Assembly (NCBI RefSeq): GCF_000243395.2
Contig: NZ_CM001484.1
Span: 3,032,524-3,096,523, forward strand
Direction of reading: 5' to 3'
Length of the DNA stretch: 64,000 bases
Source of the DNA: Saccharomonospora glauca K62
GTDB lineage: Bacteria > Actinomycetota > Actinomycetes > Mycobacteriales > Pseudonocardiaceae
The notes under the pieces were generated by a model. It was not told the origin of the DNA. It ran no database searches and saw only the letters and a list, made by a program, of their open reading frames with translations. Shown piece after piece: positions 1-64,000 of this stretch. Made by a program: the position numbers and the translations under genes. Within the stretch, counting starts at the first letter, position 1. Every line of letters starts with the position of its first letter.

Positions 1-70
1 TGCCGGTCAGAGGGTTGGAGGAGTGCCAGCGGTCCAGATGGCCGCACTCGCACCGGTGAACGATCAACAT
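1..70 (-). CDS. partial small CxC/His protein, probable element-encoded
   Basis: The first 23 codons of a gene read leftwards and run off the window edge. The visible N-terminus has a Cys-x-Cys followed by two histidines (C-E-C-G-H-L-D-R-W-H), like the very small zinc-finger-type proteins of actinomycete plasmids and integrative elements. The ATG at 70 (or GTG at 73) follows a GC-rich leader without a strong ribosome site. Function unknown; the call rests on the motif and on the neighbouring element-like genes. Confidence 0.35.
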   Translation of the reverse strand, partial: MLIVHRCECGHLDRWHSSNPLTG

Positions 71-201
71 CACCGATCGCCCCCACTCAGCGGGGCCTCG
101 TTGCTTACCATGGGTGCCTTCCCTTCGAGTTGCTGACTGGTTGGGGAGCCCGGCCCGACGGGCAGTTCTTGGCGGAATGAGGCCGTCGGGCCGGGGCGGT
201 G

Positions 202-462
202 CTAGAGGGTGGTGGCGCGGTGGCGGGCTTCCTGCCCGGCGGTCATCAGCGCCATGAGCGCGGTGGTGAGGTGCTCCACGGTTGCTGCGCTGATCTGGTG
301 TGCGCGGGCCACCTCGGGTGACTGGGAGTCGGCCAGCACGCGGCGCATCCGCTCTCGCAGGGCGTCGAGTTCGCCCTGAGCGCGGTGGAGGAGTTCGCAG
401 ACCTCGTCGACGCGGGCGGCTGCACGGTGCAGGGATTCGATGATCAGACCGATGTCGGACAC
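202..462 (-). CDS. small helical hypothetical protein
   Basis: An 86-residue protein, mostly amphipathic helix, with heptad-like spacing in the first 60 residues that suggests a coiled coil. I chose the GTG at 462 because GGGAG lies about 8 bases upstream; the longer reading frame enters the upstream gene and turns Pro/Thr-rich. It is the last gene of a minus-strand series starting at 2382 and lies 16 bases after its neighbour, which is also small and helical. No family recognised. Confidence 0.6.
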   Translation of the reverse strand: MSDIGLIIESLHRAAARVDEVCELLHRAQGELDALRERMRRVLADSQSPEVARAHQISAATVEHLTTALMALMTAGQEARHRATTL

Positions 463-478
463 GGTGGTTTCTCCCGGA

Positions 479-733
479 TCAGTGGTGGTCGGTGAGGGTG
501 GCGGAGTACTGGCGCAGCGCTTCGGCGACGGCGGCCATCCCGCCGCGGGCCGGGTCGCACTGGGCCTGGGCGACACCGGCGGCCTCGACGGCCGGGCCGG
601 AGAGGTCGACCAGCAGGCCGATCGTCTCGGCGATGGCCTGCTCGGTCTCGGCCAGCAAGGCGGTGATCGTCTCGGTCTCGCTGATCATCTGCTGGGCCTC
701 GGCGCGGACGTGCGCGAGATCGGGCGTGCTCAT
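479..733 (-). CDS. small helical hypothetical protein
   Basis: An 84-residue, Ala/Glu/Thr-rich, almost entirely helical protein. The ATG at 733 is preferred because GGAG lies 9 bases upstream; the TTG five codons earlier overlaps that ribosome site. Size and character recall the small helical proteins of actinomycete element operons (WXG100-like in size, but no WXG motif). It sits between the DUF4097 gene and another small helical gene and is probably co-transcribed with both. Function unknown. Confidence 0.6.
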   Translation of the reverse strand: MSTPDLAHVRAEAQQMISETETITALLAETEQAIAETIGLLVDLSGPAVEAAGVAQAQCDPARGGMAAVAEALRQYSATLTDHH

Positions 734-764
734 CAGGGGCATCTCCAATCGAGGGTTGAGAGGG

Positions 765-1568
765 TCAGCGGATGCGGCCGGAGACGCTGCGGGCCTGCAC
801 GAGGTGGACGTGGCCGCGGCGGGTGATCGAGCCGGACACGGTCTCCACCCGCACCGGAGTTGAGCCGGTGACGGCCACGGCCACCGCGCCGGAGACGGTG
901 GCGATCGAGCCGCCGCTCTGAGCGCCGTGGACGGCCACCGCGCCGGAGGTGGTGTTCAGTGACAGCGGCCCGGTGGTGGTGTCGAGGTGGATCGCGCCGG
1001 ACACGGTTTGGGCGGAGACGGCCCCGGCCTGCCCGCGCTGGGTGATCGAGCCGGAGACAGTGTCTGCCCGCACCGAGGTGCCGCTGGGCACGGCGACGAT
1101 CACCCGCACCGCCCCGCCACCAGCCGAGCCGATGGACACGCGATGACCTCCGATGAACACGCCACCACCGCCGACGGTGACGTTGCCGTTGCCGGTGACC
1201 ACCACGCCGACACCACCGAAGTTCATGTCGCCGCCGCTGTGGAAAGCGCCGCTGAAGGTCTGTGTGACGGTGCGCCCGTTGACGATCGTCGTGACGCTGT
1301 TTCCGTGCCCTGAGACCGTCTGCACCACGCTGCCGCCGTGGCCACCGCGGTGGCCTCCGTCCTGGGGCAGCCGCACGATCAGCGTGCTGCCGGACTGGCG
1401 CACCTCGGCGCGGCGGATGCGATCGGTGGCCTGCTCGTCCCCGTCGACCATCGGCACCAGCGTCACCGTCGCCCGGCCACCCTGGGTGCAGTCGATGGTG
1501 AGCGAGTCCGCCACACCCGAGGCGTGCACCGCATCGATACCGCCGCTGAAGTTCTCTGTCCTGCTCAT
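765..1568 (-). CDS. DUF4097 family beta-strand repeat protein
   Basis: A 267-residue protein built almost wholly of short beta strands, with the recurring Ser-Gly-(Ser/Ala)-(Ile/Val) turns typical of DUF4097 solenoid proteins, most regular from residue 130 to the end. There is no signal peptide or membrane segment, so it is probably cytoplasmic. The ATG at 1568 has GGGAG 8 bases upstream; the open frame further upstream is Arg/Pro-rich and unlikely to be translated. It is third in the 2382-202 operon. DUF4097 proteins have no agreed role; a scaffold or binding surface is possible. Confidence 0.8.
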   Translation of the reverse strand: MSRTENFSGGIDAVHASGVADSLTIDCTQGGRATVTLVPMVDGDEQATDRIRRAEVRQSGSTLIVRLPQDGGHRGGHGGSVVQTVSGHGNSVTTIVNGRTVTQTFSGAFHSGGDMNFGGVGVVVTGNGNVTVGGGGVFIGGHRVSIGSAGGGAVRVIVAVPSGTSVRADTVSGSITQRGQAGAVSAQTVSGAIHLDTTTGPLSLNTTSGAVAVHGAQSGGSIATVSGAVAVAVTGSTPVRVETVSGSITRRGHVHLVQARSVSGRIR

Positions 1569-1621
1569 GCGCAAAGCTCCCTGAAAGTCGTGTAGTCCGT
1601 TGAAAAGCCGGAGAGGACCGG

Positions 1622-2086
1622 TCAGACGAGGGCGGTGGTCAGGGCGGCGGCGAACAGCCACGCCCAGTGCCAGGACTGGTCCAGCACATACGCCCCCGTG
1701 CCCAGACTCGGGTTGTCGTCACGTCCCGCCCGCGGAGCACCGAGCCGGTAGAAGTCACCACGGCCCAGCAGCTCGGCCAGCCGCGCCAACGTCGTGCGGC
1801 GATCCGCCCAGTAGTGCGTCACCGCGCTGACGATCTGCCCGGCCACGAAGCCACCGACGGTGATCGACAACCCCAACACCGTCCACACCAGGCCCACCGC
1901 CAACGCGGTCACCACGGTGTAGGTGGCGACGTGCTTGGCGCAGTTCCAGCGCCCCACCCAACCCGCGCGGCCCTTGTTCCCGGCCTGATGACTGCTCTGC
2001 CCCCAGTGATCCACCACCTGATGCGCCACCAACAACGACGGCAACACCACCGCGAACGTCATCGCCGCTTCCAGATCGGCCACCAT
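1622..2086 (-). CDS. DUF3307-like membrane protein
   Basis: A 154-residue protein with three or four hydrophobic segments. It carries an N-terminal H-Q-V-V-D-H-W and a C-terminal D-Q-S-W-H-W motif, arranged like the His/Asp and D-Q-x-x-H motifs of DUF3307 proteins, which are membrane proteins of unknown function. The ATG at 2086 overlaps the upstream stop (TGATG), so translation is probably coupled. Similar genes occur in actinomycete integrative elements, which fits the surrounding GntR, XRE and NUDIX genes. Confidence 0.6.
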   Translation of the reverse strand: MVADLEAAMTFAVVLPSLLVAHQVVDHWGQSSHQAGNKGRAGWVGRWNCAKHVATYTVVTALAVGLVWTVLGLSITVGGFVAGQIVSAVTHYWADRRTTLARLAELLGRGDFYRLGAPRAGRDDNPSLGTGAYVLDQSWHWAWLFAAALTTALV

Positions 2087-2382
2087 CACGCCGCCTCCCC
2101 ACCCAACTCCCCGGCATCCCAGCGCGACGGCAACGACCGCAACACCGCCCGCTCACCCCGACGCGCCGCACGCCACGCCCGCTGCGCATCGGTGAACGAG
2201 CGATCCACCCGCACCACCGCCGCGTGCGCCTCGGCCGCCAACTCCCGATCCACCTCCGCCAACAGCCACTCGATCTCCGCGCGCTCCCTCCGCGCTGCCT
2301 CCTCCTCGCGCTCCACAGCCACCAGCGCGTCGACCTCGAAGGCCGCCCGCGCCGTGCGATCCGTAATCCGTCCCGTCTTCAT
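2086..2382 (-). CDS. hypothetical charged helical protein
   Basis: A 98-residue protein rich in Arg, Glu and Ala with long helical stretches, probably a coiled coil around residues 15-60. The ATG at 2382 has GGAAGGAG 5-6 bases upstream. It is the first gene of the minus-strand operon and its stop overlaps the start of the DUF3307-like gene. It diverges from the GntR regulator at 2497, so the 115-base gap presumably holds both promoters. Function not recognised. Confidence 0.6.
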   Translation of the reverse strand: MKTGRITDRTARAAFEVDALVAVEREEEAARRERAEIEWLLAEVDRELAAEAHAAVVRVDRSFTDAQRAWRAARRGERAVLRSLPSRWDAGELGGEAA

Positions 2383-2496
2383 CTCGCTCCTTCCGGTTGA
2401 TGACTTCACTTAACTTAAGTCAGCATGAGTCATACTGTCGCTCCGTCATCCGGGTGAACTAGGTCAGTGAAGGTCATCGCCAGCTAAGATCGGCCT

Positions 2497-2847
2497 GTGT
2501 CGACCGAAGAGCTGGGACTTGCGCGCTACGAGCGCGTAGCTGAAGCCATCCGTCGGGCTGTTCGGACTGGCGAACTGAAGCCAGGCGAGCAGCTACCTGC
2601 GAGCCGTGAGCTGGCCAAACAGCACGGCGTCGCGCTGAATACGGCGCAGCGGGCTGTGAACGTGCTCCGCGACGAAGGCTGGCTGGTTGTGCGGCCCACC
2701 GTCGGAGCGTTCGTGAGCGGTTCGATTCCTGAGCCCGAAGAGGACTTGCGGCAGGCGGTCTCCGACCTGCAGAAGACCGTCGCGAAGCTCGAAGACAGGC
2801 TGTCGCAGGTTGAGGCGTCCATCAGGTCTACGCCACCTGCCGAATAA
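2497..2847 (+). CDS. GntR-family transcriptional regulator, short form
   Basis: A 116-residue protein with a winged-helix GntR domain at about residues 8-75 (a P-A-S-R-E-L-A recognition region followed by a wing with G-A-F-V), then a short predicted coiled coil (90-110) and no effector-binding domain. Short GntR proteins of this kind (KorSA/TraR type) repress transfer genes of actinomycete plasmids and AICEs. A TAAGAT -10-like box lies 7 bases before the GTG, so the mRNA may be leaderless. It is divergent from the operon at 2382 and may control it. Confidence 0.8.
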   Translation: MSTEELGLARYERVAEAIRRAVRTGELKPGEQLPASRELAKQHGVALNTAQRAVNVLRDEGWLVVRPTVGAFVSGSIPEPEEDLRQAVSDLQKTVAKLEDRLSQVEASIRSTPPAE

Positions 2848-3031
2848 AGCTCGCCAGCCCGTCGACGACCTCGCCCAGCCAGCCGAAAATGTTCGTTGTC
2901 CACCCGGCAGCCTCGCTCGGATGCCGCACAACGATCGCGAAGAGCGCCAAGCCCACCAACCCAGCGATCAACTTGGGCACAATGCTGCTGCCACCCGTCG
3001 GCATCGGGATCATGCCGGACTTCTTGCTCAT
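2828..3031 (-). CDS. small single-pass membrane protein
   Basis: A 67-residue protein with one clear membrane helix (about residues 18-36) between a short basic N-terminus and an amphipathic C-terminus. The ATG at 3031 has AGGAGG 5 bases upstream, a strong site. Its 3' end overlaps the end of the convergent GntR gene by about 20 bases. Small membrane proteins next to GntR regulators in AICEs are often spread-type (Spd) proteins, but no sequence motif supports that here. Function unknown. Confidence 0.6.
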   Translation of the reverse strand: MSKKSGMIPMPTGGSSIVPKLIAGLVGLALFAIVVRHPSEAAGWTTNIFGWLGEVVDGLASFIRQVA

Positions 3032-3195
3032 GGTCGCCTCCTGTCGAGTCTTTGTGGCGATTGTTCCCGCCCTGTGATGACTCAAGGAGACCGCGAATCG
3101 CCGGACGCTTACACCACGTTCCCGGCGACATCTGAAGACGTCTGAATCAGCGAAAGTGTCCCGAAAACGTCCCGGAACGTCCTAAGGTGACGACC

Positions 3196-3939
3196 ATGGC
3201 CAATGATCGACTTCGCACAGCGATGATCGCGGCAGGGGTCACGGCCGAAACCCTCGCGACCAAGGTCGGCGTGGACCCGAAAACGGTCGAGCGCTGGATC
3301 GGCAACGAGACACGGAAACCGCATCGCAAGACACAGCAACAGGTCGCGAAGGTGCTCGGTACCCGGGACATCGACCTGTGGCCGGCACCGTCCACCGAGC
3401 TGCCGACGAACGGACTCGAGAGCGAGCTCGTGTACCTGTACCCGTCACGCTCATCGATCACTGGAGTGACGTGGGAACGACTGATCAACGGCGTCCGGCA
3501 ACAGATGGACGTCCTCGTGTTCTCCGGCGCGTTCCTCGTCGAGCAGTACAACCTCGTGCCGATCATCCGCGACAAGGCCGCCCAGGGCGTCCGCTTCCGC
3601 TTGCTCGTCGGCGACGAGACCTCACCGGCAGTTATCCAGCGGGCCGTTGACGAGGGCACCCCTGGTGGCTTGGAGGGTCGCGTGCAGATGATGCGCCGTT
3701 ACCTCGCCGACGTCGCCGGACTCGACGGCGTCGAGGTCCGCACCCACGGCACGATCCTGTACAACTCGCTCTACCGCTTCGACGACGACCTGCTCGTCAA
3801 CGGCCACGCCCACGGCGGCCTCGCCGGACAAAACCCCGTCATGCACCTCCGGCGCCTGCCCACCGGGCAGATGTGGCAGCACTACATGCGCTCCTTCGAG
3901 CGAGTATGGGAGCAAGCAACCCCCGAGCCGACCAGCTAG
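3196..3939 (+). CDS. XRE-type HTH protein with C-terminal DUF5919-like domain
   Basis: A 247-residue protein. Residues 3-55 form a Cro/C1-type helix-turn-helix with a W-I-G-N-E-T recognition region. The remainder resembles the DUF5919 domain of actinomycete regulators and contains an H-G-T-x(8)-Y-R-F-D-D segment reminiscent of phospholipase D-like folds. The ATG at 3196 has AAGG about 8 bases upstream; a GTG at 3187 is possible. A NUDIX hydrolase starts 13 bases downstream. This XRE + NUDIX + HD set recurs in AICEs, where a nucleotide-related control or defence role is suspected but unproven. Confidence 0.75.
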   Translation: MANDRLRTAMIAAGVTAETLATKVGVDPKTVERWIGNETRKPHRKTQQQVAKVLGTRDIDLWPAPSTELPTNGLESELVYLYPSRSSITGVTWERLINGVRQQMDVLVFSGAFLVEQYNLVPIIRDKAAQGVRFRLLVGDETSPAVIQRAVDEGTPGGLEGRVQMMRRYLADVAGLDGVEVRTHGTILYNSLYRFDDDLLVNGHAHGGLAGQNPVMHLRRLPTGQMWQHYMRSFERVWEQATPEPTS

Positions 3940-3952
3940 GAGTCGACCGACC

Positions 3953-4429
3953 ATGGCACGCATCGACTACATCGACGACCCGAACGCCCCCGCCATCAAC
4001 AGCGTTGTGCCCTCGGTGACCGTCGTCGTCCGCGATGACCAGGGCCGCATCCTGCTCATTCACAAGGTCGACAACGACCTCTGGGCGCTCCCCGGCGGTG
4101 GCCACGACCCGGGGGAGCGCATCACCGACACCGCCGTCCGCGAGACCAAGGAAGAGACCGGTATCGACATCGAAGTCACCGGCCTCGTCGGCACGTACAC
4201 GAACCCGAACCATCGCATGGCCTATCCCGATGGCGAAGTGCGCCAGCAGTTCTCGCTGTGCTTCCACGGCCGCTGGATCGGCGGTCAGCCGCGGCAGGAC
4301 AACACCGAAACCAAGGCGGTCCGCTGGGTCGACCCCAGCGAACTCGACCGCCTCACCATCCACCCGTCCATGCGTATGCGCATCGAACACGCACTCGACA
4401 CGAGCCGAACGCAGCCCTACCTCGGGTGA
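3953..4429 (+). CDS. NUDIX hydrolase
   Basis: A 158-residue single-domain NUDIX protein. The Nudix box is complete: it begins at G-G-G-H-D-P-G-E (about residues 47-54) and ends R-E-T-K-E-E-T-G, so the metal-binding glutamates are present and the enzyme should hydrolyse a nucleoside diphosphate linked to another group. The substrate cannot be read from sequence. It follows the XRE/DUF5919 gene by 13 bases and is probably co-transcribed. Its 3' end overlaps the convergent HD gene by 13 bases. NUDIX genes are frequent AICE cargo. Confidence 0.88.
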   Translation: MARIDYIDDPNAPAINSVVPSVTVVVRDDQGRILLIHKVDNDLWALPGGGHDPGERITDTAVRETKEETGIDIEVTGLVGTYTNPNHRMAYPDGEVRQQFSLCFHGRWIGGQPRQDNTETKAVRWVDPSELDRLTIHPSMRMRIEHALDTSRTQPYLG

Positions 4430-4968
4430 ACCCGCGCCAAGCGTTCCTCAGTGCGGACCACGCACTCCTTTAGGATCGGAGCGGCCTTGACCCACGTGCG
4501 ATGCACCGGGTCATCGGGCGGATAACGCTTTAAAATCTCGGCGATCCGCTCGTTGTACGTCAGAGCCTCGCCACCCGGCCCCGTGGTTAGGTCAGCGGTG
4601 ACCAGTACATCTAAGATTGAATCAGCGGGGAGGGGGAACTCGCTCAACCCAGTGGACAGGCCACGCTCAGCGGCTTCGAACCTAGCCCCCGAGTGATGAG
4701 CGACGAGGTTGACGACCTGTTCTGGCCAGCTCCCTGCGCGCAGATAGCGAGCACCGTCGAGCGGGTGAAAATGAGTGTGCCTGAGCTTCGGCGAGTAGCC
4801 GATGTCATGCAGCCAAGCAGCAGCTAGCAGCGTGTCCCGGTCTTGCTCTGCAACAGCTTTGTTGAGCAACTCAGCTTTGGCCGCTACAGCTCGCACATGG
4901 TGCCACCGCCGCCCAAGCGGCTCCAGGAACTCCTTCGCCAAATCAGCAGCTTCCCTCACGATATCCAC
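4417..4968 (-). CDS. HD-domain phosphohydrolase-like protein, copy 1
   Basis: A 183-residue HD-superfamily protein. The metal site is intact: an early His in the H-V-R-A-V-A region, the H-D-I-G-Y pair near residue 53, and a later H-H-S-G. HD proteins of this size hydrolyse phosphomonoesters or nucleotides; the substrate is not evident. The GTG at 4968 lacks a strong ribosome site. It is convergent with the NUDIX gene. A close paralogue lies at 6616-7149, suggesting a duplicated module or two stacked elements. Confidence 0.8.
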   Translation of the reverse strand: MDIVREAADLAKEFLEPLGRRWHHVRAVAAKAELLNKAVAEQDRDTLLAAAWLHDIGYSPKLRHTHFHPLDGARYLRAGSWPEQVVNLVAHHSGARFEAAERGLSTGLSEFPLPADSILDVLVTADLTTGPGGEALTYNERIAEILKRYPPDDPVHRTWVKAAPILKECVVRTEERLARVHPR

Positions 4969-5148
4969 CCAGCCACAGTACCCTAGGGACGATGAATCAA
5001 GAAGCGCAGCACTATAACCGCGAGCGTACTTGGAAATAGAAGCTGGGAACTTTTACCAACACCAGCAAACACACAAATCAGCACCTCCACAAAACTATAC
5101 AGCACACCGGACGCACACCATTTATATAAATCAATAAGGGAATCGCGA

Positions 5149-5886
5149 GTGAAAATCCTAGCATTCGAGGCAGACCAGGTAAGCGCCGTTGCCGATGTAG
5201 TGATGGCGCTAGGATCAGTCGGCGCACTTGCAGCCGCTATCTCAGCCGGACGTGCAGCCTGGCGGAGCCATAAACAGCAATACGAGCAGCTCGAACTAAC
5301 TCGACAGCAAGTCGAAGCAGAGGCAGAATCCCAGAGAGAACAGCAGGCCAGCAAATTTGACATATGGGCGGAATTGGTAGAAACCCAAAGCAAAAAAGTG
5401 CGCGCAATGTTGAGGGTCAAATACTACAATGGAAACCCCAATGCGATAAGAAACATTCACATTTGGTTCAATTTCCTAGAGGCGTCAACAAAGACGCCAC
5501 CCGAGCTAGCTTCGTTTTTCTACGTAAACCTTGCACCGACAACCGAGCCGAAACGGCTCAACACACTGGAAGACGAGCTCGCCGACTCCCTTTTTAAGTT
5601 ATTGAAGATCGACGAATCGACAATAATGGACGAAAAGAATACCAAACTAGTGACCACCCTCAAGAACATGTCACTTGGAGTTCAATTCACCGATTCCCGC
5701 TCTCAAACATGGATTCGCTGGCCGGACGGCACCCTCGAAAGAAAGAAAGTTTTCACTGACAGCAACGCTAAGAGGCTCGGGTCGAGACCGAGTGCACACA
5801 ACAAGGCCCGCCCCCGCAATAGCACCGCATATCCGCGAATTCCTCGGCGAATTGGACAAGCCAGAAATCCGAATTGGAGACTTTGA
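5149..5886 (+). CDS. hypothetical membrane-anchored protein, less GC-rich
   Basis: A 245-residue protein with one hydrophobic segment (about residues 16-38), then a charged coiled coil (40-70) and a globular region. The GTG at 5149 has AAGGG 8 bases upstream. The gene and its flanks (about 4,980-6,050) are visibly more AT-rich than the neighbours, indicating separate transfer. The last 38 residues turn Arg/Pro-rich, while the +1 frame from about 5780 gives a more protein-like acidic sequence, so a late frameshift is possible. No family recognised. Confidence 0.55.
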   Translation: MKILAFEADQVSAVADVVMALGSVGALAAAISAGRAAWRSHKQQYEQLELTRQQVEAEAESQREQQASKFDIWAELVETQSKKVRAMLRVKYYNGNPNAIRNIHIWFNFLEASTKTPPELASFFYVNLAPTTEPKRLNTLEDELADSLFKLLKIDESTIMDEKNTKLVTTLKNMSLGVQFTDSRSQTWIRWPDGTLERKKVFTDSNAKRLGSRPSAHNKARPRNSTAYPRIPRRIGQARNPNWRL

Positions 5887-6063
5887 CCAGGATCCTTCAT
5901 CTAATCGTGAAACAAAACCTCATCGGTGCACCCGAACTGACAGCGTCCTCAGCGCGTGCCTACACGGAGTTTATGGAACTACGGATGCCAGCGCGGCCCA
6001 TACACGGTTCCGCCGCCGGACTAGCTGTCATTACACCTGGTCAGCACACGTTTGGTGATTCCC

Positions 6064-6105
6064 CTCAAAATCCGTCCAGTGTGCGTTCGAGTCGCACCGG
6101 GGGCA
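6064..6105 (+). other. tRNA 3'-end fragment, probable att site
   Basis: The sequence reads as the 3' part of a tRNA: an anticodon-loop-like CTCAAAA followed by TCCGT, a five-base variable region, a T arm with GTGCG/CGCAC stem and TTCGAGT loop, then CGGGGGC plus discriminator A. No matching 5' half lies upstream, so it is not a working tRNA. Actinomycete integrative elements insert into tRNA 3' ends and leave such copies as attL/attR. The integrase remnant beginning 85 bases away supports this. Confidence 0.6.
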
Positions 6106-6118
6106 CTCTCCGTAAGCA

Positions 6119-6166
6119 CACGAAACGGCCCCTCACCAGGCACAACGCGGTGAGGGGCCGTTCGTG
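6119..6166. terminator. long inverted repeat, terminator-like
   Basis: Arms of about 18 bases (CACGAAACGGCCCCTCACC and its near-complement at 6149-6166, one base shorter) enclose an 11-base loop. There is no long T run on either side. It separates the tRNA fragment from the integrase remnant and could stop read-through across the att site. Confidence 0.55.
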
Positions 6167-6189
6167 TGTTGTCCGGCTGTGTCCGGCCG

Positions 6190-6471
6190 TCAACCGCTGT
6201 TACCGGCTGTCTGTGGACCATGTGTGGACCGGAAAGCATCGGCTGTCGGGCCCGGCGCTCTGTCGATGCGTTCCCTGGCGGTGTCCTCTTGCCCTGCGAT
6301 GACCTTGGCATGGATCCGGTGGAGGACGCCCACGGGGTGGCCGACCCATTCGGCGACCTGGGTCGAGGACACCCCGGCCGCCAGCCAGATGGACGCAGGC
6401 GTGGCGGAGATCGTAGGGGCGCCTGCCGAGTACGGCAGGCGTACTCGGCCTCGGTCAGCGGCGGTGGGCAC
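6190..6471 (-). pseudogene. tyrosine-integrase C-terminal remnant
   Basis: The C-terminal catalytic end of an AICE/phage-type tyrosine recombinase is recognisable: W-L-A-A-G-V, then T-Q-V-A-E-W-V-G-H, then a segment normally ending with the nucleophile (R-V-Y-A-K). Here it reads R-I-H-A-K, so the catalytic Tyr is replaced by His. The L-R-H motif lies in another frame just upstream, so there is also a frameshift. The upstream four-fifths of the gene are gone. Its position beside the tRNA fragment is the usual int-att arrangement. Confidence 0.7.
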
Positions 6472-6615
6472 GGTACGTGCCAGCCCTCTCCCCTACCCCG
6501 CTCCTTGAGCTAGCGACGAGCCCGCCGGTCACCGGTATCCGTCCAGGCCGCTCCCGCAGTCGGCGCGGTCCGGGACAACAGCAACTCGCCCCACTCCCGT
6601 TCCGGAAGCTGCAGA

Positions 6616-7149
6616 TCAGCTTTGCGCTCCTCGGTGCGAACCACGCACTTTCAGGATCGGGGCGGCCTTGATCCACGTGCGGTGCACAGGATCGTCAGCT
6701 GAGTAGCGCTCCAAAATCTCGGCAATCCGCTCGTCGTAGGTCAATCGCTCCCCGCTCGGCCCGGTCGTCAGATCAGCAGTCACCAAAGCATCCATCACAG
6801 GGGTGTCCTCGAACGGGAAAACCTCCAACTCGGCTGATAAGCCCCGCTCGGCTGTCTCAAAGCACGCACCCGAATGGTGCACCACAAGGTTGACGATGCG
6901 AGCAGGCCAACCCTCTGCCCGGAGATAGCGGCCCCCGTCCAGCGGATGGAACCTGGAGTGCCCGATCGTCGGGGCATACCCGATGTCGTGCAGCCATGCT
7001 GCGGCCAGAAGCACGGGCCGGTCTTCCTCATCAACTACAGTGCTGACTTCTTCTGCTCTTGCCGCAACGGACTGAACATGCAGCCAGCGGCGACCCAACG
7101 GCTCAACAAGATCCTGGGCGAGGGCGGCGGCGTCCGTAACGAGACTCAC
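6616..7149 (-). CDS. HD-domain phosphohydrolase-like protein, copy 2
   Basis: A paralogue of the protein at 4417-4968, aligning almost throughout, with the H-D-I-G-Y and H-H-S-G motifs kept. I chose the GTG at 7149 because it matches the other copy's N-terminus and has GGGGAG 9 bases upstream. At the C-terminus two bases are missing relative to copy 1 (after the L-K preceding C-V-V-R-T-E-E-R), so the last residues are read out of frame. The HD core is unaffected and activity is possible. Confidence 0.65.
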   Translation of the reverse strand: MSLVTDAAALAQDLVEPLGRRWLHVQSVAARAEEVSTVVDEEDRPVLLAAAWLHDIGYAPTIGHSRFHPLDGGRYLRAEGWPARIVNLVVHHSGACFETAERGLSAELEVFPFEDTPVMDALVTADLTTGPSGERLTYDERIAEILERYSADDPVHRTWIKAAPILKVRGSHRGAQS

Positions 7150-7257
7150 TCCTCCACGCTCCCCTCGGCAGGGCTTATCGAATGCAAGTTCCACCGCCAA
7201 GGGAGTTGATCGAACCACCTGACTACATGTGATCACCGGAAGCGGCATAGTGCTGTC

Positions 7258-8472
7258 ATGGCATGGCTGTGGTGGCGTCGAAAAGACGCTTCAGACCGGA
7301 GACACCGGCCGTTGTCGTGGCGGTGGATAGCGTTCTATGCCGCAATGGCTCTGAGCATCGGCGGTGCAGTGATGTGGTCTTTATGGCCACCGCCATTGAA
7401 ATCACTGGCTGAAGAGATTAAGGCTCGAGCAAATGCAGTCCAGGTCGGGTTGGTGGCTGTCGGTGCGGCGGGGGCGGCGTTCACACTGTGGCTAGCAGTA
7501 CGACGGCAAAGCACCACCGAAGAGGATTCACGGCAGCAGCGGATGACCGAGCTCTACACTGCTGCTGTCGAGCAGCTCGGTCATGACAGCGCTGCGGTAC
7601 GTCTCGGCGCATTGTATGCGCTGCAACGGCTGGGCCAGACCTATCCCGAGCAACGGCGGGCGATTGTCAACGTGTGGTGCGCCTACCTGCGAATGCCGTT
7701 TCGCGACCCCGACGCAGACGGCTTGGAGGAAGAAGAGCGCGAAAAGCGCCGTCAGGAGCTTGAAGTACGGCTAACAGTGCAGCGGCTGCTGCGCGAACAC
7801 GCCCACTCCGGCCCGCACAACGGCAAGCCCGCCTCACCTCGCTTCTGGGGTGATGAGCTGGATGTCGACCTCACTGGCGCCACCCTCCACCAACTCGACC
7901 TCAGCGGCTGTCGAATCCACCCAAACACGACCTTCACCGAGGCCACGTTCACCGGCGAGACCTCATTCCTCGAGGCTACGTTCACCGGCGAGACCTCATT
8001 CCTCGAGGCTACGTTCACCGGCGAGACCTCATTCCTCGAGGCCACGTTCACCGACCGCGTCTTATTCAATAAGGCCACGTTCACCAGCCACGTCTTGTTC
8101 TACAAGACCACGTTCACCAGCCACGCCTGGTTCTACAAGACCACGTTCACCAGCCAAACCTCGTTCAACAGTGCCTCGTTCACCAACGGCGCCTCGTTCA
8201 CCGAGGCCTCGTTCACCGGCGACGCCGCGTTCCACAGTGCCTCGTTCACCGGCGACGCCCAGTTCGAGGGTGTGGTGGCTTCCTGCGCTGGCGAGCACGT
8301 TTGGCCGGTGGGGTGGGAGTTGGTGCCAGCGGATGATGTGGACGTCCCTGAAGGTGGTGATCCGGACGCCACCTGGGGGCGGCTGGTGCAGTTGAACGGG
8401 GCGGCAAGCGGTGAGGCGCCGGGCGAGCCGGATGAGGACGTCGAGGGCCCACGGAGACCTGACGTGCCCTAG
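7258..8472 (+). CDS. membrane-anchored pentapeptide-repeat protein
   Basis: A 404-residue protein with two N-terminal membrane helices (about 23-45 and 60-82), a helical linker (90-190), and Phe-centred pentapeptide-type repeats (about 210-345). The repeats alternate 5 and 6 residues between phenylalanines, the 11-residue period of the PF13576 type. A short acidic C-terminal tail follows. Such proteins fold as a right-handed beta helix; this one would face the cytoplasm. Related actinomycete proteins have no defined role. The repeat DNA contains three near-identical 33-bp units. Confidence 0.8.
   Translation: MAWLWWRRKDASDRRHRPLSWRWIAFYAAMALSIGGAVMWSLWPPPLKSLAEEIKARANAVQVGLVAVGAAGAAFTLWLAVRRQSTTEEDSRQQRMTELYTAAVEQLGHDSAAVRLGALYALQRLGQTYPEQRRAIVNVWCAYLRMPFRDPDADGLEEEEREKRRQELEVRLTVQRLLREHAHSGPHNGKPASPRFWGDELDVDLTGATLHQLDLSGCRIHPNTTFTEATFTGETSFLEATFTGETSFLEATFTGETSFLEATFTDRVLFNKATFTSHVLFYKTTFTSHAWFYKTTFTSQTSFNSASFTNGASFTEASFTGDAAFHSASFTGDAQFEGVVASCAGEHVWPVGWELVPADDVDVPEGGDPDATWGRLVQLNGAASGEAPGEPDEDVEGPRRPDVP
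7942..8040 (+). repeat. three tandem 33-bp units inside the pentapeptide gene
   Basis: Three consecutive 33-bp units, identical except for gcc/gct in the first codons, each encode eleven residues (A-T-F-T-G-E-T-S-F-L-E). Surrounding repeats are diverged at DNA level, so these arose recently by slippage or unequal exchange. Copy number probably varies between strains. Confidence 0.9.
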
Positions 8473-8586
8473 CTCGGCGGGGTGTGGGTGCTGCCGCATA
8501 ACGCGTATTGTGTCCACCCGTGCCTGCGACAGAGTCCGGCGCGGCCCCACCCAAGCCGCCCGCTAGGGGAAATCGACGCAGCCTTA

Positions 8587-9461
8587 GAGCGTGTCTCACT
8601 TGGCTTGTTTGAGCTTCTTGAAGCAGGTCAGTGCGGCGGCGAGGGCGAGGAAGCCTTTGAAGGCATCGGCGCGGCGTTCGTAGCGGATGGTCAGGCGTCG
8701 GTAACCGGCCAGCCAGGCGATGCTGCGTTCGACGACCCAGCGGTGGCGGCCCAGTTTCTGGCTGGTCTCGATGCCGATGCGAGCCAGGCGGGGCACAATT
8801 CCCCGTCGCTGCAACCAGACTCGGCGTTCGGCACTGTTGTATGCCTTGTCGCCGTGCAGCTTGCCGGGCTTGCGGCGGCGAGGTCCGCGGCGGGACCGGA
8901 TCGCGGGGATGGCGTTGACCAAGGGCTTGACAGCGAACCCGTCCGGGGTGTTGGCCGCGGAAATGCCGGTGGCCAGGGGCAGTCCGCCCCGGTCGGTGAG
9001 CACATGCAGCTTCGAGCCCGGCTTGCCTCGGTCGACCGGATTCGGTCCGGTCATAGCGCCCCCCTTTTCGCCCGCACCGCGGCGGCATCCACCACGGCCC
9101 GGGACCAGTCGATCAGCCCTTGACTGCCCAGCTCGTCGAGCACCCCCCGGTGGATCCGGGCCCACAATCCGGCCTCGGTCCATCGCAGAAACCATCGATG
9201 CGCGGTGGGCACTTTCACCCCGAACGACGGCGGTAACCACCGCCAGGCACACCCGCTGGTGAGCACATACACGATCGCGGTGAACACCTTGCGTGCATCC
9301 GCCGGTGCCCGCCCACCACCCTGCGGGCGCTCTCCAGCCTGTGGAATCAGCGGCTCGACCAGCTCCCAGAGCTCGTCGGGAACCAACCGCTGTGACAACG
9401 CATCAACCACAGACGATGATCTTGCCCTGAACACCGATCAAGATCCAAACGAGACACGCTC
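8587..9461 (-). mobile_element. IS5-family (IS427-like) insertion sequence
   Basis: An 875-bp element with perfect 11-bp terminal inverted repeats (GAGCGTGTCTC at 8587-8597 and its complement at 9451-9461) and a 2-bp TA on each side, the target duplication expected for the IS427 group. It carries one transposase in two overlapping frames. It lies about 115 bp after the pentapeptide gene. Ends and frames look undamaged, so it may be active. Confidence 0.88.
8596..9434 (-). CDS. IS5-family transposase in two frames (orfA/orfB)
   Basis: The N-terminal frame (9434 to 9051) carries the transposase N-terminal domain with W-R-W-L-P-P and W-x(4)-L. The C-terminal frame (ending at 8596) has the DDE portion: D-R-G (second Asp region), G-D-K-A-Y and R-H-R-W-V-V-E-R with the catalytic Glu. 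They join in the -1 direction at A4G6 (minus strand, 9068-9059), a plausible programmed frameshift as in other IS427 members. The true start may be a GTG a few codons inside 9434. Confidence 0.82.
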
Positions 9462-9464
9462 TAA

Positions 9465-10034
9465 ACACCCGTAGCTGGTTGTCAGGAAAAATGCCCAGCA
9501 ACATGCCATATTCACTCGAACGGACGAATGCGGCAACGCCATGTTCGAGAGCTGGCACTCGGTGGAGGGCCTGAGTGGTATTGGTGCGAGATCCTCCGTA
9601 GAGACGGTCAATTCTGGTCAAGGCACCTGTCGAGCTACAGGTGTTGACACGGCTTACCGAACTGTTTGTCGACATTGTTTGTCGGCGCGGGTTGTCGACA
9701 CTGGCGACCAGTACGCCGTCGCTAGCGATTCCTCACGAGCAGTTACGTCGATGAGTCCGCTCGCCACGTCAAGCAGCCGTAGTGCGTCGTCACGCTCACC
9801 GAGTTACGCGTACCCGTGCGTCGCCTGGGCTGCCGTGTCGACTCGCGGTCACGTCACAGCTCGCCGGACGGCGGCGATGGCCGGCAACGAGCTCGCCAGC
9901 CCGCTAAGCGCCAAGTGGTCACTCGACGCATCCACGCCGCTACAAAGTCACGAGCCCCGAAGGCGCTGCCTCGCCCGATTCCAACGTCCACTACCCTCCT
10001 TAGTACAAGCTTCTGAAGCGGCACAGGTGGGTAG
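9465..10034. other. gene-poor stretch with palindromes
   Basis: I find no convincing gene in these 570 bases; the open frames have unnatural composition. Two copies of the palindrome TGTCGACA occur at 9667-9674 and 9693-9700, with related TTTGTCG half-sites between them, resembling an operator. A BlaI-type operator follows at 9989. The rest looks like decayed sequence between the IS and the lipoprotein gene. Confidence 0.5.
9989..10005. promoter_or_regulatory. BlaI-type operator 1 (CACTA-N7-TAGTA)
   Basis: CACTA-CCCTCCT-TAGTA, one arm base off the perfect palindrome, ends 29 bases before the lipoprotein gene at 10035, within promoter distance. It belongs to the eleven-site family in this window. 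Confidence 0.6.
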
Positions 10035-10931
10035 GTGCAGGTGACGAAACCACGGTGGCAAGGCACACGGTTGGCAGTGGTTCTCAGATGGCTCGCGGTG
10101 GCAGGATCCGCGGCGCTGCTGGCAGCTGGATGCGGAGCAAGCTCGGACTCCGGTTCTCAAGCCGATCAGCAAGCCGGGTCGCCCAATCTGGGGCACGTTC
10201 ACGGGCTCGGTATCAATCCGGCGGACGGTCAGCTGTACGTGGCGAGCCATCATGGGCTGTTCCTGGTGACCGAGCAGGACCGGCCGGAACAGATCGCCGG
10301 CCTCACCCAGGACTTTATGGGATTCACCGTCGCCGGCCCTGATCACTTCCTCGCAAGCGGGCACCCGGGACCGCAGGATCCGGACTTACCACCCCATCTG
10401 GGGTTGACCGAGAGCACTGACGCCGGTCAGACCTGGCAATCTGTCTCACTGTCCGGCGAGGTTGACTTCCACGCGCTGGAGGCCGCACACGGAGCCGTCT
10501 ACGGTTACGACAGCCAGTCGGGCCAGATCATGGTCAGCACGGACCAACACACTTGGGACCGCCGTGCGGCGCTGTCACTGGCCGACATCGCGGTGTCACC
10601 CGCCGAGCCCGAGATCGTTCTCGCCACCACCGAACAGGGCCCGATGCAAAGCACCGACGGCGGGAACACGTTCGCTCCGATCAGTGACGCTCCCATACTG
10701 GTGTTCGTGGACTGGCTCGCCGCAGACCGGCTCCTGGGTGTCGCCCCCGACGGCACGGTCTATGCCAGCGGCGACGCTGGCACCAGCTGGACCAAGCAGG
10801 GCACCGTGTCCGCGAGCCCACAAGCGATCCTGGCCCACGGCGAGTCCGACGTGTACGTCGCCACCGCCGAGGCCATCCACCGATCCAGTGACAACGGCAA
10901 GACCTTCCAGGTGTTCCAAACACTCAACTGA
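10035..10931 (+). CDS. F510_1955-type secreted lipoprotein with Asp-box repeats
   Basis: A 298-residue protein with a basic N-terminus, a hydrophobic segment and a lipobox (L-A-A-G-C, Cys at about 33), so an exported lipoprotein. The mature part has sialidase-type Asp-box repeats (S-T-D-x-G-x-T-W-like, at least four), a beta-propeller, and an N-terminal H-V-H-G-L-G. It matches the family labelled F510_1955 glycosylhydrolase, although no hydrolase activity can be read from sequence. The start is GTG at 10035 or 10041. Operator 1 lies just upstream and a strong hairpin follows. A decayed copy is at 51465-51690. Confidence 0.78.
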   Translation: MQVTKPRWQGTRLAVVLRWLAVAGSAALLAAGCGASSDSGSQADQQAGSPNLGHVHGLGINPADGQLYVASHHGLFLVTEQDRPEQIAGLTQDFMGFTVAGPDHFLASGHPGPQDPDLPPHLGLTESTDAGQTWQSVSLSGEVDFHALEAAHGAVYGYDSQSGQIMVSTDQHTWDRRAALSLADIAVSPAEPEIVLATTEQGPMQSTDGGNTFAPISDAPILVFVDWLAADRLLGVAPDGTVYASGDAGTSWTKQGTVSASPQAILAHGESDVYVATAEAIHRSSDNGKTFQVFQTLN

Positions 10932-10942
10932 GTCTGCGAGTG

Positions 10943-10986
10943 GAGTTCCCCGCAGGGTGAGCCGATCAGCCCACCCTGCGGAACTC
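10943..10986. terminator. hairpin between convergent units
   Basis: Arms GAGTTCCCCGCAGGGTG and CACCCTGCGGAACTC pair with one bulge around a 12-base loop. It lies between the lipoprotein stop and the end of the minus-strand DUF305 remnant and would serve both. Confidence 0.7.
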
Positions 10987-10989
10987 GAA

Positions 10990-11208
10990 TCAGCGCGGAA
11001 TGTGATCTTCGATGATCTCCGTCAATGTTTCGATCTCCCGGAGCTGGCCCTGGTACATCGTGTCGCACAGGGCCCGGAGCTTTTCGTGAAACGCCACGTC
11101 AGTACAGCGATCAGCACGAGGGAGCAGCGTCAAGTGGTGGCGAATGAAGTTTGTGGACATCAAGAGATCGAAGTCCTCTCCCTCCAGCCCTTCAAGGCGG
11201 CGCAGCGT
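10990..11208 (-). pseudogene. DUF305 C-terminal remnant
   Basis: About 70 codons resemble the second half of DUF305: F-I-R-H-H replaces the M-I-x-H-H motif and is followed by a helix ending Q-L-R-E-I. The N-terminal half, signal peptide and first H-H motif are absent, and the frame upstream is unrelated. Three intact DUF305 genes occur in the window (41772, 49257, 49964), so this is a decayed paralogue. Confidence 0.5.
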
Positions 11209-11261
11209 CTGCTCGCCGCCGCGCCCCGCACTCCCGCAAGGTTCCCGACCTAGCTTCGGGA

Positions 11262-12035
11262 GGCACGGCGAGCACGAGCTTGCGCTGGGAGAATGTTGAG
11301 GTTGATCTGCAGGGTGGGCAGCAGTGGAGCGCGACCTTGGCGAAGCAACCCCAGGCTGAGCAAAGTCCCGGGGTGATCGTCCTGCACGAGATCTTCGGGC
11401 TGACGTCAGAGATTCTCGAAGTTGCAGCATGCTTCGCCGAACGAGGTTACGTGGCCCTGGCCCCCGACCTGTACAGCGGCGGCAACCGGATTGCCTGCCT
11501 CACTCGCGCGATGGCCGAATCGAGCCGTGGTCGGCCAGGAGTCTTCACTGACCGGCTCGAGTCCGCCCGCCAATGGCTCGCACAGCGTCCGGAGGTCGAT
11601 CACGACCGGCTCGCCGTCATCGGCTTCTGCCTCGGGGCGGCTTCGCGTTAACCTTTGCCGCCACCGATGCGCCCGGTCTCCGCGCAGCTTCAGTGAACTA
11701 CGGGCACGTACCCACACATCGGGTGCTCTGTCCGGCAGTTGCCCGGTTGTCGCCTCCTATGGCCGCCGGGATCTCGTCTACGGACGGCACGCACACCGGT
11801 TGGTCAACGAATTGACCGAGCACGACATCGATCACGATGTCAAAGTCTATGGGGAGGCTGGGCACTCGTTCTTGACGAGAGGACATCACCCGCTCGGCCG
11901 GCTGGTCTTCCTCCCGCTGCGCCTTGGCTATCACGAAGACTCAGCGGCCGACGCCTGGATCGTATTTTCCGGTTCTTCGATCGGCACGTACAGGCAGGAA
12001 CGCAGGACGAGAACACAGAGCCAGAAAGCTCTTAG
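11262..12035 (+). pseudogene. dienelactone hydrolase family, frameshifted
   Basis: The whole alpha/beta hydrolase is recognisable but spread over several frames: L-H-E-I-F-G-L and the nucleophile elbow G-F-C-L-G in frame 1 (to about 11640), F-A-A-T-D-A-P-G in frame 2, S-Y-G-R-R-D and G-A-G-H-S-F-L (catalytic Asp and His) in frame 3, and a final F-F-D-R-H segment in another frame ending at 12035. At least three frameshifts exclude a working product. Catalytic residues remain, so the decay is fairly recent. Confidence 0.75.
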
Positions 12036-12136
12036 CTCACCACCGTCCGGGAAGGGAAGCCGGGCAGGACCCGTGAAACTGGGAGTCTGCTCCGCCCGGC
12101 GAGGAGATGCACGCTTCTCGGTAACCAGCGCTCAGC

Positions 12137-12475
12137 GCGGCGCTGTTCGTCACTGGCTTCTCGGCGGTGTTCACCCACCTCGTCCGCACTCGAGCTCTTT
12201 CAGGCCCAGAATCTGCAGGCGATCAACCTGGCCGGCAGCGCGCTGATCACCGTCATGGGACTCGCCACGATCAGCCTGCCCTTCCTGCCCCTCACCACCA
12301 GGCTGTCCCGAGGCAAAGTCCGCCTCGGCTGGCTTCACCGCCACGCCCGTCGCGACCGAGACCGCCGGAGGCCCTCTCTGTCGCGACGGGGCTCGTCATG
12401 ATGACGGGCGGCTGAACAGTACTCATGAGCCGAATGCTCGCCATCTACGCACGACTCGGATGGCCACCGATTTGC
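12137..12475 (+). pseudogene. CcdA/DsbD-type membrane protein remnant
   Basis: Pieces match the intact CcdA at 37108: F-V-T-G-F-S-A-V-F, then A-I-N-L-A-G-S-A-L, then R-G-K-V-R-L-G-W-L and finally Y-A-R-L-G-W-P-P-I. They lie in different frames with a stop before the end, and the segment with the cysteines is missing. It precedes an intact tlpA gene, so this was a ccdA-tlpA pair whose first member decayed. Confidence 0.7.
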
Positions 12476-12486
12476 CCTCTGGATAT

Positions 12487-12503
12487 ACTACCCAGGTTAG
12501 TAT
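12487..12503. promoter_or_regulatory. BlaI-type operator 2 (TACTA-N7-TAGTA)
   Basis: TACTA-CCCAGGT-TAGTA, extended to 6-base arms by flanking A and T. It ends 12 bases before the tlpA start, inside the leader or overlapping the promoter. Confidence 0.65.
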
Positions 12504-12515
12504 TTCAGGAGGTGC

Positions 12516-13172
12516 GTGTTGACCAGCGCCGGGCGGTGGACCATTGTCGTCATGATCCTGGCCATAGCCGGTATCGTCGCCCTGTGGCCGAGGACCGGCG
12601 ACGGCGACGCCGCCGACACTGGCATAGCGTCGGACACCGTACGGTCGGTGCCTCGTAAGGAGAGCGACACCAAACTCACCGAACTGCGGCAGCGCGCGAA
12701 GACGAGGCCCTGCCCGAGCCCCGCCCCCGATGCCCCCGCACCCGCGGGGCCGCTGGCCGGAGTCACCACCGCGTGCTTGGGTACTCCTGGCCCAGTGGAC
12801 CTCGGCGCGACGCTTGCCGGCAAGGCAACCCTGGTGAATGTCTGGGCATCCTGGTGTCCACCTTGCCGAGAAGAGATGCCCGTACTGGACGAGTACTCCG
12901 AGCGACCCGGCGCCATTCCGGTTCTCGGTGTCAATGTCCAGGAGGCGCCGTCGGACGGCCTCGCCTTCCTGGCCGACGTGGGCGTACGCTACCCCTCGGT
13001 ACACGACGGAAAGCGTGCCGTACAGGACGCCTTCCGCGTGCCGCCGGTTCTCCCGCTGAACTACCTCGTACGACCAGACGGGTCGGTCACCAGGATCACC
13101 AACCCGCTCGTGTTCCGCAGCCCGGATGAGGTCGAGGAGGCTGTGCGGCGCCATCTAGAGCGAGAGGGATAA
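12516..13172 (+). CDS. TlpA-like thiol-disulfide oxidoreductase, membrane-anchored
   Basis: A 218-residue protein with an N-terminal membrane anchor (about 8-26), a Pro/Ala-rich linker and a thioredoxin fold carrying W-A-S-W-C-P-P-C near residue 113. A cis-proline region (V-P-P-V-L-P) follows. It should act outside the membrane, reducing disulfides in apocytochromes or copper proteins. AGGAGG lies 3 bases before the GTG at 12516 or 6 before the TTG at 12519. An operator sits immediately upstream. Its usual partner CcdA, just upstream, is a pseudogene; CcdA proteins at 19855 or 37108 could supply electrons. Confidence 0.85.
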   Translation: MLTSAGRWTIVVMILAIAGIVALWPRTGDGDAADTGIASDTVRSVPRKESDTKLTELRQRAKTRPCPSPAPDAPAPAGPLAGVTTACLGTPGPVDLGATLAGKATLVNVWASWCPPCREEMPVLDEYSERPGAIPVLGVNVQEAPSDGLAFLADVGVRYPSVHDGKRAVQDAFRVPPVLPLNYLVRPDGSVTRITNPLVFRSPDEVEEAVRRHLEREG

Positions 13173-13218
13173 CAAAACCAGGCAAGCGACGCTGTGTTCC
13201 CCTGCACCCAGACTCGTG

Positions 13219-13730
13219 TCAGTTCCTCTTCTGGGGCAGGTTCGCGCATCCAGCTCCGGGAGCGTTCTCGTACCGATCCGTCAGGACCGCGTGGATGATC
13301 ATCCGCAGGCGTGCCGAGAGCTTCGGATGGCAAGTCGTCAGCGTCAGTGGGGAAGCCCTCGATTCCGGTGTCAAGACATTCGCCGCCCGGTACGGGATTG
13401 GCGCCACCGCATCGCAACGGTCCGCATCACGATCACCCAGTCGAAGGTGGCGCCGTACGCGTCCGCCAGCGGTTCACTTGCGTACGGCGGGCTTTGCGTC
13501 TCCTGCCGCACGTCCAGCTTGCCAACTCGCCCTCCAGCGGCAGGACTCGGTAGACGAAGAAGCTCTCTCACCCCCGCTGACGACCGCATCGCAGGACTTG
13601 AGTAGTGACCGGGTCCGATCTCCAGGGTCGCGGGATGGATCCTTTCCCGAATGGTGTACCCGTAGTCTGTCCGAAAGGCGAGATGTAGGTCCGAGCGAAA
13701 GCCTTCCGCTGACCGGCTGGATTCGCACCT
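13219..13730 (-). pseudogene. class E sortase remnant
   Basis: The C-terminal piece (13395 to 13219) has L-T-L-T-T-C-H-P followed by R-L-R-M-I-I-H-A, the active-site Cys and Arg strand of actinobacterial class E sortases. Farther upstream in another frame are I-G-P-G-H-Y and a Y-G-A-T-F segment like the sortase middle region. Frames are broken and the start is missing. Sortases anchor proteins to the wall; this one cannot be functional. Confidence 0.5.
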
Positions 13731-14037
13731 GCCAATCCTGCGACCACCGCTCTTCCGGTTATGCGCTGGGCCTAGCGTCGCAATCGCGCCGAGCTTCAGC
13801 TCGTCACGCACAGCTCGTACACTACAAAGAGCAACACGACCCGAGGTGATCAGGAACTCTGCGACAGCCTGCGCGAACTTGCAGCCTATTCCTTCTGGCT
13901 GCAGCTTCTTCGCTGGCTCGACCGGGAGGGTGCTGGAGCGGGGTGCCAGGTACGGCTCCAGGCTGGCCTGGTAGCGAAAATCGACGAATCTCAACAAGCA
14001 GAACCTCCCGCACCTCGAAGCGGAAGCAGGACTTTAT

Positions 14038-14054
14038 CACTATCCGAGATAGTA
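14038..14054. promoter_or_regulatory. BlaI-type operator 3, upstream of blaI
   Basis: CACTA-TCCGAGA-TAGTA lies about 86 bases before the BlaI start, consistent with autoregulation. A second palindrome, GTACC-N6-GGTAC, follows at 14056-14071 and could be another part of the promoter region. Confidence 0.65.
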
Positions 14055-14140
14055 GGTACCATCTTTGGTACATGAATCCGACAGCAAACACATGCGCAAG
14101 CCGACACCTGACGTAGGATGTCCAGCCATGAGGAGACGTG

Positions 14141-14506
14141 ATGCGCGGGCTGGGTGACCTCGAGGCCGCCGTGATGGACGTGCTCTGGCAAGCCGAGGAA
14201 CCGATCAAGGTCCGAGAGGTGCTGGAGCAGCTGGACACCGGCAAAAAACTTGCCTACACCACCGTTATGACGGTGCTGGACAACCTGTATCGCAAGAAGT
14301 GGGTTGATCGGGAACTGCACGGCAAGGCTTACTACTACGAACCGGCGTTCAGCCGCGAGGAGGCCGCCGTACAGGCTCTGCGCGATGTGCTCGGCGCTTC
14401 GGCTGACCGGGAAGCCGTCCTGATGCACTTCATCGCCTCGGTCTCCGACGAGGAGACCGACCTACTACGGAGCGCCCTGCGCAAGAAGCGGATCCGCAGG
14501 CGATGA
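14141..14506 (+). CDS. BlaI/MecI/CopY-family repressor
   Basis: A 121-residue protein covering the whole family: an N-terminal winged helix (L-E-A-A-V-M-D-V-L-W, then T-T-V-M-T-V-L-D-N-L-Y as recognition helix) and a C-terminal dimerisation helix pair. No metal-binding CxC tail of the CopY type is present. The ATG at 14141 has AGGAG 5 bases upstream. The gene overlaps the M56 peptidase by ATGA. In this family the peptidase cleaves or releases the repressor on a signal. It is the only complete BlaI gene here and the likely reader of the eleven TACTA-N7-TAGTA sites. Confidence 0.9.
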   Translation: MRGLGDLEAAVMDVLWQAEEPIKVREVLEQLDTGKKLAYTTVMTVLDNLYRKKWVDRELHGKAYYYEPAFSREEAAVQALRDVLGASADREAVLMHFIASVSDEETDLLRSALRKKRIRRR

Positions 14507-15456
14507 CAGCAGCCCTCACGCTGCTGGTAGGCGCGCTCGCCGCAGGCTGGCTCGTTCCAGGACTCCTGCACCGCACTGACCTGCGGCGGCACGACCCGGT
14601 ACTGCTGGTCGTGGTCTGGCTGCTGTCGATGATCGGGGTCCTTGTCAGCGCCGCCGTGGGCGTGGTCTTTCTGCTACTTCCCAGCCACGGCCCCGGCACG
14701 GCGGTACTGACGGCCGTCCACGAATGCTGGGCCGCCATCCAGCACGGCACACCACCCGAGACCGAGAAACTAGCAGGCCTGCTCGGGCTCGCCCTGCTCA
14801 TCGCGTTCGTGGTCCGGCTTGCCGTTGTGTTCGTCCGCGGGCTCCGGCGACGAGCCCGCGCCCGTGAAGCACACCTGTCGGTCCTTCGTCTGGTTGCACG
14901 CGCGGACCCGAACTCACCGGACACGCTGTGGCTCGCCCACGACCGACCACTCGCGTTCAGCATGGCGGGGCGTCCCGGCGTTGTCGTCGCCACCGAAGGA
15001 CTTGTTCGCCATTTGGACCAGAAAGCTGTGGAAGCTGTCTTCGCGCACGAACGTGCCCACCTCGCGGGCCGTCACCACCTGCTGATCGCCGGGGCCGAAG
15101 CACTCCGTGTAGCTATTCCTTTCCTCCCTCTCTTCCGGGATGCGCCGCGCGCTTTGCGCGAGTTGGTCGAACTCTCTGCTGACGCCGTTGCCGTACGTCG
15201 CTGCGGAACAGCAGCGGTCCGATCCGCCCTGCGGGACGTGTCCGGTCACGACGCTCCCAGCACGTCGCTCGCGATGGCCCGGTGTGCGGTGGACACGCGC
15301 ATCGCTCGACTACAAGTAGGCGCTACTTCTCCAACCGGAACTCGTCGCTTGGTCTCCTGTGCGATGGCGGGACTGGCTGCCGGCGTGCTGCCGTTCCTCG
15401 CAGGAGCCGGACTTCTCGCGGGCATCGCGCTGATCAGTTGCCCCCCGGTCAGCTGA
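14503..15456 (+). CDS. M56 (BlaR1-like) membrane metallopeptidase
   Basis: A 317-residue protein with membrane segments near residues 5-22, 35-60, 90-112, a segment near 190-210 and a C-terminal helix (275-300). The zinc motif is H182-E-R-A-H186 in a cytoplasmic loop. There is no penicillin-binding sensor domain, so it resembles the short mycobacterial form (Rv1845c type) rather than staphylococcal BlaR1, and the stimulus is unknown. Translationally coupled to blaI by ATGA. A paralogue at 42907 keeps the motif at the same positions. Confidence 0.88.
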   Translation: MTAALTLLVGALAAGWLVPGLLHRTDLRRHDPVLLVVVWLLSMIGVLVSAAVGVVFLLLPSHGPGTAVLTAVHECWAAIQHGTPPETEKLAGLLGLALLIAFVVRLAVVFVRGLRRRARAREAHLSVLRLVARADPNSPDTLWLAHDRPLAFSMAGRPGVVVATEGLVRHLDQKAVEAVFAHERAHLAGRHHLLIAGAEALRVAIPFLPLFRDAPRALRELVELSADAVAVRRCGTAAVRSALRDVSGHDAPSTSLAMARCAVDTRIARLQVGATSPTGTRRLVSCAMAGLAAGVLPFLAGAGLLAGIALISCPPVS

Positions 15457-15727
15457 GCCGCTAACGCGGAGGGCGCAACCCGGCCAAGATCGAGCTTCAT
15501 CAGTTGACGAATCACGGCTCGTGAGCGCGGACCGCCCGCCGCGGCCAGGAGCGCACACGCAAGGAACCCGTCAACCCATCTGGAGCCACGTCGGTACGCA
15601 ATCATCACGTTCCAGACCCTCACCATCGTTGGTTCCATAAGCTTCGAGGGTCACGGCCGGTCACACTTCCTTGCAGAATGGGAAACGCGAGGCGTAAGTC
15701 ACCTCGTACTTCGAGAGTCAGACGATC

Positions 15728-15744
15728 TACTATTGTGTCTAGTA
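15728..15744. promoter_or_regulatory. BlaI-type operator 4 (perfect, 8-bp arms)
   Basis: ATCTACTA-TTGTGTC-TAGTAGAT (15725-15747) is a perfect 8-base-arm palindrome, the longest in the family. It ends about 82 bases before the multicopper oxidase start. The rest of 15457-15828 holds no gene. Confidence 0.7.
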
Positions 15745-15828
15745 GATAACGACAGTTCTCCGAACGCCTTGCCATGCTCGGCCCCCGCCTGGAGTGAGGT
15801 AGGCCTGATCACCACTTCTGAGGGAGTC

Positions 15829-17376
15829 ATGACACCTGCTCGACCCGGCCGCCCGCACACCGTGTCGCACCTGAGCCGCCGCAGCTTTCTCATCCTCAGT
15901 ACCAGCGCGGCTGTCGCAGGCCTTGCCGCATGTACTTCCAACGCTGCGGCACCGAGTTCACCGGTTCGCGTCGCGCCGAACTCGCCACTAGTGGCGGCCG
16001 CCGAGCGCGATCGCCGGAAAGCTGGGGCTCGCACCACTTCCGTTCGCCTCGATGCCACCGTGGGCGAGGTGGATCTCGGCGGTGTCCAGGTCACAACGTG
16101 GACCTACGGCGGTGAGCTACCGGGGAAGGAAGTCCGGATCCAGCGCGGCGACGTCCTTCGGGCTCACCTGACCAACAACCTCCCCCAACCGACGACCATC
16201 CACTGGCACGGACTCGCCCTGCGCAACGACATGGACGGGGTCCCGGGTCTGACCCAGCCGGAGGTACCGGCAGGCGCCAACTTCACCTACGAGTTCACGG
16301 TTCCCGACGCTGGTACCCACTGGTTCCATTCCCACGTTGGTGTGCAGCTGGACCGTGGGTTGTACGCACCTATCATCGTGGAAGACCCGGCGGACGGTGC
16401 CGATTATGACACTGAGCTCGTCGTCGTCCTCGACGACTGGCTGGACGGCACCGGACGCACCCCGGACACCGTGCTGGCCGACCTCATAAAAAACGGGATG
16501 AACATGGGTGGCATGGATCACGGGGGGATGCCGGGCATGGACCACGGGGGGATGCCGCAGTCAACGCTGCTCGGTGGCGATGCCGGCGACGTCATTTACC
16601 CGCACATCCTCGCCAACGGGCGTATCGCCTCCGCACCACGCTCCGTCACCGCGAAGCCCGGGCAACGAATCCGGCTGCGGCTGGTCAACGCCGCCGCGGA
16701 CACCGCTTTCCGGGTCGGGGTCCCGGGCGTGCCGATGCGGGTTACGCATACGGACGGCTTCCCTGTGCAACCCCGTGAGGCGGATACGGTGCTCCTGGGC
16801 ATGGGTGAGCGGGTCGATGCCGTCATCACAGTTCCGGATGACACGGTCCCGGTGCTGGCGCTGGCGGAGGGGCGTGACTCCTACGCACAGGTGATCATCC
16901 GAAGTGGGCGGGAAAGCAATCCGGCGGCAAGCGACTCCGCCGCCAAGCAGCTCGAACAACTACCCGTACTTGCCATCAACGATCTCAAAGCCACGGAAGA
17001 GGTGACTCTGGCTGACCGGGCACCGGATGTCACGCACACATTGGTACTCGACGGACCGGGCGCCAAGTACGACTGGACTATCAACGGCAAGCCGTACAAC
17101 CCCGATGACGGATTGCCCATCCGGGACGGCCAGCGGGTGCGGGTTCGATTCGAGAACAAGTCGAGCATGTTCCACCCCATGCATATCCACGGCCACACCT
17201 TTCAGATCCTGGGGCGGAACGGCCGAGGGCCCCGCAAGGACACCGCGATCGTGCTTCCCGGAGAAGCGCTGGAGGTGGACTTCGACGCCAACAACCCGGG
17301 CCAGTGGCTGACCCACTGTCACAACGCGTACCACGGCGAATCTTCGATGATGACGGTGCTGTCCTACGTTCAGTAG
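15829..17376 (+). CDS. multicopper oxidase, Tat-exported lipoprotein type
   Basis: A 515-residue three-domain multicopper oxidase. The N-terminus has a twin-arginine S-R-R-S-F-L (residues 16-21) and a lipobox with Cys35 (L-A-A-C). Copper ligands are all present: H125-W-H127-G, H164-W-F-H167-S-H169, H-P-M-H-I-H-G-H and H-C-H near the C-terminus. A Met/His-rich insert (about 224-242, repeats of G-G-M-D-H) resembles the CueO methionine loop that binds Cu(I). Likely cuprous oxidase detoxifying copper outside the membrane. The ATG at 15829 follows GAGGGAG. Operator 4 suggests BlaI-type control. Confidence 0.92.
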   Translation: MTPARPGRPHTVSHLSRRSFLILSTSAAVAGLAACTSNAAAPSSPVRVAPNSPLVAAAERDRRKAGARTTSVRLDATVGEVDLGGVQVTTWTYGGELPGKEVRIQRGDVLRAHLTNNLPQPTTIHWHGLALRNDMDGVPGLTQPEVPAGANFTYEFTVPDAGTHWFHSHVGVQLDRGLYAPIIVEDPADGADYDTELVVVLDDWLDGTGRTPDTVLADLIKNGMNMGGMDHGGMPGMDHGGMPQSTLLGGDAGDVIYPHILANGRIASAPRSVTAKPGQRIRLRLVNAAADTAFRVGVPGVPMRVTHTDGFPVQPREADTVLLGMGERVDAVITVPDDTVPVLALAEGRDSYAQVIIRSGRESNPAASDSAAKQLEQLPVLAINDLKATEEVTLADRAPDVTHTLVLDGPGAKYDWTINGKPYNPDDGLPIRDGQRVRVRFENKSSMFHPMHIHGHTFQILGRNGRGPRKDTAIVLPGEALEVDFDANNPGQWLTHCHNAYHGESSMMTVLSYVQ

Positions 17377-17482
17377 CCACGAGCGGGGCCACATTGCTGC
17401 CTCGCATCTGGGTCCGGACAAGACCCGGGTACGGGGCAGCACCAGCAACAGCGGACCCTTCCCTATCAATCTTCACAGCTAC

Positions 17483-17499
17483 TACTAGATTGCCTAGTA
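17483..17499. promoter_or_regulatory. BlaI-type operator 5 (perfect)
   Basis: TACTA-GATTGCC-TAGTA lies 48 bases before a short open frame at 17548 that looks like a gene remnant, so the site may have outlived its gene. Confidence 0.6.
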
Positions 17500-17547
17500 T
17501 GCCGCTGGTAACAGCTTGAGCACGCACCGTGGCGGGACGGAGGATCG

Positions 17548-17708
17548 ATGCGCCCACGGCATCTCGTTCTCTTGCTGTGCGTGGTCGGCGCGCGCCAGAT
17601 TTTCCTCACACTCGCCCTGGCCAACGACTCGCCAGCCACAACGGCCTGGCGCTCGGGGAGCCTTACCGGCGAGAAGGCTCCTTCGTGTTCGACCGGCTCA
17701 CCAAGTGA
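17548..17708 (+). pseudogene. relic with conserved C-terminal tail, unknown family
   Basis: An ATG at 17548 with GAGG upstream opens a hydrophobic N-terminus. In a second frame the end reads H-N-G-L-A-L-G-E-P-Y-R-R-E-G-S-F followed by F-D-R-L-T-K and a stop. Nearly the same tail (H-N-G-V-V-R-G-E-P-Y-W-R-E-D-S-F, D-R-L-T-P, stop) occurs at 43883-43973, so both are remnants of one unrecognised protein family. The rest of 17377-17907 shows no gene. Confidence 0.4.
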
Positions 17709-17907
17709 GTCTCAATCTCATCACTGTCTCCAGGAGTTGACCCGCACGAAACCATCACCTGCTCGCCGTGCTCTCGGCCGTTTGTCCTGGCCCCGCCCGT
17801 TGTCGACCACAAGTGTTCCTGCTGATTCGACAGCGGGAACACTCCACCTCTTCCCGTATTCGTCCCGCGTGGATGCGGCCATCGCTGCGTCCTGGAGTGC
17901 CCTACAG

Positions 17908-18444
17908 CTATGAATTGTGTACGTGCTCGTGTTGTCCCCGGCGTTGCTCGGTTTGCCTGCGTTGTCCGTACGAGGTCATCCCACGCGGCTTGTACACCGC
18001 CAGCACCAGAGCCACGACCAGGAGCGCTAGAGCGAGGATCGCATGCAGGGCAGGCGACGGGTTCCGCACAACGTCGAGATCGGCGGTGGGGTCGGCTGCG
18101 ACGTCAGCGAAGTAACCCACAGACTGCGTGTAGACCAGCAAGAGGACCGTCGCGAGGACGTTCAGCACGAGTTTGAACAGCACCCAATAGTGGCGGAACA
18201 CACCCCATGGTGTGCCCAGGGCCGAGACAAGTCCGGTCAGCAGTGACGCAAGGGCCAGCGGGACCAGGACGAACCAGGTGATCGGCTCCATCACCAGATA
18301 GGCACCACGAACCGTTTGCGCGTCCCCACTGGTCAAGCCGACGATGGCGAGACCCAGGAAAGCGACGACCGCGCCGAGCCAGCCCACCGTGGTTGCGATA
18401 TGCACCGTGAGGGCGAGTTTCCGCACGCCGGGCCTCATGTTCAT
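17908..18444 (-). CDS. DUF2269-like membrane protein
   Basis: A 178-residue protein with four or five membrane helices. It begins with a conserved H-I-A-T-T-V-G-W-L-G segment and has a W-V-L-F-K helix, as in DUF2269 integral membrane proteins of unknown function. The C-terminus is polar, with several His and Gln. Its ATG overlaps the stop of the small membrane gene upstream (ATGA). The pair diverges from the TetR gene and is probably its target, since a TetR-type palindrome lies between them. Confidence 0.72.
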   Translation of the reverse strand: MNMRPGVRKLALTVHIATTVGWLGAVVAFLGLAIVGLTSGDAQTVRGAYLVMEPITWFVLVPLALASLLTGLVSALGTPWGVFRHYWVLFKLVLNVLATVLLLVYTQSVGYFADVAADPTADLDVVRNPSPALHAILALALLVVALVLAVYKPRGMTSYGQRRQTEQRRGQHEHVHNS

Positions 18445-18659
18445 CCGAAGACGGTCTCGCTCACCGCATGGTCGGCAGGGTCGCCGAGTGAGAAGTGACG
18501 GCTTGGGCCGTGCTCACCGCCGAAGATCAGCAGAACGGCCAGGAGCACGACCACGAGCAGAGCGATGAGCCCGAACACCTTCACCCAGCGCGGAGGGCCG
18601 GCGACCGGCTGGTTATCGCCGCTGGTGCGGTCACCGCTGTTTTTACGGAGCTTGTCCAT
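18441..18659 (-). CDS. small single-pass membrane protein
   Basis: A 72-residue protein: polar N-terminus, one strong membrane helix (about 27-47) and a short outside tail with G-G-E-H-G-P-S-R-H. Genes of this size with a G-E-H-G-P-S motif accompany DUF2269 genes in actinomycetes, but I know no function. It is the first gene of the minus-strand pair and starts about 75 bases from the divergent TetR gene. Confidence 0.6.
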   Translation of the reverse strand: MDKLRKNSGDRTSGDNQPVAGPPRWVKVFGLIALLVVVLLAVLLIFGGEHGPSRHFSLGDPADHAVSETVFG

Positions 18660-18675
18660 AGCCGCCAGTTTATCG

Positions 18676-18707
18676 AGACAGTCTGTCTACAACAAATCAA
18701 ACTGTCT
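18676..18707. promoter_or_regulatory. probable TetR operator
   Basis: AGACAG-T-CTGTCT (18676-18688) is a near-ideal palindrome, followed by a further ACTGTCT half-site at 18701-18707. It lies between the divergent small membrane gene and the TetR gene, where autoregulation would be expected. Confidence 0.6.
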
Positions 18708-18735
18708 CCATGTCAACACCTCGTATACTGCTGGC

Positions 18736-19371
18736 GTGCCGAAGTTGTGGAGCGAGACGATCGAGGCCCATCGTCGCGGGGTACGCGAGGCGATCCTGGA
18801 CACCACCGCGGCGTTGGCTGCTGAGTACGGGCTGCTGTCCGTGACGATGTCGCAGATCGCTGAGCAGACCGGAATCGGGCGCGCGACGCTGTATAAGTAC
18901 TTTCCCGATGTCGAGTCGATTGTGCGCGCGTGGCACGAACGCCAGGTCGGCCACCACCTCCACCATCTCGCCGAAGTCCGGGACCGAGCGAGGGAGGCCG
19001 GAGAGCGCCTGGAAGCAGTGCTGGAGGCCTACGCCCTCATTCATCAACGGCGCGGACAGCACCAAAGGCACCACCGCCATGGCGCCGAGCTCGCGACATT
19101 CGTGCACCGGGACGAGCACGTCTCCCAGGCCGAGCAACAGGTGCTCGACATGATCCAAGGCCTTCTGGCCGAAGCTTCCGAGGCCGGCGATGTCCGCGAC
19201 GATGTGCCTCTGGAGGAGCTCGCACGCTATTGCCTCCATGCACTGGCAGCGGCCAGCGGCCTACTGTCCGAGGCCGCGGCCCGCAGGCTCGTGGAGGTAG
19301 TGCTGGCTGGATTGCGTCCTACGGTTGACTCAACCGACCAGCAGGCAGCTCACGATCGCGATCCCCAGTAG
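18736..19371 (+). CDS. TetR-family regulator
   Basis: A 211-residue TetR protein. Residues 12-58 form the DNA-binding domain with T-M-S-Q-I-A-E-Q-T-G-I-G and the Y-K-Y-F-P-D recognition helix end. The ligand domain has a His-rich stretch (about residues 98-116, Q-R-H-H-R-H) that could bind metal. The GTG at 18736 gives the expected N-terminus. The last 14 codons run antisense through the end of an M56 relic (19330-19440), so the C-terminal tail is probably a late extension. Likely controls the divergent DUF2269 pair. Confidence 0.85.
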   Translation: MPKLWSETIEAHRRGVREAILDTTAALAAEYGLLSVTMSQIAEQTGIGRATLYKYFPDVESIVRAWHERQVGHHLHHLAEVRDRAREAGERLEAVLEAYALIHQRRGQHQRHHRHGAELATFVHRDEHVSQAEQQVLDMIQGLLAEASEAGDVRDDVPLEELARYCLHALAAASGLLSEAAARRLVEVVLAGLRPTVDSTDQQAAHDRDPQ

Positions 19372-19440
19372 CAAACCGGTCCCGGCGAGGAACGGCAACG
19401 TCGCCGCTGCCAGCCCAGCCACACCACACGAGACGACTTT
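19330..19440 (-). pseudogene. M56 peptidase C-terminal remnant
   Basis: The minus strand reads K-V-V-S-C-G-V-A-G-L-A-A-A, then L-P-F-L-A-G-T-G-L-L, then V-S-C-L-L-V-G and a stop. This aligns position by position with the last 36 residues of the M56 protein at 14503 (R-L-V-S-C-A-M-A-G-L-A-A-G and so on). The rest of the gene is lost. It is a third M56 copy, overlapped antisense by the TetR 3' end. Confidence 0.7.
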
Positions 19441-19583
19441 CCATGCTGGCCCTGGAGGCGCGGGTTCTGGACATTCATCACTGTTGGCTTCGAACTCACC
19501 CAGACCCCCCTTTACGAGCGATATCGCCTGTCAAGGCCAGGGCTGTGGACGAGTAGCTACAGACCGCTCCCCCGCCGCTCTCC

Positions 19584-19736
19584 TCAGTTCGGTGCGGAAG
19601 CACAGGTCTGTATCTTGCAGATCTCCGCTTCCTGAGCATCGACGATTAGCTGGACCAGTGCCTTCGCCTCGACGTTGCTGTCCTTCTCCGACTCTGTCCC
19701 AGCCATGGTGATCACACCCAGGTGCTGTTTGTTCAT
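19584..19736 (-). pseudogene. DUF305 second-half remnant
   Basis: M-N-K-Q-H-L-G-V-I-T-M-A replaces the usual M-x-x-H-H-Q-G-A-I-x-M-A motif and is followed by D-S-N-V-E-A-K-A-L-V-Q and D-A-Q-E-A-E-I, the typical DUF305 ending. The N-terminal half and signal peptide are absent, and one metal-type His is lost. A decayed copy. Confidence 0.6.
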
Positions 19737-19800
19737 CGTCTGCACGAAGACCTGGTTACCGGGCAGGGGCCTCACTCCCACCGCCGTCCATCAACTACGC

Positions 19801-19817
19801 TACTACGGCGGTTAGTA
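19801..19817. promoter_or_regulatory. BlaI-type operator 6 (perfect)
   Basis: TACTA-CGGCGGT-TAGTA ends 37 bases before the CcdA start at 19855, a position overlapping a promoter. Confidence 0.65.
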
Positions 19818-19854
19818 AATTCGGCACCATACGAGACAGCGTTGTGGAACCCAG

Positions 19855-20634
19855 GTGAACAACCTTACCGACTTTGTCATTTCGGGCCCGATCGTGCTCG
19901 CCACCCTGCTCGCGGTAGCCGCAGGGGTCGTCTCCTTCGCCTCGCCATGCGCTATCCCTTTGGTGCCAGGCTACTTGGCCTACCTGGCGAGTCTGACAGG
20001 CGCCGATGCTCCACCCGTTGATGCGGACGATTCCCGCGCCTGGAAGGGGCGATGGCGGGTCGCTGGAGCTGCGTTGCTGTTCGTGCTCGGCTTCACCGCT
20101 GTTTTCCTCGCCGCTGTGGTAGCGGTACTGGGCGCGGCCGATTTCCTACTGGGCAATGAGGCGCTGCTGCAACGCATCGGCGGCGTGATCACGATCGCCA
20201 TGGGTCTGGCCTTCCTGGGGATGGTGCCGATCCTGCAGCGCAGTGTGCAACTGCACCACGTACCACGAGGCGGTATCGCGAGCGCGCCCCTCATGGGTGC
20301 TGTCTACGGCCTCGGCTGGACACCCTGCCTCGGCCCGACGCTAACTGGCGTCATCGCTCTGGCCAGCGGGACACAAGTGGGCTCCACCACGGCCAGAGGG
20401 ATCCTGTTAGTACTTGCATACTGCCTGGGACTTGGCTTGCCCTTCATCCTGCTCGCAATCGGTGCGCAATGGGCACTCCGCACAGCAGGCTGGTTACGTC
20501 GCCACACACGAGCGGTCCAGATCGTTGGCGGCGTGATGCTGTTGATTGTGGGCTTGCTGTTGGTGACGGGACTGTGGGGTGAAATGGTGGCCTGGCTTCG
20601 TGGCCCCATCGCAGGGTTCACCACACCGATCTGA
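19855..20634 (+). CDS. CcdA-like thiol-redox membrane protein
   Basis: A 259-residue protein with six predicted membrane helices. The two conserved cysteines are in F-A-S-P-C-A-I-P-L-V-P-G-Y (about residue 31) and G-W-T-P-C-L-G-P (about 162), the pair that passes electrons from cytoplasmic thioredoxin to exported thioredoxin-like proteins. It is longer than the CcdA at 37108 by an insert after helix 1. No partner is adjacent; the TlpA at 12516 shares its operator type and lacks an intact CcdA of its own. Confidence 0.88.
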   Translation: MNNLTDFVISGPIVLATLLAVAAGVVSFASPCAIPLVPGYLAYLASLTGADAPPVDADDSRAWKGRWRVAGAALLFVLGFTAVFLAAVVAVLGAADFLLGNEALLQRIGGVITIAMGLAFLGMVPILQRSVQLHHVPRGGIASAPLMGAVYGLGWTPCLGPTLTGVIALASGTQVGSTTARGILLVLAYCLGLGLPFILLAIGAQWALRTAGWLRRHTRAVQIVGGVMLLIVGLLLVTGLWGEMVAWLRGPIAGFTTPI

Positions 20635-20826
20635 TTATTGGGCGGGAATGCGGTTATCGAACCTCTGAAGCCCGATGACGTGGACGATAGCTCGAGGCTG
20701 GGCGCCATGCCTGCGCTGCCCAATGGATAAAGGCCGTGCTCGATCGGCAACCTGAACGGGCATCTCACTACCGCAGGTCGGACAGGGCACGGACGGGCCT
20801 GATTCAGCAAGCTCCCACAAGGCCAC
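20635..20826 (-). CDS. possible small zinc-ribbon protein
   Basis: A 63-codon frame beginning with GTG at 20826 contains a single C-P-T-C-G-S knuckle near residue 15 and then an Arg/Gln-rich stretch. There is no second Cys pair, and no good ribosome site. It may be a remnant of a zinc-ribbon protein or not be expressed. It ends exactly where the CcdA gene ends. Confidence 0.25.
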   Translation of the reverse strand: MALWELAESGPSVPCPTCGSEMPVQVADRARPLSIGQRRHGAQPRAIVHVIGLQRFDNRIPAQ

Positions 20827-20907
20827 TATCTATCAGCCGCGCCAAAGCGTCCCTCGACATGCCGCTCCCCTCTCAGCAACTTGTCACTATTGCCCGGTTT
20901 GACCGAC

Positions 20908-20924
20908 TACTAAGACAGATAGTA
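20908..20924. promoter_or_regulatory. BlaI-type operator 7 (perfect)
   Basis: CTACTA-AGACAGA-TAGTAG (6-base arms, 20907-20925) lies about 84 bases before the NlpC/P60 gene, the same distance as operator 4 from its oxidase. Confidence 0.68.
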
Positions 20925-21008
20925 GACAAGATCGCCAAGATCCCTTAATGTGATTGCGGACCGAACGGGGCGGTTCTCTGTCAACACCCAAAGGGAGACC
21001 CAACAATC

Positions 21009-22058
21009 GTGACAGCGCACTCACGCCGCTTCACTCCTCGCAAGGCGGCCATCGCTGCCATTGCGGCGACACTCATGCTACCTGCAGCGCCTGCCGCTGC
21101 GCAGCCGCAAGACGACACGTCAGACGCCATGGAGCGCTATCAGGAACTTGGCGCGAAGGCCGCAGGCACCGAAGAGGACCTGGCAGAAGCCGAACAAGAA
21201 CTCGCACGAATGCGCGAGAAGGAGAAACAGGCCAAAACTGCGCTCAATAAGGCAAACCGAGAACTCGAAAAAGCGCAGCGTTCGGAAGAGGCCTCCCAAG
21301 GCAAAGCAGACACTCTCATCTCCGCGAGTTTCCGTAACGGCCCCGTCACCACATGGTCAGCCGTACTGGTCAGCGATTCGAGCAAAGAGCTTCTACAAAA
21401 AGCGTCAGCACTCGAATACATCGCAACCAAGAACACTGAAACCCTCGATGCCCTGAACGACGTACGAGCGAAAGCCGACGCTGCCCGGAAAGAAGCAGCC
21501 GAAGCGGAGAAGCAGGCACGGGAATCAACAGCGGCCGCGGAACGCACGGTCCAAAAACTTCAGCAACTCAAGGCCGACCTTGACGAGGAAATCGAAGCGG
21601 TTCGAACAGCTCTGAACGAACTGAGCCCGGCCGAGCGAACTGAGCTCCAAACCGTCCAGGACAACGGTAGCTATCTCGGCCCACCGGGTGCCGCCAACGA
21701 TGCACTGCAAGCCGCGTTGTCCCGCCGCGGTTCTCAGTACGAGTGGGGGGCAACAGGACCGAGCGAGTTCGACTGCTCCGGACTGACCTCGTGGGCCTAT
21801 AATCAAGCTGGAATCAACATTCCTCGGACGAGCCGACAGCAATGGACGGCAGGCAGGCCCGTGTCACTCGACTCCCTACTTCCTGGCGACCTCCTTTTCT
21901 ACGACGACGGAACCGGTGACCCCAGCAAGATCCATCACGTCGGTATGTACGTCGGCCAGGGCAAGATGGTGGACGCGCCCACCGAAGGCCAACTGGTCGA
22001 CGTGCGGTCGATGAAGGGTGACGGACACCTGATCGGCGCGCGCCGCATCGCTGGCTGA
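21009..22058 (+). CDS. secreted NlpC/P60 peptidoglycan hydrolase, RipA-like
   Basis: A 349-residue exported protein: signal peptide (1-31, A-A-A-Q cleavage), a long Ala/Glu/Lys coiled coil (about 40-215), then an NlpC/P60 domain (235-349). Catalytic Cys256 is in E-F-D-C-S-G-L-T, the His in I-H-H-V-G-M-Y and the third polar residue in the following strand. It should cleave the D-Glu-mDAP bond of wall peptides, and the coiled coil probably keeps it autoinhibited as in RipA. The GTG at 21009 has GGGAG 11 bases upstream. Operator 7 suggests BlaI control, linking wall lysis to this regulon. Confidence 0.9.
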   Translation: MTAHSRRFTPRKAAIAAIAATLMLPAAPAAAQPQDDTSDAMERYQELGAKAAGTEEDLAEAEQELARMREKEKQAKTALNKANRELEKAQRSEEASQGKADTLISASFRNGPVTTWSAVLVSDSSKELLQKASALEYIATKNTETLDALNDVRAKADAARKEAAEAEKQARESTAAAERTVQKLQQLKADLDEEIEAVRTALNELSPAERTELQTVQDNGSYLGPPGAANDALQAALSRRGSQYEWGATGPSEFDCSGLTSWAYNQAGINIPRTSRQQWTAGRPVSLDSLLPGDLLFYDDGTGDPSKIHHVGMYVGQGKMVDAPTEGQLVDVRSMKGDGHLIGARRIAG

Positions 22059-22224
22059 GCAAACAAAAGGGCGATCTCAGCAAGATCAGTCGAGGCCGTT
22101 GAGGTTATCGAGGGTTGGGTAAAGCCTGTCCTGAAGGTGGATGTGAAGTCCCTGGAGAAGAAGTCTCGCCAAAGATCATCTTCTTCAGGGACTTCATGTG
22201 CTTGCCCATCGTGCCTGCGAGGAA

Positions 22225-22360
22225 GGCGAGCACCGTTGCAGGTTCCTGGCATCGGCCCAGATTCGGCAGTCACACTCTCATTGCTGGCGACACCCCGAAG
22301 ATCCACCCAACAAGCCCTCCTTCGCCGCCCTGGACGAGATCAGCTGCCCATCCGCTGACC
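22225..22360 (+). pseudogene. IS110-family transposase remnant
   Basis: Short pieces in different frames match the middle of IS110 transposases: V-P-G-I-G-P-D-S-A-V-T-L, then I-A-G-D-T-P-K, then K-P-S-F-A-A-L-D. These correspond to the G-V-G-P-D-S-A and A-G-D-N-P-x(7)-F-A-A-L-C-G conserved region. No ends are visible. The remainder of 22059-22517 shows nothing else. Confidence 0.5.
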
Positions 22361-22517
22361 TGATGGGACTCCTGACGGAAGCGAGCTAACCAGCGCAGCA
22401 TCGTCATCGAGGGTGCTGCGCTGCTGCTGTCTGGTAACGCGGTCTCACCTGGCTCAGAATCCAGCCCGAACCGGTGGAGGGACCGGGATTGACTAGCTGC
22501 ACACCATGGGACGCGCG

Positions 22518-22562
22518 ACAGCCGACGGTGACCGCATGACTGTGGCGGTCACCGTCGGCTGT
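22518..22562. terminator. perfect 18-bp hairpin downstream of copA
   Basis: ACAGCCGACGGTGACCGC at 22518-22535 pairs perfectly with 22545-22562 around a 9-base loop. It lies 27 bases beyond the copA stop on the minus strand and is the likely terminator of the csoR-copZ-copA operon. No T run is present, as is common in GC-rich actinomycetes. Confidence 0.8.
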
Positions 22563-22588
22563 GCAGGTTGTGCCAGCTCTAGCGCCGG

Positions 22589-24913
22589 TCAAGCTGCGAC
22601 CGGCTCCTTCACTGGCTTGTCCTCCGACTTCACCGACGGTGGGGTGTCCGTGATGCCGCTGCGGAAGCTCTTCAGGCGCAGGCTGTTGCTCACCACGAAC
22701 ACCGAGCTGAACGCCATCGCCGCACCCGCGATCATCGGGTTGAGCAGGCCCGCCGCCGCCAGCGGCAATGCCGCCACGTTGTAGGCGAACGCCCAGAACA
22801 GGTTGCCCTTGATCGTGGCCAGCGTGCGGCGCGACAGGCGGATCGCGTCCGCCGCCACCCGCAGGTCACCGCGCACCAGGGTGAGGTCACTCGCCTCGAT
22901 CGCGACGTCGGTGCCCGTACCCATCGCCAGGCCCAGGTCCGCCTGCGCCAGCGCCGCCGCGTCGTTCACGCCGTCGCCAACCATCGCCACGATCCGGCCT
23001 TGGGACTGCAGCCGCTTCACCACGTCGACCTTGTCCTTCGGCAACACCTCGGCGATCACCTCGTCGATGCCGACCTCGGCCGCGACCGTCTTGGCGACCG
23101 CCTCGTTGTCACCGGTCAACAACACCGGCGTCAGCCCGAGCCCACGCAGTTGCGTGATCGCCTCGGCAGAGGTCGGTTTCACGGTGTCGGCCACCACCAG
23201 CACCCCGCGTGCCTGGCCATCCCAACCGACGGCGACGGCGGTCTTGCCCTGCGCCTCCGCGGCGGCCTTGGCCTCGACCAGCTCAGGTGTGAGGTGCTGG
23301 CTCCAGTCGGCCAGCAACGCGGGGCGACCGACCAGAACCGCGTGCCCGTCGACGACGCCCTGCACACCCAAGCCCTCGAGGTTGGTGAAGTCCGTGGCGG
23401 CAGGCAACTGCCCGACCTGCTCGGCCGCGCCCTTGGCGATGGCCTGGGCGATCGGGTGCTCGGAGGCGTTCTCCAGCGCCCCCGCCAACCGCAACAGCTC
23501 GTCGGGGTCCACCCCGTCGGCCACGTGGACGTCGATCAGCGCCATCTTGCCGGTGGTGACGGTGCCGGTCTTGTCCAGCACCACCGTGTCCACGCGGCGG
23601 GTGGACTCCAGCACCTCCGGCCCCTTGATCAGGATGCCGAGCTGCGCACCCCGCCCGGTACCCACCAGCAACGCGGTCGGCGTGGCCAGCCCCAGCGCGC
23701 ACGGGCACGCGATGATCAACACCGCGACCGCGGCCGTGAACGCCGCCGACACCGAGCCACCGGTACCGAGCCAGAACGCGAGCGTTCCCACGGCCAGCGC
23801 GATCACGATCGGCACGAACACGCCCGAGATCCGGTCCGCCAGTCGCTGCACGGCCGCCTTGCCCGTCTGCGCGTCCTCCACCAGTTTGGCCATCTGCGCC
23901 AACTGGGTATCCGAACCCACCCGCGTGGCCCGCACCACCAACCGGCCACCCGAGTTGACCGTCGCGCCGACGACCTTGTCGCCCGGGCCGACCTCGACGG
24001 GCACCGACTCGCCGGTGAGCATGCTCTCGTCGACAGCGGAACTACCCTCGGACACCACGCCGTCGGTGGCGACCTTCTCACCCGGCCGGACCACGAAGTG
24101 GTCACCCACCGCCAGTTGCTCGACGGGAATCCGGACTTCCTTCCCGCCTCGCAGCACCACGACGTCCTTCGCGCCCAGTTCCAGCAGCGCCCGCAGGGCG
24201 GCACCGGCCCGTCGCTTGGACCGGGCCTCGAAGTAGCGCCCGGCGAGGATGAACGTGGTCACCCCGGCCGCGACCTCGAGATAGATGTTGCCGTCGCCGC
24301 TCATCCGCTCGATGGTCAGTTCGAACGGATGCGTCATCCCCGGCACACCCGCGCTGCCGAACAACAACGCATACACAGACCAGGCGAAAGCCGCCAGGGT
24401 GCCCATCGAGACCAGCGTGTCCATCGTCGCCGCGCCATGCTTGAGGTTCGTCCACGCGGCCCGATGGAACGGCCACGCCGCCCACGTCACCACCGGCGCG
24501 GCCAACGTCAGCGAAATCCACTGCCAATAGGTGAACTGCAACGCCGGAACCATCGCCAGCACGATCACCGGCACCGACAACACGGCAGCACCGATCAGGC
24601 GATCCCGCAGCGACCGCGTCGGATCATCGTCGCTGTCCGTCGCGGCCGCCGGTTCCCCCGACGCCTCCGGCTGCGGCAGAGCCGCCGAGTAACCGGCGGC
24701 CTCCACTTGAGCCACGAGCTGGTCCGGCTCCACGCCATCGGCGTAGACGACCTTGGCCTTTTCCGTGGCGTAGTTCACCGTGGCGGTGACCCCGTCGAGC
24801 TTGTTGAGCTTGCGTTCGACCCGGTTCGCGCACGCCGCGCACGTCATGCCACCAATCGCCAGCTCGATCTCCCGGCCAGGGGTCGGCTGTGGGTCTTTCA
24901 CCTCGGATGTCAT
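22589..24913 (-). CDS. copA: copper-exporting P1B-type ATPase CopA
   Basis: A 774-residue P1B-1 ATPase. The N-terminal metal domain has G-M-T-C25-A-A-C28. Then come the T-G-E-S actuator motif, the membrane C-P-C (A-C-P-C-A-L-G-L), phosphorylation motif D-K-T-G-T, the H-P nucleotide motif (S-E-H-P-I-A) and the G-D-G-V-N-D hinge. All are intact, so it should pump Cu(I) out of the cytoplasm. The ATG has GGAAGGAG 8 bases upstream. It is the last gene of csoR-copZ-25890-copA, controlled by the CsoR site at 26480. Confidence 0.95.
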
Positions 24914-24936
24914 TGTGCTACTCCTTCCCGTCCGGA

Positions 24937-25890
24937 TCAGCCGTGGCCGCCGTGGCCGTCGTCAGTGGCGGATGTGGGAGCCGAACCAGTTGCCCGGCCG
25001 GCCATGTCGGCTCGCAGGGCGAACTCCGCGGTGCGGACCTTTCCTTCGTGCTGGAAGTCGAAGAACAGCCGGTAGGTACCTGCGGAGGGCACTGCGGCGT
25101 GGAAGGTGGTGGTCGGTCCGGATTTCGTGTCGCCGTCGCCCGGTTCACCGTCCGGGTGGACGTGGAGATAGGCGAGGTCACCGCCCCGTAGAGCCACAAG
25201 GTGGCCGTAGGCGCCGAGGTAGGGCTGCAGGTCAGTGACCTGCTCACCGTCCTTGGTGACCGTTAGTGTCACCGTGGAGGTCCGACCCGGTTCAAGGTCG
25301 CCGCCCAGCCGGACCTCGTAGCCGTCGACCGTCGCGACCCGCGATGGTGCGTAAGTGGCGGGCTGGAATTCGCCCGGCACGGCCAGGTCGACACCGAGCG
25401 TGGTGGCCTCGCCGCCGGTTGGGACGAAGTCGGCAAAGGCGCGGTAGCTTCCCGGCTGGTCGACATTGAGCGGCACGTTCCACGTACCGTCGGTCTCCAT
25501 TTCCGGGTGGACGTGCTGAAACGCGGCGGTGTCCCGCCGCACGACGATCAGGTGCATCCGCTTCTCGTGTTCCACCTCAAAGCGGGTCACTGGCTCACCG
25601 TCCGGTCCGACGATCCGGAAGGAGAACTCCTCGTTGTCCCCGGGGGTCAGCGTCGTGCTGGTGGGCGTGAGGGTGTAGCCGCCCCTGGACGACGCCAGCC
25701 CGCCAGGCTGGTCGGGGTGCGCGGTCTCCGCGACGGTGCCGCTGTGGGCGTCCCCGTGCGCGGCGTCCTCGTCGCCGTGCGCGCCGGCCGAACCGGCGAA
25801 GGGACCGACAGCGTTGCCGATCACCCAGCCGCCACCGGCGACCAGGGCGAGCGCCACACCGTAGGCGGAGAGCTTCCCTGCAGTGTTCAT
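24937..25890 (-). CDS. exported His-rich copper-operon protein
   Basis: A 317-residue protein with one N-terminal membrane or signal segment (about 7-30), then His-rich clusters ([13 protein letters not shown]) and two beta-rich domains, each with an H-x-H type motif (Q-H-V-H-P-E, L-H-V-H-P-D). It ends with H-G-G-H-G. This architecture is typical of secreted proteins in actinomycete copA operons, presumably binding copper outside the membrane; no enzyme motif is seen. It lies 23 bases upstream of copA and 29 bases after copZ. Confidence 0.8.
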
Positions 25891-25919
25891 TTCGATCCTC
25901 AGGTGAAAGGGCCGCCCGC

Positions 25920-26126
25920 TCAGGCGGTCAGGCTGTATCCGGCTTTTTCCACAGCGGCGCGCACCTCGTCCACGCCCAGGTCGCGCTCGCTGGTGACGGT
26001 GACCTTGCCGGTGGGCAGGTCGACCGCCACGTCGGTCACTCCGTTGATCTCGTTGACTTCCTCGGTCACCGAGAGCACGCAGTGCTGGCAGGTCATGCCG
26101 GTCACCGTGTACGTCTGCTGAGCCAT
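25920..26126 (-). CDS. copZ: CopZ-like copper chaperone
   Basis: A 68-residue single heavy-metal-associated domain with G-M-T-C13-Q-H-C16 and the usual beta-alpha-beta-beta-alpha-beta length. It should carry Cu(I) to CopA. The ATG at 26126 has a strong GGAGGAGA site; the longer frame upstream belongs to csoR's shadow. It lies between csoR and the exported His-rich protein. A second, diverged chaperone gene lies at 28250 under its own CsoR-like site. Confidence 0.92.
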   Translation of the reverse strand: MAQQTYTVTGMTCQHCVLSVTEEVNEINGVTDVAVDLPTGKVTVTSERDLGVDEVRAAVEKAGYSLTA

Positions 26127-26160
26127 CTCTTCTCCTCCTTCTTCGGTCAAACTGTGGTTG

Positions 26161-26442
26161 TCAGGAGCGCACGAGGCGGGCGATGGCGTCGCTGGCCTCG
26201 CGCACCTTCTCCTCCGCCGTGTCGCCGCCCTGGCTGATCGCCTCGGCCACGCAATGCCGCAGGTGCTCATCCATCAGCCCGAGGGACACGGCCTGCAACG
26301 CCTTCGTGGCCGCGGAGATCTGGGTGAGGATGTCGATGCAGTACTGATCGTCCTCGACCATCCTCTGCAACCCTCGAATCTGCCCCTCGATCCGGCGCAG
26401 CCGCTTGAGGTACGCGTCCTTGTCTCCGGTGTATCCCCGCAT
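26161..26442 (-). CDS. csoR: CsoR copper-sensing repressor
   Basis: A 93-residue all-helical CsoR/RcnR protein with the Cu(I) triad C35, H60 and C64 (Y-C-I-D-I-L and H-L-R-H-C) in the same positions as mycobacterial CsoR. It releases DNA when Cu(I) binds. It is the first gene of the copA operon and its own operator lies 38 bases upstream. Similar sites upstream of 26574 and 28250 suggest it also controls the divergent ferredoxin and second copZ genes. Confidence 0.94.
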   Translation of the reverse strand: MRGYTGDKDAYLKRLRRIEGQIRGLQRMVEDDQYCIDILTQISAATKALQAVSLGLMDEHLRHCVAEAISQGGDTAEEKVREASDAIARLVRS

Positions 26443-26479
26443 CCCACTCCTCCTCTGCGTCGTAACGACCAGGCCATAT

Positions 26480-26494
26480 TACCCCTCGGGGGTA
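26480..26494. promoter_or_regulatory. CsoR operator A
   Basis: TACCCC-TCG-GGGGTA is a perfect 6-base-arm palindrome of the G/C-tract type bound by CsoR, centred 45 bases before csoR on the minus strand. Confidence 0.8.
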
Positions 26495-26531
26495 CCACCG
26501 GGTCAGCCCTGGAGGCGGTGTGCAACTAACT

Positions 26532-26550
26532 TATACCCTACCCCCGTACC
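26532..26550. promoter_or_regulatory. CsoR-like operator B
   Basis: TATACCCTACCCCCGTACC repeats the TACCC/GTA elements of site A less symmetrically, 24 bases before the ferredoxin start. It could be a second site for the divergent transcript. Confidence 0.55.
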
Positions 26551-26573
26551 GCAATCAAGAGAAGGTGCAAAGG

Positions 26574-26774
26574 ATGCCGATCACGATCGACTACGACCGC
26601 TGCGGGGGACACGGCCTGTGCGCACTGACAGCCCCAGAGGTCTTCCAGATGGATGACCAAGGTTTCACCCGGTATGTTGCCGAGCCCGCCGACAGCGAGC
26701 GGGACAACGTCATACAGGCCATCCCGGACTGCCCTGTCCAGGCCATCCGGGTTCTGTCGGAGGGCCAGGCGTGA
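26574..26774 (+). CDS. [3Fe-4S] ferredoxin
   Basis: A 66-residue ferredoxin with C10-x5-C16 and C53-P, the three-cysteine pattern of actinomycete 3Fe-4S ferredoxins that usually serve P450s. The ATG at 26574 follows GAGAAGG. Its stop overlaps the start of the FAD reductase (GTGA), so the two form an electron-transfer pair. It sits under a CsoR-like site, which is unusual for a P450-type ferredoxin; no P450 is in the window. Confidence 0.88.
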   Translation: MPITIDYDRCGGHGLCALTAPEVFQMDDQGFTRYVAEPADSERDNVIQAIPDCPVQAIRVLSEGQA

Positions 26775-28129
26775 GGCTGCCGACGCAACGCGTGGTCATT
26801 GTCGGTGGAGGCGTTGCCGGGCTTCGAACGGCCGAAGCGCTTCGTCGCAACGGATTCTCCGGTGAACTGGTCGGCGTCAGCGCGGAGAAACAATTGCCGT
26901 ACGCCCGCCCACCTCTGTCCAAGGCCACGCTGTCCAGCTCCGACTGGGAGTGCGTTCCCCTCGAAACCACAGCCGGGCTGCGCTGGCAGCTTGGCGTCAC
27001 CGCGTCCGGTCTGGACCTCGAGCATCGCCGTGTCGAGCTCGATGACGGGTCCACCATCGCGTTCGACACGGCGGTACTGGCCACTGGTGCCCGAGCCAGG
27101 ACGCTGCCCGGCTCGGAAGCCGGGCTGACACTGCGAACGGCCGGCGACGCGAAAGCCCTGCGCACGACCCTCCGAGAGAATCGGGGACATCTCGTGATCG
27201 TTGGAGCAGGCTTCATCAGCTCGGAGATCGCCGTCGCGGCACACGCCCTGGGATGAGTGGTCACCATCGTGGACGCGGATCCGGCCCCGCTCACGCGGGC
27301 ACTCGGATCCGGCCCGGCACGCTGGCTGTGGGAACAGCACCTGGTCCGCAGTGTTCGCACCCGCTTCGGCAACGTGGTCCGGTCGCTCCAGCGCTCGGAC
27401 ACGGAATGCCACCTGATACTCGTGGACCACTCCGTCATCGACGCCGATGCTGTCGTGACCGGACTGGGAGCCGTGCCGAACACGGAGTGGTTGGACGGCA
27501 GTGGTGTCGACATCACCGACGGCGTACTCACCGATACCGCGGGCAGAGCTATCACCGCGGCGGGCGCGGTGGTCGAGGGCGTGGTCGCTGTCGGGGACGT
27601 CGCACGGACACCGTCCCCGACAGCGGGCGGCCGCGCGGTCCGTCACGAACACTGGGTAGCAGCATCCACCAGCGCGCAACGCGCCGCGGCGACGTTGACC
27701 GGGCAGCAGCCACCACGTGAGGCGCCGCCCGTGTTCTGGACCGACGTCTACGAGCACCGGGTACAGGTCGTCGGACATCCGGACGGGGTGGAGTCCCAGC
27801 CCGAGCCGGGATCGCGTGGCTTCTGCGTCCGATACGAAGGTGGCGACGGCGCACTGATCGGCGCTGTGGTCGTCAACTGGCCACAGCGGCTCCCGGGTTC
27901 TGAGTCGGCAGATCGCACAGACGGCGGTGACGGCATGAGCGAGCTGTGGCGAGCGCATCGTGCTGCCCGGGTCCGTGGCTGGCGACTCTCGGTCGATGTG
28001 GCGGTGCGGATCTGCTGTCGGCTCCTCGCCCCCACCATGGTCGCCACCGCCCGCCGCAACGGGCGTCTCGGCAGCCTCAAGGCCTCGATGGAGATGACCG
28101 CACCACGCCGCTGCCGCCGATCCGATTGA
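26771..28129 (+). pseudogene. FAD-dependent ferredoxin reductase with in-frame TGA
   Basis: Two frame-matched parts make one 452-codon reductase of the ferredoxin/rhodocoxin reductase type: an FAD motif G-G-G-V-A-G at the N-terminus, A-T-G-A-R, an NAD motif G-A-G-F-I-S-S-E near residue 145, V-G-D-V-A-R and a C-terminal reductase domain. A single TGA at 27254-27256 interrupts it in the strand after the NAD helix, where relatives often have Cys (A-L-G-C-x-V-T-I-V). Everything else is intact and in frame. It is either a recent nonsense mutation, two polypeptides (a GTG follows at once), or read-through. Confidence 0.75.
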
Positions 28130-28193
28130 AGCCAACCCCCAGCGAGAAGCAACTCCCCGGTCAGCACTCGCGGTAAAATCGACCTTGCCGGAT

Positions 28194-28212
28194 TATACCC
28201 AACGGGGGTACC
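28194..28212. promoter_or_regulatory. CsoR operator C
   Basis: TATACCC-AAC-GGGGGTACC (core TACCC-N5-GGGTA at 28196-28210) closely matches site A and ends 38 bases before the second copZ gene. Confidence 0.75.
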
Positions 28213-28249
28213 GTAACTCCGGCAGAACAATCAAGGAAAGGACGAGACA

Positions 28250-28456
28250 GTGAGCAACAACGTGTACGTCGTGAAGGGAATGACCTGCTCCGGCTGCATG
28301 GGCAAGGTGACGAACGCTGTCACATCCGTGGAGGGCGTCGATGACGTCGACATCGACATCGCCACGGGCGAGGTCACCGTCATCAGCGACGCGTCGGTCG
28401 ACGCCGATCTCGTCCGCACGGCGATCACCAAGGCTGGCTACGAGGTCGCCGGCTGA
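28250..28456 (+). CDS. second CopZ-like metal chaperone
   Basis: A 68-residue heavy-metal-associated domain with G-M-T-C13-S-G-C16-M. It differs from the CopZ at 25920 in charge, with many acidic residues in the second half (D-D-V-D-I-D-I), so it may have another partner. The GTG at 28250 follows AAGGACGAG. It has its own CsoR-like operator. The CDGSH gene starts 2 bases after its stop, so the two form an operon. Confidence 0.88.
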   Translation: MSNNVYVVKGMTCSGCMGKVTNAVTSVEGVDDVDIDIATGEVTVISDASVDADLVRTAITKAGYEVAG

Positions 28457-28458
28457 CC

Positions 28459-28701
28459 ATGGCAGAGGATCAGCAACCGGAAGCCGTTGTGGTCATCAAG
28501 GTTGTGGACAACGGGCCGTACCAGGTCAAGGGACCGGTCCGAGTGGTCGACCACGACAACAACGTCGTCGATCTCGGGCCTGGCCGCACTCGACTGCTCT
28601 GCCGCTGCGGCAAGTCGAACAAAAAACCGTTCTGCGACGGCTCACATGCCAGAACGGGATTCCAGGCGTCCGAACGACCCACGTCGGACACCGGCACCTG
28701 A
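28459..28701 (+). CDS. CDGSH-type [2Fe-2S] protein
   Basis: An 80-residue protein with one CDGSH domain: C48-R-C50-G-x(7)-F-C59-D-G-S-H63, the 3Cys-1His cluster ligands of mitoNEET-like proteins. These carry redox-active, labile 2Fe-2S clusters. It follows copZ2 closely and ends before two strong hairpins. Placement behind a copper chaperone and CsoR-type site suggests it is induced by copper, which damages Fe-S clusters; a replacement or sensing role is inference. Confidence 0.88.
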   Translation: MAEDQQPEAVVVIKVVDNGPYQVKGPVRVVDHDNNVVDLGPGRTRLLCRCGKSNKKPFCDGSHARTGFQASERPTSDTGT

Positions 28702-28706
28702 TGCGA

Positions 28707-28780
28707 GCGGCGGGTGTACCGGGTGGAAGCACCGGCTCACCCGCCGCAAACACATAGCCACGTGTGGCGGCGTTCTTTTA
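28707..28780. terminator. double hairpin terminator
   Basis: GCGGCGGGTG at 28707-28716 pairs with CACCCGCCGC at 28738-28747. An alternative hairpin, CGCCGC (28742-28747) with GCGGCG (28767-28772), is followed by TTCTTTTA. Together they should stop the copZ2-CDGSH transcript. Confidence 0.75.
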
Positions 28781-28929
28781 TCCCGGCCAGTGTTCGGCAA
28801 GCCAGGTGGCGATCGCGTCGTCATTCGCAGCACGGTGGACCGGTCGGCTGGGCACTGAAGCCCAGCTGACCGCGCAGGATGGACCACACGTGCCCAGAGT
28901 TGATGCCGCACTCCGGTGATACGCCCGAT

Positions 28930-29660
28930 CAATATGCGGCTGCCGGAAGCCGTAGTCGTTTGAGGGCGAGTGCGTTGACGGCGGAGCATGCCCACTTCGA
29001 TGTCAAGTTCATGCAGTTCGGCGATCGTGGCCTCCGAGTTTCGCGGGGTGCGTCGGCGATGCCGATGACGCCGGCGGCTACCATCCACGGCGGCGAGCAC
29101 CGCGGTTCGTCCGCCGTCGGCGAGTTCGTCACGGCGTGCGGCTACCGGTCCTAGGTCGATGCCTTCACGTTCCATCAGCCGCCGGTTTCCGACCACGGCG
29201 CGTTTGTCCGCCACGGTAGCCATAGCACCATGACCGGGCACGTTCTCGAAGCGCTCGGCGGATGCGGAATCCGCGCCGCGTTCCTTGGCGTGCCAGACGA
29301 TCGCTTCGGCCAGCGGGTGCTCGGAGTTCCGTTCAACCGCCGAGACCAACGCAGCAACTTGCCGTCGATTCCGTTTGTGAGCACGTCGATGACTTTCGGG
29401 TTCGGCTTTGGTCAGTGTGCCCGTCTTGTCCATCACGACGACCTGGATCCGGGCCGAAGTCTCCAGGGCGATGGCGTTCTTGAACAGCACACCGTGCTTG
29501 GCACCAGTCCGGAGCCGACCATGATCGCCGTCGGAGTCGCCAATCCGAGGCGTCCGGGGCAGGTGATCGCCACGACTGTGGTGGCGAACAGGATCGCGGT
29601 GATGAACGGGTTGCCGGTGAGTAGCCAGACCGCCCACGGACTTCACCCCAGGTTGCCGTT
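28930..29660 (-). pseudogene. heavy-metal P-type ATPase remnant
   Basis: The minus strand holds the middle of a P1B ATPase: T-C-P-G-R-L-G-L-A-T-P-T in one frame, then K-H-G-V-L-F-K-N-A and M-D-K-T-G-T-L-T in another, then E-H-P-L-A-E-A and the nucleotide domain, which falls apart near 29000. The N-terminal half and the G-D-G-V-N-D hinge are missing. The ion motif reads C-P-G, not C-P-C. Clearly inactive. Confidence 0.7.
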
Positions 29661-30442
29661 CCAGTCGCGCTGCGACGAAGTTTTGCTCCGAGCCCCTCAG
29701 CATCCCCGCCTACAGTGCTGGCCCCTTGGAACCATTCGAGTGGGAATGCATGCTGCTCACCGTGGTGCCTTCCGCGACGAATGTCGGCCTCGCTGCCCGT
29801 ACAAGGTCCCGTTCAGTTCAGCCCGTCGACTTCTACGTTCCCCTCTCGGGCGGAAGCCACCCAGGGACCTGCGGCCCACAGCACGGGACGGCAGCCACAT
29901 CCCGGTGTCACAGTGGTATGGAGCCAAGCGTGGCCGGCGGGACCGGACGTCCCCGGCCTCGGCTCGAAAGCGCTGAGCTACGCCAACACATGCAAAACAA
30001 GCACATTCAGCCCCGCGCCTGGATCCGCGACCACAGCAAGGACCTCCTGGAGGCACGCGACTGGAGTTGGCCGTACTGGTTAATCACCGCCGCGCATAGG
30101 CGGCTTTCGGGGAGGTCGCTACGAACGATCATCTCGCATGGGCCCCTGCGTGACCCGGGATTACGCTCGCACCATCACCGATGGTGGCGTCGGGCAGGTC
30201 CCAAGGGGTTGGGCCCCGCCCGACGCACGGAGGAGCGCTGGAGAGGGGGGAGGATCCAGCACTCACTCCCGTAGTAGCGGCCCGTCACGTGACAGCAACA
30301 CAAGCCTCAGCACTACTAGACGAGATAGTAGTACCCGAACCGGCCCATGTCACGATGATCGTCGTGTTATCACTGACAGAAAGCCGAAGCGACGAACAGC
30401 ACAGAAGCACAGGGCTGGTCATCCACCCAGATGGCAAGGAAC
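29661..30442. other. gene-poor stretch with an orphan operator
   Basis: I see no convincing gene in this 780-base stretch; open frames on both strands are Arg/Pro/His-rich shadows. It contains BlaI-type operator 8 (30314-30330). The stretch separates the ATPase remnant from the end of the ccm operon and is probably decayed coding sequence. Confidence 0.5.
30314..30330. promoter_or_regulatory. BlaI-type operator 8 (perfect, no obvious gene)
   Basis: CTACTA-GACGAGA-TAGTAG (6-base arms, 30313-30331) has no recognisable gene within 300 bases on either strand. The nearest gene, the TlpA at 30443, ends towards it. It may have belonged to a lost gene. Confidence 0.55.
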
Positions 30443-31072
30443 TTATGACGGCGCGGGCTGGACAGAGCCCTCGATGCGTGACTCCGGGGCGCGACCGGAC
30501 AGCATCTGGTCAAGGGCTGAGGAGAGCAGCCGATAGTCGGATACTCCAGAGATCTTACCAACGATCGTACCAGTGCGATCGATGAAAAACGTCTCCGGGA
30601 CGCCGAAGACACCGAAGTCGAGGGCGAGCCTGGAATCGGGGTCAGTCACATAGTGGTATACCTGAGAGTCTCCACGGCCCAACTCGTCGAGGAACGCGAC
30701 CGCCGCACCGCGCTGGTCCTGGAAATTGACACCCACGAAGGCCACGCCCGCATCCTTGTAGTTGTTGGCGGCAGCGACGAGTGCGGGATGTTCCTCCCGG
30801 CACGGAACGCACCACGATGCCCAGAAGTTGACGACGACAATCTGGCCGTGGAGGTCGGCGAGCGAGAGCAATCCCTCGCGTTCCAGGTAAGGCAGGGCCG
30901 CACTCGGTGCGGGTTCGCCGATCAGGGGGCTGTCGACCAGGGTCGGGTCCTCGCCGAGCCGGCTGCCGAACACCGCACCGATGCCGATCACGACGATCAC
31001 GGCCGCCAAGGCGATCCAGCGCACTACCCGCCATCGCCCGGGGCTCTCCCGCATATTGTCCTTTATGGTCAT
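30443..31072 (-). CDS. CcmG/TlpA-like thioredoxin
   Basis: A 209-residue membrane-anchored thioredoxin fold: one N-terminal helix (about 16-38) and W-A-S-W-C-V-P-C-R-E-E near residue 94, with a G-V-P-E-T-F-F cis-proline loop. In System I cytochrome c maturation CcmG keeps the CxxCH cysteines of apocytochrome reduced. The ATG at 31072 overlaps the stop of the CcmH gene (ATGA). It is the last gene of the ccm operon. The CcdA encoded divergently at 37108 probably reduces it. Confidence 0.88.
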   Translation of the reverse strand: MTIKDNMRESPGRWRVVRWIALAAVIVVIGIGAVFGSRLGEDPTLVDSPLIGEPAPSAALPYLEREGLLSLADLHGQIVVVNFWASWCVPCREEHPALVAAANNYKDAGVAFVGVNFQDQRGAAVAFLDELGRGDSQVYHYVTDPDSRLALDFGVFGVPETFFIDRTGTIVGKISGVSDYRLLSSALDQMLSGRAPESRIEGSVQPAPS

Positions 31073-32382
31073 CGTTCTGTCTGCTCCCGGGCACGCGTCA
31101 TCAGCTGGTCGGCCTCCGCAAGGCGCTCGGGTTCCAGGTCGCCGCGTTCGACCAGACCCTGGAGTATCTCCAGTGCGCCTGCCGGATTCCGGCGCCCGTC
31201 GAGCAGGATCCTCGCCTTGTACCACAGCGCGTCCGGCGAGCCCGGTGCGCCGAGCAGCGTCTTGTCGAGAAACCGGAGAGCGGCTTCGGTGTTCCCCATC
31301 TTGTGCAACAGCCACGCAGCAGAGGATCGGGCCTGCGGGTCGTCCGGGGCCTGTGTGAGGGCCACGCCGTAGTGCTCGGAGGCCTTGTCGTACTGGCCTT
31401 TCTCGACGTAGCGCCTGGCGAGGGCCAGGCGCATACCGAGGACGTTCGGGTTGGCGGCGACCACCTGCTCCATCTCGGCCTCGGTCACCGTCGACAGGTC
31501 TCTCGGTGGCTGCGCTGATGAGCTCGGCGCTCCTGCGGGTGATTGGATGACCTCGTTGCCACTGATGAACCCACCCTCGGGCCGCTCGGCCACGTACTGC
31601 GGAAGCAGCACTAGGGCCGCGAAAACGGCTACAGCCGTGGCACTCACATAGGCAACGAGCCGGCCTCTCCGGCGCCGCGACGAGCGAGGACGCTGCGCGG
31701 TGGTGGTTGTTTCCTCCGGCGGCTGCGTTTCCAGCTCCTCCATGGCTCGCGCGGCGGTCGCCTCGTACTGTCGCCGCAGCCTCACGGCGGCGTGGTTCGG
31801 GATCTCGTCATCGGCAACCTGCCGCTCGAGATCGACGATGTCGGCCAGTGCCTGGTCGCGCACCTGCTCGAGCCGCTCCCGCTCGACGCTCATGGCAGGC
31901 ACCTCCTCCCTGTCGGCTTTGGCCCGCGCCTGCTCGACCGCGCGGGCAACGCGCTCAAGCTGGGCCGGGTCTAGTACATCGTCGCCCGGTTCCGGTGACC
32001 GCCGGCCACGGAGGAAAATCAGCACCACAGCACCGACCGCCAGCGCGGCGAACGGCAGCAGCCACAGCGGCAGCGTCTGGCCTTTCGCGGGTGGGTCGAG
32101 CAGGACCCAGTCGCCGTAGCGGGCGCGGAAGTAGTCGATGATCTGCTGGTCGGTTCGCCCGGCGGCGACCTGCTCGGCCACCACCGTGCGCATGGCCGTC
32201 GCGGTATCGGAGGGGGACTCGGCGATGGACACGCTCGCGCACGTCGGGCAACGCAGCCGCTGCTCGAGCTCGGAGGCCTGATCCTCCGTGCCCGACCAGC
32301 CGGTCAGCAGTCCTGCCATCGTCACGCCCAGCAGACTCAGCACGGCCAGCACGATGCTCACCTGAGTCACGCGGCTACGCAT
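31069..32382 (-). CDS. ccmH: CcmH-CcmI-like fusion, cytochrome c maturation
   Basis: A 437-residue protein combining two Ccm functions. Residues 1-130 match CcmH: signal anchor, L-R-C45-P-T-C48 motif, the D-x-x-I-x-x-Y-F-R-A-R-Y-G segment and a second membrane helix. After a coiled coil (140-220) and a third membrane helix (about 240-258) come TPR-like repeats (300-430), as in CcmI, which binds apocytochrome. The usual C-x-x-C is L-R-C-P-T-C rather than L-R-C-x-x-C-Q. It overlaps CcmF by 8 bases and CcmG by 4. Confidence 0.88.
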   Translation of the reverse strand: MRSRVTQVSIVLAVLSLLGVTMAGLLTGWSGTEDQASELEQRLRCPTCASVSIAESPSDTATAMRTVVAEQVAAGRTDQQIIDYFRARYGDWVLLDPPAKGQTLPLWLLPFAALAVGAVVLIFLRGRRSPEPGDDVLDPAQLERVARAVEQARAKADREEVPAMSVERERLEQVRDQALADIVDLERQVADDEIPNHAAVRLRRQYEATAARAMEELETQPPEETTTTAQRPRSSRRRRGRLVAYVSATAVAVFAALVLLPQYVAERPEGGFISGNEVIQSPAGAPSSSAQPPRDLSTVTEAEMEQVVAANPNVLGMRLALARRYVEKGQYDKASEHYGVALTQAPDDPQARSSAAWLLHKMGNTEAALRFLDKTLLGAPGSPDALWYKARILLDGRRNPAGALEILQGLVERGDLEPERLAEADQLMTRAREQTER

Positions 32383-34345
32383 CGATGGTCACCCGTTCCA
32401 GCGAGTCCTGCCGGCTCGTGCGCTGCGCCCGGCCACTCAGTGCCCAGAAACCGCCTGCGGCCATCACAAAGCCGCCGACCCACAGCCATGCCATCAGGGG
32501 GTAGTGGTAGAGGTTGAGCGACACGCGCTCCGGGTCAAACTGGGCGAGGGAGATGTAGATGTCGCGCCCTGGGGTGGTCCAGACGTCGGGCTGGCCGATC
32601 GACTGGGGTTGGTTGGGGAAGGTGTTCAGCAGCGGCCGACCGATCCAGACCACCTGATCACCGTCACGAAAGACGATGTGCGCGTCAGTGCTCACTCGAT
32701 CCGGTTGCTGATGCCGCTCCGTACGATCGAACGTCAGCTCGTAGCCGGCGAACTCGACGGTCTCGCCGCGGTCGAGGGTCACCGTGGCCTTGCTGGCCAA
32801 GGCCCCGGACACGGCGATGGTGACGGCGACCAGCGCGACGCCGATGTGGGCCAACTGTCCGCCCCAGTACGCACGCTGCCCACGCAGCAGCCGCGGCACG
32901 CCCTTCCAGCGGGGCTTCGGCGCGGTGACGATCAGGTGGCGCACGCTCGCCGCGACGATGCCGACCGCGATGGCAACCACGGCGACCACGCCCGGCGAGC
33001 GGATTCCGGCGAGCACCAGAGCCGCCGCAGCTGCGCTGGCGAGTAGCAGCGGAACCCGCAGCCGGGTCCACAACACGCGAGGTGAGGCATAACGGTAAGG
33101 GGTGAACGGGCCGATGCCCATCGCCAACAGCAGGGCGAACGCCAGCGGCACGGACATCCGGTCGAAGTACGGCCTGCCGACCGAGACCTGTTCCCCGGTC
33201 ATGAACTCAACGACGATCGGGTACAGGGTGCCGGTGAGCACGACGAACGCGAACACGGTCAGCAACAGGTTGTTGACCAGGAACACACCCTCGCGACTGG
33301 CCAATGACTCCGGCCGTGACGGCGAGGCAATGCGCTCACCGCGCAGCGCGAACAAAGTGAACCCGCCGACCAGCACCAACATGAGGAACCCCAGGAACAC
33401 CGAGCCAACGCCGGACTCGGTGAACGAGTGCACCGAAGCCACGACGCCGGAGCGGGTGAGGAATGTGCCGAGGATCGTCAACGCGAATGTGGCGATCACG
33501 AGCACGAAGTTCCACGCTTGCAGCATCCCGCGCTTGACCTGGACGACAGCGGAGTGGATGAAGGCGGTCGCCACGAGCCATGGGATGAGTGCCGCGTTCT
33601 CGACCGGATCCCACGCCCAGTAGCCACCCCAACCGAGTACTTCGTAGGACCACCACGCCCCGAGCACGAGCCCACCGGTCAGGAAGCTCCAGGCGACCAA
33701 GTTCGCCCGCCGGGTTCGCCGCAGCCATTCCACGCCACCCTTGCGCAGTAGCAACGCCGACATGGCGAACGCGAACGGCACGGTGAACCCGACGAACCCG
33801 AGATAAAGCATGGGCGGGTGGAAGGCCACCATGATGTGGTCGGCCAGGATGGGATTGGGCCCGGGGCCATCCGCCGGTGGGTCAGGCAGAATCTTGAACG
33901 GGTTGGCCACGGTGGACACTAGGACGAAGAAGAAGATGTTGACCAGGCCGAGCACGCCGAGTGCTCCTGTGCCCAACCGATCGTGGGTGCTGCGCACCTG
34001 CCGCATGACCATGGCCGTGTAGCCGGTGAGGACGAGTGTCCAGAGGATGATGCTGCCGCCCAATGCCGACCAGGCGCTGGTGATCGTGAACAGCAGTGGC
34101 GTTGCGCGGGAATGGTTCTCGGCCACGTAGGACACGGCGAAGTTGTCCGTCAGCAGGGCCACTTCGAGCGCACCCATCGCCAGGATGGCACCACCGACCA
34201 TGCAACCGACGGCGAACCGCAACTGGGTTCGGCGGATCGCTTCGGGGCGCTGCTGAGCGCGGAAGCCGAACAGCGCCAACACGATCGAACCGGACAGGCC
34301 CAACAGCGTGCCACCCCAGCCCACCGCGGGAGTCACGACGCTCAC
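32375..34345 (-). CDS. ccmF: CcmF heme lyase subunit
   Basis: A 656-residue polytopic protein (about 14 helices) with the W-W-S-Y-E-V-L-G-W-G-G-Y-W-A-W-D-P-V-E-N tryptophan-rich heme motif outside the membrane, flanked by conserved His (H-P-P-M-L-Y and H-S-A-V-V). It is the System I synthase that attaches heme to apocytochrome c together with CcmH. The GTG at 34345 overlaps the CcmE stop (GTGA). Length is typical of bacterial CcmF. Confidence 0.95.
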   Translation of the reverse strand: MSVVTPAVGWGGTLLGLSGSIVLALFGFRAQQRPEAIRRTQLRFAVGCMVGGAILAMGALEVALLTDNFAVSYVAENHSRATPLLFTITSAWSALGGSIILWTLVLTGYTAMVMRQVRSTHDRLGTGALGVLGLVNIFFFVLVSTVANPFKILPDPPADGPGPNPILADHIMVAFHPPMLYLGFVGFTVPFAFAMSALLLRKGGVEWLRRTRRANLVAWSFLTGGLVLGAWWSYEVLGWGGYWAWDPVENAALIPWLVATAFIHSAVVQVKRGMLQAWNFVLVIATFALTILGTFLTRSGVVASVHSFTESGVGSVFLGFLMLVLVGGFTLFALRGERIASPSRPESLASREGVFLVNNLLLTVFAFVVLTGTLYPIVVEFMTGEQVSVGRPYFDRMSVPLAFALLLAMGIGPFTPYRYASPRVLWTRLRVPLLLASAAAAALVLAGIRSPGVVAVVAIAVGIVAASVRHLIVTAPKPRWKGVPRLLRGQRAYWGGQLAHIGVALVAVTIAVSGALASKATVTLDRGETVEFAGYELTFDRTERHQQPDRVSTDAHIVFRDGDQVVWIGRPLLNTFPNQPQSIGQPDVWTTPGRDIYISLAQFDPERVSLNLYHYPLMAWLWVGGFVMAAGGFWALSGRAQRTSRQDSLERVTIDA

Positions 34346-34758
34346 GATTTCTCACCATCCGGGGCCGGTGGCTGGTAGTTCTCGTCGTGCTTGACCTTCA
34401 TCGTGTCGGAGACGAAGACGTCGCCACGCCAGGAACCCTCGAGCACGACGCCAATCCCGGATTGGAACAGCTGTGCTGGCGCGCCGTGATGCTCGATGGC
34501 CACCGTGTCGGAACCGGGTCCGGTGCCGGACGTGAGCGTGAACCGCAGTCCGTTCGCGGTCTTGACCACGCTGTCCTTCTCGACGAGCCCGCCGAGCTGG
34601 AAGCGGCGTCCGTCGGCGAAGTCGGCCCGCTGAGCAACGGCTTCCTGCGGGGTCAGGTAGTACACCAGATTCTGATTGAGGTTGCCGAAGAACAGCAGGC
34701 CGGCCAACACCGCGACCAGCCCCACTCCGGACACCGCGAGCATTCGGTAGCGCTTCAC
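34342..34758 (-). CDS. ccmE: CcmE heme chaperone
   Basis: A 138-residue protein with one N-terminal membrane anchor (about 7-24) and an OB-fold. It has H124-D-E-N-Y128, the H-x3-Y motif whose His binds heme covalently. The GTG at 34758 overlaps the CcmD stop and has GGGAG upstream. The His form, not the Cys form known from some other Gram-positive and Desulfovibrio proteins, is present. Confidence 0.92.
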   Translation of the reverse strand: MKRYRMLAVSGVGLVAVLAGLLFFGNLNQNLVYYLTPQEAVAQRADFADGRRFQLGGLVEKDSVVKTANGLRFTLTSGTGPGSDTVAIEHHGAPAQLFQSGIGVVLEGSWRGDVFVSDTMKVKHDENYQPPAPDGEKS

Positions 34759-34877
34759 CGCTGCTCTCCCATTCGACGCCGTGCCCGTGCCCACCGATAG
34801 GTCAGGCTGATCAAGTACGTCGCCATGGCGAGCGCGGTGGCACCGTAACCGAGTGCTACCCAGGCCCATTCAAACAT
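34755..34877 (-). CDS. ccmD: CcmD-like small membrane protein
   Basis: A 40-residue protein with a single membrane helix (about 6-26) followed by a basic tail (R-W-A-R-A-R-R-R). Size, topology and position between ccmC and ccmE identify CcmD, which helps release holo-CcmE. It begins 4 bases after ccmC and its stop overlaps ccmE (GTGA). Confidence 0.8.
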   Translation of the reverse strand: MFEWAWVALGYGATALAMATYLISLTYRWARARRRMGEQR

Positions 34878-34881
34878 CAGC

Positions 34882-35601
34882 TCACGAACCCTTCTCCAAC
34901 CGCGGAGCCAGCACCGCGTTGCCTGCCAGCTCCCGACCCTCGGCCACTTGCCTGGCCTCGAGCTCTTCCTCCAATGCCTCCAGCCGCACACGCGCCCGGA
35001 CCATGACCAGGTACAACAGCGTGAAAGCCAACACGTTGACCAACAACGCCGCCAGCATGGTGTGGTCGATGCTCGGATCACCCGGTTTCAGCACAGTCGG
35101 AGGTTGGTGCAGCGTTCGCCACCACACCACCGACATGTGCACAATCGGTACTTGCACGAACGCCACCACGCCGAACACAGCCGACCGGCGCGCGCGGGCC
35201 ACCGGATCAAGGGTCGCTCGCCGCAACGCGAGATAGCCCAGGTAGACGAAGAACATCACCGCCGTGGTCACCACTCGCGGGTCCCACGTCCACCACACAC
35301 CCCAGGTGGGCTTACCCCAGATCGAACCGAGCACGATCGCCAGTCCGGTGAAGAACACGCCCGCCTCGGCGCTCGCTACGGCTATTCGGTCGTAGCGGGG
35401 CTGGCGCCGCCACAACCACGCCGCAGCGGCGCCCGCCGTCACCGCGAAGCTGAGGTAGGCCACCCACGCCGCGGGCACGTGCACGTACATCAGCCGTTGC
35501 AGGTTGCCCTGCAGCCGGTCGGGCGGAGCGAGCATCGCACCTGCGATCCCGATTGCCACCACCAGCGCGGTGGCAATCGACAAGCGACGTCCGAACAGCA
35601 T
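34882..35601 (-). CDS. ccmC: CcmC heme handling protein
   Basis: A 239-residue protein with six membrane helices, the W-G-V-W-W-T-W-D-P-R tryptophan-rich motif and the flanking His residues (Y-V-H-V-P and V-H-M-S) of CcmC. It presents heme to CcmE. The ATG at 35601 overlaps the ccmB stop (TGATG), a coupling that fixes this start over the longer upstream frame. Confidence 0.92.
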   Translation of the reverse strand: MLFGRRLSIATALVVAIGIAGAMLAPPDRLQGNLQRLMYVHVPAAWVAYLSFAVTAGAAAAWLWRRQPRYDRIAVASAEAGVFFTGLAIVLGSIWGKPTWGVWWTWDPRVVTTAVMFFVYLGYLALRRATLDPVARARRSAVFGVVAFVQVPIVHMSVVWWRTLHQPPTVLKPGDPSIDHTMLAALLVNVLAFTLLYLVMVRARVRLEALEEELEARQVAEGRELAGNAVLAPRLEKGS

Positions 35602-36284
35602 CACGCGGCCTCCTCCAAGTGCCGGGAGACCAGGCCGAGGGCGACCGCCACGGCCAGGTCGACAGTGAGAATGAGCAGGAGCCACGACCATGGCTGGTGG
35701 CCGTACCGCGCGGCCTCCAGGACCTGCGTCGCGCCCAGCAACAGGGGTAGTGACACCGGCACCACCAGCAGCGGCCCCAGAGCGGTGCGACTCGCCAGTC
35801 CCTGCGCGAGTGCGTTGGCCAGCGTGCCCAAAAGCGCCAGCCCGACGGCGACAAGCGGGAACACCGGCAGCAGCCAGACCCAGCCGGAAAGGTCCGGGTC
35901 GTACAAGATGACCGCGACCGGTATGAGCAGGGCCTCGAATATCAACAGCAGCACCGTGTTCGCTGCCGCTCGCCCGGCCAGGCGCACCGCCGGATGCACA
36001 CCGAATAGCCGCACCATCGCCAGTTGTGCCGGCCCGTCCACCGCGCTCTGCCGCAGGGTCACCAGCACACCGAACAGCAACATGACCACCCAGTACAGGC
36101 CCGGGCCAATCTGGCGGAGCAGGGGGACATCGCTGCCGATGGCCAGCGGGACCAGCAGCAGCCCAGCTGCCCCGAACGGTGCCGTCACCAGCAGCGCCTC
36201 TCCGGCCCGTAGTTCCTGCCGCAGATCTTTACGTGCCAATTCAAGACATTGCCGCAGCGCGCCAGGCGTGGTATCCGCGCTCAT
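35601..36284 (-). CDS. ccmB: CcmB ABC permease
   Basis: A 227-residue permease with six predicted helices and the L-A-R-K-D-L-R-Q-E-L-R N-terminal segment typical of CcmB. With CcmA it forms the ABC unit that releases holo-CcmE from CcmC. The ATG at 36284 overlaps the ccmA stop (ATGA); the long frame upstream is a shadow of ccmA. Confidence 0.9.
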   Translation of the reverse strand: MSADTTPGALRQCLELARKDLRQELRAGEALLVTAPFGAAGLLLVPLAIGSDVPLLRQIGPGLYWVVMLLFGVLVTLRQSAVDGPAQLAMVRLFGVHPAVRLAGRAAANTVLLLIFEALLIPVAVILYDPDLSGWVWLLPVFPLVAVGLALLGTLANALAQGLASRTALGPLLVVPVSLPLLLGATQVLEAARYGHQPWSWLLLILTVDLAVAVALGLVSRHLEEAA

Positions 36285-36964
36285 GCGACCACCGGCCCGG
36301 GCTGGACCGGAGTCGCCTGTCCGTCTGCGATCTTTACCACGCGATCCGCCACGTCGAGCAGCCGCGGATGATCGTGCGAGACCACGACGGCAGCGCCACC
36401 CCGGGCCCGTACCCGCCCGACGACGGCCTCGACCAACCCTGCCGAGGCCGTGTCCAGACCAGCGTGCGCCTCGTCCAGCAGTAGCAACGCAGGCTCGGTG
36501 AGTAGCACCCTGGCCAACTCGGCTCGCCGCTGCATGCCCTGCGAGCACACCTCAGCCCATCGGTCGGCGGCCCCGCCCAAGCCCACCAACTCCAAGGCCT
36601 CGTCCGCCTCTCCGTCGCGGTGACCAGTGAGCCTGGCCACGAAGTGCAGGTTCTCTCGCAACGACAACTGCGGATACAACGCCGGGGCGTGTCCTACCAA
36701 CGCGATTCGCGGGCGCACCGCCGCGCAGGCCGGCGAACCGAGCGTGGCACCGAGTACGCGTCCCTTGCCCCTGGTGGGTGGCAGCAATGTGGCCAGGACC
36801 CGCAGCAGTGTGGTCTTTCCAGAACCGTTCGCGCCGATGAATCCGACGGACTCACCCCTGCGCACGGTCAGATCGAGCCCGCGCAGGACCGGCACACGAT
36901 CGACGTCGACGGAGATGTCCACCAACGACACGACGGCCTCGTCTTCGGTCAATAATTTCGGCAT
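36281..36964 (-). CDS. ccmA: CcmA ABC ATPase
   Basis: A 227-residue ATPase with Walker A G-A-N-G-S-G-K-T-T, a degenerate signature C-S-Q-G-M-Q-R-R characteristic of CcmA, Walker B L-L-L-L-D-E-A-H and switch His (V-S-H-D-H). It is the first gene of the seven-gene ccm operon. The ATG at 36964 has AGGA upstream. It diverges from ccdA at 37108; the shared 143-base region contains operator 9. Confidence 0.92.
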   Translation of the reverse strand: MPKLLTEDEAVVSLVDISVDVDRVPVLRGLDLTVRRGESVGFIGANGSGKTTLLRVLATLLPPTRGKGRVLGATLGSPACAAVRPRIALVGHAPALYPQLSLRENLHFVARLTGHRDGEADEALELVGLGGAADRWAEVCSQGMQRRAELARVLLTEPALLLLDEAHAGLDTASAGLVEAVVGRVRARGGAAVVVSHDHPRLLDVADRVVKIADGQATPVQPGPVVA

Positions 36965-37023
36965 CGATCCTGCTTCGCATGAGCGCTGAGACCGCCGGAC
37001 GCGAGGCTCAGCACGGTACTGTC

Positions 37024-37040
37024 TACTATCTTTCGTAGGA
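37024..37040. promoter_or_regulatory. BlaI-type operator 9 between ccmA and ccdA
   Basis: TACTA-TCTTTCG-TAGGA has one arm mismatch. It lies between two divergent units and may control both. A separate inverted repeat, ATACGAGG-N3-CCTCGTAC-like at about 37043-37061, follows on the ccdA side. Confidence 0.55.
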
Positions 37041-37107
37041 GGATACGAGGGCATCCTCGTACCCACCCACCGGGGCCCCAACAGGCAGGAAACGGAGGTC
37101 GACGTAC

Positions 37108-37848
37108 GTGGAGTTCTTCGCGCTGGCGTCGCTGGCGCTGGTGGCAGGCTTGATCTCGTTCACGTCACCGTGCACCCTCCCGCTACTGCCCGGTTACATC
37201 TCCTACGTCGCAGGCCTGTCGAGGGAGCAGACGGACGCCGGGCGCCTGACTGCCGGCGCGCGCCGTCGCGCGTTGCTCGGAGCCTCGCTGTTTGTCGCCG
37301 GCTTCTCCGCGGTGTTCACAGCACTCGGCGCGACATCGTCCGCGCTGGGGCTGCTACTGGCCCAGAACCTACGGACGATCAACCTGGTCGGCGGCACGTT
37401 GATCGTGATCATGGGGCTCGCCATGACCGGTCTGCTCAGGATTCCGTTCCTGCACCGCGAGTTCCGGTTCGATCTCAGCAGGTTCAGCCGCGGGCCGGGT
37501 GGAGCCTTGCCGCTCGGCGCCGCGTTCGCGTTCGGCTGGACGCCGTGCGTTGGACCGGCGCTCGCGTCCATCCTGGCCACGGCTGCCAGCACCGCGACCG
37601 TGGCACGAGGCACACTGCTGCTCCTGGCTTACTCCCTCGGCCTGGGGGTGCCGTTCCTACTGGTCGCCGTGGGAGTGGCCCAGGGCAAGGTACGCCTCAA
37701 CTGGCTTCGGAACCACTCACGCCGGATCGAAGTCGCCGGCGGCCTTGTCCTCGTCGTCATGGGGATCGTGATGATGACGGGTGGCTGGACCGCCCTCATG
37801 AGTCGGATGCTCGGCTTCTACGCACGCCTCGGCTGGCCGCCCATCTGA
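37108..37848 (+). CDS. ccdA: CcdA, thiol-redox membrane protein
   Basis: A 246-residue six-helix CcdA with cysteines in F-T-S-P-C-T-L-P-L-L-P-G-Y (about 22) and G-W-T-P-C-V-G-P (about 148). It carries reducing power from cytoplasmic thioredoxin to the Ccm thioredoxin-like proteins. GGAGG lies 9 bases before the GTG. It is divergent from the ccm operon, and the decayed copy at 12137 retains this family's C-terminal Y-A-R-L-G-W-P-P-I. Confidence 0.92.
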   Translation: MEFFALASLALVAGLISFTSPCTLPLLPGYISYVAGLSREQTDAGRLTAGARRRALLGASLFVAGFSAVFTALGATSSALGLLLAQNLRTINLVGGTLIVIMGLAMTGLLRIPFLHREFRFDLSRFSRGPGGALPLGAAFAFGWTPCVGPALASILATAASTATVARGTLLLLAYSLGLGVPFLLVAVGVAQGKVRLNWLRNHSRRIEVAGGLVLVVMGIVMMTGGWTALMSRMLGFYARLGWPPI

Positions 37849-38321
37849 CCACCCGCACGGTACGGACTGCGCGTAGACGAATGCCAGGCGTCGGTCCAGC
37901 GTTGTCCGTTGTTCTGACTGTCGCCAAAGCTGTCCGTGTTGGCTCCGGGGCAGGACGGCGACGCGGCGGCAACTCTGCCACGCGAAAGCACTGAGCGGCC
38001 TGCCCTCCGCGTGCAGGACAACCCCAGACGTCCGCCCACCGTCCACTCGCGATCTGACCTGCGAGGGATCACACAGAGAATGATCACCTCGAGCGGTCTT
38101 TCGCGCCGGCACCCGCACAGGCCGAGAGCGGTCGAGGCCACACGGCCATGGTGGGCTCCCGTTCACGAGAGCACCCCAATCAACGATGAAGGATCGTAGT
38201 GAAGGCAGGGCACAAACGCTGCTGCAGGGGTACCCCTCCACGGCGATACCAGGGACCGAACGGGCTAATCCGCTAGGCCGTTTACCCCAACAACACCTCG
38301 CGGCTGTTAGTTTTCGTTACT
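37849..38321. other. gene-free stretch with AGGGGTACCCCT palindrome
   Basis: No gene is evident in these 470 bases. A perfect 12-base palindrome, AGGGGTACCCCT (38226-38237), resembles the G/C-tract half-sites of the CsoR sites and lies 85 bases before the His-rich gene at 38322. Confidence 0.4.
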
Positions 38322-38759
38322 GTGAGATTTCGACTGGCCGCACATCGTCACCACTTATTAGTGGTCGCCGCCGCCTTCGCGGTGCTCGTGCCATTCGTCG
38401 CTCTGCACCTGATACTGCTGTGCGAACCCCATTCCCATACCGAGAGTGACCACGGACATAACACAGTGCGCGCGGCCGTTGTCGCGCAGCATTCAGCTCA
38501 CTTTGGACACTCCGCGAACACCGACTGCCACCCGGGTCATCCCGACCAGCAGCACGTCCTCACCGAGACCGGCCATGCGCTGCCCCGCTCCGAGGGCACG
38601 CTCGACGGCCTGGCAGCGCTCGGGGCCCTGGCGATCGCAGTGTCGATCGTCACCCAATCCGGTCCCTGCATCCCGCGGGGCTCGCCGTCAGTAGGCCACC
38701 GCACGCACCGACGAACCGGGCGCACCCTGCTTCTCGATCTCTGCATCGCACGGTCCTGA
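38322..38759 (+). CDS. His-rich DUF6153-like membrane protein
   Basis: A 145-residue protein with an N-terminal helix (about 12-32), a His-rich outside stretch (some ten His between residues 38 and 85), a second helix (about 95-112) and a terminal L-C-x-x-R motif shared with the DUF6153-like proteins at 41289 and 48774. It is probably a metal-binding envelope protein. The GTG at 38322 lacks a ribosome site, so a leaderless start is possible. Unlike its paralogues it is not followed by DUF305. Confidence 0.55.
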
Positions 38760-38856
38760 GCGCGCCAGCCGTGCCGAGCACGAGCTCGGCACGGCCACCG
38801 GCTGCAGTCCTCAGACCGCTGTTTCTCACCGCATTTCGCGAAGGATCGACACAGGG

Positions 38857-39981
38857 ATGAACCACACACTTCTCAGCACACCGCTGGTGACCTCGTCGCC
38901 GGCCCAGCTCCTCAGTCCGGCCGCGCGCTGCCACTCGCCCGGGCATGCCATCGGCAACACGCCCGTGCTGTGGATCGGGGAACCGTTCACCGGCTCCCGC
39001 CACGGCTTCTGGGCCAAGCTGGAAGGCGCCAACCCCGGCGGCATGAAAGACCGCCCCGCCTTGCATATGGTGGGCAGGGCCAAGGAACGAGGCGAGCTCG
39101 CACCCGGTGCGATGATCGTCGAATCGACCAGCGGCACTCTCGGCCTCGGCCTGGCCCTCGCCGGGATCGTCTACGGGCACCCCGTCACGCTGGTCACCGA
39201 TCCCGGCATGGAACCGATCATGCGCCGCATGCTCGCCGCACACAACGCCCGGGTGGAGCTCGTCACGCAGCCGCACCCGACCGGCGGCTGGCAGGAGGCG
39301 CGGCGCGAGCGCGTCCGGCAGCTGCTCGAGAGCACACCCGGGTCATGGTGCCCAGATCAGTACCAGAATCCGGACAATGTGGAGGCCTACGCCTCGCTCG
39401 CCACGGAGCTCATCGGCCAGCTCGGCCGCATCGACATCCTGGTCTGCTCGGTCGGTACGGGCGGGCACTCGGCCGGCATCGCCCGGGTGCTGCGGGAGTT
39501 CTGCCCGCACCTGCGGCTCATCGGAGTCGACACCGTGGGCTCCACGATCTTCGGTCAGCCGGCCGCCCCACGGCTGATGCGCGGGCTCGGCTCCAGCATC
39601 TACCCCCGCAACGTCGACTACCCCGCCTTCGACGAGGTCCACTGGGTTGCCCCCAGAGAAGCCGTGTGGGCGTGCCGGAGGCTGGCCTCCACCCACTACG
39701 CGAGCGGCGGCTGGAGCGTGGGAGCAGTCGCGCTCGTCGCCGGCTGGGCCGCCCGCAACAACGATCCCGACACCCGGATCGCGGCGATCTTCCCCGACGC
39801 CCCACACCGCTACTTCGACACCATCTACAACGACGACTACTGCGCCGAGCACGAGTTACTCGGCCCGGCACCTGCCTCCGAACCCGACACGATCGGCACC
39901 CCGTCAGAACAGGTGGTGCGGCACTGGACGCGATGTAGTCACGTCGTTGACCCCGTGACAGCGCAGGAGGCCCTCGTATGA
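38857..39981 (+). CDS. PLP-dependent cysteine synthase-like protein
   Basis: A 374-residue fold-type II PLP enzyme. The Schiff-base Lys is in N-P-G-G-M-K-D-R (about residue 64), with E-S-T-S-G-T-L-G as substrate loop and G-T-G-G-H-S-A-G as phosphate loop, all as in cysteine synthase/cystathionine beta-synthase. A C-terminal extension of about 40 residues is atypical. Substrate unknown: O-acetylserine-type acceptors are likely, but other beta-replacements are possible. It overlaps the MFS gene (ATGA), so product or substrate may be exported or imported by it. Confidence 0.82.
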
Positions 39982-41240
39982 GCCAGCTCGTGAGCCAGTT
40001 CCGCACGTTCGACCGGCCGAGCAAGCTGTTGATGGTCAACCAGTTCGGCATCAACGTCGGGTTCTACATGCTGATGCCCTACCTGGCCGGCTACCTCGCC
40101 GGACCGCTCGGCCTTGCCGCGTGGGCGGTCGGGCTAGTGCTCGGCGTGCGGAACTTCTCCCAGCAAGGCATGTTCCTCGTCGGAGGGACACTCGCCGACC
40201 GGTTCGGCTACAAGCCCCTGATCATCGCCGGGTGCGTGCTGCGCACCGGCGGTTTCGCACTCCTAGCCATCGTCAGCTCGCTGCCCGCCCTGGTGATCGC
40301 CTCCGCGGCCACCGGATTCGCGGGTGCCCTGTTCAACCCCGCGGTGCGCGCCTACCTCGCCGCCGACGCCGGAGACCGCAGGGTGGAGGCCTTCGCCCTG
40401 TTCAACACCTTCTACCAGGGCGGCATCCTGCTGGGCCCGCTCGTCGGACTGGCCCTCACCGCGCTCGACTTCAGGATCACCTGCCTCGTGGCGGCCGCGG
40501 TGTTCGGCGCGCTGACCGTGCTCCAGGCACGCGCGCTGCCACAGCACCCGGCCGACCGCGGCCCGGACCGCGGCTCTGTCCTCGCCGAATGGCGAACGGT
40601 CGTCGCCAACCGCCAGTTCGTCCTGTTCTCCCTGGCGATGATCGGCTCGTACGTACTGTCGTTCCAGGTCTATCTGGCGCTGCCGCTGCAGGCACAGACG
40701 ATCGTGGGATCCGAGGCAGGCAGCACCGCCCTGGTCACGTCGCTGTTCGTGGTATCCGGCGCGGTCGCGATCGCCGGCCAACTCAGGGTAACCGCGTGGT
40801 TCAGCAAGCGGTGGGGCCCCGGCCGCAGCATCGTCGTCGGGATGACGCTGCTGTCCATGGCGTTCGTCCCGCTCCTGCTCGTCCCCGGCGCCGCCACCGT
40901 CGGGCCCGTACTGGCCGGAGCAACCGTACTGCTATCGGCGGCCCTGCTCGCGCTCGGCACGATCGCGGTGTTCCCGTTCGAGATGGACACGGTCGTGCGC
41001 CTGTCCCGCAACCACCTCGTCGCCACCCACTACGGCTTCTACAACACCGTCATCGGCGTGGGCATCCTGCTGGGCAACCTCTTCACCGGAACCGTGTTCG
41101 GCCTGGCCCACCAAGCCGGGTGGCCACAGCTGATCTGGGCCGGGCTGACCCTCATCGGGGCGGGTTGCGTGCTGGCCCTGCACCTACTCCACCGCAGCCG
41201 CCAACTGACCGCCGAGCCGGCCGGGCAACCGATGAGGTAG
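39978..41240 (+). CDS. MFS transporter
   Basis: A 420-residue, twelve-helix major facilitator with a G-G-x-L-A-D-R-F-G-Y-K motif A in the first cytoplasmic loop and a similar weak motif in the second half. It resembles proton-driven multidrug or metabolite exporters (MdtH-type). It is translationally coupled to the PLP enzyme, which suggests it moves that enzyme's product, perhaps a cysteine-like thiol. Substrate not predictable. Confidence 0.85.
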
Positions 41241-41288
41241 CCGAGCGCATCGGCAGAACAGCATCGAGACGTCGCTATCCTGGCTGGC

Positions 41289-41696
41289 ATGAGGAGGAGT
41301 ACGCGCAGCAGTGTGCCGCAGTGGTTGCTGTTGTGCGTGCTCGCTCTCGCAGTGCTCGGCATGCACCATGTCGTCTCGACATCCCACCTGCCCGCAGCCG
41401 GAGAGGCCCACGTGGCCGACACCACCCACTCCGGCGGCGCAGCGGAAGGGCACAGCCAGTCGCCCACCGACTCGACGCCGAGCGACCCGGCGCACGACGC
41501 ACTGCATTTCTGCCTCGCCGTGCTGTTCACTGCTGGCCCTCTGCTCCTGCTCTCCTCGCGGCTGAGGTCCGTACTCCGGGATGCGCGCAGTCTGGCAGCG
41601 ACCCTACTCTGCTGCGCCCAGGTCCCGCGGACTCGCGAGAGATCAGTGCTCGTGGGGAGAACTCTGCTCACATCCGTCTGCGTTCTGCGCATTTAG
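41289..41696 (+). CDS. DUF6153 family membrane protein
   Basis: A 135-residue protein with an N-terminal helix containing the L-G-M-H-H-V motif (about 12-30), a polar His-containing loop, a second helix with H-F-C-L-A-V-L, and the terminal V-C-V-L-R. This is the DUF6153 pattern, regularly found just upstream of DUF305 genes in actinomycetes, as here (75 bases). The two may act together on copper or another metal in the envelope; no function is established. Confidence 0.75.
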   Translation: MRRSTRSSVPQWLLLCVLALAVLGMHHVVSTSHLPAAGEAHVADTTHSGGAAEGHSQSPTDSTPSDPAHDALHFCLAVLFTAGPLLLLSSRLRSVLRDARSLAATLLCCAQVPRTRERSVLVGRTLLTSVCVLRI

Positions 41697-41771
41697 AGGT
41701 CACGGTTCATCACCCTGACCTCACGACGATCGTCCTCCGACAACGCAGCGCAGAAGGAACCAAGACCACCG

Positions 41772-42350
41772 ATGAAGAAATACCTCATCGGGGCGAGCGC
41801 GGCTGCCGTCCTCGCCCTCACAACGGCCTGCGGCACCGGCGATACGTCCGCCGTGGACTCGAGCCGGAGCACGCCACCGACAGCGGCCGGCGAGGCTCAG
41901 CAGAGCAGTCACAACGACAGCGACATCGCCTTCGCCCAACAGATGATCCCGCATCACGAGCAGGCAGTGGAGATGGCCGACCTGGCATTGGAGCGTTCCA
42001 CCGACCCGAATGTGGAAAGCCTCGCTGAGCAGATCACAGGCTCGCAGGATCCCGAGATCCAGCAGATGACCGGGTTGCTGAAGAAGTGGGGCGCGCCTGC
42101 AGCCCCCGATAAGTCCGACATGCCGGGGATGATGAGCGGAGAGGAGATGCGGCAGCTGGAACAGGCGACCGGCTCCGAGTTCGACGTCATGTGGCTGCAG
42201 ATGATGATCCAGCATCATCAGGGCGCGATCGAGCTGGCCAAGACAGAACTGAAGGAAGGCAGCGACGCCGACGCCAAGGCACTCGCCCAGCGCATCATCG
42301 AGGCGCAGGACGCTGAAATCCGCGAGATGGTGGGGCTCCTCCCGCACTGA
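41772..42350 (+). CDS. DUF305 lipoprotein
   Basis: A 192-residue lipoprotein (lipobox T-T-A-C, Cys20) with two DUF305 halves, each a four-helix, ferritin-like bundle piece: Q-Q-M-I-P-H-H-E-Q-A and Q-M-M-I-Q-H-H-Q-G-A. The two H-H pairs and Met residues suggest copper binding outside the membrane. It is paired with the DUF6153 gene upstream. One of three intact DUF305 genes here, with at least two decayed ones at 10990 and 19584. Confidence 0.9.
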   Translation: MKKYLIGASAAAVLALTTACGTGDTSAVDSSRSTPPTAAGEAQQSSHNDSDIAFAQQMIPHHEQAVEMADLALERSTDPNVESLAEQITGSQDPEIQQMTGLLKKWGAPAAPDKSDMPGMMSGEEMRQLEQATGSEFDVMWLQMMIQHHQGAIELAKTELKEGSDADAKALAQRIIEAQDAEIREMVGLLPH

Positions 42351-42487
42351 CCGCCCCACGGCCGGCTTTCCGCGGCAGGCGTCGCCGGGCTCAGCCACAC
42401 ATTGCCTTGACGCGCTCCCTGGAGCAGGTCCAGGTACCCGGCTCGGCAGCTTTCGCCCCGTAGGATGACTCCCTATGAGGAGGCGCC

Positions 42488-42631
42488 ATGCGCGGGCCCG
42501 GTGAACTCGAAGCCACGGTAGTGGAGATGCTCTGGCATGCGGCAGAGCCGATTAAGGTTCGCGACCTCCTGAAGCGGCTGCCGACGATGACAGCCATCCT
42601 CACCGTGTTGGCTGCCACACTGCCGTCCTGA
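42488..42631 (+). pseudogene. BlaI N-terminal remnant
   Basis: A 47-codon frame with the same leader as blaI at 14141 (ATGAGGAGGCGCC-ATG) encodes M-R-G-P-G-E-L-E-A-T-V-V-E-M-L-W and P-I-K-V-R-D-L-L, the first winged-helix segments of BlaI. The recognition helix and dimerisation part are missing. Confidence 0.75.
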
Positions 42632-42660
42632 CGGCACAGCTCGGTCGCCACTCCCCAAAC

Positions 42661-42677
42661 CACTAGTATCGATAGTA
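42661..42677. promoter_or_regulatory. BlaI-type operator 10
   Basis: CACTA-GTATCGA-TAGTA lies between two BlaI remnants, about 230 bases before the second M56 gene, matching the position of operator 3 relative to the intact blaI/M56 pair. Confidence 0.6.
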
Positions 42678-42751
42678 GGCCGTTTGACAGGGGATCTCGT
42701 TAGCAAGATGGCGGGAGGCGCGATGTTCAGGCTCGGCGGGCGGGACACCCG

Positions 42752-42910
42752 ATGATGAACGTGCTGTGGGGCGCAGACGAGCCCGCCGAAGCCGGAGAGA
42801 CCTGTTCTGGCAGCACTGAGGGAGCGCTGTGGCGCTTCTTTCACACAGCGTCCAAGCACGACACCGTGCACCTGCGCAACGCGCTCTCCTGGAAGGCCAA
42901 CGGGCAATGA
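42752..42910 (+). pseudogene. second BlaI remnant fused across a deletion
   Basis: A 52-codon frame opens with M-N-V-L-W-G-A-D-E-P, a BlaI first helix, and ends with W-R-F-F-H-T-A-S-K-H-D and L-R-N-A-L-S, the BlaI C-terminal helix, with the middle deleted. Its TGA overlaps the M56 start (ATGA) exactly as in the intact pair. The frame is open, so a short product could be made, but it lacks the DNA-recognition helix. Confidence 0.6.
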
Positions 42911-43860
42911 CGCTGGCTTTGGCTCTGCTGGTGGGAACCATCACGGCCGGATGGCTCGTGCCCCAGGGCTTACGACGCGTCGATCTCCGCCGCCGAGACC
43001 CACGGTCCCTGCTCGTCGCCTGGCTTGCGTCGATCATGGGTGTCGCGGCAGCCGGGACGGCGGGCGTTGTCCTCCTTTTGACGCCTGGCCACGGGCCTGC
43101 CGATTCCCTCACGTGGGCGTTGAACCGATGTCTGGCAGCCTTGCAGCACGGCTCCCCACCACGGTTCGAGGACCTGCTGGGTATCGCCAGTGCCGCCCTG
43201 CTGGGGGTTGTCGTCGTGCGCTGCGCTGTCGTCACGGCGCGCGAACTGCTGCGGCTACGGCGGGCAAGCCGCGAACGGCTCTCGGTGCTGCGATTGGCCG
43301 GGTGGCCGGATGCGGCCACGCCGAACACGTTCTGGCTGGCGCACGACCGGCCGCTGGCGTTCAGCCTTCTCGGCCGGCCTGGCGTGATCATCGCGACGGA
43401 AGGCCTGACCCGGCACCTGCCCGCCGACGCGGTTGCCGCTGTGCTGGCGCACGAGCGTGCTCACCTGAGAGGGCATCATCACCTATTGATCGCGGTTATG
43501 GACAGCCTGCGGCGCACGCTGCCGTTCGTTCCGCTATTCCGGCAGGCGCCAGCAGCCATCCGCGAGCTCGTGGAACTAGCCGCGGACATGTCGGCAACTC
43601 GAGTGTGCGGCCCCGCTGCCGTCCGTGCCGCGCTGCTGGCTGTCTCCGGGCATGACGCGCCCAGCGTGGCCCTGGCCATGGGGCGCGATACGGTCCGCGT
43701 GCGGCTCGCTCGCCTGGAGCATGTGGCGCAGGCACCCGGGGGCGCCCGCAGAGCGCTGTCCTGTGGTGCGGCCGGGGCCCTGGCCACCGCCGTCCCGTTC
43801 TTGACCGGCCCGTCGCTGCTGTTCGCCCTGGCGGTGCTGGCCTGCCCGGTCGGCGGCTGA
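42907..43860 (+). CDS. M56 (BlaR1-like) metallopeptidase, second copy
   Basis: A 317-residue paralogue of 14503-15456, the same length, with H182-E-R-A-H186 at identical positions and the same membrane layout. It keeps ATGA coupling to a BlaI remnant, so it has lost its cognate repressor. If expressed, it could act on the repressor encoded at 14141. No sensor domain. Open and apparently intact. Confidence 0.82.
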   Translation: MTLALALLVGTITAGWLVPQGLRRVDLRRRDPRSLLVAWLASIMGVAAAGTAGVVLLLTPGHGPADSLTWALNRCLAALQHGSPPRFEDLLGIASAALLGVVVVRCAVVTARELLRLRRASRERLSVLRLAGWPDAATPNTFWLAHDRPLAFSLLGRPGVIIATEGLTRHLPADAVAAVLAHERAHLRGHHHLLIAVMDSLRRTLPFVPLFRQAPAAIRELVELAADMSATRVCGPAAVRAALLAVSGHDAPSVALAMGRDTVRVRLARLEHVAQAPGGARRALSCGAAGALATAVPFLTGPSLLFALAVLACPVGG

Positions 43861-43882
43861 CACGACCGGACTCGGCCTTGCC

Positions 43883-43973
43883 TTGCCCATGGCCTCGGCA
43901 ACCACAACGGCGTAGTCCGCGGAGAGCCGTACTGGCGAGAGGATTCCTTCGGGCTCGACCGACTCACCCCGTA
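43883..43973 (+). pseudogene. relic with H-N-G...G-E-P-Y tail
   Basis: A short frame reads H-G-L-G-N-H-N-G-V-V-R-G-E-P-Y-W-R-E-D-S, then D-R-L-T-P and a stop, nearly the same tail as the relic at 17639-17708. No start is visible. It follows the second M56 gene. Family unknown. Confidence 0.4.
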
Positions 43974-44029
43974 GCGCGAGCCAGCCTGTCCGCGGCCGCA
44001 CAAGGACCGCGACGTCCGTCACAGCCCGG

Positions 44030-45232
44030 CTAACGCCGGGGGCCGATGTCGCGTACTACGTCGCAGAGCATCGCGAGCTCCTCGCAGGTGTTGTAGTAGT
44101 GCACCGACGCGCGCACGAGCTCCTCGAGCCCGCGATTCTCCATGTCCAGTCTCGTCGAGGGGGTTCTGGACACACTGACGTTGATCCCGTGTGCGCCGAG
44201 CGCGGCTTGCACGTCGGCTGGCGCGACGCCGTCGACCGTGAAGGACACGATCCCGCACCGTTCGACGCCCGCGTCGTGAACTGTGACTTGGGGTAACTGA
44301 GCCAGGCTCAGCCGGAGCTCGTCGGCCAGCGCGTATACGCGCCCTCGGATGCGGTCCAGTCCCCACCCGAGAGCGTAGTCGATCGCCGCGCCAAGGCCGA
44401 GTTTGGCCGCGTAGTTGCACTCCCACGACTCGAAACGCCGGGCATCGGGACGTATCCGGTACTCGTCGCGAGCAACCCATGTCGCGGCGTGCAGATCGAG
44501 CATCGGCGGCGCCAGCTCGTCGAGCACTTCCCGCCGGACGTAGAGCAGGCCCGTGCCGCGGGGCCCGCGCAGGTACTTCCGGCCGGTCATGGACACCATG
44601 TCGCAGCCGATTTCGTCGACATCGAGCGACATCTGTCCCGCCGACTGACAGGCGTCCAGCAGGTACAGCACACCGGCGTCTCTGGCGACCTTGCCCACCT
44701 CGGCGGCGGGGTTCACCAGCCCACCGTTGGTCGGGACATGGGTCAGCGAGATGAGCCGCACCCGCTCATCGATCAGGTCGCGCAGCCTCGGCACCGAGAT
44801 CTGCCCGGACTCGCCGTTGGGCACGACATCGACCCGCAGGTTGTAGCGCTGCGCCAGCTGGAGGTAGGCGATGAAGTTACTGGCGTACTCGGCCTCGCTC
44901 GTCAGGATCCGATCACCAGGACGGAACGGGACGGAGTAGAAGGCCATGTCCCAGGCCCGGGTCGCACTGTCGACCACGGCGATCTCGTCGGTACGGCAGC
45001 CGAGCAGGCGTGCCGCCGAACCGTAGACGTCCTCGATCTCCTCGGCGACCAGCGCTGCGGCTTCGTAACCACCGACACGAGCCTCAAGCTTCAGGTGCGT
45101 GACGGTACGGTCGAGCACCGGCGTCGGCATCAGGGCGGCACCGGCATTGTTGAGGTGGACGACGTTCTCGCAGCCCGGGGTCTCCCGCCGCGCTCGCTCC
45201 ACGTCGAAGGTGTGCACCGCGGCCGCCGTCAT
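44030..45232 (-). CDS. class V aminotransferase-fold PLP enzyme (cysteine desulfurase/C-S lyase-like)
   Basis: A 400-residue fold-type I, class V PLP enzyme. It has the N-terminal L-N-N-A-G, D-A-C-Q-S-A-G-Q (PLP Asp), and T-G-R-K-Y-L-R-G-P-R-G-T-G with the Schiff-base Lys at about 224. There is no active-site Cys loop of the IscS/SufS type, so a C-S lyase or epimerase role is possible. It follows an amino-acid ABC importer and overlaps it (GTG/ATGA-type), suggesting action on the imported sulfur amino acid; that is inference. Confidence 0.82.
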   Translation of the reverse strand: MTAAAVHTFDVERARRETPGCENVVHLNNAGAALMPTPVLDRTVTHLKLEARVGGYEAAALVAEEIEDVYGSAARLLGCRTDEIAVVDSATRAWDMAFYSVPFRPGDRILTSEAEYASNFIAYLQLAQRYNLRVDVVPNGESGQISVPRLRDLIDERVRLISLTHVPTNGGLVNPAAEVGKVARDAGVLYLLDACQSAGQMSLDVDEIGCDMVSMTGRKYLRGPRGTGLLYVRREVLDELAPPMLDLHAATWVARDEYRIRPDARRFESWECNYAAKLGLGAAIDYALGWGLDRIRGRVYALADELRLSLAQLPQVTVHDAGVERCGIVSFTVDGVAPADVQAALGAHGINVSVSRTPSTRLDMENRGLEELVRASVHYYNTCEELAMLCDVVRDIGPRR

Positions 45233-46041
45233 ATGACCTCCTCACCGACCTGCGCGGCCGGAACGTCCGTGGGCAGTGCTGAGTGATCGACAAGCCGGAG
45301 GAACGAGCGCACCCGTTCCTTGGCCGGTGTGGTGAAGAAGGTCTCGGGTGCGGCCTCCTCGACCACCACACCACCGTCCATGAACACGATGCGATCGGCG
45401 ACGTCACGGGCGAAGTGCGTCTCGTGGGTGACGATCACCATCGTCATCCCATCAGCGGCCAACTCCCGGATGACCTGGAGCACCTCGGCATGCAGTTCCG
45501 GGTCGAGCGCCGATGTCGGCTCGTCGAAGAGAACCACCTGCGGCTCCATCGCCAGCGCTCTGGCGATGGCAACCCGCTGCTTCTGGCCGCCCGACAGTCG
45601 TGAGGGATACACATCGCGCTTGTCAGCCAGCCCGACCCGGTCGAGCAACCGCTCGCCGAGGGACACAGCCTCGGCGCCCGGCAGCCTCCGCACCTGCCGG
45701 GGCCCCTCGATCACGTTCTCAAGGGCCGTCATATGCGGGAACAGGTTGAACTGCTGGAACACCATGCCCGTCCGCTGCCGGACCTGCTGCATCAACCTTG
45801 CCCGCCCGCGACGGTCGCGCCGCACACCGCACTGGAAAGCGCAACCGCAGATCCGCACGTGGCCGGCATCAGGTTCCTCCAACAGGTTCATGCAGCGCAC
45901 CAGTGTGGTCTTGCCCGACCCGGACGGGCCCATGAGCACGACGACCTCACCACGCTCCACCGAGAGGTCCACGCCTCGCAGTACCTCCAGATCGCCGAAG
46001 GCCTTGCGGATGCCTGTGAGTTCGATCGTGGCCGTGGTCAT
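45229..46041 (-). CDS. polar amino-acid ABC transporter ATPase
   Basis: A 270-residue ATPase: Walker A G-P-S-G-S-G-K-T-T, Q-loop V-F-Q-Q-F-N-L-F-P-H, signature L-S-G-G-Q-K-Q-R, Walker B V-V-L-F-D-E-P-T and H-loop V-T-H-E-T. This is the GlnQ/HisP group. An extra 18-residue Arg/Cys-rich insert (about 67-84) lies before the Q-loop. It overlaps the permease gene upstream and the PLP enzyme downstream by 4 bases each. Confidence 0.9.
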   Translation of the reverse strand: MTTATIELTGIRKAFGDLEVLRGVDLSVERGEVVVLMGPSGSGKTTLVRCMNLLEEPDAGHVRICGCAFQCGVRRDRRGRARLMQQVRQRTGMVFQQFNLFPHMTALENVIEGPRQVRRLPGAEAVSLGERLLDRVGLADKRDVYPSRLSGGQKQRVAIARALAMEPQVVLFDEPTSALDPELHAEVLQVIRELAADGMTMVIVTHETHFARDVADRIVFMDGGVVVEEAAPETFFTTPAKERVRSFLRLVDHSALPTDVPAAQVGEEVI

Positions 46042-46685
46042 GCGTATGCCTTTCCCATTCGCCTCTCCAGCATTCCCTGCCCGACGGACAGCAAGGTGTT
46101 GATCAGCCAGTAGAGGGCCCCGATCATCAGGAACGCCTCCATGTACCGGAAGTTCGCGTTACCGATGCTCTCCGCCACTCGGGTGAGCTCCACAACGGTC
46201 ACGACCGAGGCGAGCGACGTGTCCTTCATCAAAGCGATGAACCGCCCACCCACTGCGGGCGTCGCGATCCTGATGGCTTGCGGGAACACGATTCGGCGGA
46301 AGGTCCGCCAGTAGGGCATTCCGATCGAGGAAGCGGCCTCCCACTGTCCTTTGTCGACACCGAGGATGCCGCCGCGGAAGTTCTCGCTGAGGTACGCCCC
46401 CGCAAACAGGCTCAGCGCGAGAATCGCCGACGGGATCGGTTCGAGTTGCACCCCGAGCTGCGGCAGACCGAGGTATATGATCATGATCTGAATCAGTAGC
46501 GGGGTGCCCCGGAACACCGACACGAACATGATCGCAATACCCCTGAACACTCGAAAATCCGAGATGCGGGCCAGAGCGACGAGGGCGCCCAGCACGGAGC
46601 CGAGCGCGAACGACACCACCCCGAGCAACAGGGTCACACCCAGACCTTTGATCAACATCGGGAAAGAATCGACCAGCATGTCCAT
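46038..46685 (-). CDS. polar amino-acid ABC transporter permease
   Basis: A 215-residue permease of the HisMQ/GlnP family with four or five helices and the E-A-A-S-S-I-G-M (EAA) loop near residue 140 that docks the ATPase. The ATG at 46685 (or 46679) follows AAGGG. Only one permease gene is present, so it probably works as a homodimer. It lies 8 bases after the binding-protein gene. Confidence 0.9.
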   Translation of the reverse strand: MDMLVDSFPMLIKGLGVTLLLGVVSFALGSVLGALVALARISDFRVFRGIAIMFVSVFRGTPLLIQIMIIYLGLPQLGVQLEPIPSAILALSLFAGAYLSENFRGGILGVDKGQWEAASSIGMPYWRTFRRIVFPQAIRIATPAVGGRFIALMKDTSLASVVTVVELTRVAESIGNANFRYMEAFLMIGALYWLINTLLSVGQGMLERRMGKAYA

Positions 46686-46693
46686 GGCTGCCC

Positions 46694-47521
46694 TTACCCC
46701 TGCTCCGGCGGTAAGGCATTCAGCTCCGGCACCATGTCCAGCCCGAGCCATTGCTGCGAGATACGACTCAGCGTGCCGTCGGCGATCATGCTCGCGATCG
46801 CTTTGTCGATCTCCTTCTTGAACGCGGGAGAGCCCTTGCGGAAGGACATCCCGTTGACTTCACTTTCCAGCAGCTTACCCACCGGCTTGACCGCCAGGTC
46901 GTTCTGCTTGGCCAGGTAGCTGCCTTGGAAGCGTGAGACCAGCATCGCATCGGCATTGCCTCGGGCGAGATCAGTCAAGCCCAGCGTCGCGTTTTGGTAG
47001 GTCTTGACTTGCGCACCCTGAATCTCCTCTCTGGCGAACTGCTCCTGAGTGGTGCCGGCGGACACGGCCACCACCTTGTCCTCCAGATCGGACAGCGAAC
47101 CGATGCTACGGTCGCCGCTGGGAACAAAGATCGCCACGCCGTTGACTTGGTACGGCCTGGAGAAGGAAACCTGCTGCTTGCGCTCCTCGGTGATCGTCTG
47201 ACCGGAGATCACGATGTCGAAGCGCTCCGCTCGAACGCCTTCGATGAAGCTCTGGAAATTTGATGCCACGAATTCGACGTTGTCCACTCCGATCCGGCGA
47301 GCCACCTCATGCGCGACGTCGACGTCGTAGCCCACAGGCTTGCCGTCGTCCAGGAAGTTCCACGGCGGATTGGCCTGGGTCAGCGCGACTCGCAAAGTGC
47401 CGCTGTCCCGCACGTCCGCCAACACATCGGTGGATCCCCCGCCTGAGCAACCCATGAGAACGGCGCTGGCCATGGTGAGCAGGAGCGCGAGCCCCTTTCT
47501 CATTCGCCCGACTTGTGACAT
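46694..47521 (-). CDS. amino-acid ABC transporter binding lipoprotein
   Basis: A 275-residue binding protein of family 3 (SBP_bac_3), with a lipobox V-L-M-G-C25 and typical segments N-P-P-W-N-F, G-Y-D-V-D-V-A and D-I-V-I-S-G-Q-T-I-T, which form the amino-acid pocket (Arg/Asp ligands present). It starts the operon SBP-permease-ATPase-PLP enzyme. Substrate may be cystine or another polar amino acid, judged only from the downstream enzyme. Confidence 0.9.
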   Translation of the reverse strand: MSQVGRMRKGLALLLTMASAVLMGCSGGGSTDVLADVRDSGTLRVALTQANPPWNFLDDGKPVGYDVDVAHEVARRIGVDNVEFVASNFQSFIEGVRAERFDIVISGQTITEERKQQVSFSRPYQVNGVAIFVPSGDRSIGSLSDLEDKVVAVSAGTTQEQFAREEIQGAQVKTYQNATLGLTDLARGNADAMLVSRFQGSYLAKQNDLAVKPVGKLLESEVNGMSFRKGSPAFKKEIDKAIASMIADGTLSRISQQWLGLDMVPELNALPPEQG

Positions 47522-47889
47522 TCCCTTGACCTCCCTCTCGGCAGCAAAGCCGCGGCGAGACGGTGCGAGCCAAAGGCCGCCCGTTGGTTCGCCGGTTCGG
47601 TCGTGCTTTTCGTCACTCGATCGAGTGACGGAACACTATGCGGGGGTGGGGTATGGAGTCAATGGTCCACCCGAGGGCTTTTCAGAACCAGCGGAGTCGC
47701 AAGTCAGACAGGAACGGTCGAGAAATCAGCACACTTTCGGCTGTTCGAACGCATTGTCACTACGGAGACTGTCGGCCGACGTAGCCTGCCGTCCACGACA
47801 GCGTCACGGACGGCAGGCTACGTTTTCCGACACCCAGAAGGTGTAGCAGCGGTAGACATCTCGGAGCCGGTGAACCCGCGCGCGGCCGT
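47522..47889. other. gene-free intergenic region
   Basis: These 368 bases hold the promoter region of the ABC operon and a bidirectional hairpin (47780-47822), but no gene that I can support on either strand. Confidence 0.5.
47780..47826. terminator. 15-bp hairpin with T run
   Basis: CGTAGCCTGCCGTCC at 47780-47794 pairs perfectly with 47808-47822 around a 13-base loop, followed by TTTT on the plus strand. It lies 64 bases beyond the stop of the membrane gene at 47890 and before the ABC operon on the minus strand. Confidence 0.8.
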
Positions 47890-48375
47890 TCAAGAAGGCC
47901 GGCAACCCTCGGTGGCGCACATGCGCCCACGCCACCGTACGACCACGGCCACGAGAAGCGCGGACAGCGAGATCACCGCGAGGACCGGCTGGATGGGTGC
48001 CCACACTCCCAACGCACCGGAGACCCCGAGCACGCCGATGACGAGCTTGTTGCAGACCGGGCATCCCACGGCGAACGCCGAGAGCAGCGAAGAACCCAGG
48101 ACCCGCCTCTGGCCACGGGTGTTCGCGACCTGGGGAACGATCGCGAACCATAGCCCGGTCAGCAAAACCGTCAGAGCCAGAGCAGGGTACTCCCACCAGC
48201 GCACCGGGGTCATCCTGGTGAACCAGCCGGTGTCGATCACATCGGTCGGCACACCCACGATGAGGGCGCTCAGCAGCGCCACTCCGACTCCCCTACCCCA
48301 CCGCCACGGCCGTGTGTCGGCTGCCTCCCGCACCTGCTCGCCGGCAGCGTTGTCGACGTGCTGCAACTGCATCAC
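47890..48375 (-). CDS. membrane protein with C-P-V-C motif
   Basis: A 161-residue protein with four predicted helices (about 32-48, 62-82, 98-115, 125-145). A membrane-edge C-P-V-C occurs in A-V-G-C-P-V-C-N-K-L, and a second Cys pair lies near the C-terminus (C-A-T-E-G-C). The C-x-x-C with Pro suggests thiol-redox chemistry or copper binding. Operator 11 lies just upstream of its start, linking it to the other thiol-redox genes. No named family recognised. Confidence 0.7.
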   Translation of the reverse strand: MMQLQHVDNAAGEQVREAADTRPWRWGRGVGVALLSALIVGVPTDVIDTGWFTRMTPVRWWEYPALALTVLLTGLWFAIVPQVANTRGQRRVLGSSLLSAFAVGCPVCNKLVIGVLGVSGALGVWAPIQPVLAVISLSALLVAVVVRWRGRMCATEGCRPS

Positions 48376-48409
48376 CGTGCCATCTCCCCTTCCACCGTGG
48401 CCCCAAAAC

Positions 48410-48426
48410 TACGATGGTCGATAGTA
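48410..48426. promoter_or_regulatory. BlaI-type operator 11
   Basis: TACGA-TGGTCGA-TAGTA has one arm mismatch and lies 35 bases upstream of the minus-strand gene ending at 47890 (start 48375). Confidence 0.5.
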
Positions 48427-48534
48427 CACCGGCGGTCGCCGGGCAGACGTGAGATGCGCCGGCCTGTCGCAACTACACCGCCTTTCACGACCGACTACCG
48501 GCCGCATTGGCCGACTGCGCCGGTTGGCTCGCGC

Positions 48535-48615
48535 GGCGCCAGGCGCCGCGGCGCAGCAGGCGTAGGCCGTTGAGCCCGACGATGACGGTGGAGCCTTCAT
48601 GCAGGCACAGGCGTG
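48535..48615 (-). pseudogene. metal P-type ATPase C-terminal scrap
   Basis: The minus strand reads C-L-H-E-G-S-T-V-I-V-G-L-N-G-L-R-L-L-R-R, the last conserved segment of cadmium/zinc-type P1B ATPases. Nothing upstream in frame remains. With 28930 and 50650 it is the third ATPase relic here. The remaining intergenic bases to 48773 are empty. Confidence 0.5.
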
Positions 48616-48773
48616 GTGATCATGGAAGTTCCTACAGTGGCCACAACTTCACCGTGCGCTCGCAGTTCCGGTGACCAGGTTCATGCGACCGAGCACGGGC
48701 AAAGGTCATCGAGTCGGCGTGCTTGTACGCTTGGTCGAGTGGTGACGAACGATCCTGTCGATGGAGAGTCACG

Positions 48774-49172
48774 GTGACGGGCCTGGAACGCCGGAGCGCG
48801 CTCGCGCGCTGGCTGCTGGTCTGTTCGGTGTTGCTCGGGCTGGTCCTCATGCACCACGTCGCGAATCAGCACATCGAACACGGTGACCCGTCGGCCACTG
48901 TCCAGCAGGTCACCACCGAGCACGACATCGCCGAGCACGACGGTTCGTCAGCACCTTCACACGAAGGCTCATCGGTACTGGCCCATCTGTGCTTCGCCGT
49001 GCTCGTCGGGTCGATCGTCCTGCTGATTCCCGTCCGGCTCATCCGCCGATTCCGGGACACCGTCACCAGGCTCAGGCCCCTCGCCGCGCGGACCGGTGGT
49101 GGGCGTGCTCCCCCCATCCCCTTACCGGTCCCGGCCGGGTTCGCCTACGACCTCTGTGTGCTGCGGCTGTGA
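48774..49172 (+). CDS. DUF6153 family membrane protein
   Basis: A 132-residue paralogue of 41289: N-terminal helix with L-M-H-H-V, an acidic/His loop (E-H-G-D, E-H-D-I-A-E-H-D), second helix with H-L-C-F-A-V-L and a terminal L-C-V-L-R. The GTG at 48774 has GGAG 7 bases upstream; the longer frame is unlikely. It heads a group with two DUF305 genes. Confidence 0.75.
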   Translation: MTGLERRSALARWLLVCSVLLGLVLMHHVANQHIEHGDPSATVQQVTTEHDIAEHDGSSAPSHEGSSVLAHLCFAVLVGSIVLLIPVRLIRRFRDTVTRLRPLAARTGGGRAPPIPLPVPAGFAYDLCVLRL

Positions 49173-49256
49173 TGTCACCACGCCGGGCGAGTTCATCGAG
49201 CTCGCGCGGCGTCCCGGCAACACAACAGATCTACCTACACAGAGGAAACAAGCACC

Positions 49257-49862
49257 ATGAAGAAGTCCCTGACTTATGCAGCCCTCGCCACGGCGGTCGC
49301 CGCGGCGCTCGCCGCCGGATGCACCGGAGGCACCGAGGGCGCAGACACCACTGGTAACGCCGGCTCCCAGCCCAGCACAAGCGCGTCAGCTGAACAGGCC
49401 ACCCACAACCAGGCGGACGTGACCTTCGTCCAGGGGATGATCCCTCACCACGAGGGCGCCATCGAGATGGCCGACCTCGCGGAGGGCCGCACCGACAACC
49501 CCGACATCCTCGATCTCGCCCAGCGCATCAAACAAGCACAGGGACCTGAGATCGACCAGCTGAACGGCTGGCTCGACGCCTGGGGCGTCAACAACGACAT
49601 GCCCGGGATGGACCACGGCGACATGGGGCATGAGATGCCCGGAATGGGTGCCGAGGACATGAAGAAACTCGAACAGGCCAACGGCGCCGAGTTCGACCGG
49701 CTGTTCCTGGAGTTGATGATCGAGCACCACCAGGGCGCCGTTGACATGTCCGAAACAGTGCTGGACGAGGGCAGCAACCCCGAGGTGAAGGAACTCGCCC
49801 AGCAGATCATCGACGCTCAGGAAGCAGAGATCAACGAGATGCGATCACTGCTGGAAGGCTGA
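49257..49862 (+). CDS. DUF305 lipoprotein
   Basis: A 201-residue lipoprotein (A-A-G-C, Cys22) with both H-H motifs: G-M-I-P-H-H-E-G-A and L-M-I-E-H-H-Q-G-A. A Met/His-rich loop between the halves (M-P-G-M-D-H-G-D-M-G-H-E-M-P-G-M) points to copper binding. It follows DUF6153 by 84 bases and precedes another DUF305 gene by about 100. Confidence 0.9.
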   Translation: MKKSLTYAALATAVAAALAAGCTGGTEGADTTGNAGSQPSTSASAEQATHNQADVTFVQGMIPHHEGAIEMADLAEGRTDNPDILDLAQRIKQAQGPEIDQLNGWLDAWGVNNDMPGMDHGDMGHEMPGMGAEDMKKLEQANGAEFDRLFLELMIEHHQGAVDMSETVLDEGSNPEVKELAQQIIDAQEAEINEMRSLLEG

Positions 49863-49963
49863 GCGCGTTCCACAACACATCACTTCCGGGCCTGCGAACC
49901 CACCTACTGGGTGAGTCCGCGGGCCCGGTCTTACGACGACATCCCGACGCGAAGGACCCTCCC

Positions 49964-50560
49964 TTGCCGCGCACACATCGTGTCCTGCCCTCGCTGGCTC
50001 TACTCCTCGTCCTCACCGCGGCATGCGGTGGCACAGGCGAGACCGACACCACCACCTCGACTGCCCCACCGAGCACAGCCCCCACCACGGCGATAGCCGA
50101 CAGCGATCACAATCGCAGCGACATCGAGTTCGCCCAGGACATGATCCCGCACCACGAACAGGCCGTCGTGGTCGCCGAACTCGCGCTGGAACGCGCGTCC
50201 AGCCCCGAGGTGAAAGACCTTGCGCAGCGCATCAAGGACGCTCAGAACCCCGAAAAGAACGCACTACTGGCACAACTGAAGTTGTGGGGCGAAACAGTCA
50301 CACCGGGCGGCGCGAGCGGCGAACACGACCACTCCCACCTCATGCCCGAGGAGACATTCCAGCAACTCCAGCAGAGCACGGGCCCGGCATTCGACACACT
50401 GTGGCTGCAAACCATGATCGAACATCACCAAGGCGCCGTCGACCTCGCGCAAGCGCAACTCCGCGACGGCAGCGACACGCTGACGTCGATGTACGCCCAA
50501 GACATCGTCGACCGGCAGAGCAAAGAGATCGAGGAGATGACGGCACTACTGGGCCAGTAG
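49964..50560 (+). CDS. DUF305 lipoprotein
   Basis: A 198-residue lipoprotein (T-A-A-C-G-G) with D-M-I-P-H-H-E-Q-A and T-M-I-E-H-H-Q-G-A. It starts with TTG at 49964, with AAGGA 7 bases upstream. The linker (G-E-H-D-H-S-H-L-M) is His-rich rather than Met-rich, so metal preference may differ from its neighbour. Third gene of the DUF6153-DUF305-DUF305 group. Confidence 0.88.
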   Translation: MPRTHRVLPSLALLLVLTAACGGTGETDTTTSTAPPSTAPTTAIADSDHNRSDIEFAQDMIPHHEQAVVVAELALERASSPEVKDLAQRIKDAQNPEKNALLAQLKLWGETVTPGGASGEHDHSHLMPEETFQQLQQSTGPAFDTLWLQTMIEHHQGAVDLAQAQLRDGSDTLTSMYAQDIVDRQSKEIEEMTALLGQ

Positions 50561-50649
50561 AACACCCGGAGAAAGAACCGCGTAGTCATACCAAGCTACT
50601 CATCGCGCAAACCGGTCGGGGTCGAGCGGTCTCAAATCAGGTGGCAGCC

Positions 50650-51415
50650 CGGCGTTACTGCCGCACTGCAATCTTCGGGTCTTCGATTCGCTGCCGTCCG
50701 ACACCGACGATGGCCTGGATGAGCAGGGAGGGGCGCGTACCCACGGAGTTGACGAAGATAGTGGTGACCGAGGCTGCCATGGCGACCATCGCCCAGACCG
50801 GGTACACCAGGCCGGTCGTGGCGAGCGGGACGCCGATGCCGTTGAACAGAAACGCCAGGGCAATGTTGCCGCGGGTGTGCCGATAGGCGCGGTCGCTGAT
50901 GTCGCGGGCATCCAGCACGGCACCGACCTGGTCGCGCGGCAGCACGATGTCGGCCGATTCGACGGCGATTCGGTGCCGCCAGCGCGATGCCCACGTCGGC
51001 CTGCATCAGCGCGAGGGCGTCATTGATGCCATCGCTCACCATGGCCACACAGGTGCCGTCGGCCTGCAATTCCCGCACGGTCTCGGCCTTACCTTCCGAG
51101 CGCACCAGCTCCCGGACCTCAGTGCTCCCGAACTGATCGGCGACCCGCCAGCCAGCACGCTCGCTGCCACCGATATCGCGGCGGCGGCCAAAGCCAACAC
51201 CTCGTCCTCATGACCGGCGACGGGGCACACGGCGCGGACGGTCGGCTTGCCCTCGGTCAGGTTGCCGGCCTTGTCCCACACGATCCGCCGCACCAGCCGG
51301 GAGGTCTGGAACGCCTCGCCGGTGCGCATGACAATCCCACGGTCGGCGGCCACCCCGTGCCGCGCACGATGGCCAGCGGCGCGGCGATGTCGACCGCGCA
51401 GGGATAGACCATGTC
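50650..51415 (-). pseudogene. heavy-metal P-type ATPase remnant, DKTGT lost
   Basis: Minus-strand fragments in several frames: V-W-D-K-A-G-N-L-T-E-G-K-P-T-V (phosphorylation motif D-K-T-G-T changed to D-K-A-G-N), then S-D-G-I-N-D-A-L-A-L, then a C-terminal pair of helices ending with G-T-R-P-S-L-L. Frameshifts separate them. Without the catalytic motif it cannot pump. Confidence 0.7.
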
Positions 51416-51464
51416 TCGGCATGATTGAGGCCCCAGTCGAAGGCATCCACCCCGAGTTCAGCGG

Positions 51465-51690
51465 TGTGTGTGCGATCCGGCTGCTGCTCTTGGCGGGGCC
51501 GATCCCAAACGGGACGGTCCGCACCAGCCAGGACGGCGGCGCGTTGTGAACCCCGGCCGACCAGGTCAACGGTCCCTCACAAGCTCTCGCAGCGGGGAGC
51601 TACCCCCAAGATCTACGTCACCACCGAGACCGGCATCCACCGGTCGGGCGATGGTAGGCGCACGTTCCCACTGCACTCCCGCTTCGCTGA
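51465..51690 (+). pseudogene. F510_1955-type lipoprotein remnant
   Basis: P-N-G-T-V-R-T-S-Q-D-G-G-A-L, a stop, then N-G-P-S-Q-A-L-A-A, and in another frame K-I-Y-V-T-T-E-T-G-I-H-R-S-G-D-G-R-R-T-F. These match the last 70 residues of the lipoprotein at 10035 (V-Y-V-A-T-A-E-A-I-H-R-S-S-D-N-G-K-T-F). It is a decayed paralogue. The rest of 51691-51881 is intergenic. Confidence 0.65.
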
Positions 51691-51881
51691 GCATCGCCTG
51701 TGTCATAGCGACGGAAACCCTGTCCCTCCTCCCACATACCCGGGACAATTCGCGCAGAAGAACCGTTCGAGTGCCGCCCGCACCGGGGTGCCACGATGCG
51801 TAACACACGGATCGTGAATACTTCCGCCACTGACGGGGAATACCCGTGCCTGGTATTGCATGTCGGCCGAGGGAGTAGCGC

Positions 51882-52229
51882 ATGACCGTCACCGGTGCGC
51901 TCGTCTTGCTGGCTGTGGCGTTGGTGGGTGTCGCCGGTCTCTACGGCATCGCTTTCGCCGCCCGTTTGGGCGGCACCAGAGCCAACGTCTACCCGTTCCT
52001 CTCCGGACACTCACCCGCCGAGCACGCCGTGTCGCGGTACCACGTCCGTTGGTACACCGTCTCGATGATCTATCTCGTCTTCGATATGGAGATGGTGTTT
52101 ATGTACCCGTGGACGCTGGTCGTCGCGGAGAAGGGCACGTCGGCGGTCGTGGAGATGTTCGTGTTCCTCGCGATCCTCTTCTCGGGTGTCGTATACGCGT
52201 GGCGTGAGGGGGCACTGCGATGGGCCTGA
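51882..52229 (+). CDS. nuoA: NuoA-like complex I membrane subunit
   Basis: A 115-residue protein with three helices and the NuoA signature Y-P-F-x-S-G, then R-W-Y-T-V-S-M-I-Y-L-V-F-D-M-E-M-V-F (Asp/Glu of TM2, quinone-channel side). It starts an eight-gene cluster with no nuoB, C, D, E, F, G or I of ordinary form. The next gene begins inside its last codons (overlap about 10 bases). Confidence 0.93.
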   Translation: MTVTGALVLLAVALVGVAGLYGIAFAARLGGTRANVYPFLSGHSPAEHAVSRYHVRWYTVSMIYLVFDMEMVFMYPWTLVVAEKGTSAVVEMFVFLAILFSGVVYAWREGALRWA

Positions 52230-53455
52230 CCGAGTGGTTGTTGCGCCACACTCCGCCCCATCCGTTGGTGACGGCCACACCGGGTGGCACCGCCGCCCGG
52301 CTCGCCGCCGAACGGGTGCTGCGCGAGCGCGGCTGGCGCGAGGCGGCGAGTCCCGCCGAGGCGAATCTCCTGGTCGTCGCGGGCCCACTCGACGACGACC
52401 TGCGGCCGTATGTGGAAGCGGTGTGGGCGCAGATCCCTCGGCCGCGCGCGCGGACGCAGATCGACTCCGCGACTGCCGCACCGTCTGCAGTGGACGCGGC
52501 GGTCGCCACCCTCCGGGACGCCGACCTCCAGCGCCACCAGGACGACGACGCACCACCCGAGGGCCATGACATCGGCCATGAGCAGCAGGGACACCAGAGG
52601 CACGAGAGCCACGACGCCAGCGCACACGGTAGCCACCACGGCAACGAGGGCGGCAACGACTCCGGGCACCAGCACGATGACGACAGCCAGAACAAAGGCG
52701 AAGACCACGTCGGCGGGCACCAGCACCACGACATGGGTCACGATATGGGTGGCATGGACATGCCCGGCAACGTCGCGATGGCCGACCGGGGCGAGGACCG
52801 GGACGGGCTCACCCTCGACCGGGTACATCTGCCGCTCGGCCCGGTGCTGCCGGACTGGCCCGCCGGGCTCATCGTGCACAGCACCCTGCAGGGTGACATC
52901 ATCCAGGACGCGACCGTCGAGACCGTGGGCTGTGGGGGTGCCCCGTACCCTCACCCGTTCTGGACCGGCGACGCCCACCGGGTGGCCGCTTGGCGCCTCG
53001 ACTCGTGCGCCCGCCTCCTATCGGTCGCGGGCTGGGCCGACGCCGCGGCCACCGCCCGCCGGTTTCGCGACGAGGTGCTGCCCGGCGGCCGGTCGACGCG
53101 GCCGGAGAACATAGCCCCGTTGCTCTCGGCATGGGCGCGGCGCGTCCGCCGCTCGCGTGTCCTGCGCTGGTCCCTGACGGGGGTCGGCGTCACGCCTGAC
53201 GTGCCCTCGACCCCACCGGGATTGCGCGGCGACACGCTCACCCGGCTGTATCGGTGGCTCGGCGACGCTGAGCGAGCACTCACCGGCACCGTTACGCCGT
53301 CCGATGAGGACGACCGTGCGCGTGAGGCCAGATGGACGCTCGACGCGCTGCCTGACCTCCTCACGGGGACAGAGTTCGCCCTGGCCCGGCTGCTGGTGGC
53401 CAGTCTCGACCCCGACCTCGACACCGTGACCACCCCCAAGGTCGCTCATGGTTGA
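52220..53455 (+). CDS. NuoB/D-like His-Met-rich protein of complex I-like cluster
   Basis: A 411-residue protein in place of nuoB-D. Residues 1-85 resemble NuoB without its cysteines (N-L-L-V-V-A-G-P-L-D-D, then Y-V-E-A-V-W-A-Q-I-P-R-P). Residues 105-180 are a linker with about 20 His and several Met (H-D-M-G-H-D-M-G-G-M-D-M). From 183 on comes a domain with G-L-T-L-D-R-V-H-L-P-L-G-P-V-L-P-x-W-P. Only two cysteines, so no N2-type 4Fe-4S cluster can form. The resemblance to NuoB is my reading, not a proven homology. It overlaps nuoA and nuoH. Confidence 0.72.
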   Translation: MGLTEWLLRHTPPHPLVTATPGGTAARLAAERVLRERGWREAASPAEANLLVVAGPLDDDLRPYVEAVWAQIPRPRARTQIDSATAAPSAVDAAVATLRDADLQRHQDDDAPPEGHDIGHEQQGHQRHESHDASAHGSHHGNEGGNDSGHQHDDDSQNKGEDHVGGHQHHDMGHDMGGMDMPGNVAMADRGEDRDGLTLDRVHLPLGPVLPDWPAGLIVHSTLQGDIIQDATVETVGCGGAPYPHPFWTGDAHRVAAWRLDSCARLLSVAGWADAAATARRFRDEVLPGGRSTRPENIAPLLSAWARRVRRSRVLRWSLTGVGVTPDVPSTPPGLRGDTLTRLYRWLGDAERALTGTVTPSDEDDRAREARWTLDALPDLLTGTEFALARLLVASLDPDLDTVTTPKVAHG

Positions 53456-54392
53456 GGCGATCGGGTGGCCCGGCGCGTTCCTCCTGCCCGTAGTGCTGGG
53501 TGTGCTGGCGCTGGCGGCCGCCGCATTCGACGCGCACCTTGCCGCCCGCGCGGCCGGGACCTCGGACACGACCGGGTTCAGCACGGCCGTCACCTCGCCA
53601 CTGCGGGAGACAGCGGGCCTGCTCGTGCAGCAACGACGACGCACCCTGGCAGCTGACACACTGCTGTGGCGGGGCGCGGGCGTCACGCTGTTCGCGGCGG
53701 CCCTGCTCGCGTCTCTCGTCACGCCCCTGGGGCATTGGGCTGTCGGGGACAGCGCCGTCGGCATCGTGTGGTTCAACGCGATGGAAGTCGTCGCCTGGGC
53801 GGCGGTGTGGCTGGCGGGCTGGGGCGGCAACTCCGCGTACGGGCTCGTCGGCGGGTACCGGTTCCTGGCGCAGGGACTGGCCTACGAACTGCCGCACATG
53901 TTCGTGCTCACCACCGCAGCGATCGGCGCCGGTTCGCTCCGGGTGAGCGACATCGTGACGGCACAGCAGAACCTGTGGTTCGCCGTCTGGATGCCGGTCG
54001 CGTTCGCCGTGTTCCTCATCTCAGTGCTCATGATGGCGTTCTTCCCGCCGTTCGATGCGCCACTCGGCCGTGACATCGCCGGAGGGGCGGCCGCCGAGAT
54101 GTCCGGCGCGGACCGGCTGGTGTTCGGCGCCGGTCGCTGGCTGCTGCTCGTGTCCGGCGCGGCGATGTCCGTGCCGCTGTTCCTCGGGGGCGGCCTCGGC
54201 CCGGTACTCCCCGGCTGGCTGTGGTCACTCGTGAAGACCGTGGCGGTACTCGCGGTCCTGGTGTGGGTGAGCCGTCGGCTGCCCACCATCCGCATGGAGC
54301 GGTTCGAGGAACTGTCGTGGATCGTCCTGATACCGCTCACTCTGCTGCAGGCTCTGGTCGTGGCCGTGGTCGTCCTGGCCCGCACATCGTGA
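53448..54392 (+). CDS. nuoH: NuoH-like complex I membrane subunit
   Basis: A 314-residue protein with eight or nine helices and NuoH features: Y-G-L-V-G-G-Y-R-x(4)-G-L-A-Y-E-L-P and F-F-P-P-F-D-A-P. The usual acidic region after P-F-D-x-P (E-x-E-x-E-L-V-x-G-Y) is changed to L-G-R-D-I-A-G-G, so residues that line the quinone chamber are altered. That agrees with the loss of NuoB and NuoD cofactors. It overlaps the upstream gene by 8 bases. Confidence 0.88.
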   Translation: MVEAIGWPGAFLLPVVLGVLALAAAAFDAHLAARAAGTSDTTGFSTAVTSPLRETAGLLVQQRRRTLAADTLLWRGAGVTLFAAALLASLVTPLGHWAVGDSAVGIVWFNAMEVVAWAAVWLAGWGGNSAYGLVGGYRFLAQGLAYELPHMFVLTTAAIGAGSLRVSDIVTAQQNLWFAVWMPVAFAVFLISVLMMAFFPPFDAPLGRDIAGGAAAEMSGADRLVFGAGRWLLLVSGAAMSVPLFLGGGLGPVLPGWLWSLVKTVAVLAVLVWVSRRLPTIRMERFEELSWIVLIPLTLLQALVVAVVVLARTS

Positions 54393-54409
54393 CATGAGGA
54401 GGTGGACCG

Positions 54410-54973
54410 ATGTGGACACAGATCGCGTTCTGGCTGTGCGCGGCCGGTGCCGTCATCACCGGAATCCTGGTGTTCCGGGTGGATTCCATGGCCAGGGCCA
54501 CGTTCTCGCTGCTCGCGTCGTTCGTGTTCGCGGGGCTGGCGTTGCTGCTGATCCACCTGACCTATCTGGGTGTGCTCGTCATCCTCATGATGATCATGGA
54601 AATGCTCATCATGGTGGTCTTCATGGTGATGTACATGATGAACCCGGCCGGATTGATGCCCATGAGCATGGTGCACAACCCGAAGGGCTCACTGGGGATC
54701 GCCGTCGGGACGTTCGCCTTGCTCGTAGCGGGCATCTACCTCATCGACTGGCCCACGTCGCAGGCCTCACCACCGCCCGACACCACGAGGCAGCTGGGTG
54801 AGGCGCTCATGGGCTCAAAGATGCTCGTGATGATGGTGCTCGGGCTGGCCTTGTTCGCCGCGATAGTTGTCACCGTCGTGCTCTCGACCCACCGGGGCCG
54901 CTACGACCGCTTCGGCGACCGACTGGACCGCACGCGACCGCGTGACCCCGTGCGCGGAGGTGTCGGCCGATGA
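54410..54973 (+). CDS. nuoJ: NuoJ-like complex I membrane subunit
   Basis: A 187-residue protein with five helices. Its third helix is strikingly Met-rich (L-M-M-I-M-E-M-L-I-M-V-V-F-M-V-M-Y-M-M), more than in ordinary NuoJ, which could reflect a membrane adaptation or metal interaction. It overlaps nuoK by 4 bases (ATGA). Confidence 0.88.
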   Translation: MWTQIAFWLCAAGAVITGILVFRVDSMARATFSLLASFVFAGLALLLIHLTYLGVLVILMMIMEMLIMVVFMVMYMMNPAGLMPMSMVHNPKGSLGIAVGTFALLVAGIYLIDWPTSQASPPPDTTRQLGEALMGSKMLVMMVLGLALFAAIVVTVVLSTHRGRYDRFGDRLDRTRPRDPVRGGVGR

Positions 54974-55275
54974 CGCTGCAGGACTACCTGCTGCTGGCAG
55001 CGGCGCTGTTCAGCGTCGGGGTGTACGGCGCGCTGTCCCAGCAGTCCATCGTCATGGTGATGATGGGCCTGGAACTGATGATCAACGGCGTGCTCGTCGG
55101 CGGTGCCGGGTTCTGGTACTTCACCTCGCCGGTCCGCCCGGACGGCCAGGTGCTCGTGGCGGTCGCGGTGACCGCGATGGCCATCGAGATGGCAGCCGGG
55201 TTCGCCGTGGCCACGGCGCTGCTGCGGGCCCGTGACGTGGACATGACCGACATGGCCGCCGACCTGAAGGACTGA
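54970..55275 (+). CDS. nuoK: NuoK-like complex I membrane subunit
   Basis: A 101-residue three-helix protein with both essential glutamates: M-G-L-E-L-M-I-N (TM2) and M-A-I-E-M-A-A-G-F-A (TM3). The proton path through K is therefore intact. Homologous to MrpC. Confidence 0.93.
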   Translation: MTLQDYLLLAAALFSVGVYGALSQQSIVMVMMGLELMINGVLVGGAGFWYFTSPVRPDGQVLVAVAVTAMAIEMAAGFAVATALLRARDVDMTDMAADLKD

Positions 55276-55280
55276 CGGGC

Positions 55281-57128
55281 ATGCTGTGGTCACTCTTCGG
55301 GCTGCCCCTCGTCGTCGGCGTCGCGCTGCTGTTGGCCGGCCATCGGGCCGACCATCATGCTGCGGTGGTGTCGATCACGACGTCCGTGGTGACGCTGGGA
55401 ATGTCGATCGCGGCCGCGATCATCCGCCCGGCGATGTCGGTTCCCTACCTGCGCGGCATCACGTTCGGGCTGCGGGTGGACGGGCTCTCGGCGGTCCTCG
55501 TGGTGACCGTCGCGGTGGTGACGCTCGCCGTGCTCGTGTTCGCGGCGGGCGAGTTCGGCGCGGGCGAGGCGCAGGCGCGCTACCACGGGCTGATGCTCGT
55601 GTTCGCGAGCGCGATGCTGCTGACCGTCACGGCCACCACGCTCGTCACGCTGCTCATGGCGTGGGAGGTCATGAGCGCGATGTCGTACGCGCTCATCGGG
55701 TTCCACTGGCGCCAGCGCCGGCGCGCCGCATCGGGCACCGTGGCGTTCCTCGTCACCCGGGCGGCCGATCTCGGCCTCTACGTGGCGGCGGGCGCCGCGC
55801 TCGCGGGTGGGGCGAGCGGTCTCACGCTAGACGCGCTCGCAGGACTGCCGGACGGCTGGCGGGACGTCGTGGCCGGGGGCGTGATCCTTGCCGCGGCGGG
55901 GAAGTCGGCACAACTGCCGTTCAGTTTCTGGCTGGCCCGCGCAATGGACGGTCCAAGCTCTACCTCGGCGCTGCTGCATTCGGCCACGATGGTGGCGGCC
56001 GGGTCGTACCTGCTGCTGCGGCTGGAGCCGCTGCTCGCGGCCACCCCCTGGGCGCCCCCGCTCGTCGCGTGGCTGGGCGCGATCACGGCGCTGGCCCTGG
56101 GTGCCGTCGCGGTGGTGCAGACCGACCTCAAGCAGTTGCTCGCCGCGTCGACGTGCTCGCAGGTGGGTTTCATGGTGCTGGCAGCCGGAGCGGGTGGCGT
56201 GGCGGCCGGCAGCGCGCAACTCGTGGCACATGCGCTCACCAAGAGCTTGCTGTTCCTGACGGCCGGGGCGTGGCTGATGGCACTCGGCACCAAGCACCTG
56301 CCGGATCTGACGGGCGTGGCACGGCGCTACCCGGTGGTAGGAACCACGTTCACCGTGGGCGCGGTGACGCTCGCCGGGCTGCCCCCATTGTCGTTGTGGG
56401 CGACGAAGGACCAGGTGCTCACGGCCACAGTGCCGTCCGCACCGGCGCTGTATCTCGTCGGTCTCGCCGCTGCCGCGCTGAGTGCCGCCTACGCGATGCG
56501 GGCGGTGACGTTGGTGTGGTCGCCGCCCACGGCGGAACCGCGGTTCGACACCGAGCACCCAGGCACGCGCCGCGTCAGCCGGGCGCAGAGCGTGGTGCTG
56601 CCGCCGCTGGCGTCCGGGGCCGCGCTGCTCGGCGTGCTCGCGGTGCCCGGCGTGTGGTCGGCGTTCGCCAGGCTGGTGTCCCACGGCCGGGAAGCCACCC
56701 CGGAATGGTGGGAGGCCGCCGTCTCCGCCGCCGTGGCGCTGGCCGCCGCCGCTGCCGCCGTCGCCGTGGTCCGCCTCCGTGGTGACGTGCCGGAGCAGGG
56801 CGGGCTGCTGCGCTGGCTGGGTCTGGAAGCATTCGCGCGCGAACGGATCGCCCGTCCCGCCGTGACAACGGGGCAGGTACTCGCCCGGTTCGACGACCAG
56901 GTGGTGGCCGGTGCCGTGCGCGGGACGGCCACGCTCGGGTTGCGGCTGGCTCGCATGACGACGCTGCGCTGGGAACCGGTGGTGGGTGGCGCCGTGCGCG
57001 GAGTCGCCGGTGGTGTTCGGCGGCTCGGCCACCTCGCGCGCCGTCCGCAGACAGGGCAGCTCCACCAGTACTACGCCGAGATCGCCGTCCTGCTCACGGC
57101 GCTGGTCGTGTTGCTGATCGTGTTGTGA
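55281..57128 (+). CDS. nuoL: NuoL-like antiporter subunit
   Basis: A 615-residue protein with about 16 helices. The TM5 acid is present (A-W-E-V-M-S-A-M-S-Y), as are the TM7 and TM8 Lys/His (K-S-A-Q-L-P-F, L-L-H-S-A-T-M-V). The long C-terminal amphipathic helix is followed by a final membrane helix. The pump channel looks working. GTGA overlap with nuoM. Confidence 0.93.
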   Translation: MLWSLFGLPLVVGVALLLAGHRADHHAAVVSITTSVVTLGMSIAAAIIRPAMSVPYLRGITFGLRVDGLSAVLVVTVAVVTLAVLVFAAGEFGAGEAQARYHGLMLVFASAMLLTVTATTLVTLLMAWEVMSAMSYALIGFHWRQRRRAASGTVAFLVTRAADLGLYVAAGAALAGGASGLTLDALAGLPDGWRDVVAGGVILAAAGKSAQLPFSFWLARAMDGPSSTSALLHSATMVAAGSYLLLRLEPLLAATPWAPPLVAWLGAITALALGAVAVVQTDLKQLLAASTCSQVGFMVLAAGAGGVAAGSAQLVAHALTKSLLFLTAGAWLMALGTKHLPDLTGVARRYPVVGTTFTVGAVTLAGLPPLSLWATKDQVLTATVPSAPALYLVGLAAAALSAAYAMRAVTLVWSPPTAEPRFDTEHPGTRRVSRAQSVVLPPLASGAALLGVLAVPGVWSAFARLVSHGREATPEWWEAAVSAAVALAAAAAAVAVVRLRGDVPEQGGLLRWLGLEAFARERIARPAVTTGQVLARFDDQVVAGAVRGTATLGLRLARMTTLRWEPVVGGAVRGVAGGVRRLGHLARRPQTGQLHQYYAEIAVLLTALVVLLIVL

Positions 57129-58645
57129 CCAGGGTCGAAGGTGAGGTGAACGTGCTCAGCGTCGTGGTGTTCCTGCCGCTCGCGGTCGCGGTCGGGCTCG
57201 TGGCCATGCCACGGGTGAGTGACAGGGTGGTGCGCTCGATCTGGATCGCGGCCACCGCGGCAGATCTCGCGTTGGTGGTGGCGCTGTGGATCGGGTTCGC
57301 GCCGGGGCCGTCCGGATTCGCCTACGAGGTGAACCAGCGCTGGATTCCGACCGTGAGCGCGGGATACCACATCGGCCTCGACGGGCTGAGTCTGCCGCTG
57401 GTGGCGCTCACGGCGGTACTGTTTCTCGCCTGCGCGCTGTACTCGCTGCGCCAAACCCACCGGATGCGGGCATTCGCGGCGCTGTTCTTGTTCTTGCAGA
57501 CGGTGTGCCTAGGGGTGTTCGTCTCCCTGGATCTCATCCTGTTCTTCGTCTTCTTCGACCTGTCCATCGTGGGCATGTACTTCGTGATCGCGCTCTGGGG
57601 ACACCGCGGCGCGGCGCGCGCAGCACTGATGTTCTTCCTCTACACGTTCCTCGGCTCGCTGGCGCTGCTGCTCGGCTTCATCGGCCTGTACGTGGCCTCC
57701 GACCCCCACACCTTCGACATCGTGGCCCTGACCGCGCAAAACCCGCTCGCGGGCGGAGGAATCTTCAGCGTGCTGGTGCTGCTGGCGATCCTGGTGGGCC
57801 TGGCCGTGAAGACACCGACGGTGCCGTTCCACACCTGGCTGCCTCCCGCGCACACCGAGGCACCCGCTGCGGGCTCGGCCATCCTCGCCGGGGTGCTGCT
57901 GAAGCTCGGCACCTACGGGTTCGTGCGGATCGCAATGCCGATCCTGCCGGGCACCTGGCGTGACTACTCACCGGCCATCGTCGCCATCGGTGTAGCTGGC
58001 GTGCTGTACGGGGCATTCGTCGCGTTGGGGCAGAACGACCTCAAACGGATGGTCGCCTACACGTCGGTGAACCACATGGGCTACATCCTGCTGGCTTTTG
58101 GGGCGGCCGGGCTGGTCGCGACGTCGGACGCGCAGGCCCACGACCTCGCGGTGACCGGTGCCGTCACACAGATGGTGAGCCACGGGCTCATCACCGGAGC
58201 GCTGTTCCTGCTCACCGGGGTGCTTTACGAACGCGGCCGCACCTACGACATGGACGCCTACGGGGGCCTCGCGGCGCGCACGCCCTGGTTCGCCCGGGTC
58301 ACCGCCGTCGCCGCGTTCGCATCACTCGGACTGCCCGGATTCTCCGGGTTCATCGCGGAGTTCCAGATCTTCACGGGCGCGCTAGGCCCCGTCCCGGTCG
58401 CCACGGCACTGGCCGTCGTCGGCATCCTTGTCACCGCGGCCCTGTTCCTGCGCGCCCTGCAGCGGGTCTTCCTCGGACCGGCGCGTGCAACCGGTAAAGG
58501 TGACATGGCCGACCTCGCGGGCGCCGAGGCGGCCGCCATCGTGCCGCTGCTGGCACTGGCCGTCCTCATCGGAGTATTTCCCCGGTTCCTGCTGGACGTG
58601 ATCGAGCCCGCCGCCCGGGTCGTCGGAACGCTGGTGAGCCGCTGA
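57125..58645 (+). CDS. nuoM: NuoM-like antiporter subunit
   Basis: A 506-residue protein with 14 helices. The usual TM5 Glu is Asp here (F-F-D-L-S-I-V-G-M-Y-F), while the TM7 Lys (K-T-P-T-V-P-F-H-T-W-L-P-x-A-H) and TM12 Lys are kept. The start is GTG at 57125 (GTGA overlap) or GTG at about 57152 after GAGGTGAAC. Proton pumping remains plausible. Confidence 0.92.
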   Translation: MTRVEGEVNVLSVVVFLPLAVAVGLVAMPRVSDRVVRSIWIAATAADLALVVALWIGFAPGPSGFAYEVNQRWIPTVSAGYHIGLDGLSLPLVALTAVLFLACALYSLRQTHRMRAFAALFLFLQTVCLGVFVSLDLILFFVFFDLSIVGMYFVIALWGHRGAARAALMFFLYTFLGSLALLLGFIGLYVASDPHTFDIVALTAQNPLAGGGIFSVLVLLAILVGLAVKTPTVPFHTWLPPAHTEAPAAGSAILAGVLLKLGTYGFVRIAMPILPGTWRDYSPAIVAIGVAGVLYGAFVALGQNDLKRMVAYTSVNHMGYILLAFGAAGLVATSDAQAHDLAVTGAVTQMVSHGLITGALFLLTGVLYERGRTYDMDAYGGLAARTPWFARVTAVAAFASLGLPGFSGFIAEFQIFTGALGPVPVATALAVVGILVTAALFLRALQRVFLGPARATGKGDMADLAGAEAAAIVPLLALAVLIGVFPRFLLDVIEPAARVVGTLVSR

Positions 58646-58646
58646 C

Positions 58647-60065
58647 ATGCCCCGCACGATGCTCGCCGACCTGAGTCTGATCCTGCCGGAGTTGTTCCTC
58701 ACCGGCGGTGCCGTGTGCGGGCTGCTGCTGGGCTCGTATCTGCCCCGGCGCTCCCAGTGGCTCGTGGACGCGTTGGCGGGTGTGGTGTGCGTCGCCGGTG
58801 TCGTCGCCACCGTGGTGGGCTGGCCGAACGGCGGCACGACGGTGTTCGAGGGCGCCTACGCGCTCGATGTGGCCACGGCTGTGGTGCGCATCGTGGTGCT
58901 GGTATCGGTGCTGCTGGTACTGGCGATCTCGGGCGAGTTCCGTGGCCACGCACGGAAAAGCGAGTTCGTGGTGTTGCTGCTGCTGTCCGCGCTCGGCACC
59001 ATCGTGCTCGCCGGCGCGAACGACCTGCTGCTGCTCGTCGCCGCCTTCCTGCTGGCGAGCGTGCCCCTCTACGCGCTCACCGGGTTCGCGAAGGACTCCC
59101 CCGGCACCGAGGCGACCATGAAGTACTACCTCCTGAGCGCACTCGCCGGAACGGTGATGCTGTTCGGGGTGATGGCCGTGTTCGGCGTCGGCGGCTCCAC
59201 CGGCTACGCCCGACTGGCTGAGACCCTGCCCACGACACCCGCCGCAGCCGTCGCCGCCGGTGCCGTCCTGGTGCTGGCCGGGCCGATGTTCAAGGCGGGC
59301 GCGGTACCCGTGCACTTCTGGGTACCCGACGTCACGCAGGGCGCCCGTCCCCCGGTGTCGGCGCTCGTCACCACGATTCCCAAGATCGGTGCACTGGTGG
59401 CGGTGTACCGCCTCGTCGCGGCCGTGCTCGCGCCGACGGCGCTGAACTGGCCGCTGCTCGTGGCCGTGGTCGCGGCCGCCACGATGACGCTAGGCAACCT
59501 CGCCGCCTTCTTCCAGGACAACGTCCGCAGACTGCTCGCATACTCGACGATCAGTCAGGTGGGCTACCTGCTCATGGCGGTCGCCGCAGCTGGCGCGTCC
59601 ACCCTCGCGTTGCCGAGCCTGCTGCTCTACCTCGCCGCCTACGCCGTGACGAACCTGGGCGCGTTCGCGGTCGTGGCGGCACTGCCCAACGCCGAGACCC
59701 TGACCGACTATCGCGGGCTCGTGCGGCACCACCCCTGGTTGGCGATCAGCCTCGTGGTGTGCCTGCTCGGGCTCGTCGGCACCCCACCCACCGGCGTGTT
59801 CGCCGGCAAGCTCACCGTGTTCACCGCCGCGTTCGACGCGGGGTTCGGCTGGCTCGTGGCCGTCGCCATCGCCAACACCGTCGCGAGCCTGTTCTACTAC
59901 CTGCGCTGGATCGCGCCCGCCGTGCGCCTCGAACCCCTCACGCTGCCGACCAACCACGGAGCCGCCGGCGCCGCCGCGGTCGCGGCCGCCGTGTCACTGG
60001 CGCTCGGGCCGCTCGCGGGGCTCGTCCTCGCCCCGCTCGGCCACCCGCTCACTCCGCTGCCGTGA
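58647..60065 (+). CDS. nuoN: NuoN-like antiporter subunit
   Basis: A 472-residue protein with 14 helices and the NuoN pattern: a Lys/acid pair in the middle helices (K-Y-Y-L-L-S-A, F-K-A-G-A-V-P-V-H-F-W-V-P-D-V) and Y-S-T-I-S-Q-V-G-Y. It is the last gene of the cluster. The downstream bases hold a recombinase relic, so the cluster ends here. Confidence 0.93.
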   Translation: MPRTMLADLSLILPELFLTGGAVCGLLLGSYLPRRSQWLVDALAGVVCVAGVVATVVGWPNGGTTVFEGAYALDVATAVVRIVVLVSVLLVLAISGEFRGHARKSEFVVLLLLSALGTIVLAGANDLLLLVAAFLLASVPLYALTGFAKDSPGTEATMKYYLLSALAGTVMLFGVMAVFGVGGSTGYARLAETLPTTPAAAVAAGAVLVLAGPMFKAGAVPVHFWVPDVTQGARPPVSALVTTIPKIGALVAVYRLVAAVLAPTALNWPLLVAVVAAATMTLGNLAAFFQDNVRRLLAYSTISQVGYLLMAVAAAGASTLALPSLLLYLAAYAVTNLGAFAVVAALPNAETLTDYRGLVRHHPWLAISLVVCLLGLVGTPPTGVFAGKLTVFTAAFDAGFGWLVAVAIANTVASLFYYLRWIAPAVRLEPLTLPTNHGAAGAAAVAAAVSLALGPLAGLVLAPLGHPLTPLP

Positions 60066-60225
60066 CGACGCCCCGCGTCTCTGGCCTCCCGGTAGCAGGC
60101 GCCGAAAAAGCATCTCTTAGCCGTGCACGCGCTGGTCAGCGGGTGCACGGCGTATCTCGTCGTCAGCGACCTTGTCGACGAGCAGGGTGTAGAAGGAGGG
60201 GATCCGAGAGCACCATCCCGGCCTC

Positions 60226-60412
60226 GGGCCGGATGGTTGCGCTGCTGATCTTGCTCTACGCCCAACCCCTGGTGAAGATCGCACGGCTGACCACCGATGA
60301 CGTGCTACGCGGCGAGGACCAGGTTCTCATCCACCTTGGCGACCCACCGACACCGGTTCCGCAGCCCTTTGCCGACGTGTTGCTCGACTACCTCGGAAAC
60401 CGCTCACCATGA
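60226..60412 (+). pseudogene. tyrosine recombinase relic
   Basis: A frame reads L-L-Y-A-Q-P-L-V-K-I-A-R-L-T-T-D-D-V, then V-L-I-H-L-G-D-P-P-T-P-V-P-x-P-F-A and a stop, the central segment of actinomycete tyrosine recombinases. The catalytic part beyond is missing. It marks the right edge of the complex I-like cluster. Bases 60413-60675 show no gene. Confidence 0.6.
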
Positions 60413-60675
60413 CCATCGCGACCAATATGCCTGTGGCTGTGCAACCTTGGCCTGCCCAACATCGATGCCCACACCACCACAATCTGTCAGCCACTCCGTG
60501 AGGTACCTGCACCGGTCGTCACGGAATGCTCGGCTACCACCCCGTCCCGGTCGAGGCTCTGGTCGCCGAGTCTGGGGCGATCTGGCAGCGGTAGGCAGGC
60601 GGCGACCACAGTCGCAAGGTGAGCTGGCTGTTGTGGCCGCGTGGGGTCTACATGCTGCGCATCCTGTGTTACCCA

Positions 60676-61329
60676 TTAGCCGATCAGGCTGGACCAGTAG
60701 GGCCAGAATGCTTGACCGACCAGGGCGATGAGGATGAGGTACCACGTGGTGAGGGCTGCACCGTGGTAGCGGGCCAGCCAGCTTGAGAGCGGGCGCAGCG
60801 CTGTCGGGAGCGGGAGGTTTCCGGTGGCGAGGTTGTGCAGGGTGGTGTACCAGAAGATCGGGACGGTGACCGCCCAGACGACCATGCAGTACGGGCACAG
60901 GGCGCCGATCTCGTACACGCTCTGCACGAACAGCCAGTGCACAAACCCCACCCCGAAGAGGGTGCCCGCCTGCAGGCCGAGCCAGAACCATCGCGGCAGT
61001 CGCGCTCCCGTGAGGATCGTCAGCCCGATGGTCGTGACCACGGGGAAGGCGACCACGCCGATGATCGGGTTGGGGAACCCGAACACCTCCGCTTGTGGTG
61101 TCGACATCACCGAGCCACACGACAGGATCGGGTTGATGCTGCAGACGGGAATGTAGTTCGGATCGGTCAGCGAGTTGATCTTCTCGATCAACAGTGCCAC
61201 CGCGGCGAGCGAGCCGACCGCGCCACCCAGCGCCAGCACCCACGCGGTCGCGCGCGCCAAGAATGAGCGTGTTGCCGGAGCCGCGTTCCGGTCCGGCCCG
61301 GATGCCAGCTCCTCTGGTGCGGTAGTCAC
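60676..61329 (-). CDS. vitamin K epoxide reductase-like (VKOR) protein
   Basis: A 217-residue protein with four or five helices. The redox pair C-P-Y-C (A-L-C-P-Y-C-M) and the loop cysteines (V-C-S-I-N-P-I-L-S-C-G) are present, as is the conserved Ser/Thr region. It reoxidises DsbA with quinone. The start GTG overlaps the DsbA stop, so the two make an exported disulfide-forming pair, the actinobacterial counterpart of DsbB-DsbA. Confidence 0.92.
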   Translation of the reverse strand: MTTAPEELASGPDRNAAPATRSFLARATAWVLALGGAVGSLAAVALLIEKINSLTDPNYIPVCSINPILSCGSVMSTPQAEVFGFPNPIIGVVAFPVVTTIGLTILTGARLPRWFWLGLQAGTLFGVGFVHWLFVQSVYEIGALCPYCMVVWAVTVPIFWYTTLHNLATGNLPLPTALRPLSSWLARYHGAALTTWYLILIALVGQAFWPYWSSLIG

Positions 61330-62003
61330 GGTCGGGCCAGCGCGGACTCGACTGCGGTTCGTAGGTCATCCAGGGACTGTGGTGCGATCATTTCGCCGTT
61401 GAGGAAGAACGTCGGGGTGCCCTGGACTCCGAGGGCTTGGCCATCGGCCTGGTCTCGCCGCACGCGGTCCTTGGTCGCCGCGCTGTCCCAGTCTTCACGG
61501 AACTGCTCGAGGTCGAGCCCGATCTGCCGCGCGTAGTCAAGGAACACCTCCCGTTGTGGTTGCTTACGGTGGCCCCACTCGGCTTGGTTCTCGAACAGCA
61601 TCTGATACATGGCCTCGAACTCGCCTTGCTCGGCGGCTGCCTGCGCGGTGCGTGCCGCGAGTTCGGCGTTCGGGTGGCTGGGGATCGGGAAGTACCGGAC
61701 CACGTAGGTGAGCCGGCCCGCGTACTCCTCGCGGAGCTGCTCCACGGCCGGGTAGGCCGCGCCGCAGGCCTCACATTCGAAGTCGAGGAACTCGACCAGG
61801 GTGGCCTTGTCGTCGGAAGCCGAGGACAGTCGATGACTGTCGGGACGGACGAGTAGCTCGGCGTTCGCGTGCTTCCCGTCCGCCTTCGCCGGCGGCGCGG
61901 TGTCCGGGCGGGTGACGACCAGCAGGATCGCCACGGCCACGGTGGCCACCGCTGCCAGCACGATCGTGACCTTCAGATTGCGCGTCATCACCCTCATCCT
62001 CAT
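61326..62003 (-). CDS. DsbA-like thiol-disulfide oxidoreductase
   Basis: A protein of about 225 residues with an N-terminal membrane helix and a DsbA/Thioredoxin_4 domain. The active site is F-E-C-E-A-C-G near residue 76, and G-V-Q-G-T-P-T-F-F holds the cis-proline. It introduces disulfides into exported proteins. Three ATGs lie close together (62003, 61997, 61988) amid repeated GAGGATG, so the start is uncertain. VKOR downstream (overlap) keeps it oxidised. Confidence 0.88.
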   Translation of the reverse strand: MRMRVMTRNLKVTIVLAAVATVAVAILLVVTRPDTAPPAKADGKHANAELLVRPDSHRLSSASDDKATLVEFLDFECEACGAAYPAVEQLREEYAGRLTYVVRYFPIPSHPNAELAARTAQAAAEQGEFEAMYQMLFENQAEWGHRKQPQREVFLDYARQIGLDLEQFREDWDSAATKDRVRRDQADGQALGVQGTPTFFLNGEMIAPQSLDDLRTAVESALARP

Positions 62004-62060
62004 CCTCGCCTTGCCTTGGCCGGTCGTTTCCTCATCCTCGCCTTGCCTTGGCCGGTCGTT
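62001..62060. repeat. 28-bp direct repeat at the DsbA start
   Basis: CATCCTCGCCTTGCCTTGGC... occurs at 62001-62028 and again at 62033-62060, with a 4-base spacer. The repeat carries the putative ribosome site (GAGGATG on the minus strand), so each copy supplies a possible start for DsbA. This may alter expression if copies are gained or lost. Confidence 0.75.
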
Positions 62061-62126
62061 GGCCGCTCGAGCCCGAACCCTATACGTGCTCGCCCGAACA
62101 TATTGACGCGCGTTAGTTTGAGCCTC

Positions 62127-62489
62127 ATGAGTGTTGACCGGTGTGAGCTGCTGTGTATCGACTTCGACCATGCGGAGAGCTTGCGTGCGGCGCTTCCGGA
62201 GGCCGACCCGCTCGACCGGCAGGCGACACGCTTGCGTGCGTTGGGCGACCCGACCCGGCTGCGGATCGCGCATGCCCTGCTGGTCGGAACCGAGCTGTGT
62301 GTGTGCGATCTGGCCTGGATCGTCGGCTCATCGCAAGGACTGGTGTCACACCACCTGCGTCAGCTGCGCGCAGCGGGACTGGTGAGCTCGCGCCGGGACG
62401 GCAAGCTGGTGATGTATCGGCTCGCGCCCTCGGGGGAGCAGTTGCTGTCGGCGACCACGGCGCCCGAGGTGGAGGCGGATCCGGTATGA
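62127..62489 (+). CDS. ArsR/SmtB-family metal regulator (CmtR/CadC-like)
   Basis: A 120-residue winged-helix protein. Near the recognition helix is T-E-L-C-V-C-D-L-A, the C-V-C motif of Cd/Pb-sensing CmtR/CadC proteins, with further Cys in the N-terminus (D-R-C-E-L-L-C). It should release DNA when a thiophilic metal binds. The ATG at 62127 is divergent from the DsbA gene. It overlaps a 19-codon Cys-rich frame (ATGA). Target is unknown; no intact Cd/Zn pump is near. Confidence 0.88.
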   Translation: MSVDRCELLCIDFDHAESLRAALPEADPLDRQATRLRALGDPTRLRIAHALLVGTELCVCDLAWIVGSSQGLVSHHLRQLRAAGLVSSRRDGKLVMYRLAPSGEQLLSATTAPEVEADPV

Positions 62490-62542
62490 GCGTGGACTGC
62501 TGCGGCACCGACGCCGCCTCCTGTAACCACGACCAACGATGA
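62486..62542 (+). CDS. Cys-rich micropeptide or truncated pump N-terminus
   Basis: An ATG overlapping the ArsR stop (ATGA) encodes M-S-V-D-C-C-G-T-D-A-A-S-C-N-H-D-Q-R and then stops. Heavy-metal ATPases and transporters controlled by CmtR often start with C-C-G and a second Cys, so it may be a pump remnant. Alternatively it is a metal-binding leader peptide. Coupled translation makes expression likely. Confidence 0.3.
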   Translation: MSVDCCGTDAASCNHDQR

Positions 62543-62558
62543 GCAGGCTCGACGTCGG

Positions 62559-63467
62559 TCAGTGAGGTGCTGCGCCGGGCTTTACCTGGGGCAGTGGGTT
62601 TGTGTGTGGCTGGTCGGTGGTGCAAGCCCCGCTGGGGCGGAAGGGTTCGGCGAGTTGGGCGAGGTAGCCGTTGGGGTAGTGCGGTTTGGCGGCCATGCCG
62701 AGGTCGTCGCTGGTGAAGCGACGTTCGGGGTCGTAGGAGTAGGTGCGGAGTAGGTGGTCCCAGATCAGGGTGAACAGCCCGAAGTTGACGTCGCCGATGC
62801 CGGCCCATTTCAGGTGGTGGAAGCGGTGGGCTTGGTTGAGGGCGAGCACGGCGCGCAGGGGGCCGACTCGGTAGTCGACGTTGGAGTGCTGGAGGAGCAG
62901 TTGGACCGCGACGCAGAGGGCGAGGGCGTAGGCGACGCTGGTCGGCAGGCCGAGCAGGATCAGGGGGGCGACTCCGGCGGCGGTTTCGATGGTCTGGTGG
63001 AGGGGGTGTTTCATCAGTCCGTTGAAGCCGTAGGCGCGTTTGACGCTGTGGTGCACGGCGTGAAACCGCCACAGGGCGGGGATTTTGTGGCTGGCCAGGC
63101 GGACCAGGGTGATGCCGAGGTCGGCCACGAGTACCGCGATGAGCACCTGCACGAGGAAAGGCCAGTCATGGGGCCAGACGCCGTCGATCGAGGCGATGGC
63201 GGTGAGAATCGGCAGGGCGGCGACGCTACCGAGGGTGACGGTTTCGTTGACCGCGGCGTGGAGGGCGTCGCGTCGGCTGTCGTCGTGTGAGGTGTTCCAG
63301 TCTTGCCGATAGGGCAGGACGCGCTCGGCGGCGAAGGAGCTTGCGATGGCCAGCAGCAGGCCGAGAAGCCAGAGTTTGTGGCCGCCGGAGGAGAGGATGG
63401 CGATGCCGGTGCCGTTGATGGCCAGGAGCATGAAGGGCACGTAACCGTATCGGATCAGTGTGCGCAT
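62559..63467 (-). CDS. fatty acid hydroxylase/sterol desaturase family protein
   Basis: A 302-residue membrane protein with the di-iron histidine motifs of the family: H-K-I-P-x-L-W-R-F-H-A-V-H-H-S, H-S-N-V-D-Y and R-F-H-H-L. These form a membrane-embedded di-iron site that hydroxylates or desaturates lipids with O2. Five or six helices surround it. The true substrate is unknown. It is convergent with the ArsR unit. Confidence 0.85.
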   Translation of the reverse strand: MRTLIRYGYVPFMLLAINGTGIAILSSGGHKLWLLGLLLAIASSFAAERVLPYRQDWNTSHDDSRRDALHAAVNETVTLGSVAALPILTAIASIDGVWPHDWPFLVQVLIAVLVADLGITLVRLASHKIPALWRFHAVHHSVKRAYGFNGLMKHPLHQTIETAAGVAPLILLGLPTSVAYALALCVAVQLLLQHSNVDYRVGPLRAVLALNQAHRFHHLKWAGIGDVNFGLFTLIWDHLLRTYSYDPERRFTSDDLGMAAKPHYPNGYLAQLAEPFRPSGACTTDQPHTNPLPQVKPGAAPH

Positions 63468-63515
63468 GCTGCTGAGCGTGGCGGCTGAGGACCCCGTGTG
63501 GCTTGAACAAACTCG

Positions 63516-64000
63516 CTAACCACTCACAGCGCGCCGCCGGTGCCAGTGCACGGCCCGGGCCAACCCTGACGGGGCCAGGCCGAACATCTCGTGGCAGACC
63601 CGGGTGAGGTGGGCGCTGTCGGCGAACCCGGCGGCGTGGGCGGCCTCGGTGAGTGTGCCGCCTAGCCGGGCGTGATCGATCGCGCGCTGCAAGCGCGCCC
63701 ACCGCACATACGCGCGAAACGGCAAGCCGAGTTCGTCACTGAACAGGTGACCGAGTCGACTGGCCGAGATCCCCACGGCCGCGGCGAGCCGTTCCAGACG
63801 GACAGACTGGTCGAGCATGGTGGGTAACACCGCGATCGCCTGCCGCAGCGCGGGGTGCAACGACACTGGGGCAGGCGCGCCCGCCGGAGCCAGCGTGGCG
63901 AGAACCTGGTCGACCATCCCGCTGGCGGAGTCACCGACGGCGAGGCTGGTGTCGAGCAGCGGCTGCGCCGCGGATGCCCACGCGGCCACGGAGCCGACCG
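63516..64000 (-). CDS. AraC-family regulator, partial
   Basis: The gene continues past the right edge. The visible C-terminal part has two helix-turn-helix motifs: L-A-A-A-V-G-I-S-A-S-R-L-G-H-L-F and A-A-H-A-A-G-F-A-D-S-A-H-L-T-R, the classic AraC signature with F-G at the end of the second. The N-terminal sensing part is cut off. It lies 48 bases before the desaturase-family gene on the same strand and may regulate it. Confidence 0.85.
   Translation of the reverse strand, partial: VGSVAAWASAAQPLLDTSLAVGDSASGMVDQVLATLAPAGAPAPVSLHPALRQAIAVLPTMLDQSVRLERLAAAVGISASRLGHLFSDELGLPFRAYVRWARLQRAIDHARLGGTLTEAAHAAGFADSAHLTRVCHEMFGLAPSGLARAVHWHRRRAVSG

Follow-up and report, generated by a model that had tools for sequence, protein, structure and literature searches.

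Mrp Na+/H+ antiporters use NuoL/M/K-like subunits without redox chemistry; they are made up of MrpA/D with B, C, E, F and G and, to our knowledge, contain no NuoA, NuoH or NuoB/D-like parts. The DAB carbon-uptake complex couples a NuoL-like subunit, DabB, to a non-redox soluble partner, DabA, and energy-converting hydrogenases and their relatives (Ehr, MBS and FHL) keep Fe–S clusters. CusA and CTR1 are Cu(I) transporters with methionines along the membrane path.

Closely matching our locus is a partial NDH-1 (or partial nuo) operon of Salinispora, Streptomyces and Kocuria, which the available portions of four papers (PMC3314556, PMC4018334, PMC6002675 and PMC6676996) describe as patchy and thought to be mobile between species, and interpret as pumping ions under seawater or osmotic stress. 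The Salinispora order, A-hyp-H-J-K-L-M-N (available part of PMC6676996), is that of the operon analysed here; by gene order the two are very likely the same, our 80 loci including no Salinispora. In those portions the hypothetical gene has no identity and copper is unlinked, whereas here the gene product (X) is a NuoB–NuoD relic and there is a copper lead. A literature search found no copper link for the operon. The operon itself is already in print, and we add the copper reading and the identity of X.

Gene content and spread of the operon

In Saccharomonospora glauca K62 the operon (NuoA-X-H-J-K-L-M-N, positions 51882–60065 of the window, the 64,000-nucleotide stretch analysed; Table 1) lies on one strand, with genes mostly overlapping or abutting. 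A, H, J, K, L, M and N all score above their Pfam cut-offs, and X has no Pfam match. Compared with complex I, the seven membrane subunits are present in the same order, with channel residues kept in K and L and nearly so in M; the differences are that C, E, F, G and I are missing, that B and D survive only as one cofactor-less fusion, that the quinone entrance appears mostly lost, and that methionines and a putative metal-binding linker have been added. No gene for NuoB, C, D, E, F, G or I lies within the cluster, and a scan that extended to 10 flanking ORFs detected none for the NADH/Fe–S subunits C, E, F, G and I. The original prediction of a membrane-arm cluster without electron-transfer subunits is borne out, the seven Nuo subunits being assigned by Pfam to the genes it had pointed to, and the separate full nuo operon that it suggested looking for is present in the same genome (~C1:317.7–333.7 kb).

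Table 1 Features of the operon and of copper-type genes in the window
Feature	Position in window	Strand	Basis
Multicopper oxidase	15871..17370	+	tblastn
copA-type heavy-metal P-type ATPase	22658..24886	-	tblastn
copZ, HMA-type chaperone	25923..26153	-	tblastn
csoR, copper-sensing repressor	26164..26436	-	tblastn
CsoR-type operator candidate TACCCCTCGGGGGTA, before csoR	26480..26494	-	motif
CsoR-type operator candidate TACCCAACGGGGGTA, before second copZ-like ORF (from 28250)	28196..28210	+	motif; tblastn for ORF
DUF305 protein	41772..42350	+	tblastn
DUF305 protein	49257..49862	+	Pfam PF03713 1.2e-53
DUF305 protein	49964..50560	+	Pfam PF03713 6e-40
copA pieces directly upstream of operon, read as relic	50733..51171	-	tblastn pieces only
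CsoR-type operator candidate TACCCGTGCCTGGTA, 41 bp before nuoA, with weaker G-tract	51841..51855	+	matrix score
NuoA-like	51882..52229	+	Pfam PF00507 7e-26
X, fused redox-dead NuoB-like/NuoD-like protein, 411 aa	52220..53455	+	fold and profile comparison
His/Met-rich linker of X, ~aa 107–186	52538..52777	+	sequence; low pLDDT ~116–178
NuoH-like	53448..54392	+	Pfam PF00146 4e-44
NuoJ-like, Met-rich	54410..54973	+	Pfam PF00499 1.6e-11
NuoJ TM3 Met/Glu stretch M60 M61 E64 M65 M68 M72 M76 M77	54587..54640	+	each 78/78 vs 0/21
NuoK-like	54970..55275	+	Pfam PF00420 4.5e-13
NuoL-like	55281..57128	+	Pfam PF00361 2.8e-48
NuoM-like	57125..58645	+	Pfam PF00361 1.2e-65; NCBIfam TIGR01972 above cut-off
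NuoN-like	58647..60065	+	Pfam PF00361 1.1e-55

The operon has A and H, which Mrp does not, and no Mrp-only subunit is found in the cluster (two other PF00361 gene pairs in this genome are perhaps Mrp). Seven Nuo subunits set it apart from DAB, and neither X nor any of the 10 flanking ORFs scanned is DabA-like. Ehr, MBS and FHL likewise combine a membrane arm with homologues of B and D, but the operon has neither an Fe–S small subunit nor hydrogenase-type membrane subunits.

A scan of named genomes gave at least 422 relatives, from which 80 loci were kept. All eight genes occur in the same order and on one strand in 77 of these; of the exceptions, one stops at a contig end (L131) and two contain stretches of N within the operon sequence (L064 and L132). 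Such agreement, which the original prediction had suggested looking for in other genomes, makes the cluster more than chance. The family forms one clade in the NuoH and NuoM trees (support 100/99 and 98/92, respectively), with respiratory complex I as the nearest branch in both; HyfC/HycD fall on a far branch, and a hydrogenase origin was rejected. Decayed copies exist (L029, L054 and L059 as BLAST pieces, L233 by annotation only), which is what a decaying complex I remnant would leave. Against that reading stand the 77 ordered loci, the invariant new residues described below and dN/dS ratios within the genus of 0 to 0.44 (mostly 0.05–0.32) for the seven Nuo subunits. X evolves fast (0.55–0.59), and all eight frames are open in two close relatives. 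On gene order and dN/dS we reject the remnant reading for the family, giving it next to no weight. The relic that had been noted upstream consists of the copA pieces.

X and the membrane subunits

X is a cofactor-less relic of NuoB, joined to a NuoD-like domain through a His/Met-rich linker. Its N-terminal part (~aa 1–106) is NuoB-like and residues ~187–405 are NuoD-like; the AF2 model has a pLDDT of 84 and a pTM of 0.81. All of the best 50 Foldseek rows are complex I, MBS or FHL chains, mostly of NuoD type and some of NuoB type. Profile searches against PDB sequences favour the other half, with 41 of 43 matches to NuoB-type chains (best 4e-6), and hhalign gives 1e-6 against NuoB and no significant score against NuoD (E 0.07), whose assignment comes from the fold (Foldseek E 1e-3 to 2e-2) together with intermediates. 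The N-domain has no invariant cysteine (best column 25/78), hence the N2 cluster cysteines of NuoB are absent. X was originally placed where NuoB, C, D, E, F, G and I would be; it occupies the site of NuoB and NuoD because it is made of relics of both.

The expected His/Met-rich partner is found in the linker, which holds at least eight His plus Met in 64 of 77 relatives and fewer than five in nine. In Rubrobacter, Sulfitobacter and Nitratireductor, X carries a heavy-metal-binding domain (HMBD; E 8e-23, 3e-14 and 5e-31, respectively) together with an above-cut-off Complex1_49kDa match; this HMBD, in Rubrobacter and the two alphaproteobacterial proteins, sits between the same two halves as the linker. 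Plasmid copies in Rhodopseudomonas and Methylobacterium lack X and have instead a NuoJ with a long His/Met-rich loop. Judged by sequence, the linker of X is metal-binding, His/Met-rich here and an HMBD in other lineages.

The operon might instead supply a spare membrane arm for assembly with the canonical NuoB–G/I of the same cell, and NuoD is also found in 38 of 42 operon-carrying genomes. X, though, has the fold of the very parts needing replacement, the NuoH quinone entrance appears mostly lost, and NuoD was not found in four of the 42 genomes (some of them draft assemblies), for which we reject the spare arm as very improbable. The possibility that NuoB, C, D or I belonging to the cluster lie elsewhere likewise gains no support: in S. 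glauca PF00346 (NuoD) has one match, the canonical one. PF01058 (NuoB) matches twice, in the canonical gene and in a 611-aa frame at C1:840996.

The channel residues were predicted to be present in K, L and N, with Asp for Glu in M. This is true of K (both channel acids kept), of L (E144, K229, H338 and K399 in 78/78, H334 being Gln in 66/78) and of M (TM5 Glu to Asp in 77/77); in N the Lys is kept and, as went unreported, the TM5 Glu is lost (E. coli E133 is Leu in 77/77). In NuoH, four E. coli residues that we take to form the quinone entrance are kept in few of 77 relatives (E36 in three, R37 in one, R46 and E216 in none), a pattern by which the entrance is mostly lost.

NuoJ has gained 13 methionines and one glutamate, found in 78/78 of the family and 0/21 canonical complex I proteins, raising its Met content to 9.5% versus 2.5%. 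M61, E64, M65, M68, M72 and M76 fall inside a 120-degree arc of a helix (52–77 in the AF2 model of NuoJ alone, which is of low confidence, pLDDT 65.6, and was used for helix limits only). NuoK has extra methionines (M29, M70 and M74), and the second helix of NuoA carries M71/M74 and E70, with M74 in 78/78 family and 0/21 canonical proteins. H, L, M and N of the family contain less Met than their canonical counterparts. The new conserved methionines of J, K and A lie near the conserved NuoK acids.

These data would also suit a copper-gated proton machine, in which Cu(I), sensed by X and the methionine track, would open a route for protons or supply its energy, no copper being carried; the machine could serve pH, signalling or the work of a partner, for instance the oxidase. 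It draws on the same observations as the copper-carrying reading that we favour, where cargo is the inferred step. Methionines lining one side of a transmembrane helix over its full length would seem to exceed the needs of a sensor site, and we regard copper gating as unlikely, if a serious contender.

Copper genes and candidate CsoR operators

The window contains csoR, copZ, copA, a multicopper oxidase gene and three DUF305 genes; in tblastn comparisons with four annotated metal-sensitive regulators, csoR is 63–71% identical to three and 37% to the other. Among the 42 of 80 loci covered by genome-wide counts, CsoR occurs in the operon flanks of 12/42 genomes (0.22 expected, given how many CsoR genes each genome has) and DUF305 in those of 14/42 (0.29 expected). 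CopA is a neighbour in 24 of 80 loci and a multicopper oxidase in 11.

Five copper markers are all absent from the available flanks of 37 of the 80 loci, many of them Streptomyces. Around these, Pfam revealed no recurrent neighbour family among the first 25 of 136 families in 131 flanking ORFs (of 174, a set that excludes the outermost upstream ORF of the three in each of 34 loci, every one of the five ORFs of L102 and a further four). Twenty plasmid records, taken from overlapping sets (14 X, 30 NuoJ and the best 60 of 200 NuoM matches), were examined by annotation, the proteobacterial ones being a non-random choice: 14 have copper-handling or cusA-type genes, three only DUF305 or BlaI/M56 (L029, L179 and L233) and three no such gene (L056, L057 and L059). 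L056 and L057 have all eight operon genes with no copper gene nearby, and L059 is a remnant. Copper-efflux, copper-oxidase, copper-sensor or cusA-type genes accompany seven of the eight distant plasmid loci (L172–L178, not L179).

Upstream of nuoA, the candidate operator TACCCGTGCCTGGTA scores 12.1–12.5 bits with strictly separated training and 11.4 with a less strict matrix, and agrees with the TAC-X9-GTA rule in the available part of PMC3902906. The matrix was trained on csoR promoters from which nuoA-proximal sites and their sequences had been removed, and near-duplicate loci were dropped (110 to 97). Sites of at least 12 bits lie in front of nuoA at 23 of 97 loci and occur in 0 of 578 control segments (leaving 74 loci without one), and sites of at least 10 bits in 26 of 97 versus 5 of 578; 20 canonical nuoA genes reach at most 6.1 bits. 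Loci without copper markers have a site of at least 10 bits in 6/36. The less strict matrix, two of whose training sites are shared with near-duplicate nuoA loci, gives 27/94 at this threshold and 2/524 in controls. The 15-mer of L093 and L131 is contained in the copZA1 and copZA2 operators that bind S. lividans CsoR (PMC3902906, available part). A CopY-type TACANNTGTA operator was found before nuoA in 0/94.

Adaptation to salt or pH through pumping or antiport of protons or Na+, the reading of the four papers above in their available portions, agrees with the channel residues kept in L and M and with the 37 loci lacking a nearby copper marker. It leaves the CsoR-type operators, copper neighbours, HMBD and new methionines unexplained, the cluster encodes no redox source for pumping, and one operon-bearing strain came from copper-rich mine fluid (available part of PMC6676996); we consider it quite unlikely. 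Copper import, or delivery to a multicopper oxidase, would fit the oxidase neighbours in 11 loci. CsoR-type control and the 24 CopA neighbours suggest use under copper excess instead, making import improbable. Neighbours and regulation indicate a copper response at most, not copper as cargo.

A possible redox-free copper machine

With the electron-transfer parts lost, Met- and His-rich parts gained, copper-resistance DNA alongside and a copper-sensor-type switch in front, the operon looks copper-handling, not respiratory. A copper-linked function is very probable in our judgement, and a redox-free ion-coupled machine is also probable. Finely balanced is the full explanation that we prefer, a redox-free complex I derivative that handles copper and would probably act as a proton-driven Cu(I) exporter; export by the complex itself is put forward tentatively. 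Of the original overall reading, the absence of redox subunits, the largely kept ion path, the conserved operon and the His/Met-rich partner endure; the DAB comparison finds no support among X and the flanking ORFs scanned, and Mrp-like Na+/H+ exchange is conceivable.

In the proposed mechanism, CsoR would be released as Cu(I) rises and the complex produced. X would dock at the cytoplasmic face of A/H/J/K, the place of B and D in complex I, and gather Cu(I), perhaps from CopZ; Cu(I) would then run along the J/K/A methionine track toward the outer face. Protons may enter via L and M, perhaps N, and pass down the axis as far as the NuoK acids, powering the shape change that quinone chemistry powers in complex I. 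Multicopper oxidase and DUF305 proteins might receive the copper outside, for a net proton-driven export of Cu(I). We know of no sequence relation between CusA or CTR1 and the operon proteins, and here, unlike there, the motor would be complex I derived. The operon might thus represent a new class of metal transporter, in which a copper-loading domain replaces the quinone-reducing subunits and the proton gradient expels Cu(I) via a methionine ladder, a possibility that we hold with some reserve.

Debate continues over how, in complex I, reactions at one end bring about proton movement at a distance in the membrane arm. A natural relative that keeps the arm, its redox and quinone chemistry gone, separates the two and is directly testable; if the proposal is true, a complex I arm is able to run on ligand binding in place of electrons. 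Genes now labelled NADH-quinone oxidoreductase in annotation, and a salt-adaptation pump in the available portions of the papers, would then form a copper-tolerance system that has so far escaped notice, carried on chromosomes and plasmids by actinobacteria of soil, marine and clinical origin and by proteobacteria.

Gene content, origin and spread

The operon encodes homologues of the complex I membrane-arm subunits together with a 411-residue protein, X, encoded between nuoA and nuoH. The Nuo-like set is divergent, since A, H, J, K, L and N score below the NCBI curated-model cut-offs and M exceeds one subfamily cut-off, among the models listed. A separate full nuo operon is present elsewhere in the 4.56 Mb genome; a second NuoB-type match (PF01058, in a 611-residue frame) lies outside the window at C1:840996-841349.

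Scanning named genomes confirmed at least 422 relatives, 80 loci being retained for counts. Seventy-seven hold all eight genes in the same order; the exceptions are L131, cut off by a contig end, and L064 and L132, which have runs of N within the operon. The distribution of X is patchy, with detection in 14 of 61 genomes (our own included), 8 of these among 12 same-genus genomes; 14 plasmid records were also matched. Comparing close relatives, the seven Nuo subunits have dN/dS values from 0 to 0.44, mostly within 0.05-0.32, and several of these come from few substitutions; X has 0.55-0.59 inside the genus and 0.27 when compared with Amycolatopsis marina. The operon is also carried by plasmids of Mycobacterium avium and M. 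paragordonae (L027 and L055, human sputum), where heavy-metal P-type ATPases lie nearby and, in L055, csoR as well.

In NuoH and NuoM trees, a single branch (support 100/99 and 98/92, the NuoM tree carrying a long-branch warning) sets off the operon proteins together with those of eight distant plasmid relatives; this group stands next to complex I, apart from hydrogenase subunits. NuoD is present in 38 of 42 operon genomes and was not found in four (L089, L098, L121 and L134), whose assemblies may be incomplete.

Passages of Penn and Jensen 2012 (PMC3314556), Ian 2014 (PMC4018334), Sun 2018 (PMC6002675) and Almeida 2019 (PMC6676996) present a partial nuo operon as an adaptation to marine or osmotic conditions; those of Almeida 2019 also set out the exact gene order, in which nuoA is followed by a hypothetical gene, and place the operon in a strain obtained from mine fluid rich in copper. 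Our literature search, which took in a minority of subscription papers and no bioRxiv preprints, found neither a link of the operon to copper nor an identity for X.

Identity of X and its probable metal-binding linker

An AlphaFold2 model of X (59 sequences) has two confident halves, linked by a low-confidence stretch (~116-178). The best 50 of 354 Foldseek matches in the PDB are all complex I, chloroplast-type NDH, MBS or formate hydrogenlyase chains, mostly NuoD-type and some NuoB-type; E values of 1e-3 to 2e-2, probability about 1 and TM-scores of 0.2-0.5 make the fold recognisable but remote. Searching PDB sequences with an X profile returned NuoB-type chains in 41 of 43 matches (best 4e-6, spanning approximately positions 38-83), and hhalign aligned X with NuoB at 1e-6; the NuoD half gave no significant hhalign match to NuoD. 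Pfam Complex1_49kDa passes its curated cut-off in X relatives of Halomonas, Rubrobacter, Sulfitobacter and Nitratireductor, and does not reach it in those of Roseivivax and Acuticoccus. No cysteine is conserved in X (best column 25 of 78). Given the NuoB sequence matches, the NuoD-type folds, the Complex1_49kDa hits in relatives and this lack of cysteines, the best interpretation of X is a NuoB-NuoD fusion that lacks the cluster ligands.

The linker holds at least eight His plus Met residues in 64 of 77 members and fewer than five in 9. Heavy-metal-binding (HMBD) domains occupy it in the plasmids of Rubrobacter tropicus (E 8e-23), Sulfitobacter (3e-14) and Nitratireductor (5e-31). X is not annotated in the Rhodopseudomonas (L178) and Methylobacterium (L179) plasmid operons, where NuoJ has a long His/Met-rich loop; the NuoJ C-terminal tail is His-rich in Roseivivax and Acuticoccus, and Halomonas has a short such tail. 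From these linkers, loops and tails, a metal-binding stretch is likely in each of the eight distant relatives, shifting between proteins.

Copper genes and the promoter before nuoA

The window contains csoR, copZ, copA, a multicopper oxidase gene, BlaI/CopY with M56, and three genes for DUF305 proteins. It also has two sets of copA pieces, which may be left over from repeated turnover of a copper island. Beside another M56 metallopeptidase-like ORF, the probes used matched no BlaI partner. VKOR and DsbA-like thioredoxin genes lie directly downstream of the operon; a DsbA-family gene follows it in Curtobacterium (L028) too, and one is found in its vicinity in Roseivivax (L173) and Acuticoccus (L174).

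Selected features (window coordinates)
Feature	Position	Strand	Remark
copA	22658-24886		
CsoR-type motif	26480		before csoR
CsoR-type motif	28196		before second copZ-like ORF
copA pieces, two sets	28984-29627 and 50733-51171	-	
Second M56 metallopeptidase-like ORF	42829-43860	+	
CsoR-type motif, weaker	51841		before nuoA
NuoA, X, H, J, K, L, M, N	51882-60065		
VKOR and DsbA-like thioredoxin genes	60676-62273	-	

Flanks were mostly ~9.6 kb upstream and 3.3 kb downstream, with expectations computed on 42 of the 80 loci. CsoR is found there in 12 of 42 genomes, where the CsoR numbers of the individual genomes would predict 0.22, and DUF305 in 14 of 42, where 0.29 is expected; 200,000 simulations gave at most 5 for these counts. 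At least one of five copper markers flanks 43 of 80 loci (CsoR 20, CopZ 20, CopA 24, multicopper oxidase 11, DUF305 22) and none flanks 37. On Halomonas, Roseivivax, Acuticoccus, Rubrobacter, Sulfitobacter, Nitratireductor and Rhodopseudomonas plasmids the operon lies near cop, cueR, copA, copper oxidase or cusA-type genes; for the Methylobacterium plasmid operon the only marker is a DUF305 gene.

An untrained count found TACCC-N0-6-GGGTA (mostly N5) before nuoA in 15 of 94 loci, against 0.08 expected from shuffles. Judged by sequence, this is the published CsoR operator type, given for S. lividans in a passage of PMC3902906 as 5'-TAC-X9-GTA-3' around G-tracts. We trained a matrix on the sites preceding csoR genes, leaving out nuoA-proximal sites together with their sequences and discarding near-duplicate loci. 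Of 97 nuoA upstream regions, 23 reach at least 12 bits and 26 at least 10; the corresponding numbers for 578 control segments are 0 and 5, and canonical nuoA upstream regions (n=20) score 6.1 bits at most. The window's own region scores 12.1-12.5 bits, and six of 36 marker-less loci reach 10 bits (L063, L080, L082, L102, L112 and L117). Where csoR adjoins nuoA (L101 and L139), a single site may serve both genes. CsoR would bind the candidate operator before nuoA; most loci lack a CsoR-type site, so other controls must exist.

Ion-path residues, new methionines and a possible copper function

We scored ion-path and quinone-entrance residues, taking their roles to be those of E. coli complex I. 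NuoK E36 is retained in 78 of 78 proteins; at the position of E72, 69 have Glu and 9 have Asp. NuoL retains E144, K229, H338 and K399 in 78/78, with Gln for H334 in 66. NuoM E144 is Asp in 77/77, K234 being retained in 76 and K265 and E407 in 77; NuoN has Leu for E133 in 77/77, retains K217 in 76 and keeps K247 and K395. NuoH E157 is retained in 77 and absent from all eight distant relatives, and E36 persists in 3, R37 in 1, and R46 and E216 in 0 of 77.

Fourteen NuoJ residues (M27, M60, M61, M65, M68, M72, M76, M77, M85, M87, M134, M138, M141 and E64) occur in 78/78 system proteins and 0/21 canonical ones, the latter comprising 20 from operon-carrying genomes plus E. coli. M61, E64, M65, M68, M72 and M76 share one helix face. 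The eight distant relatives all have M27, M60, M68, M72, M76, M85, M87 and M138, the remaining residues being found in 0 to 6 of them. NuoK M29, M70 and M74 and NuoA M74 are likewise in 78/78 against 0/21. Only J (9.5 versus 2.5%), K (8.1 versus 4.8) and A (4.9 versus 2.8) are richer in methionine than their canonical counterparts, and H, L, M and N are poorer; the gain is therefore no general bias.

The operon's parts and their order, its losses and gains, its context and its operator sequence can be read directly from the genomes. We infer that copper would be bound by the system's proteins, that X would dock on the membrane arm and that ion movement would be coupled to copper handling, outward being the presumed direction of copper movement. 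The system is best read as a redox-free complex I derivative that handles copper, perhaps a proton-driven Cu(I) exporter.
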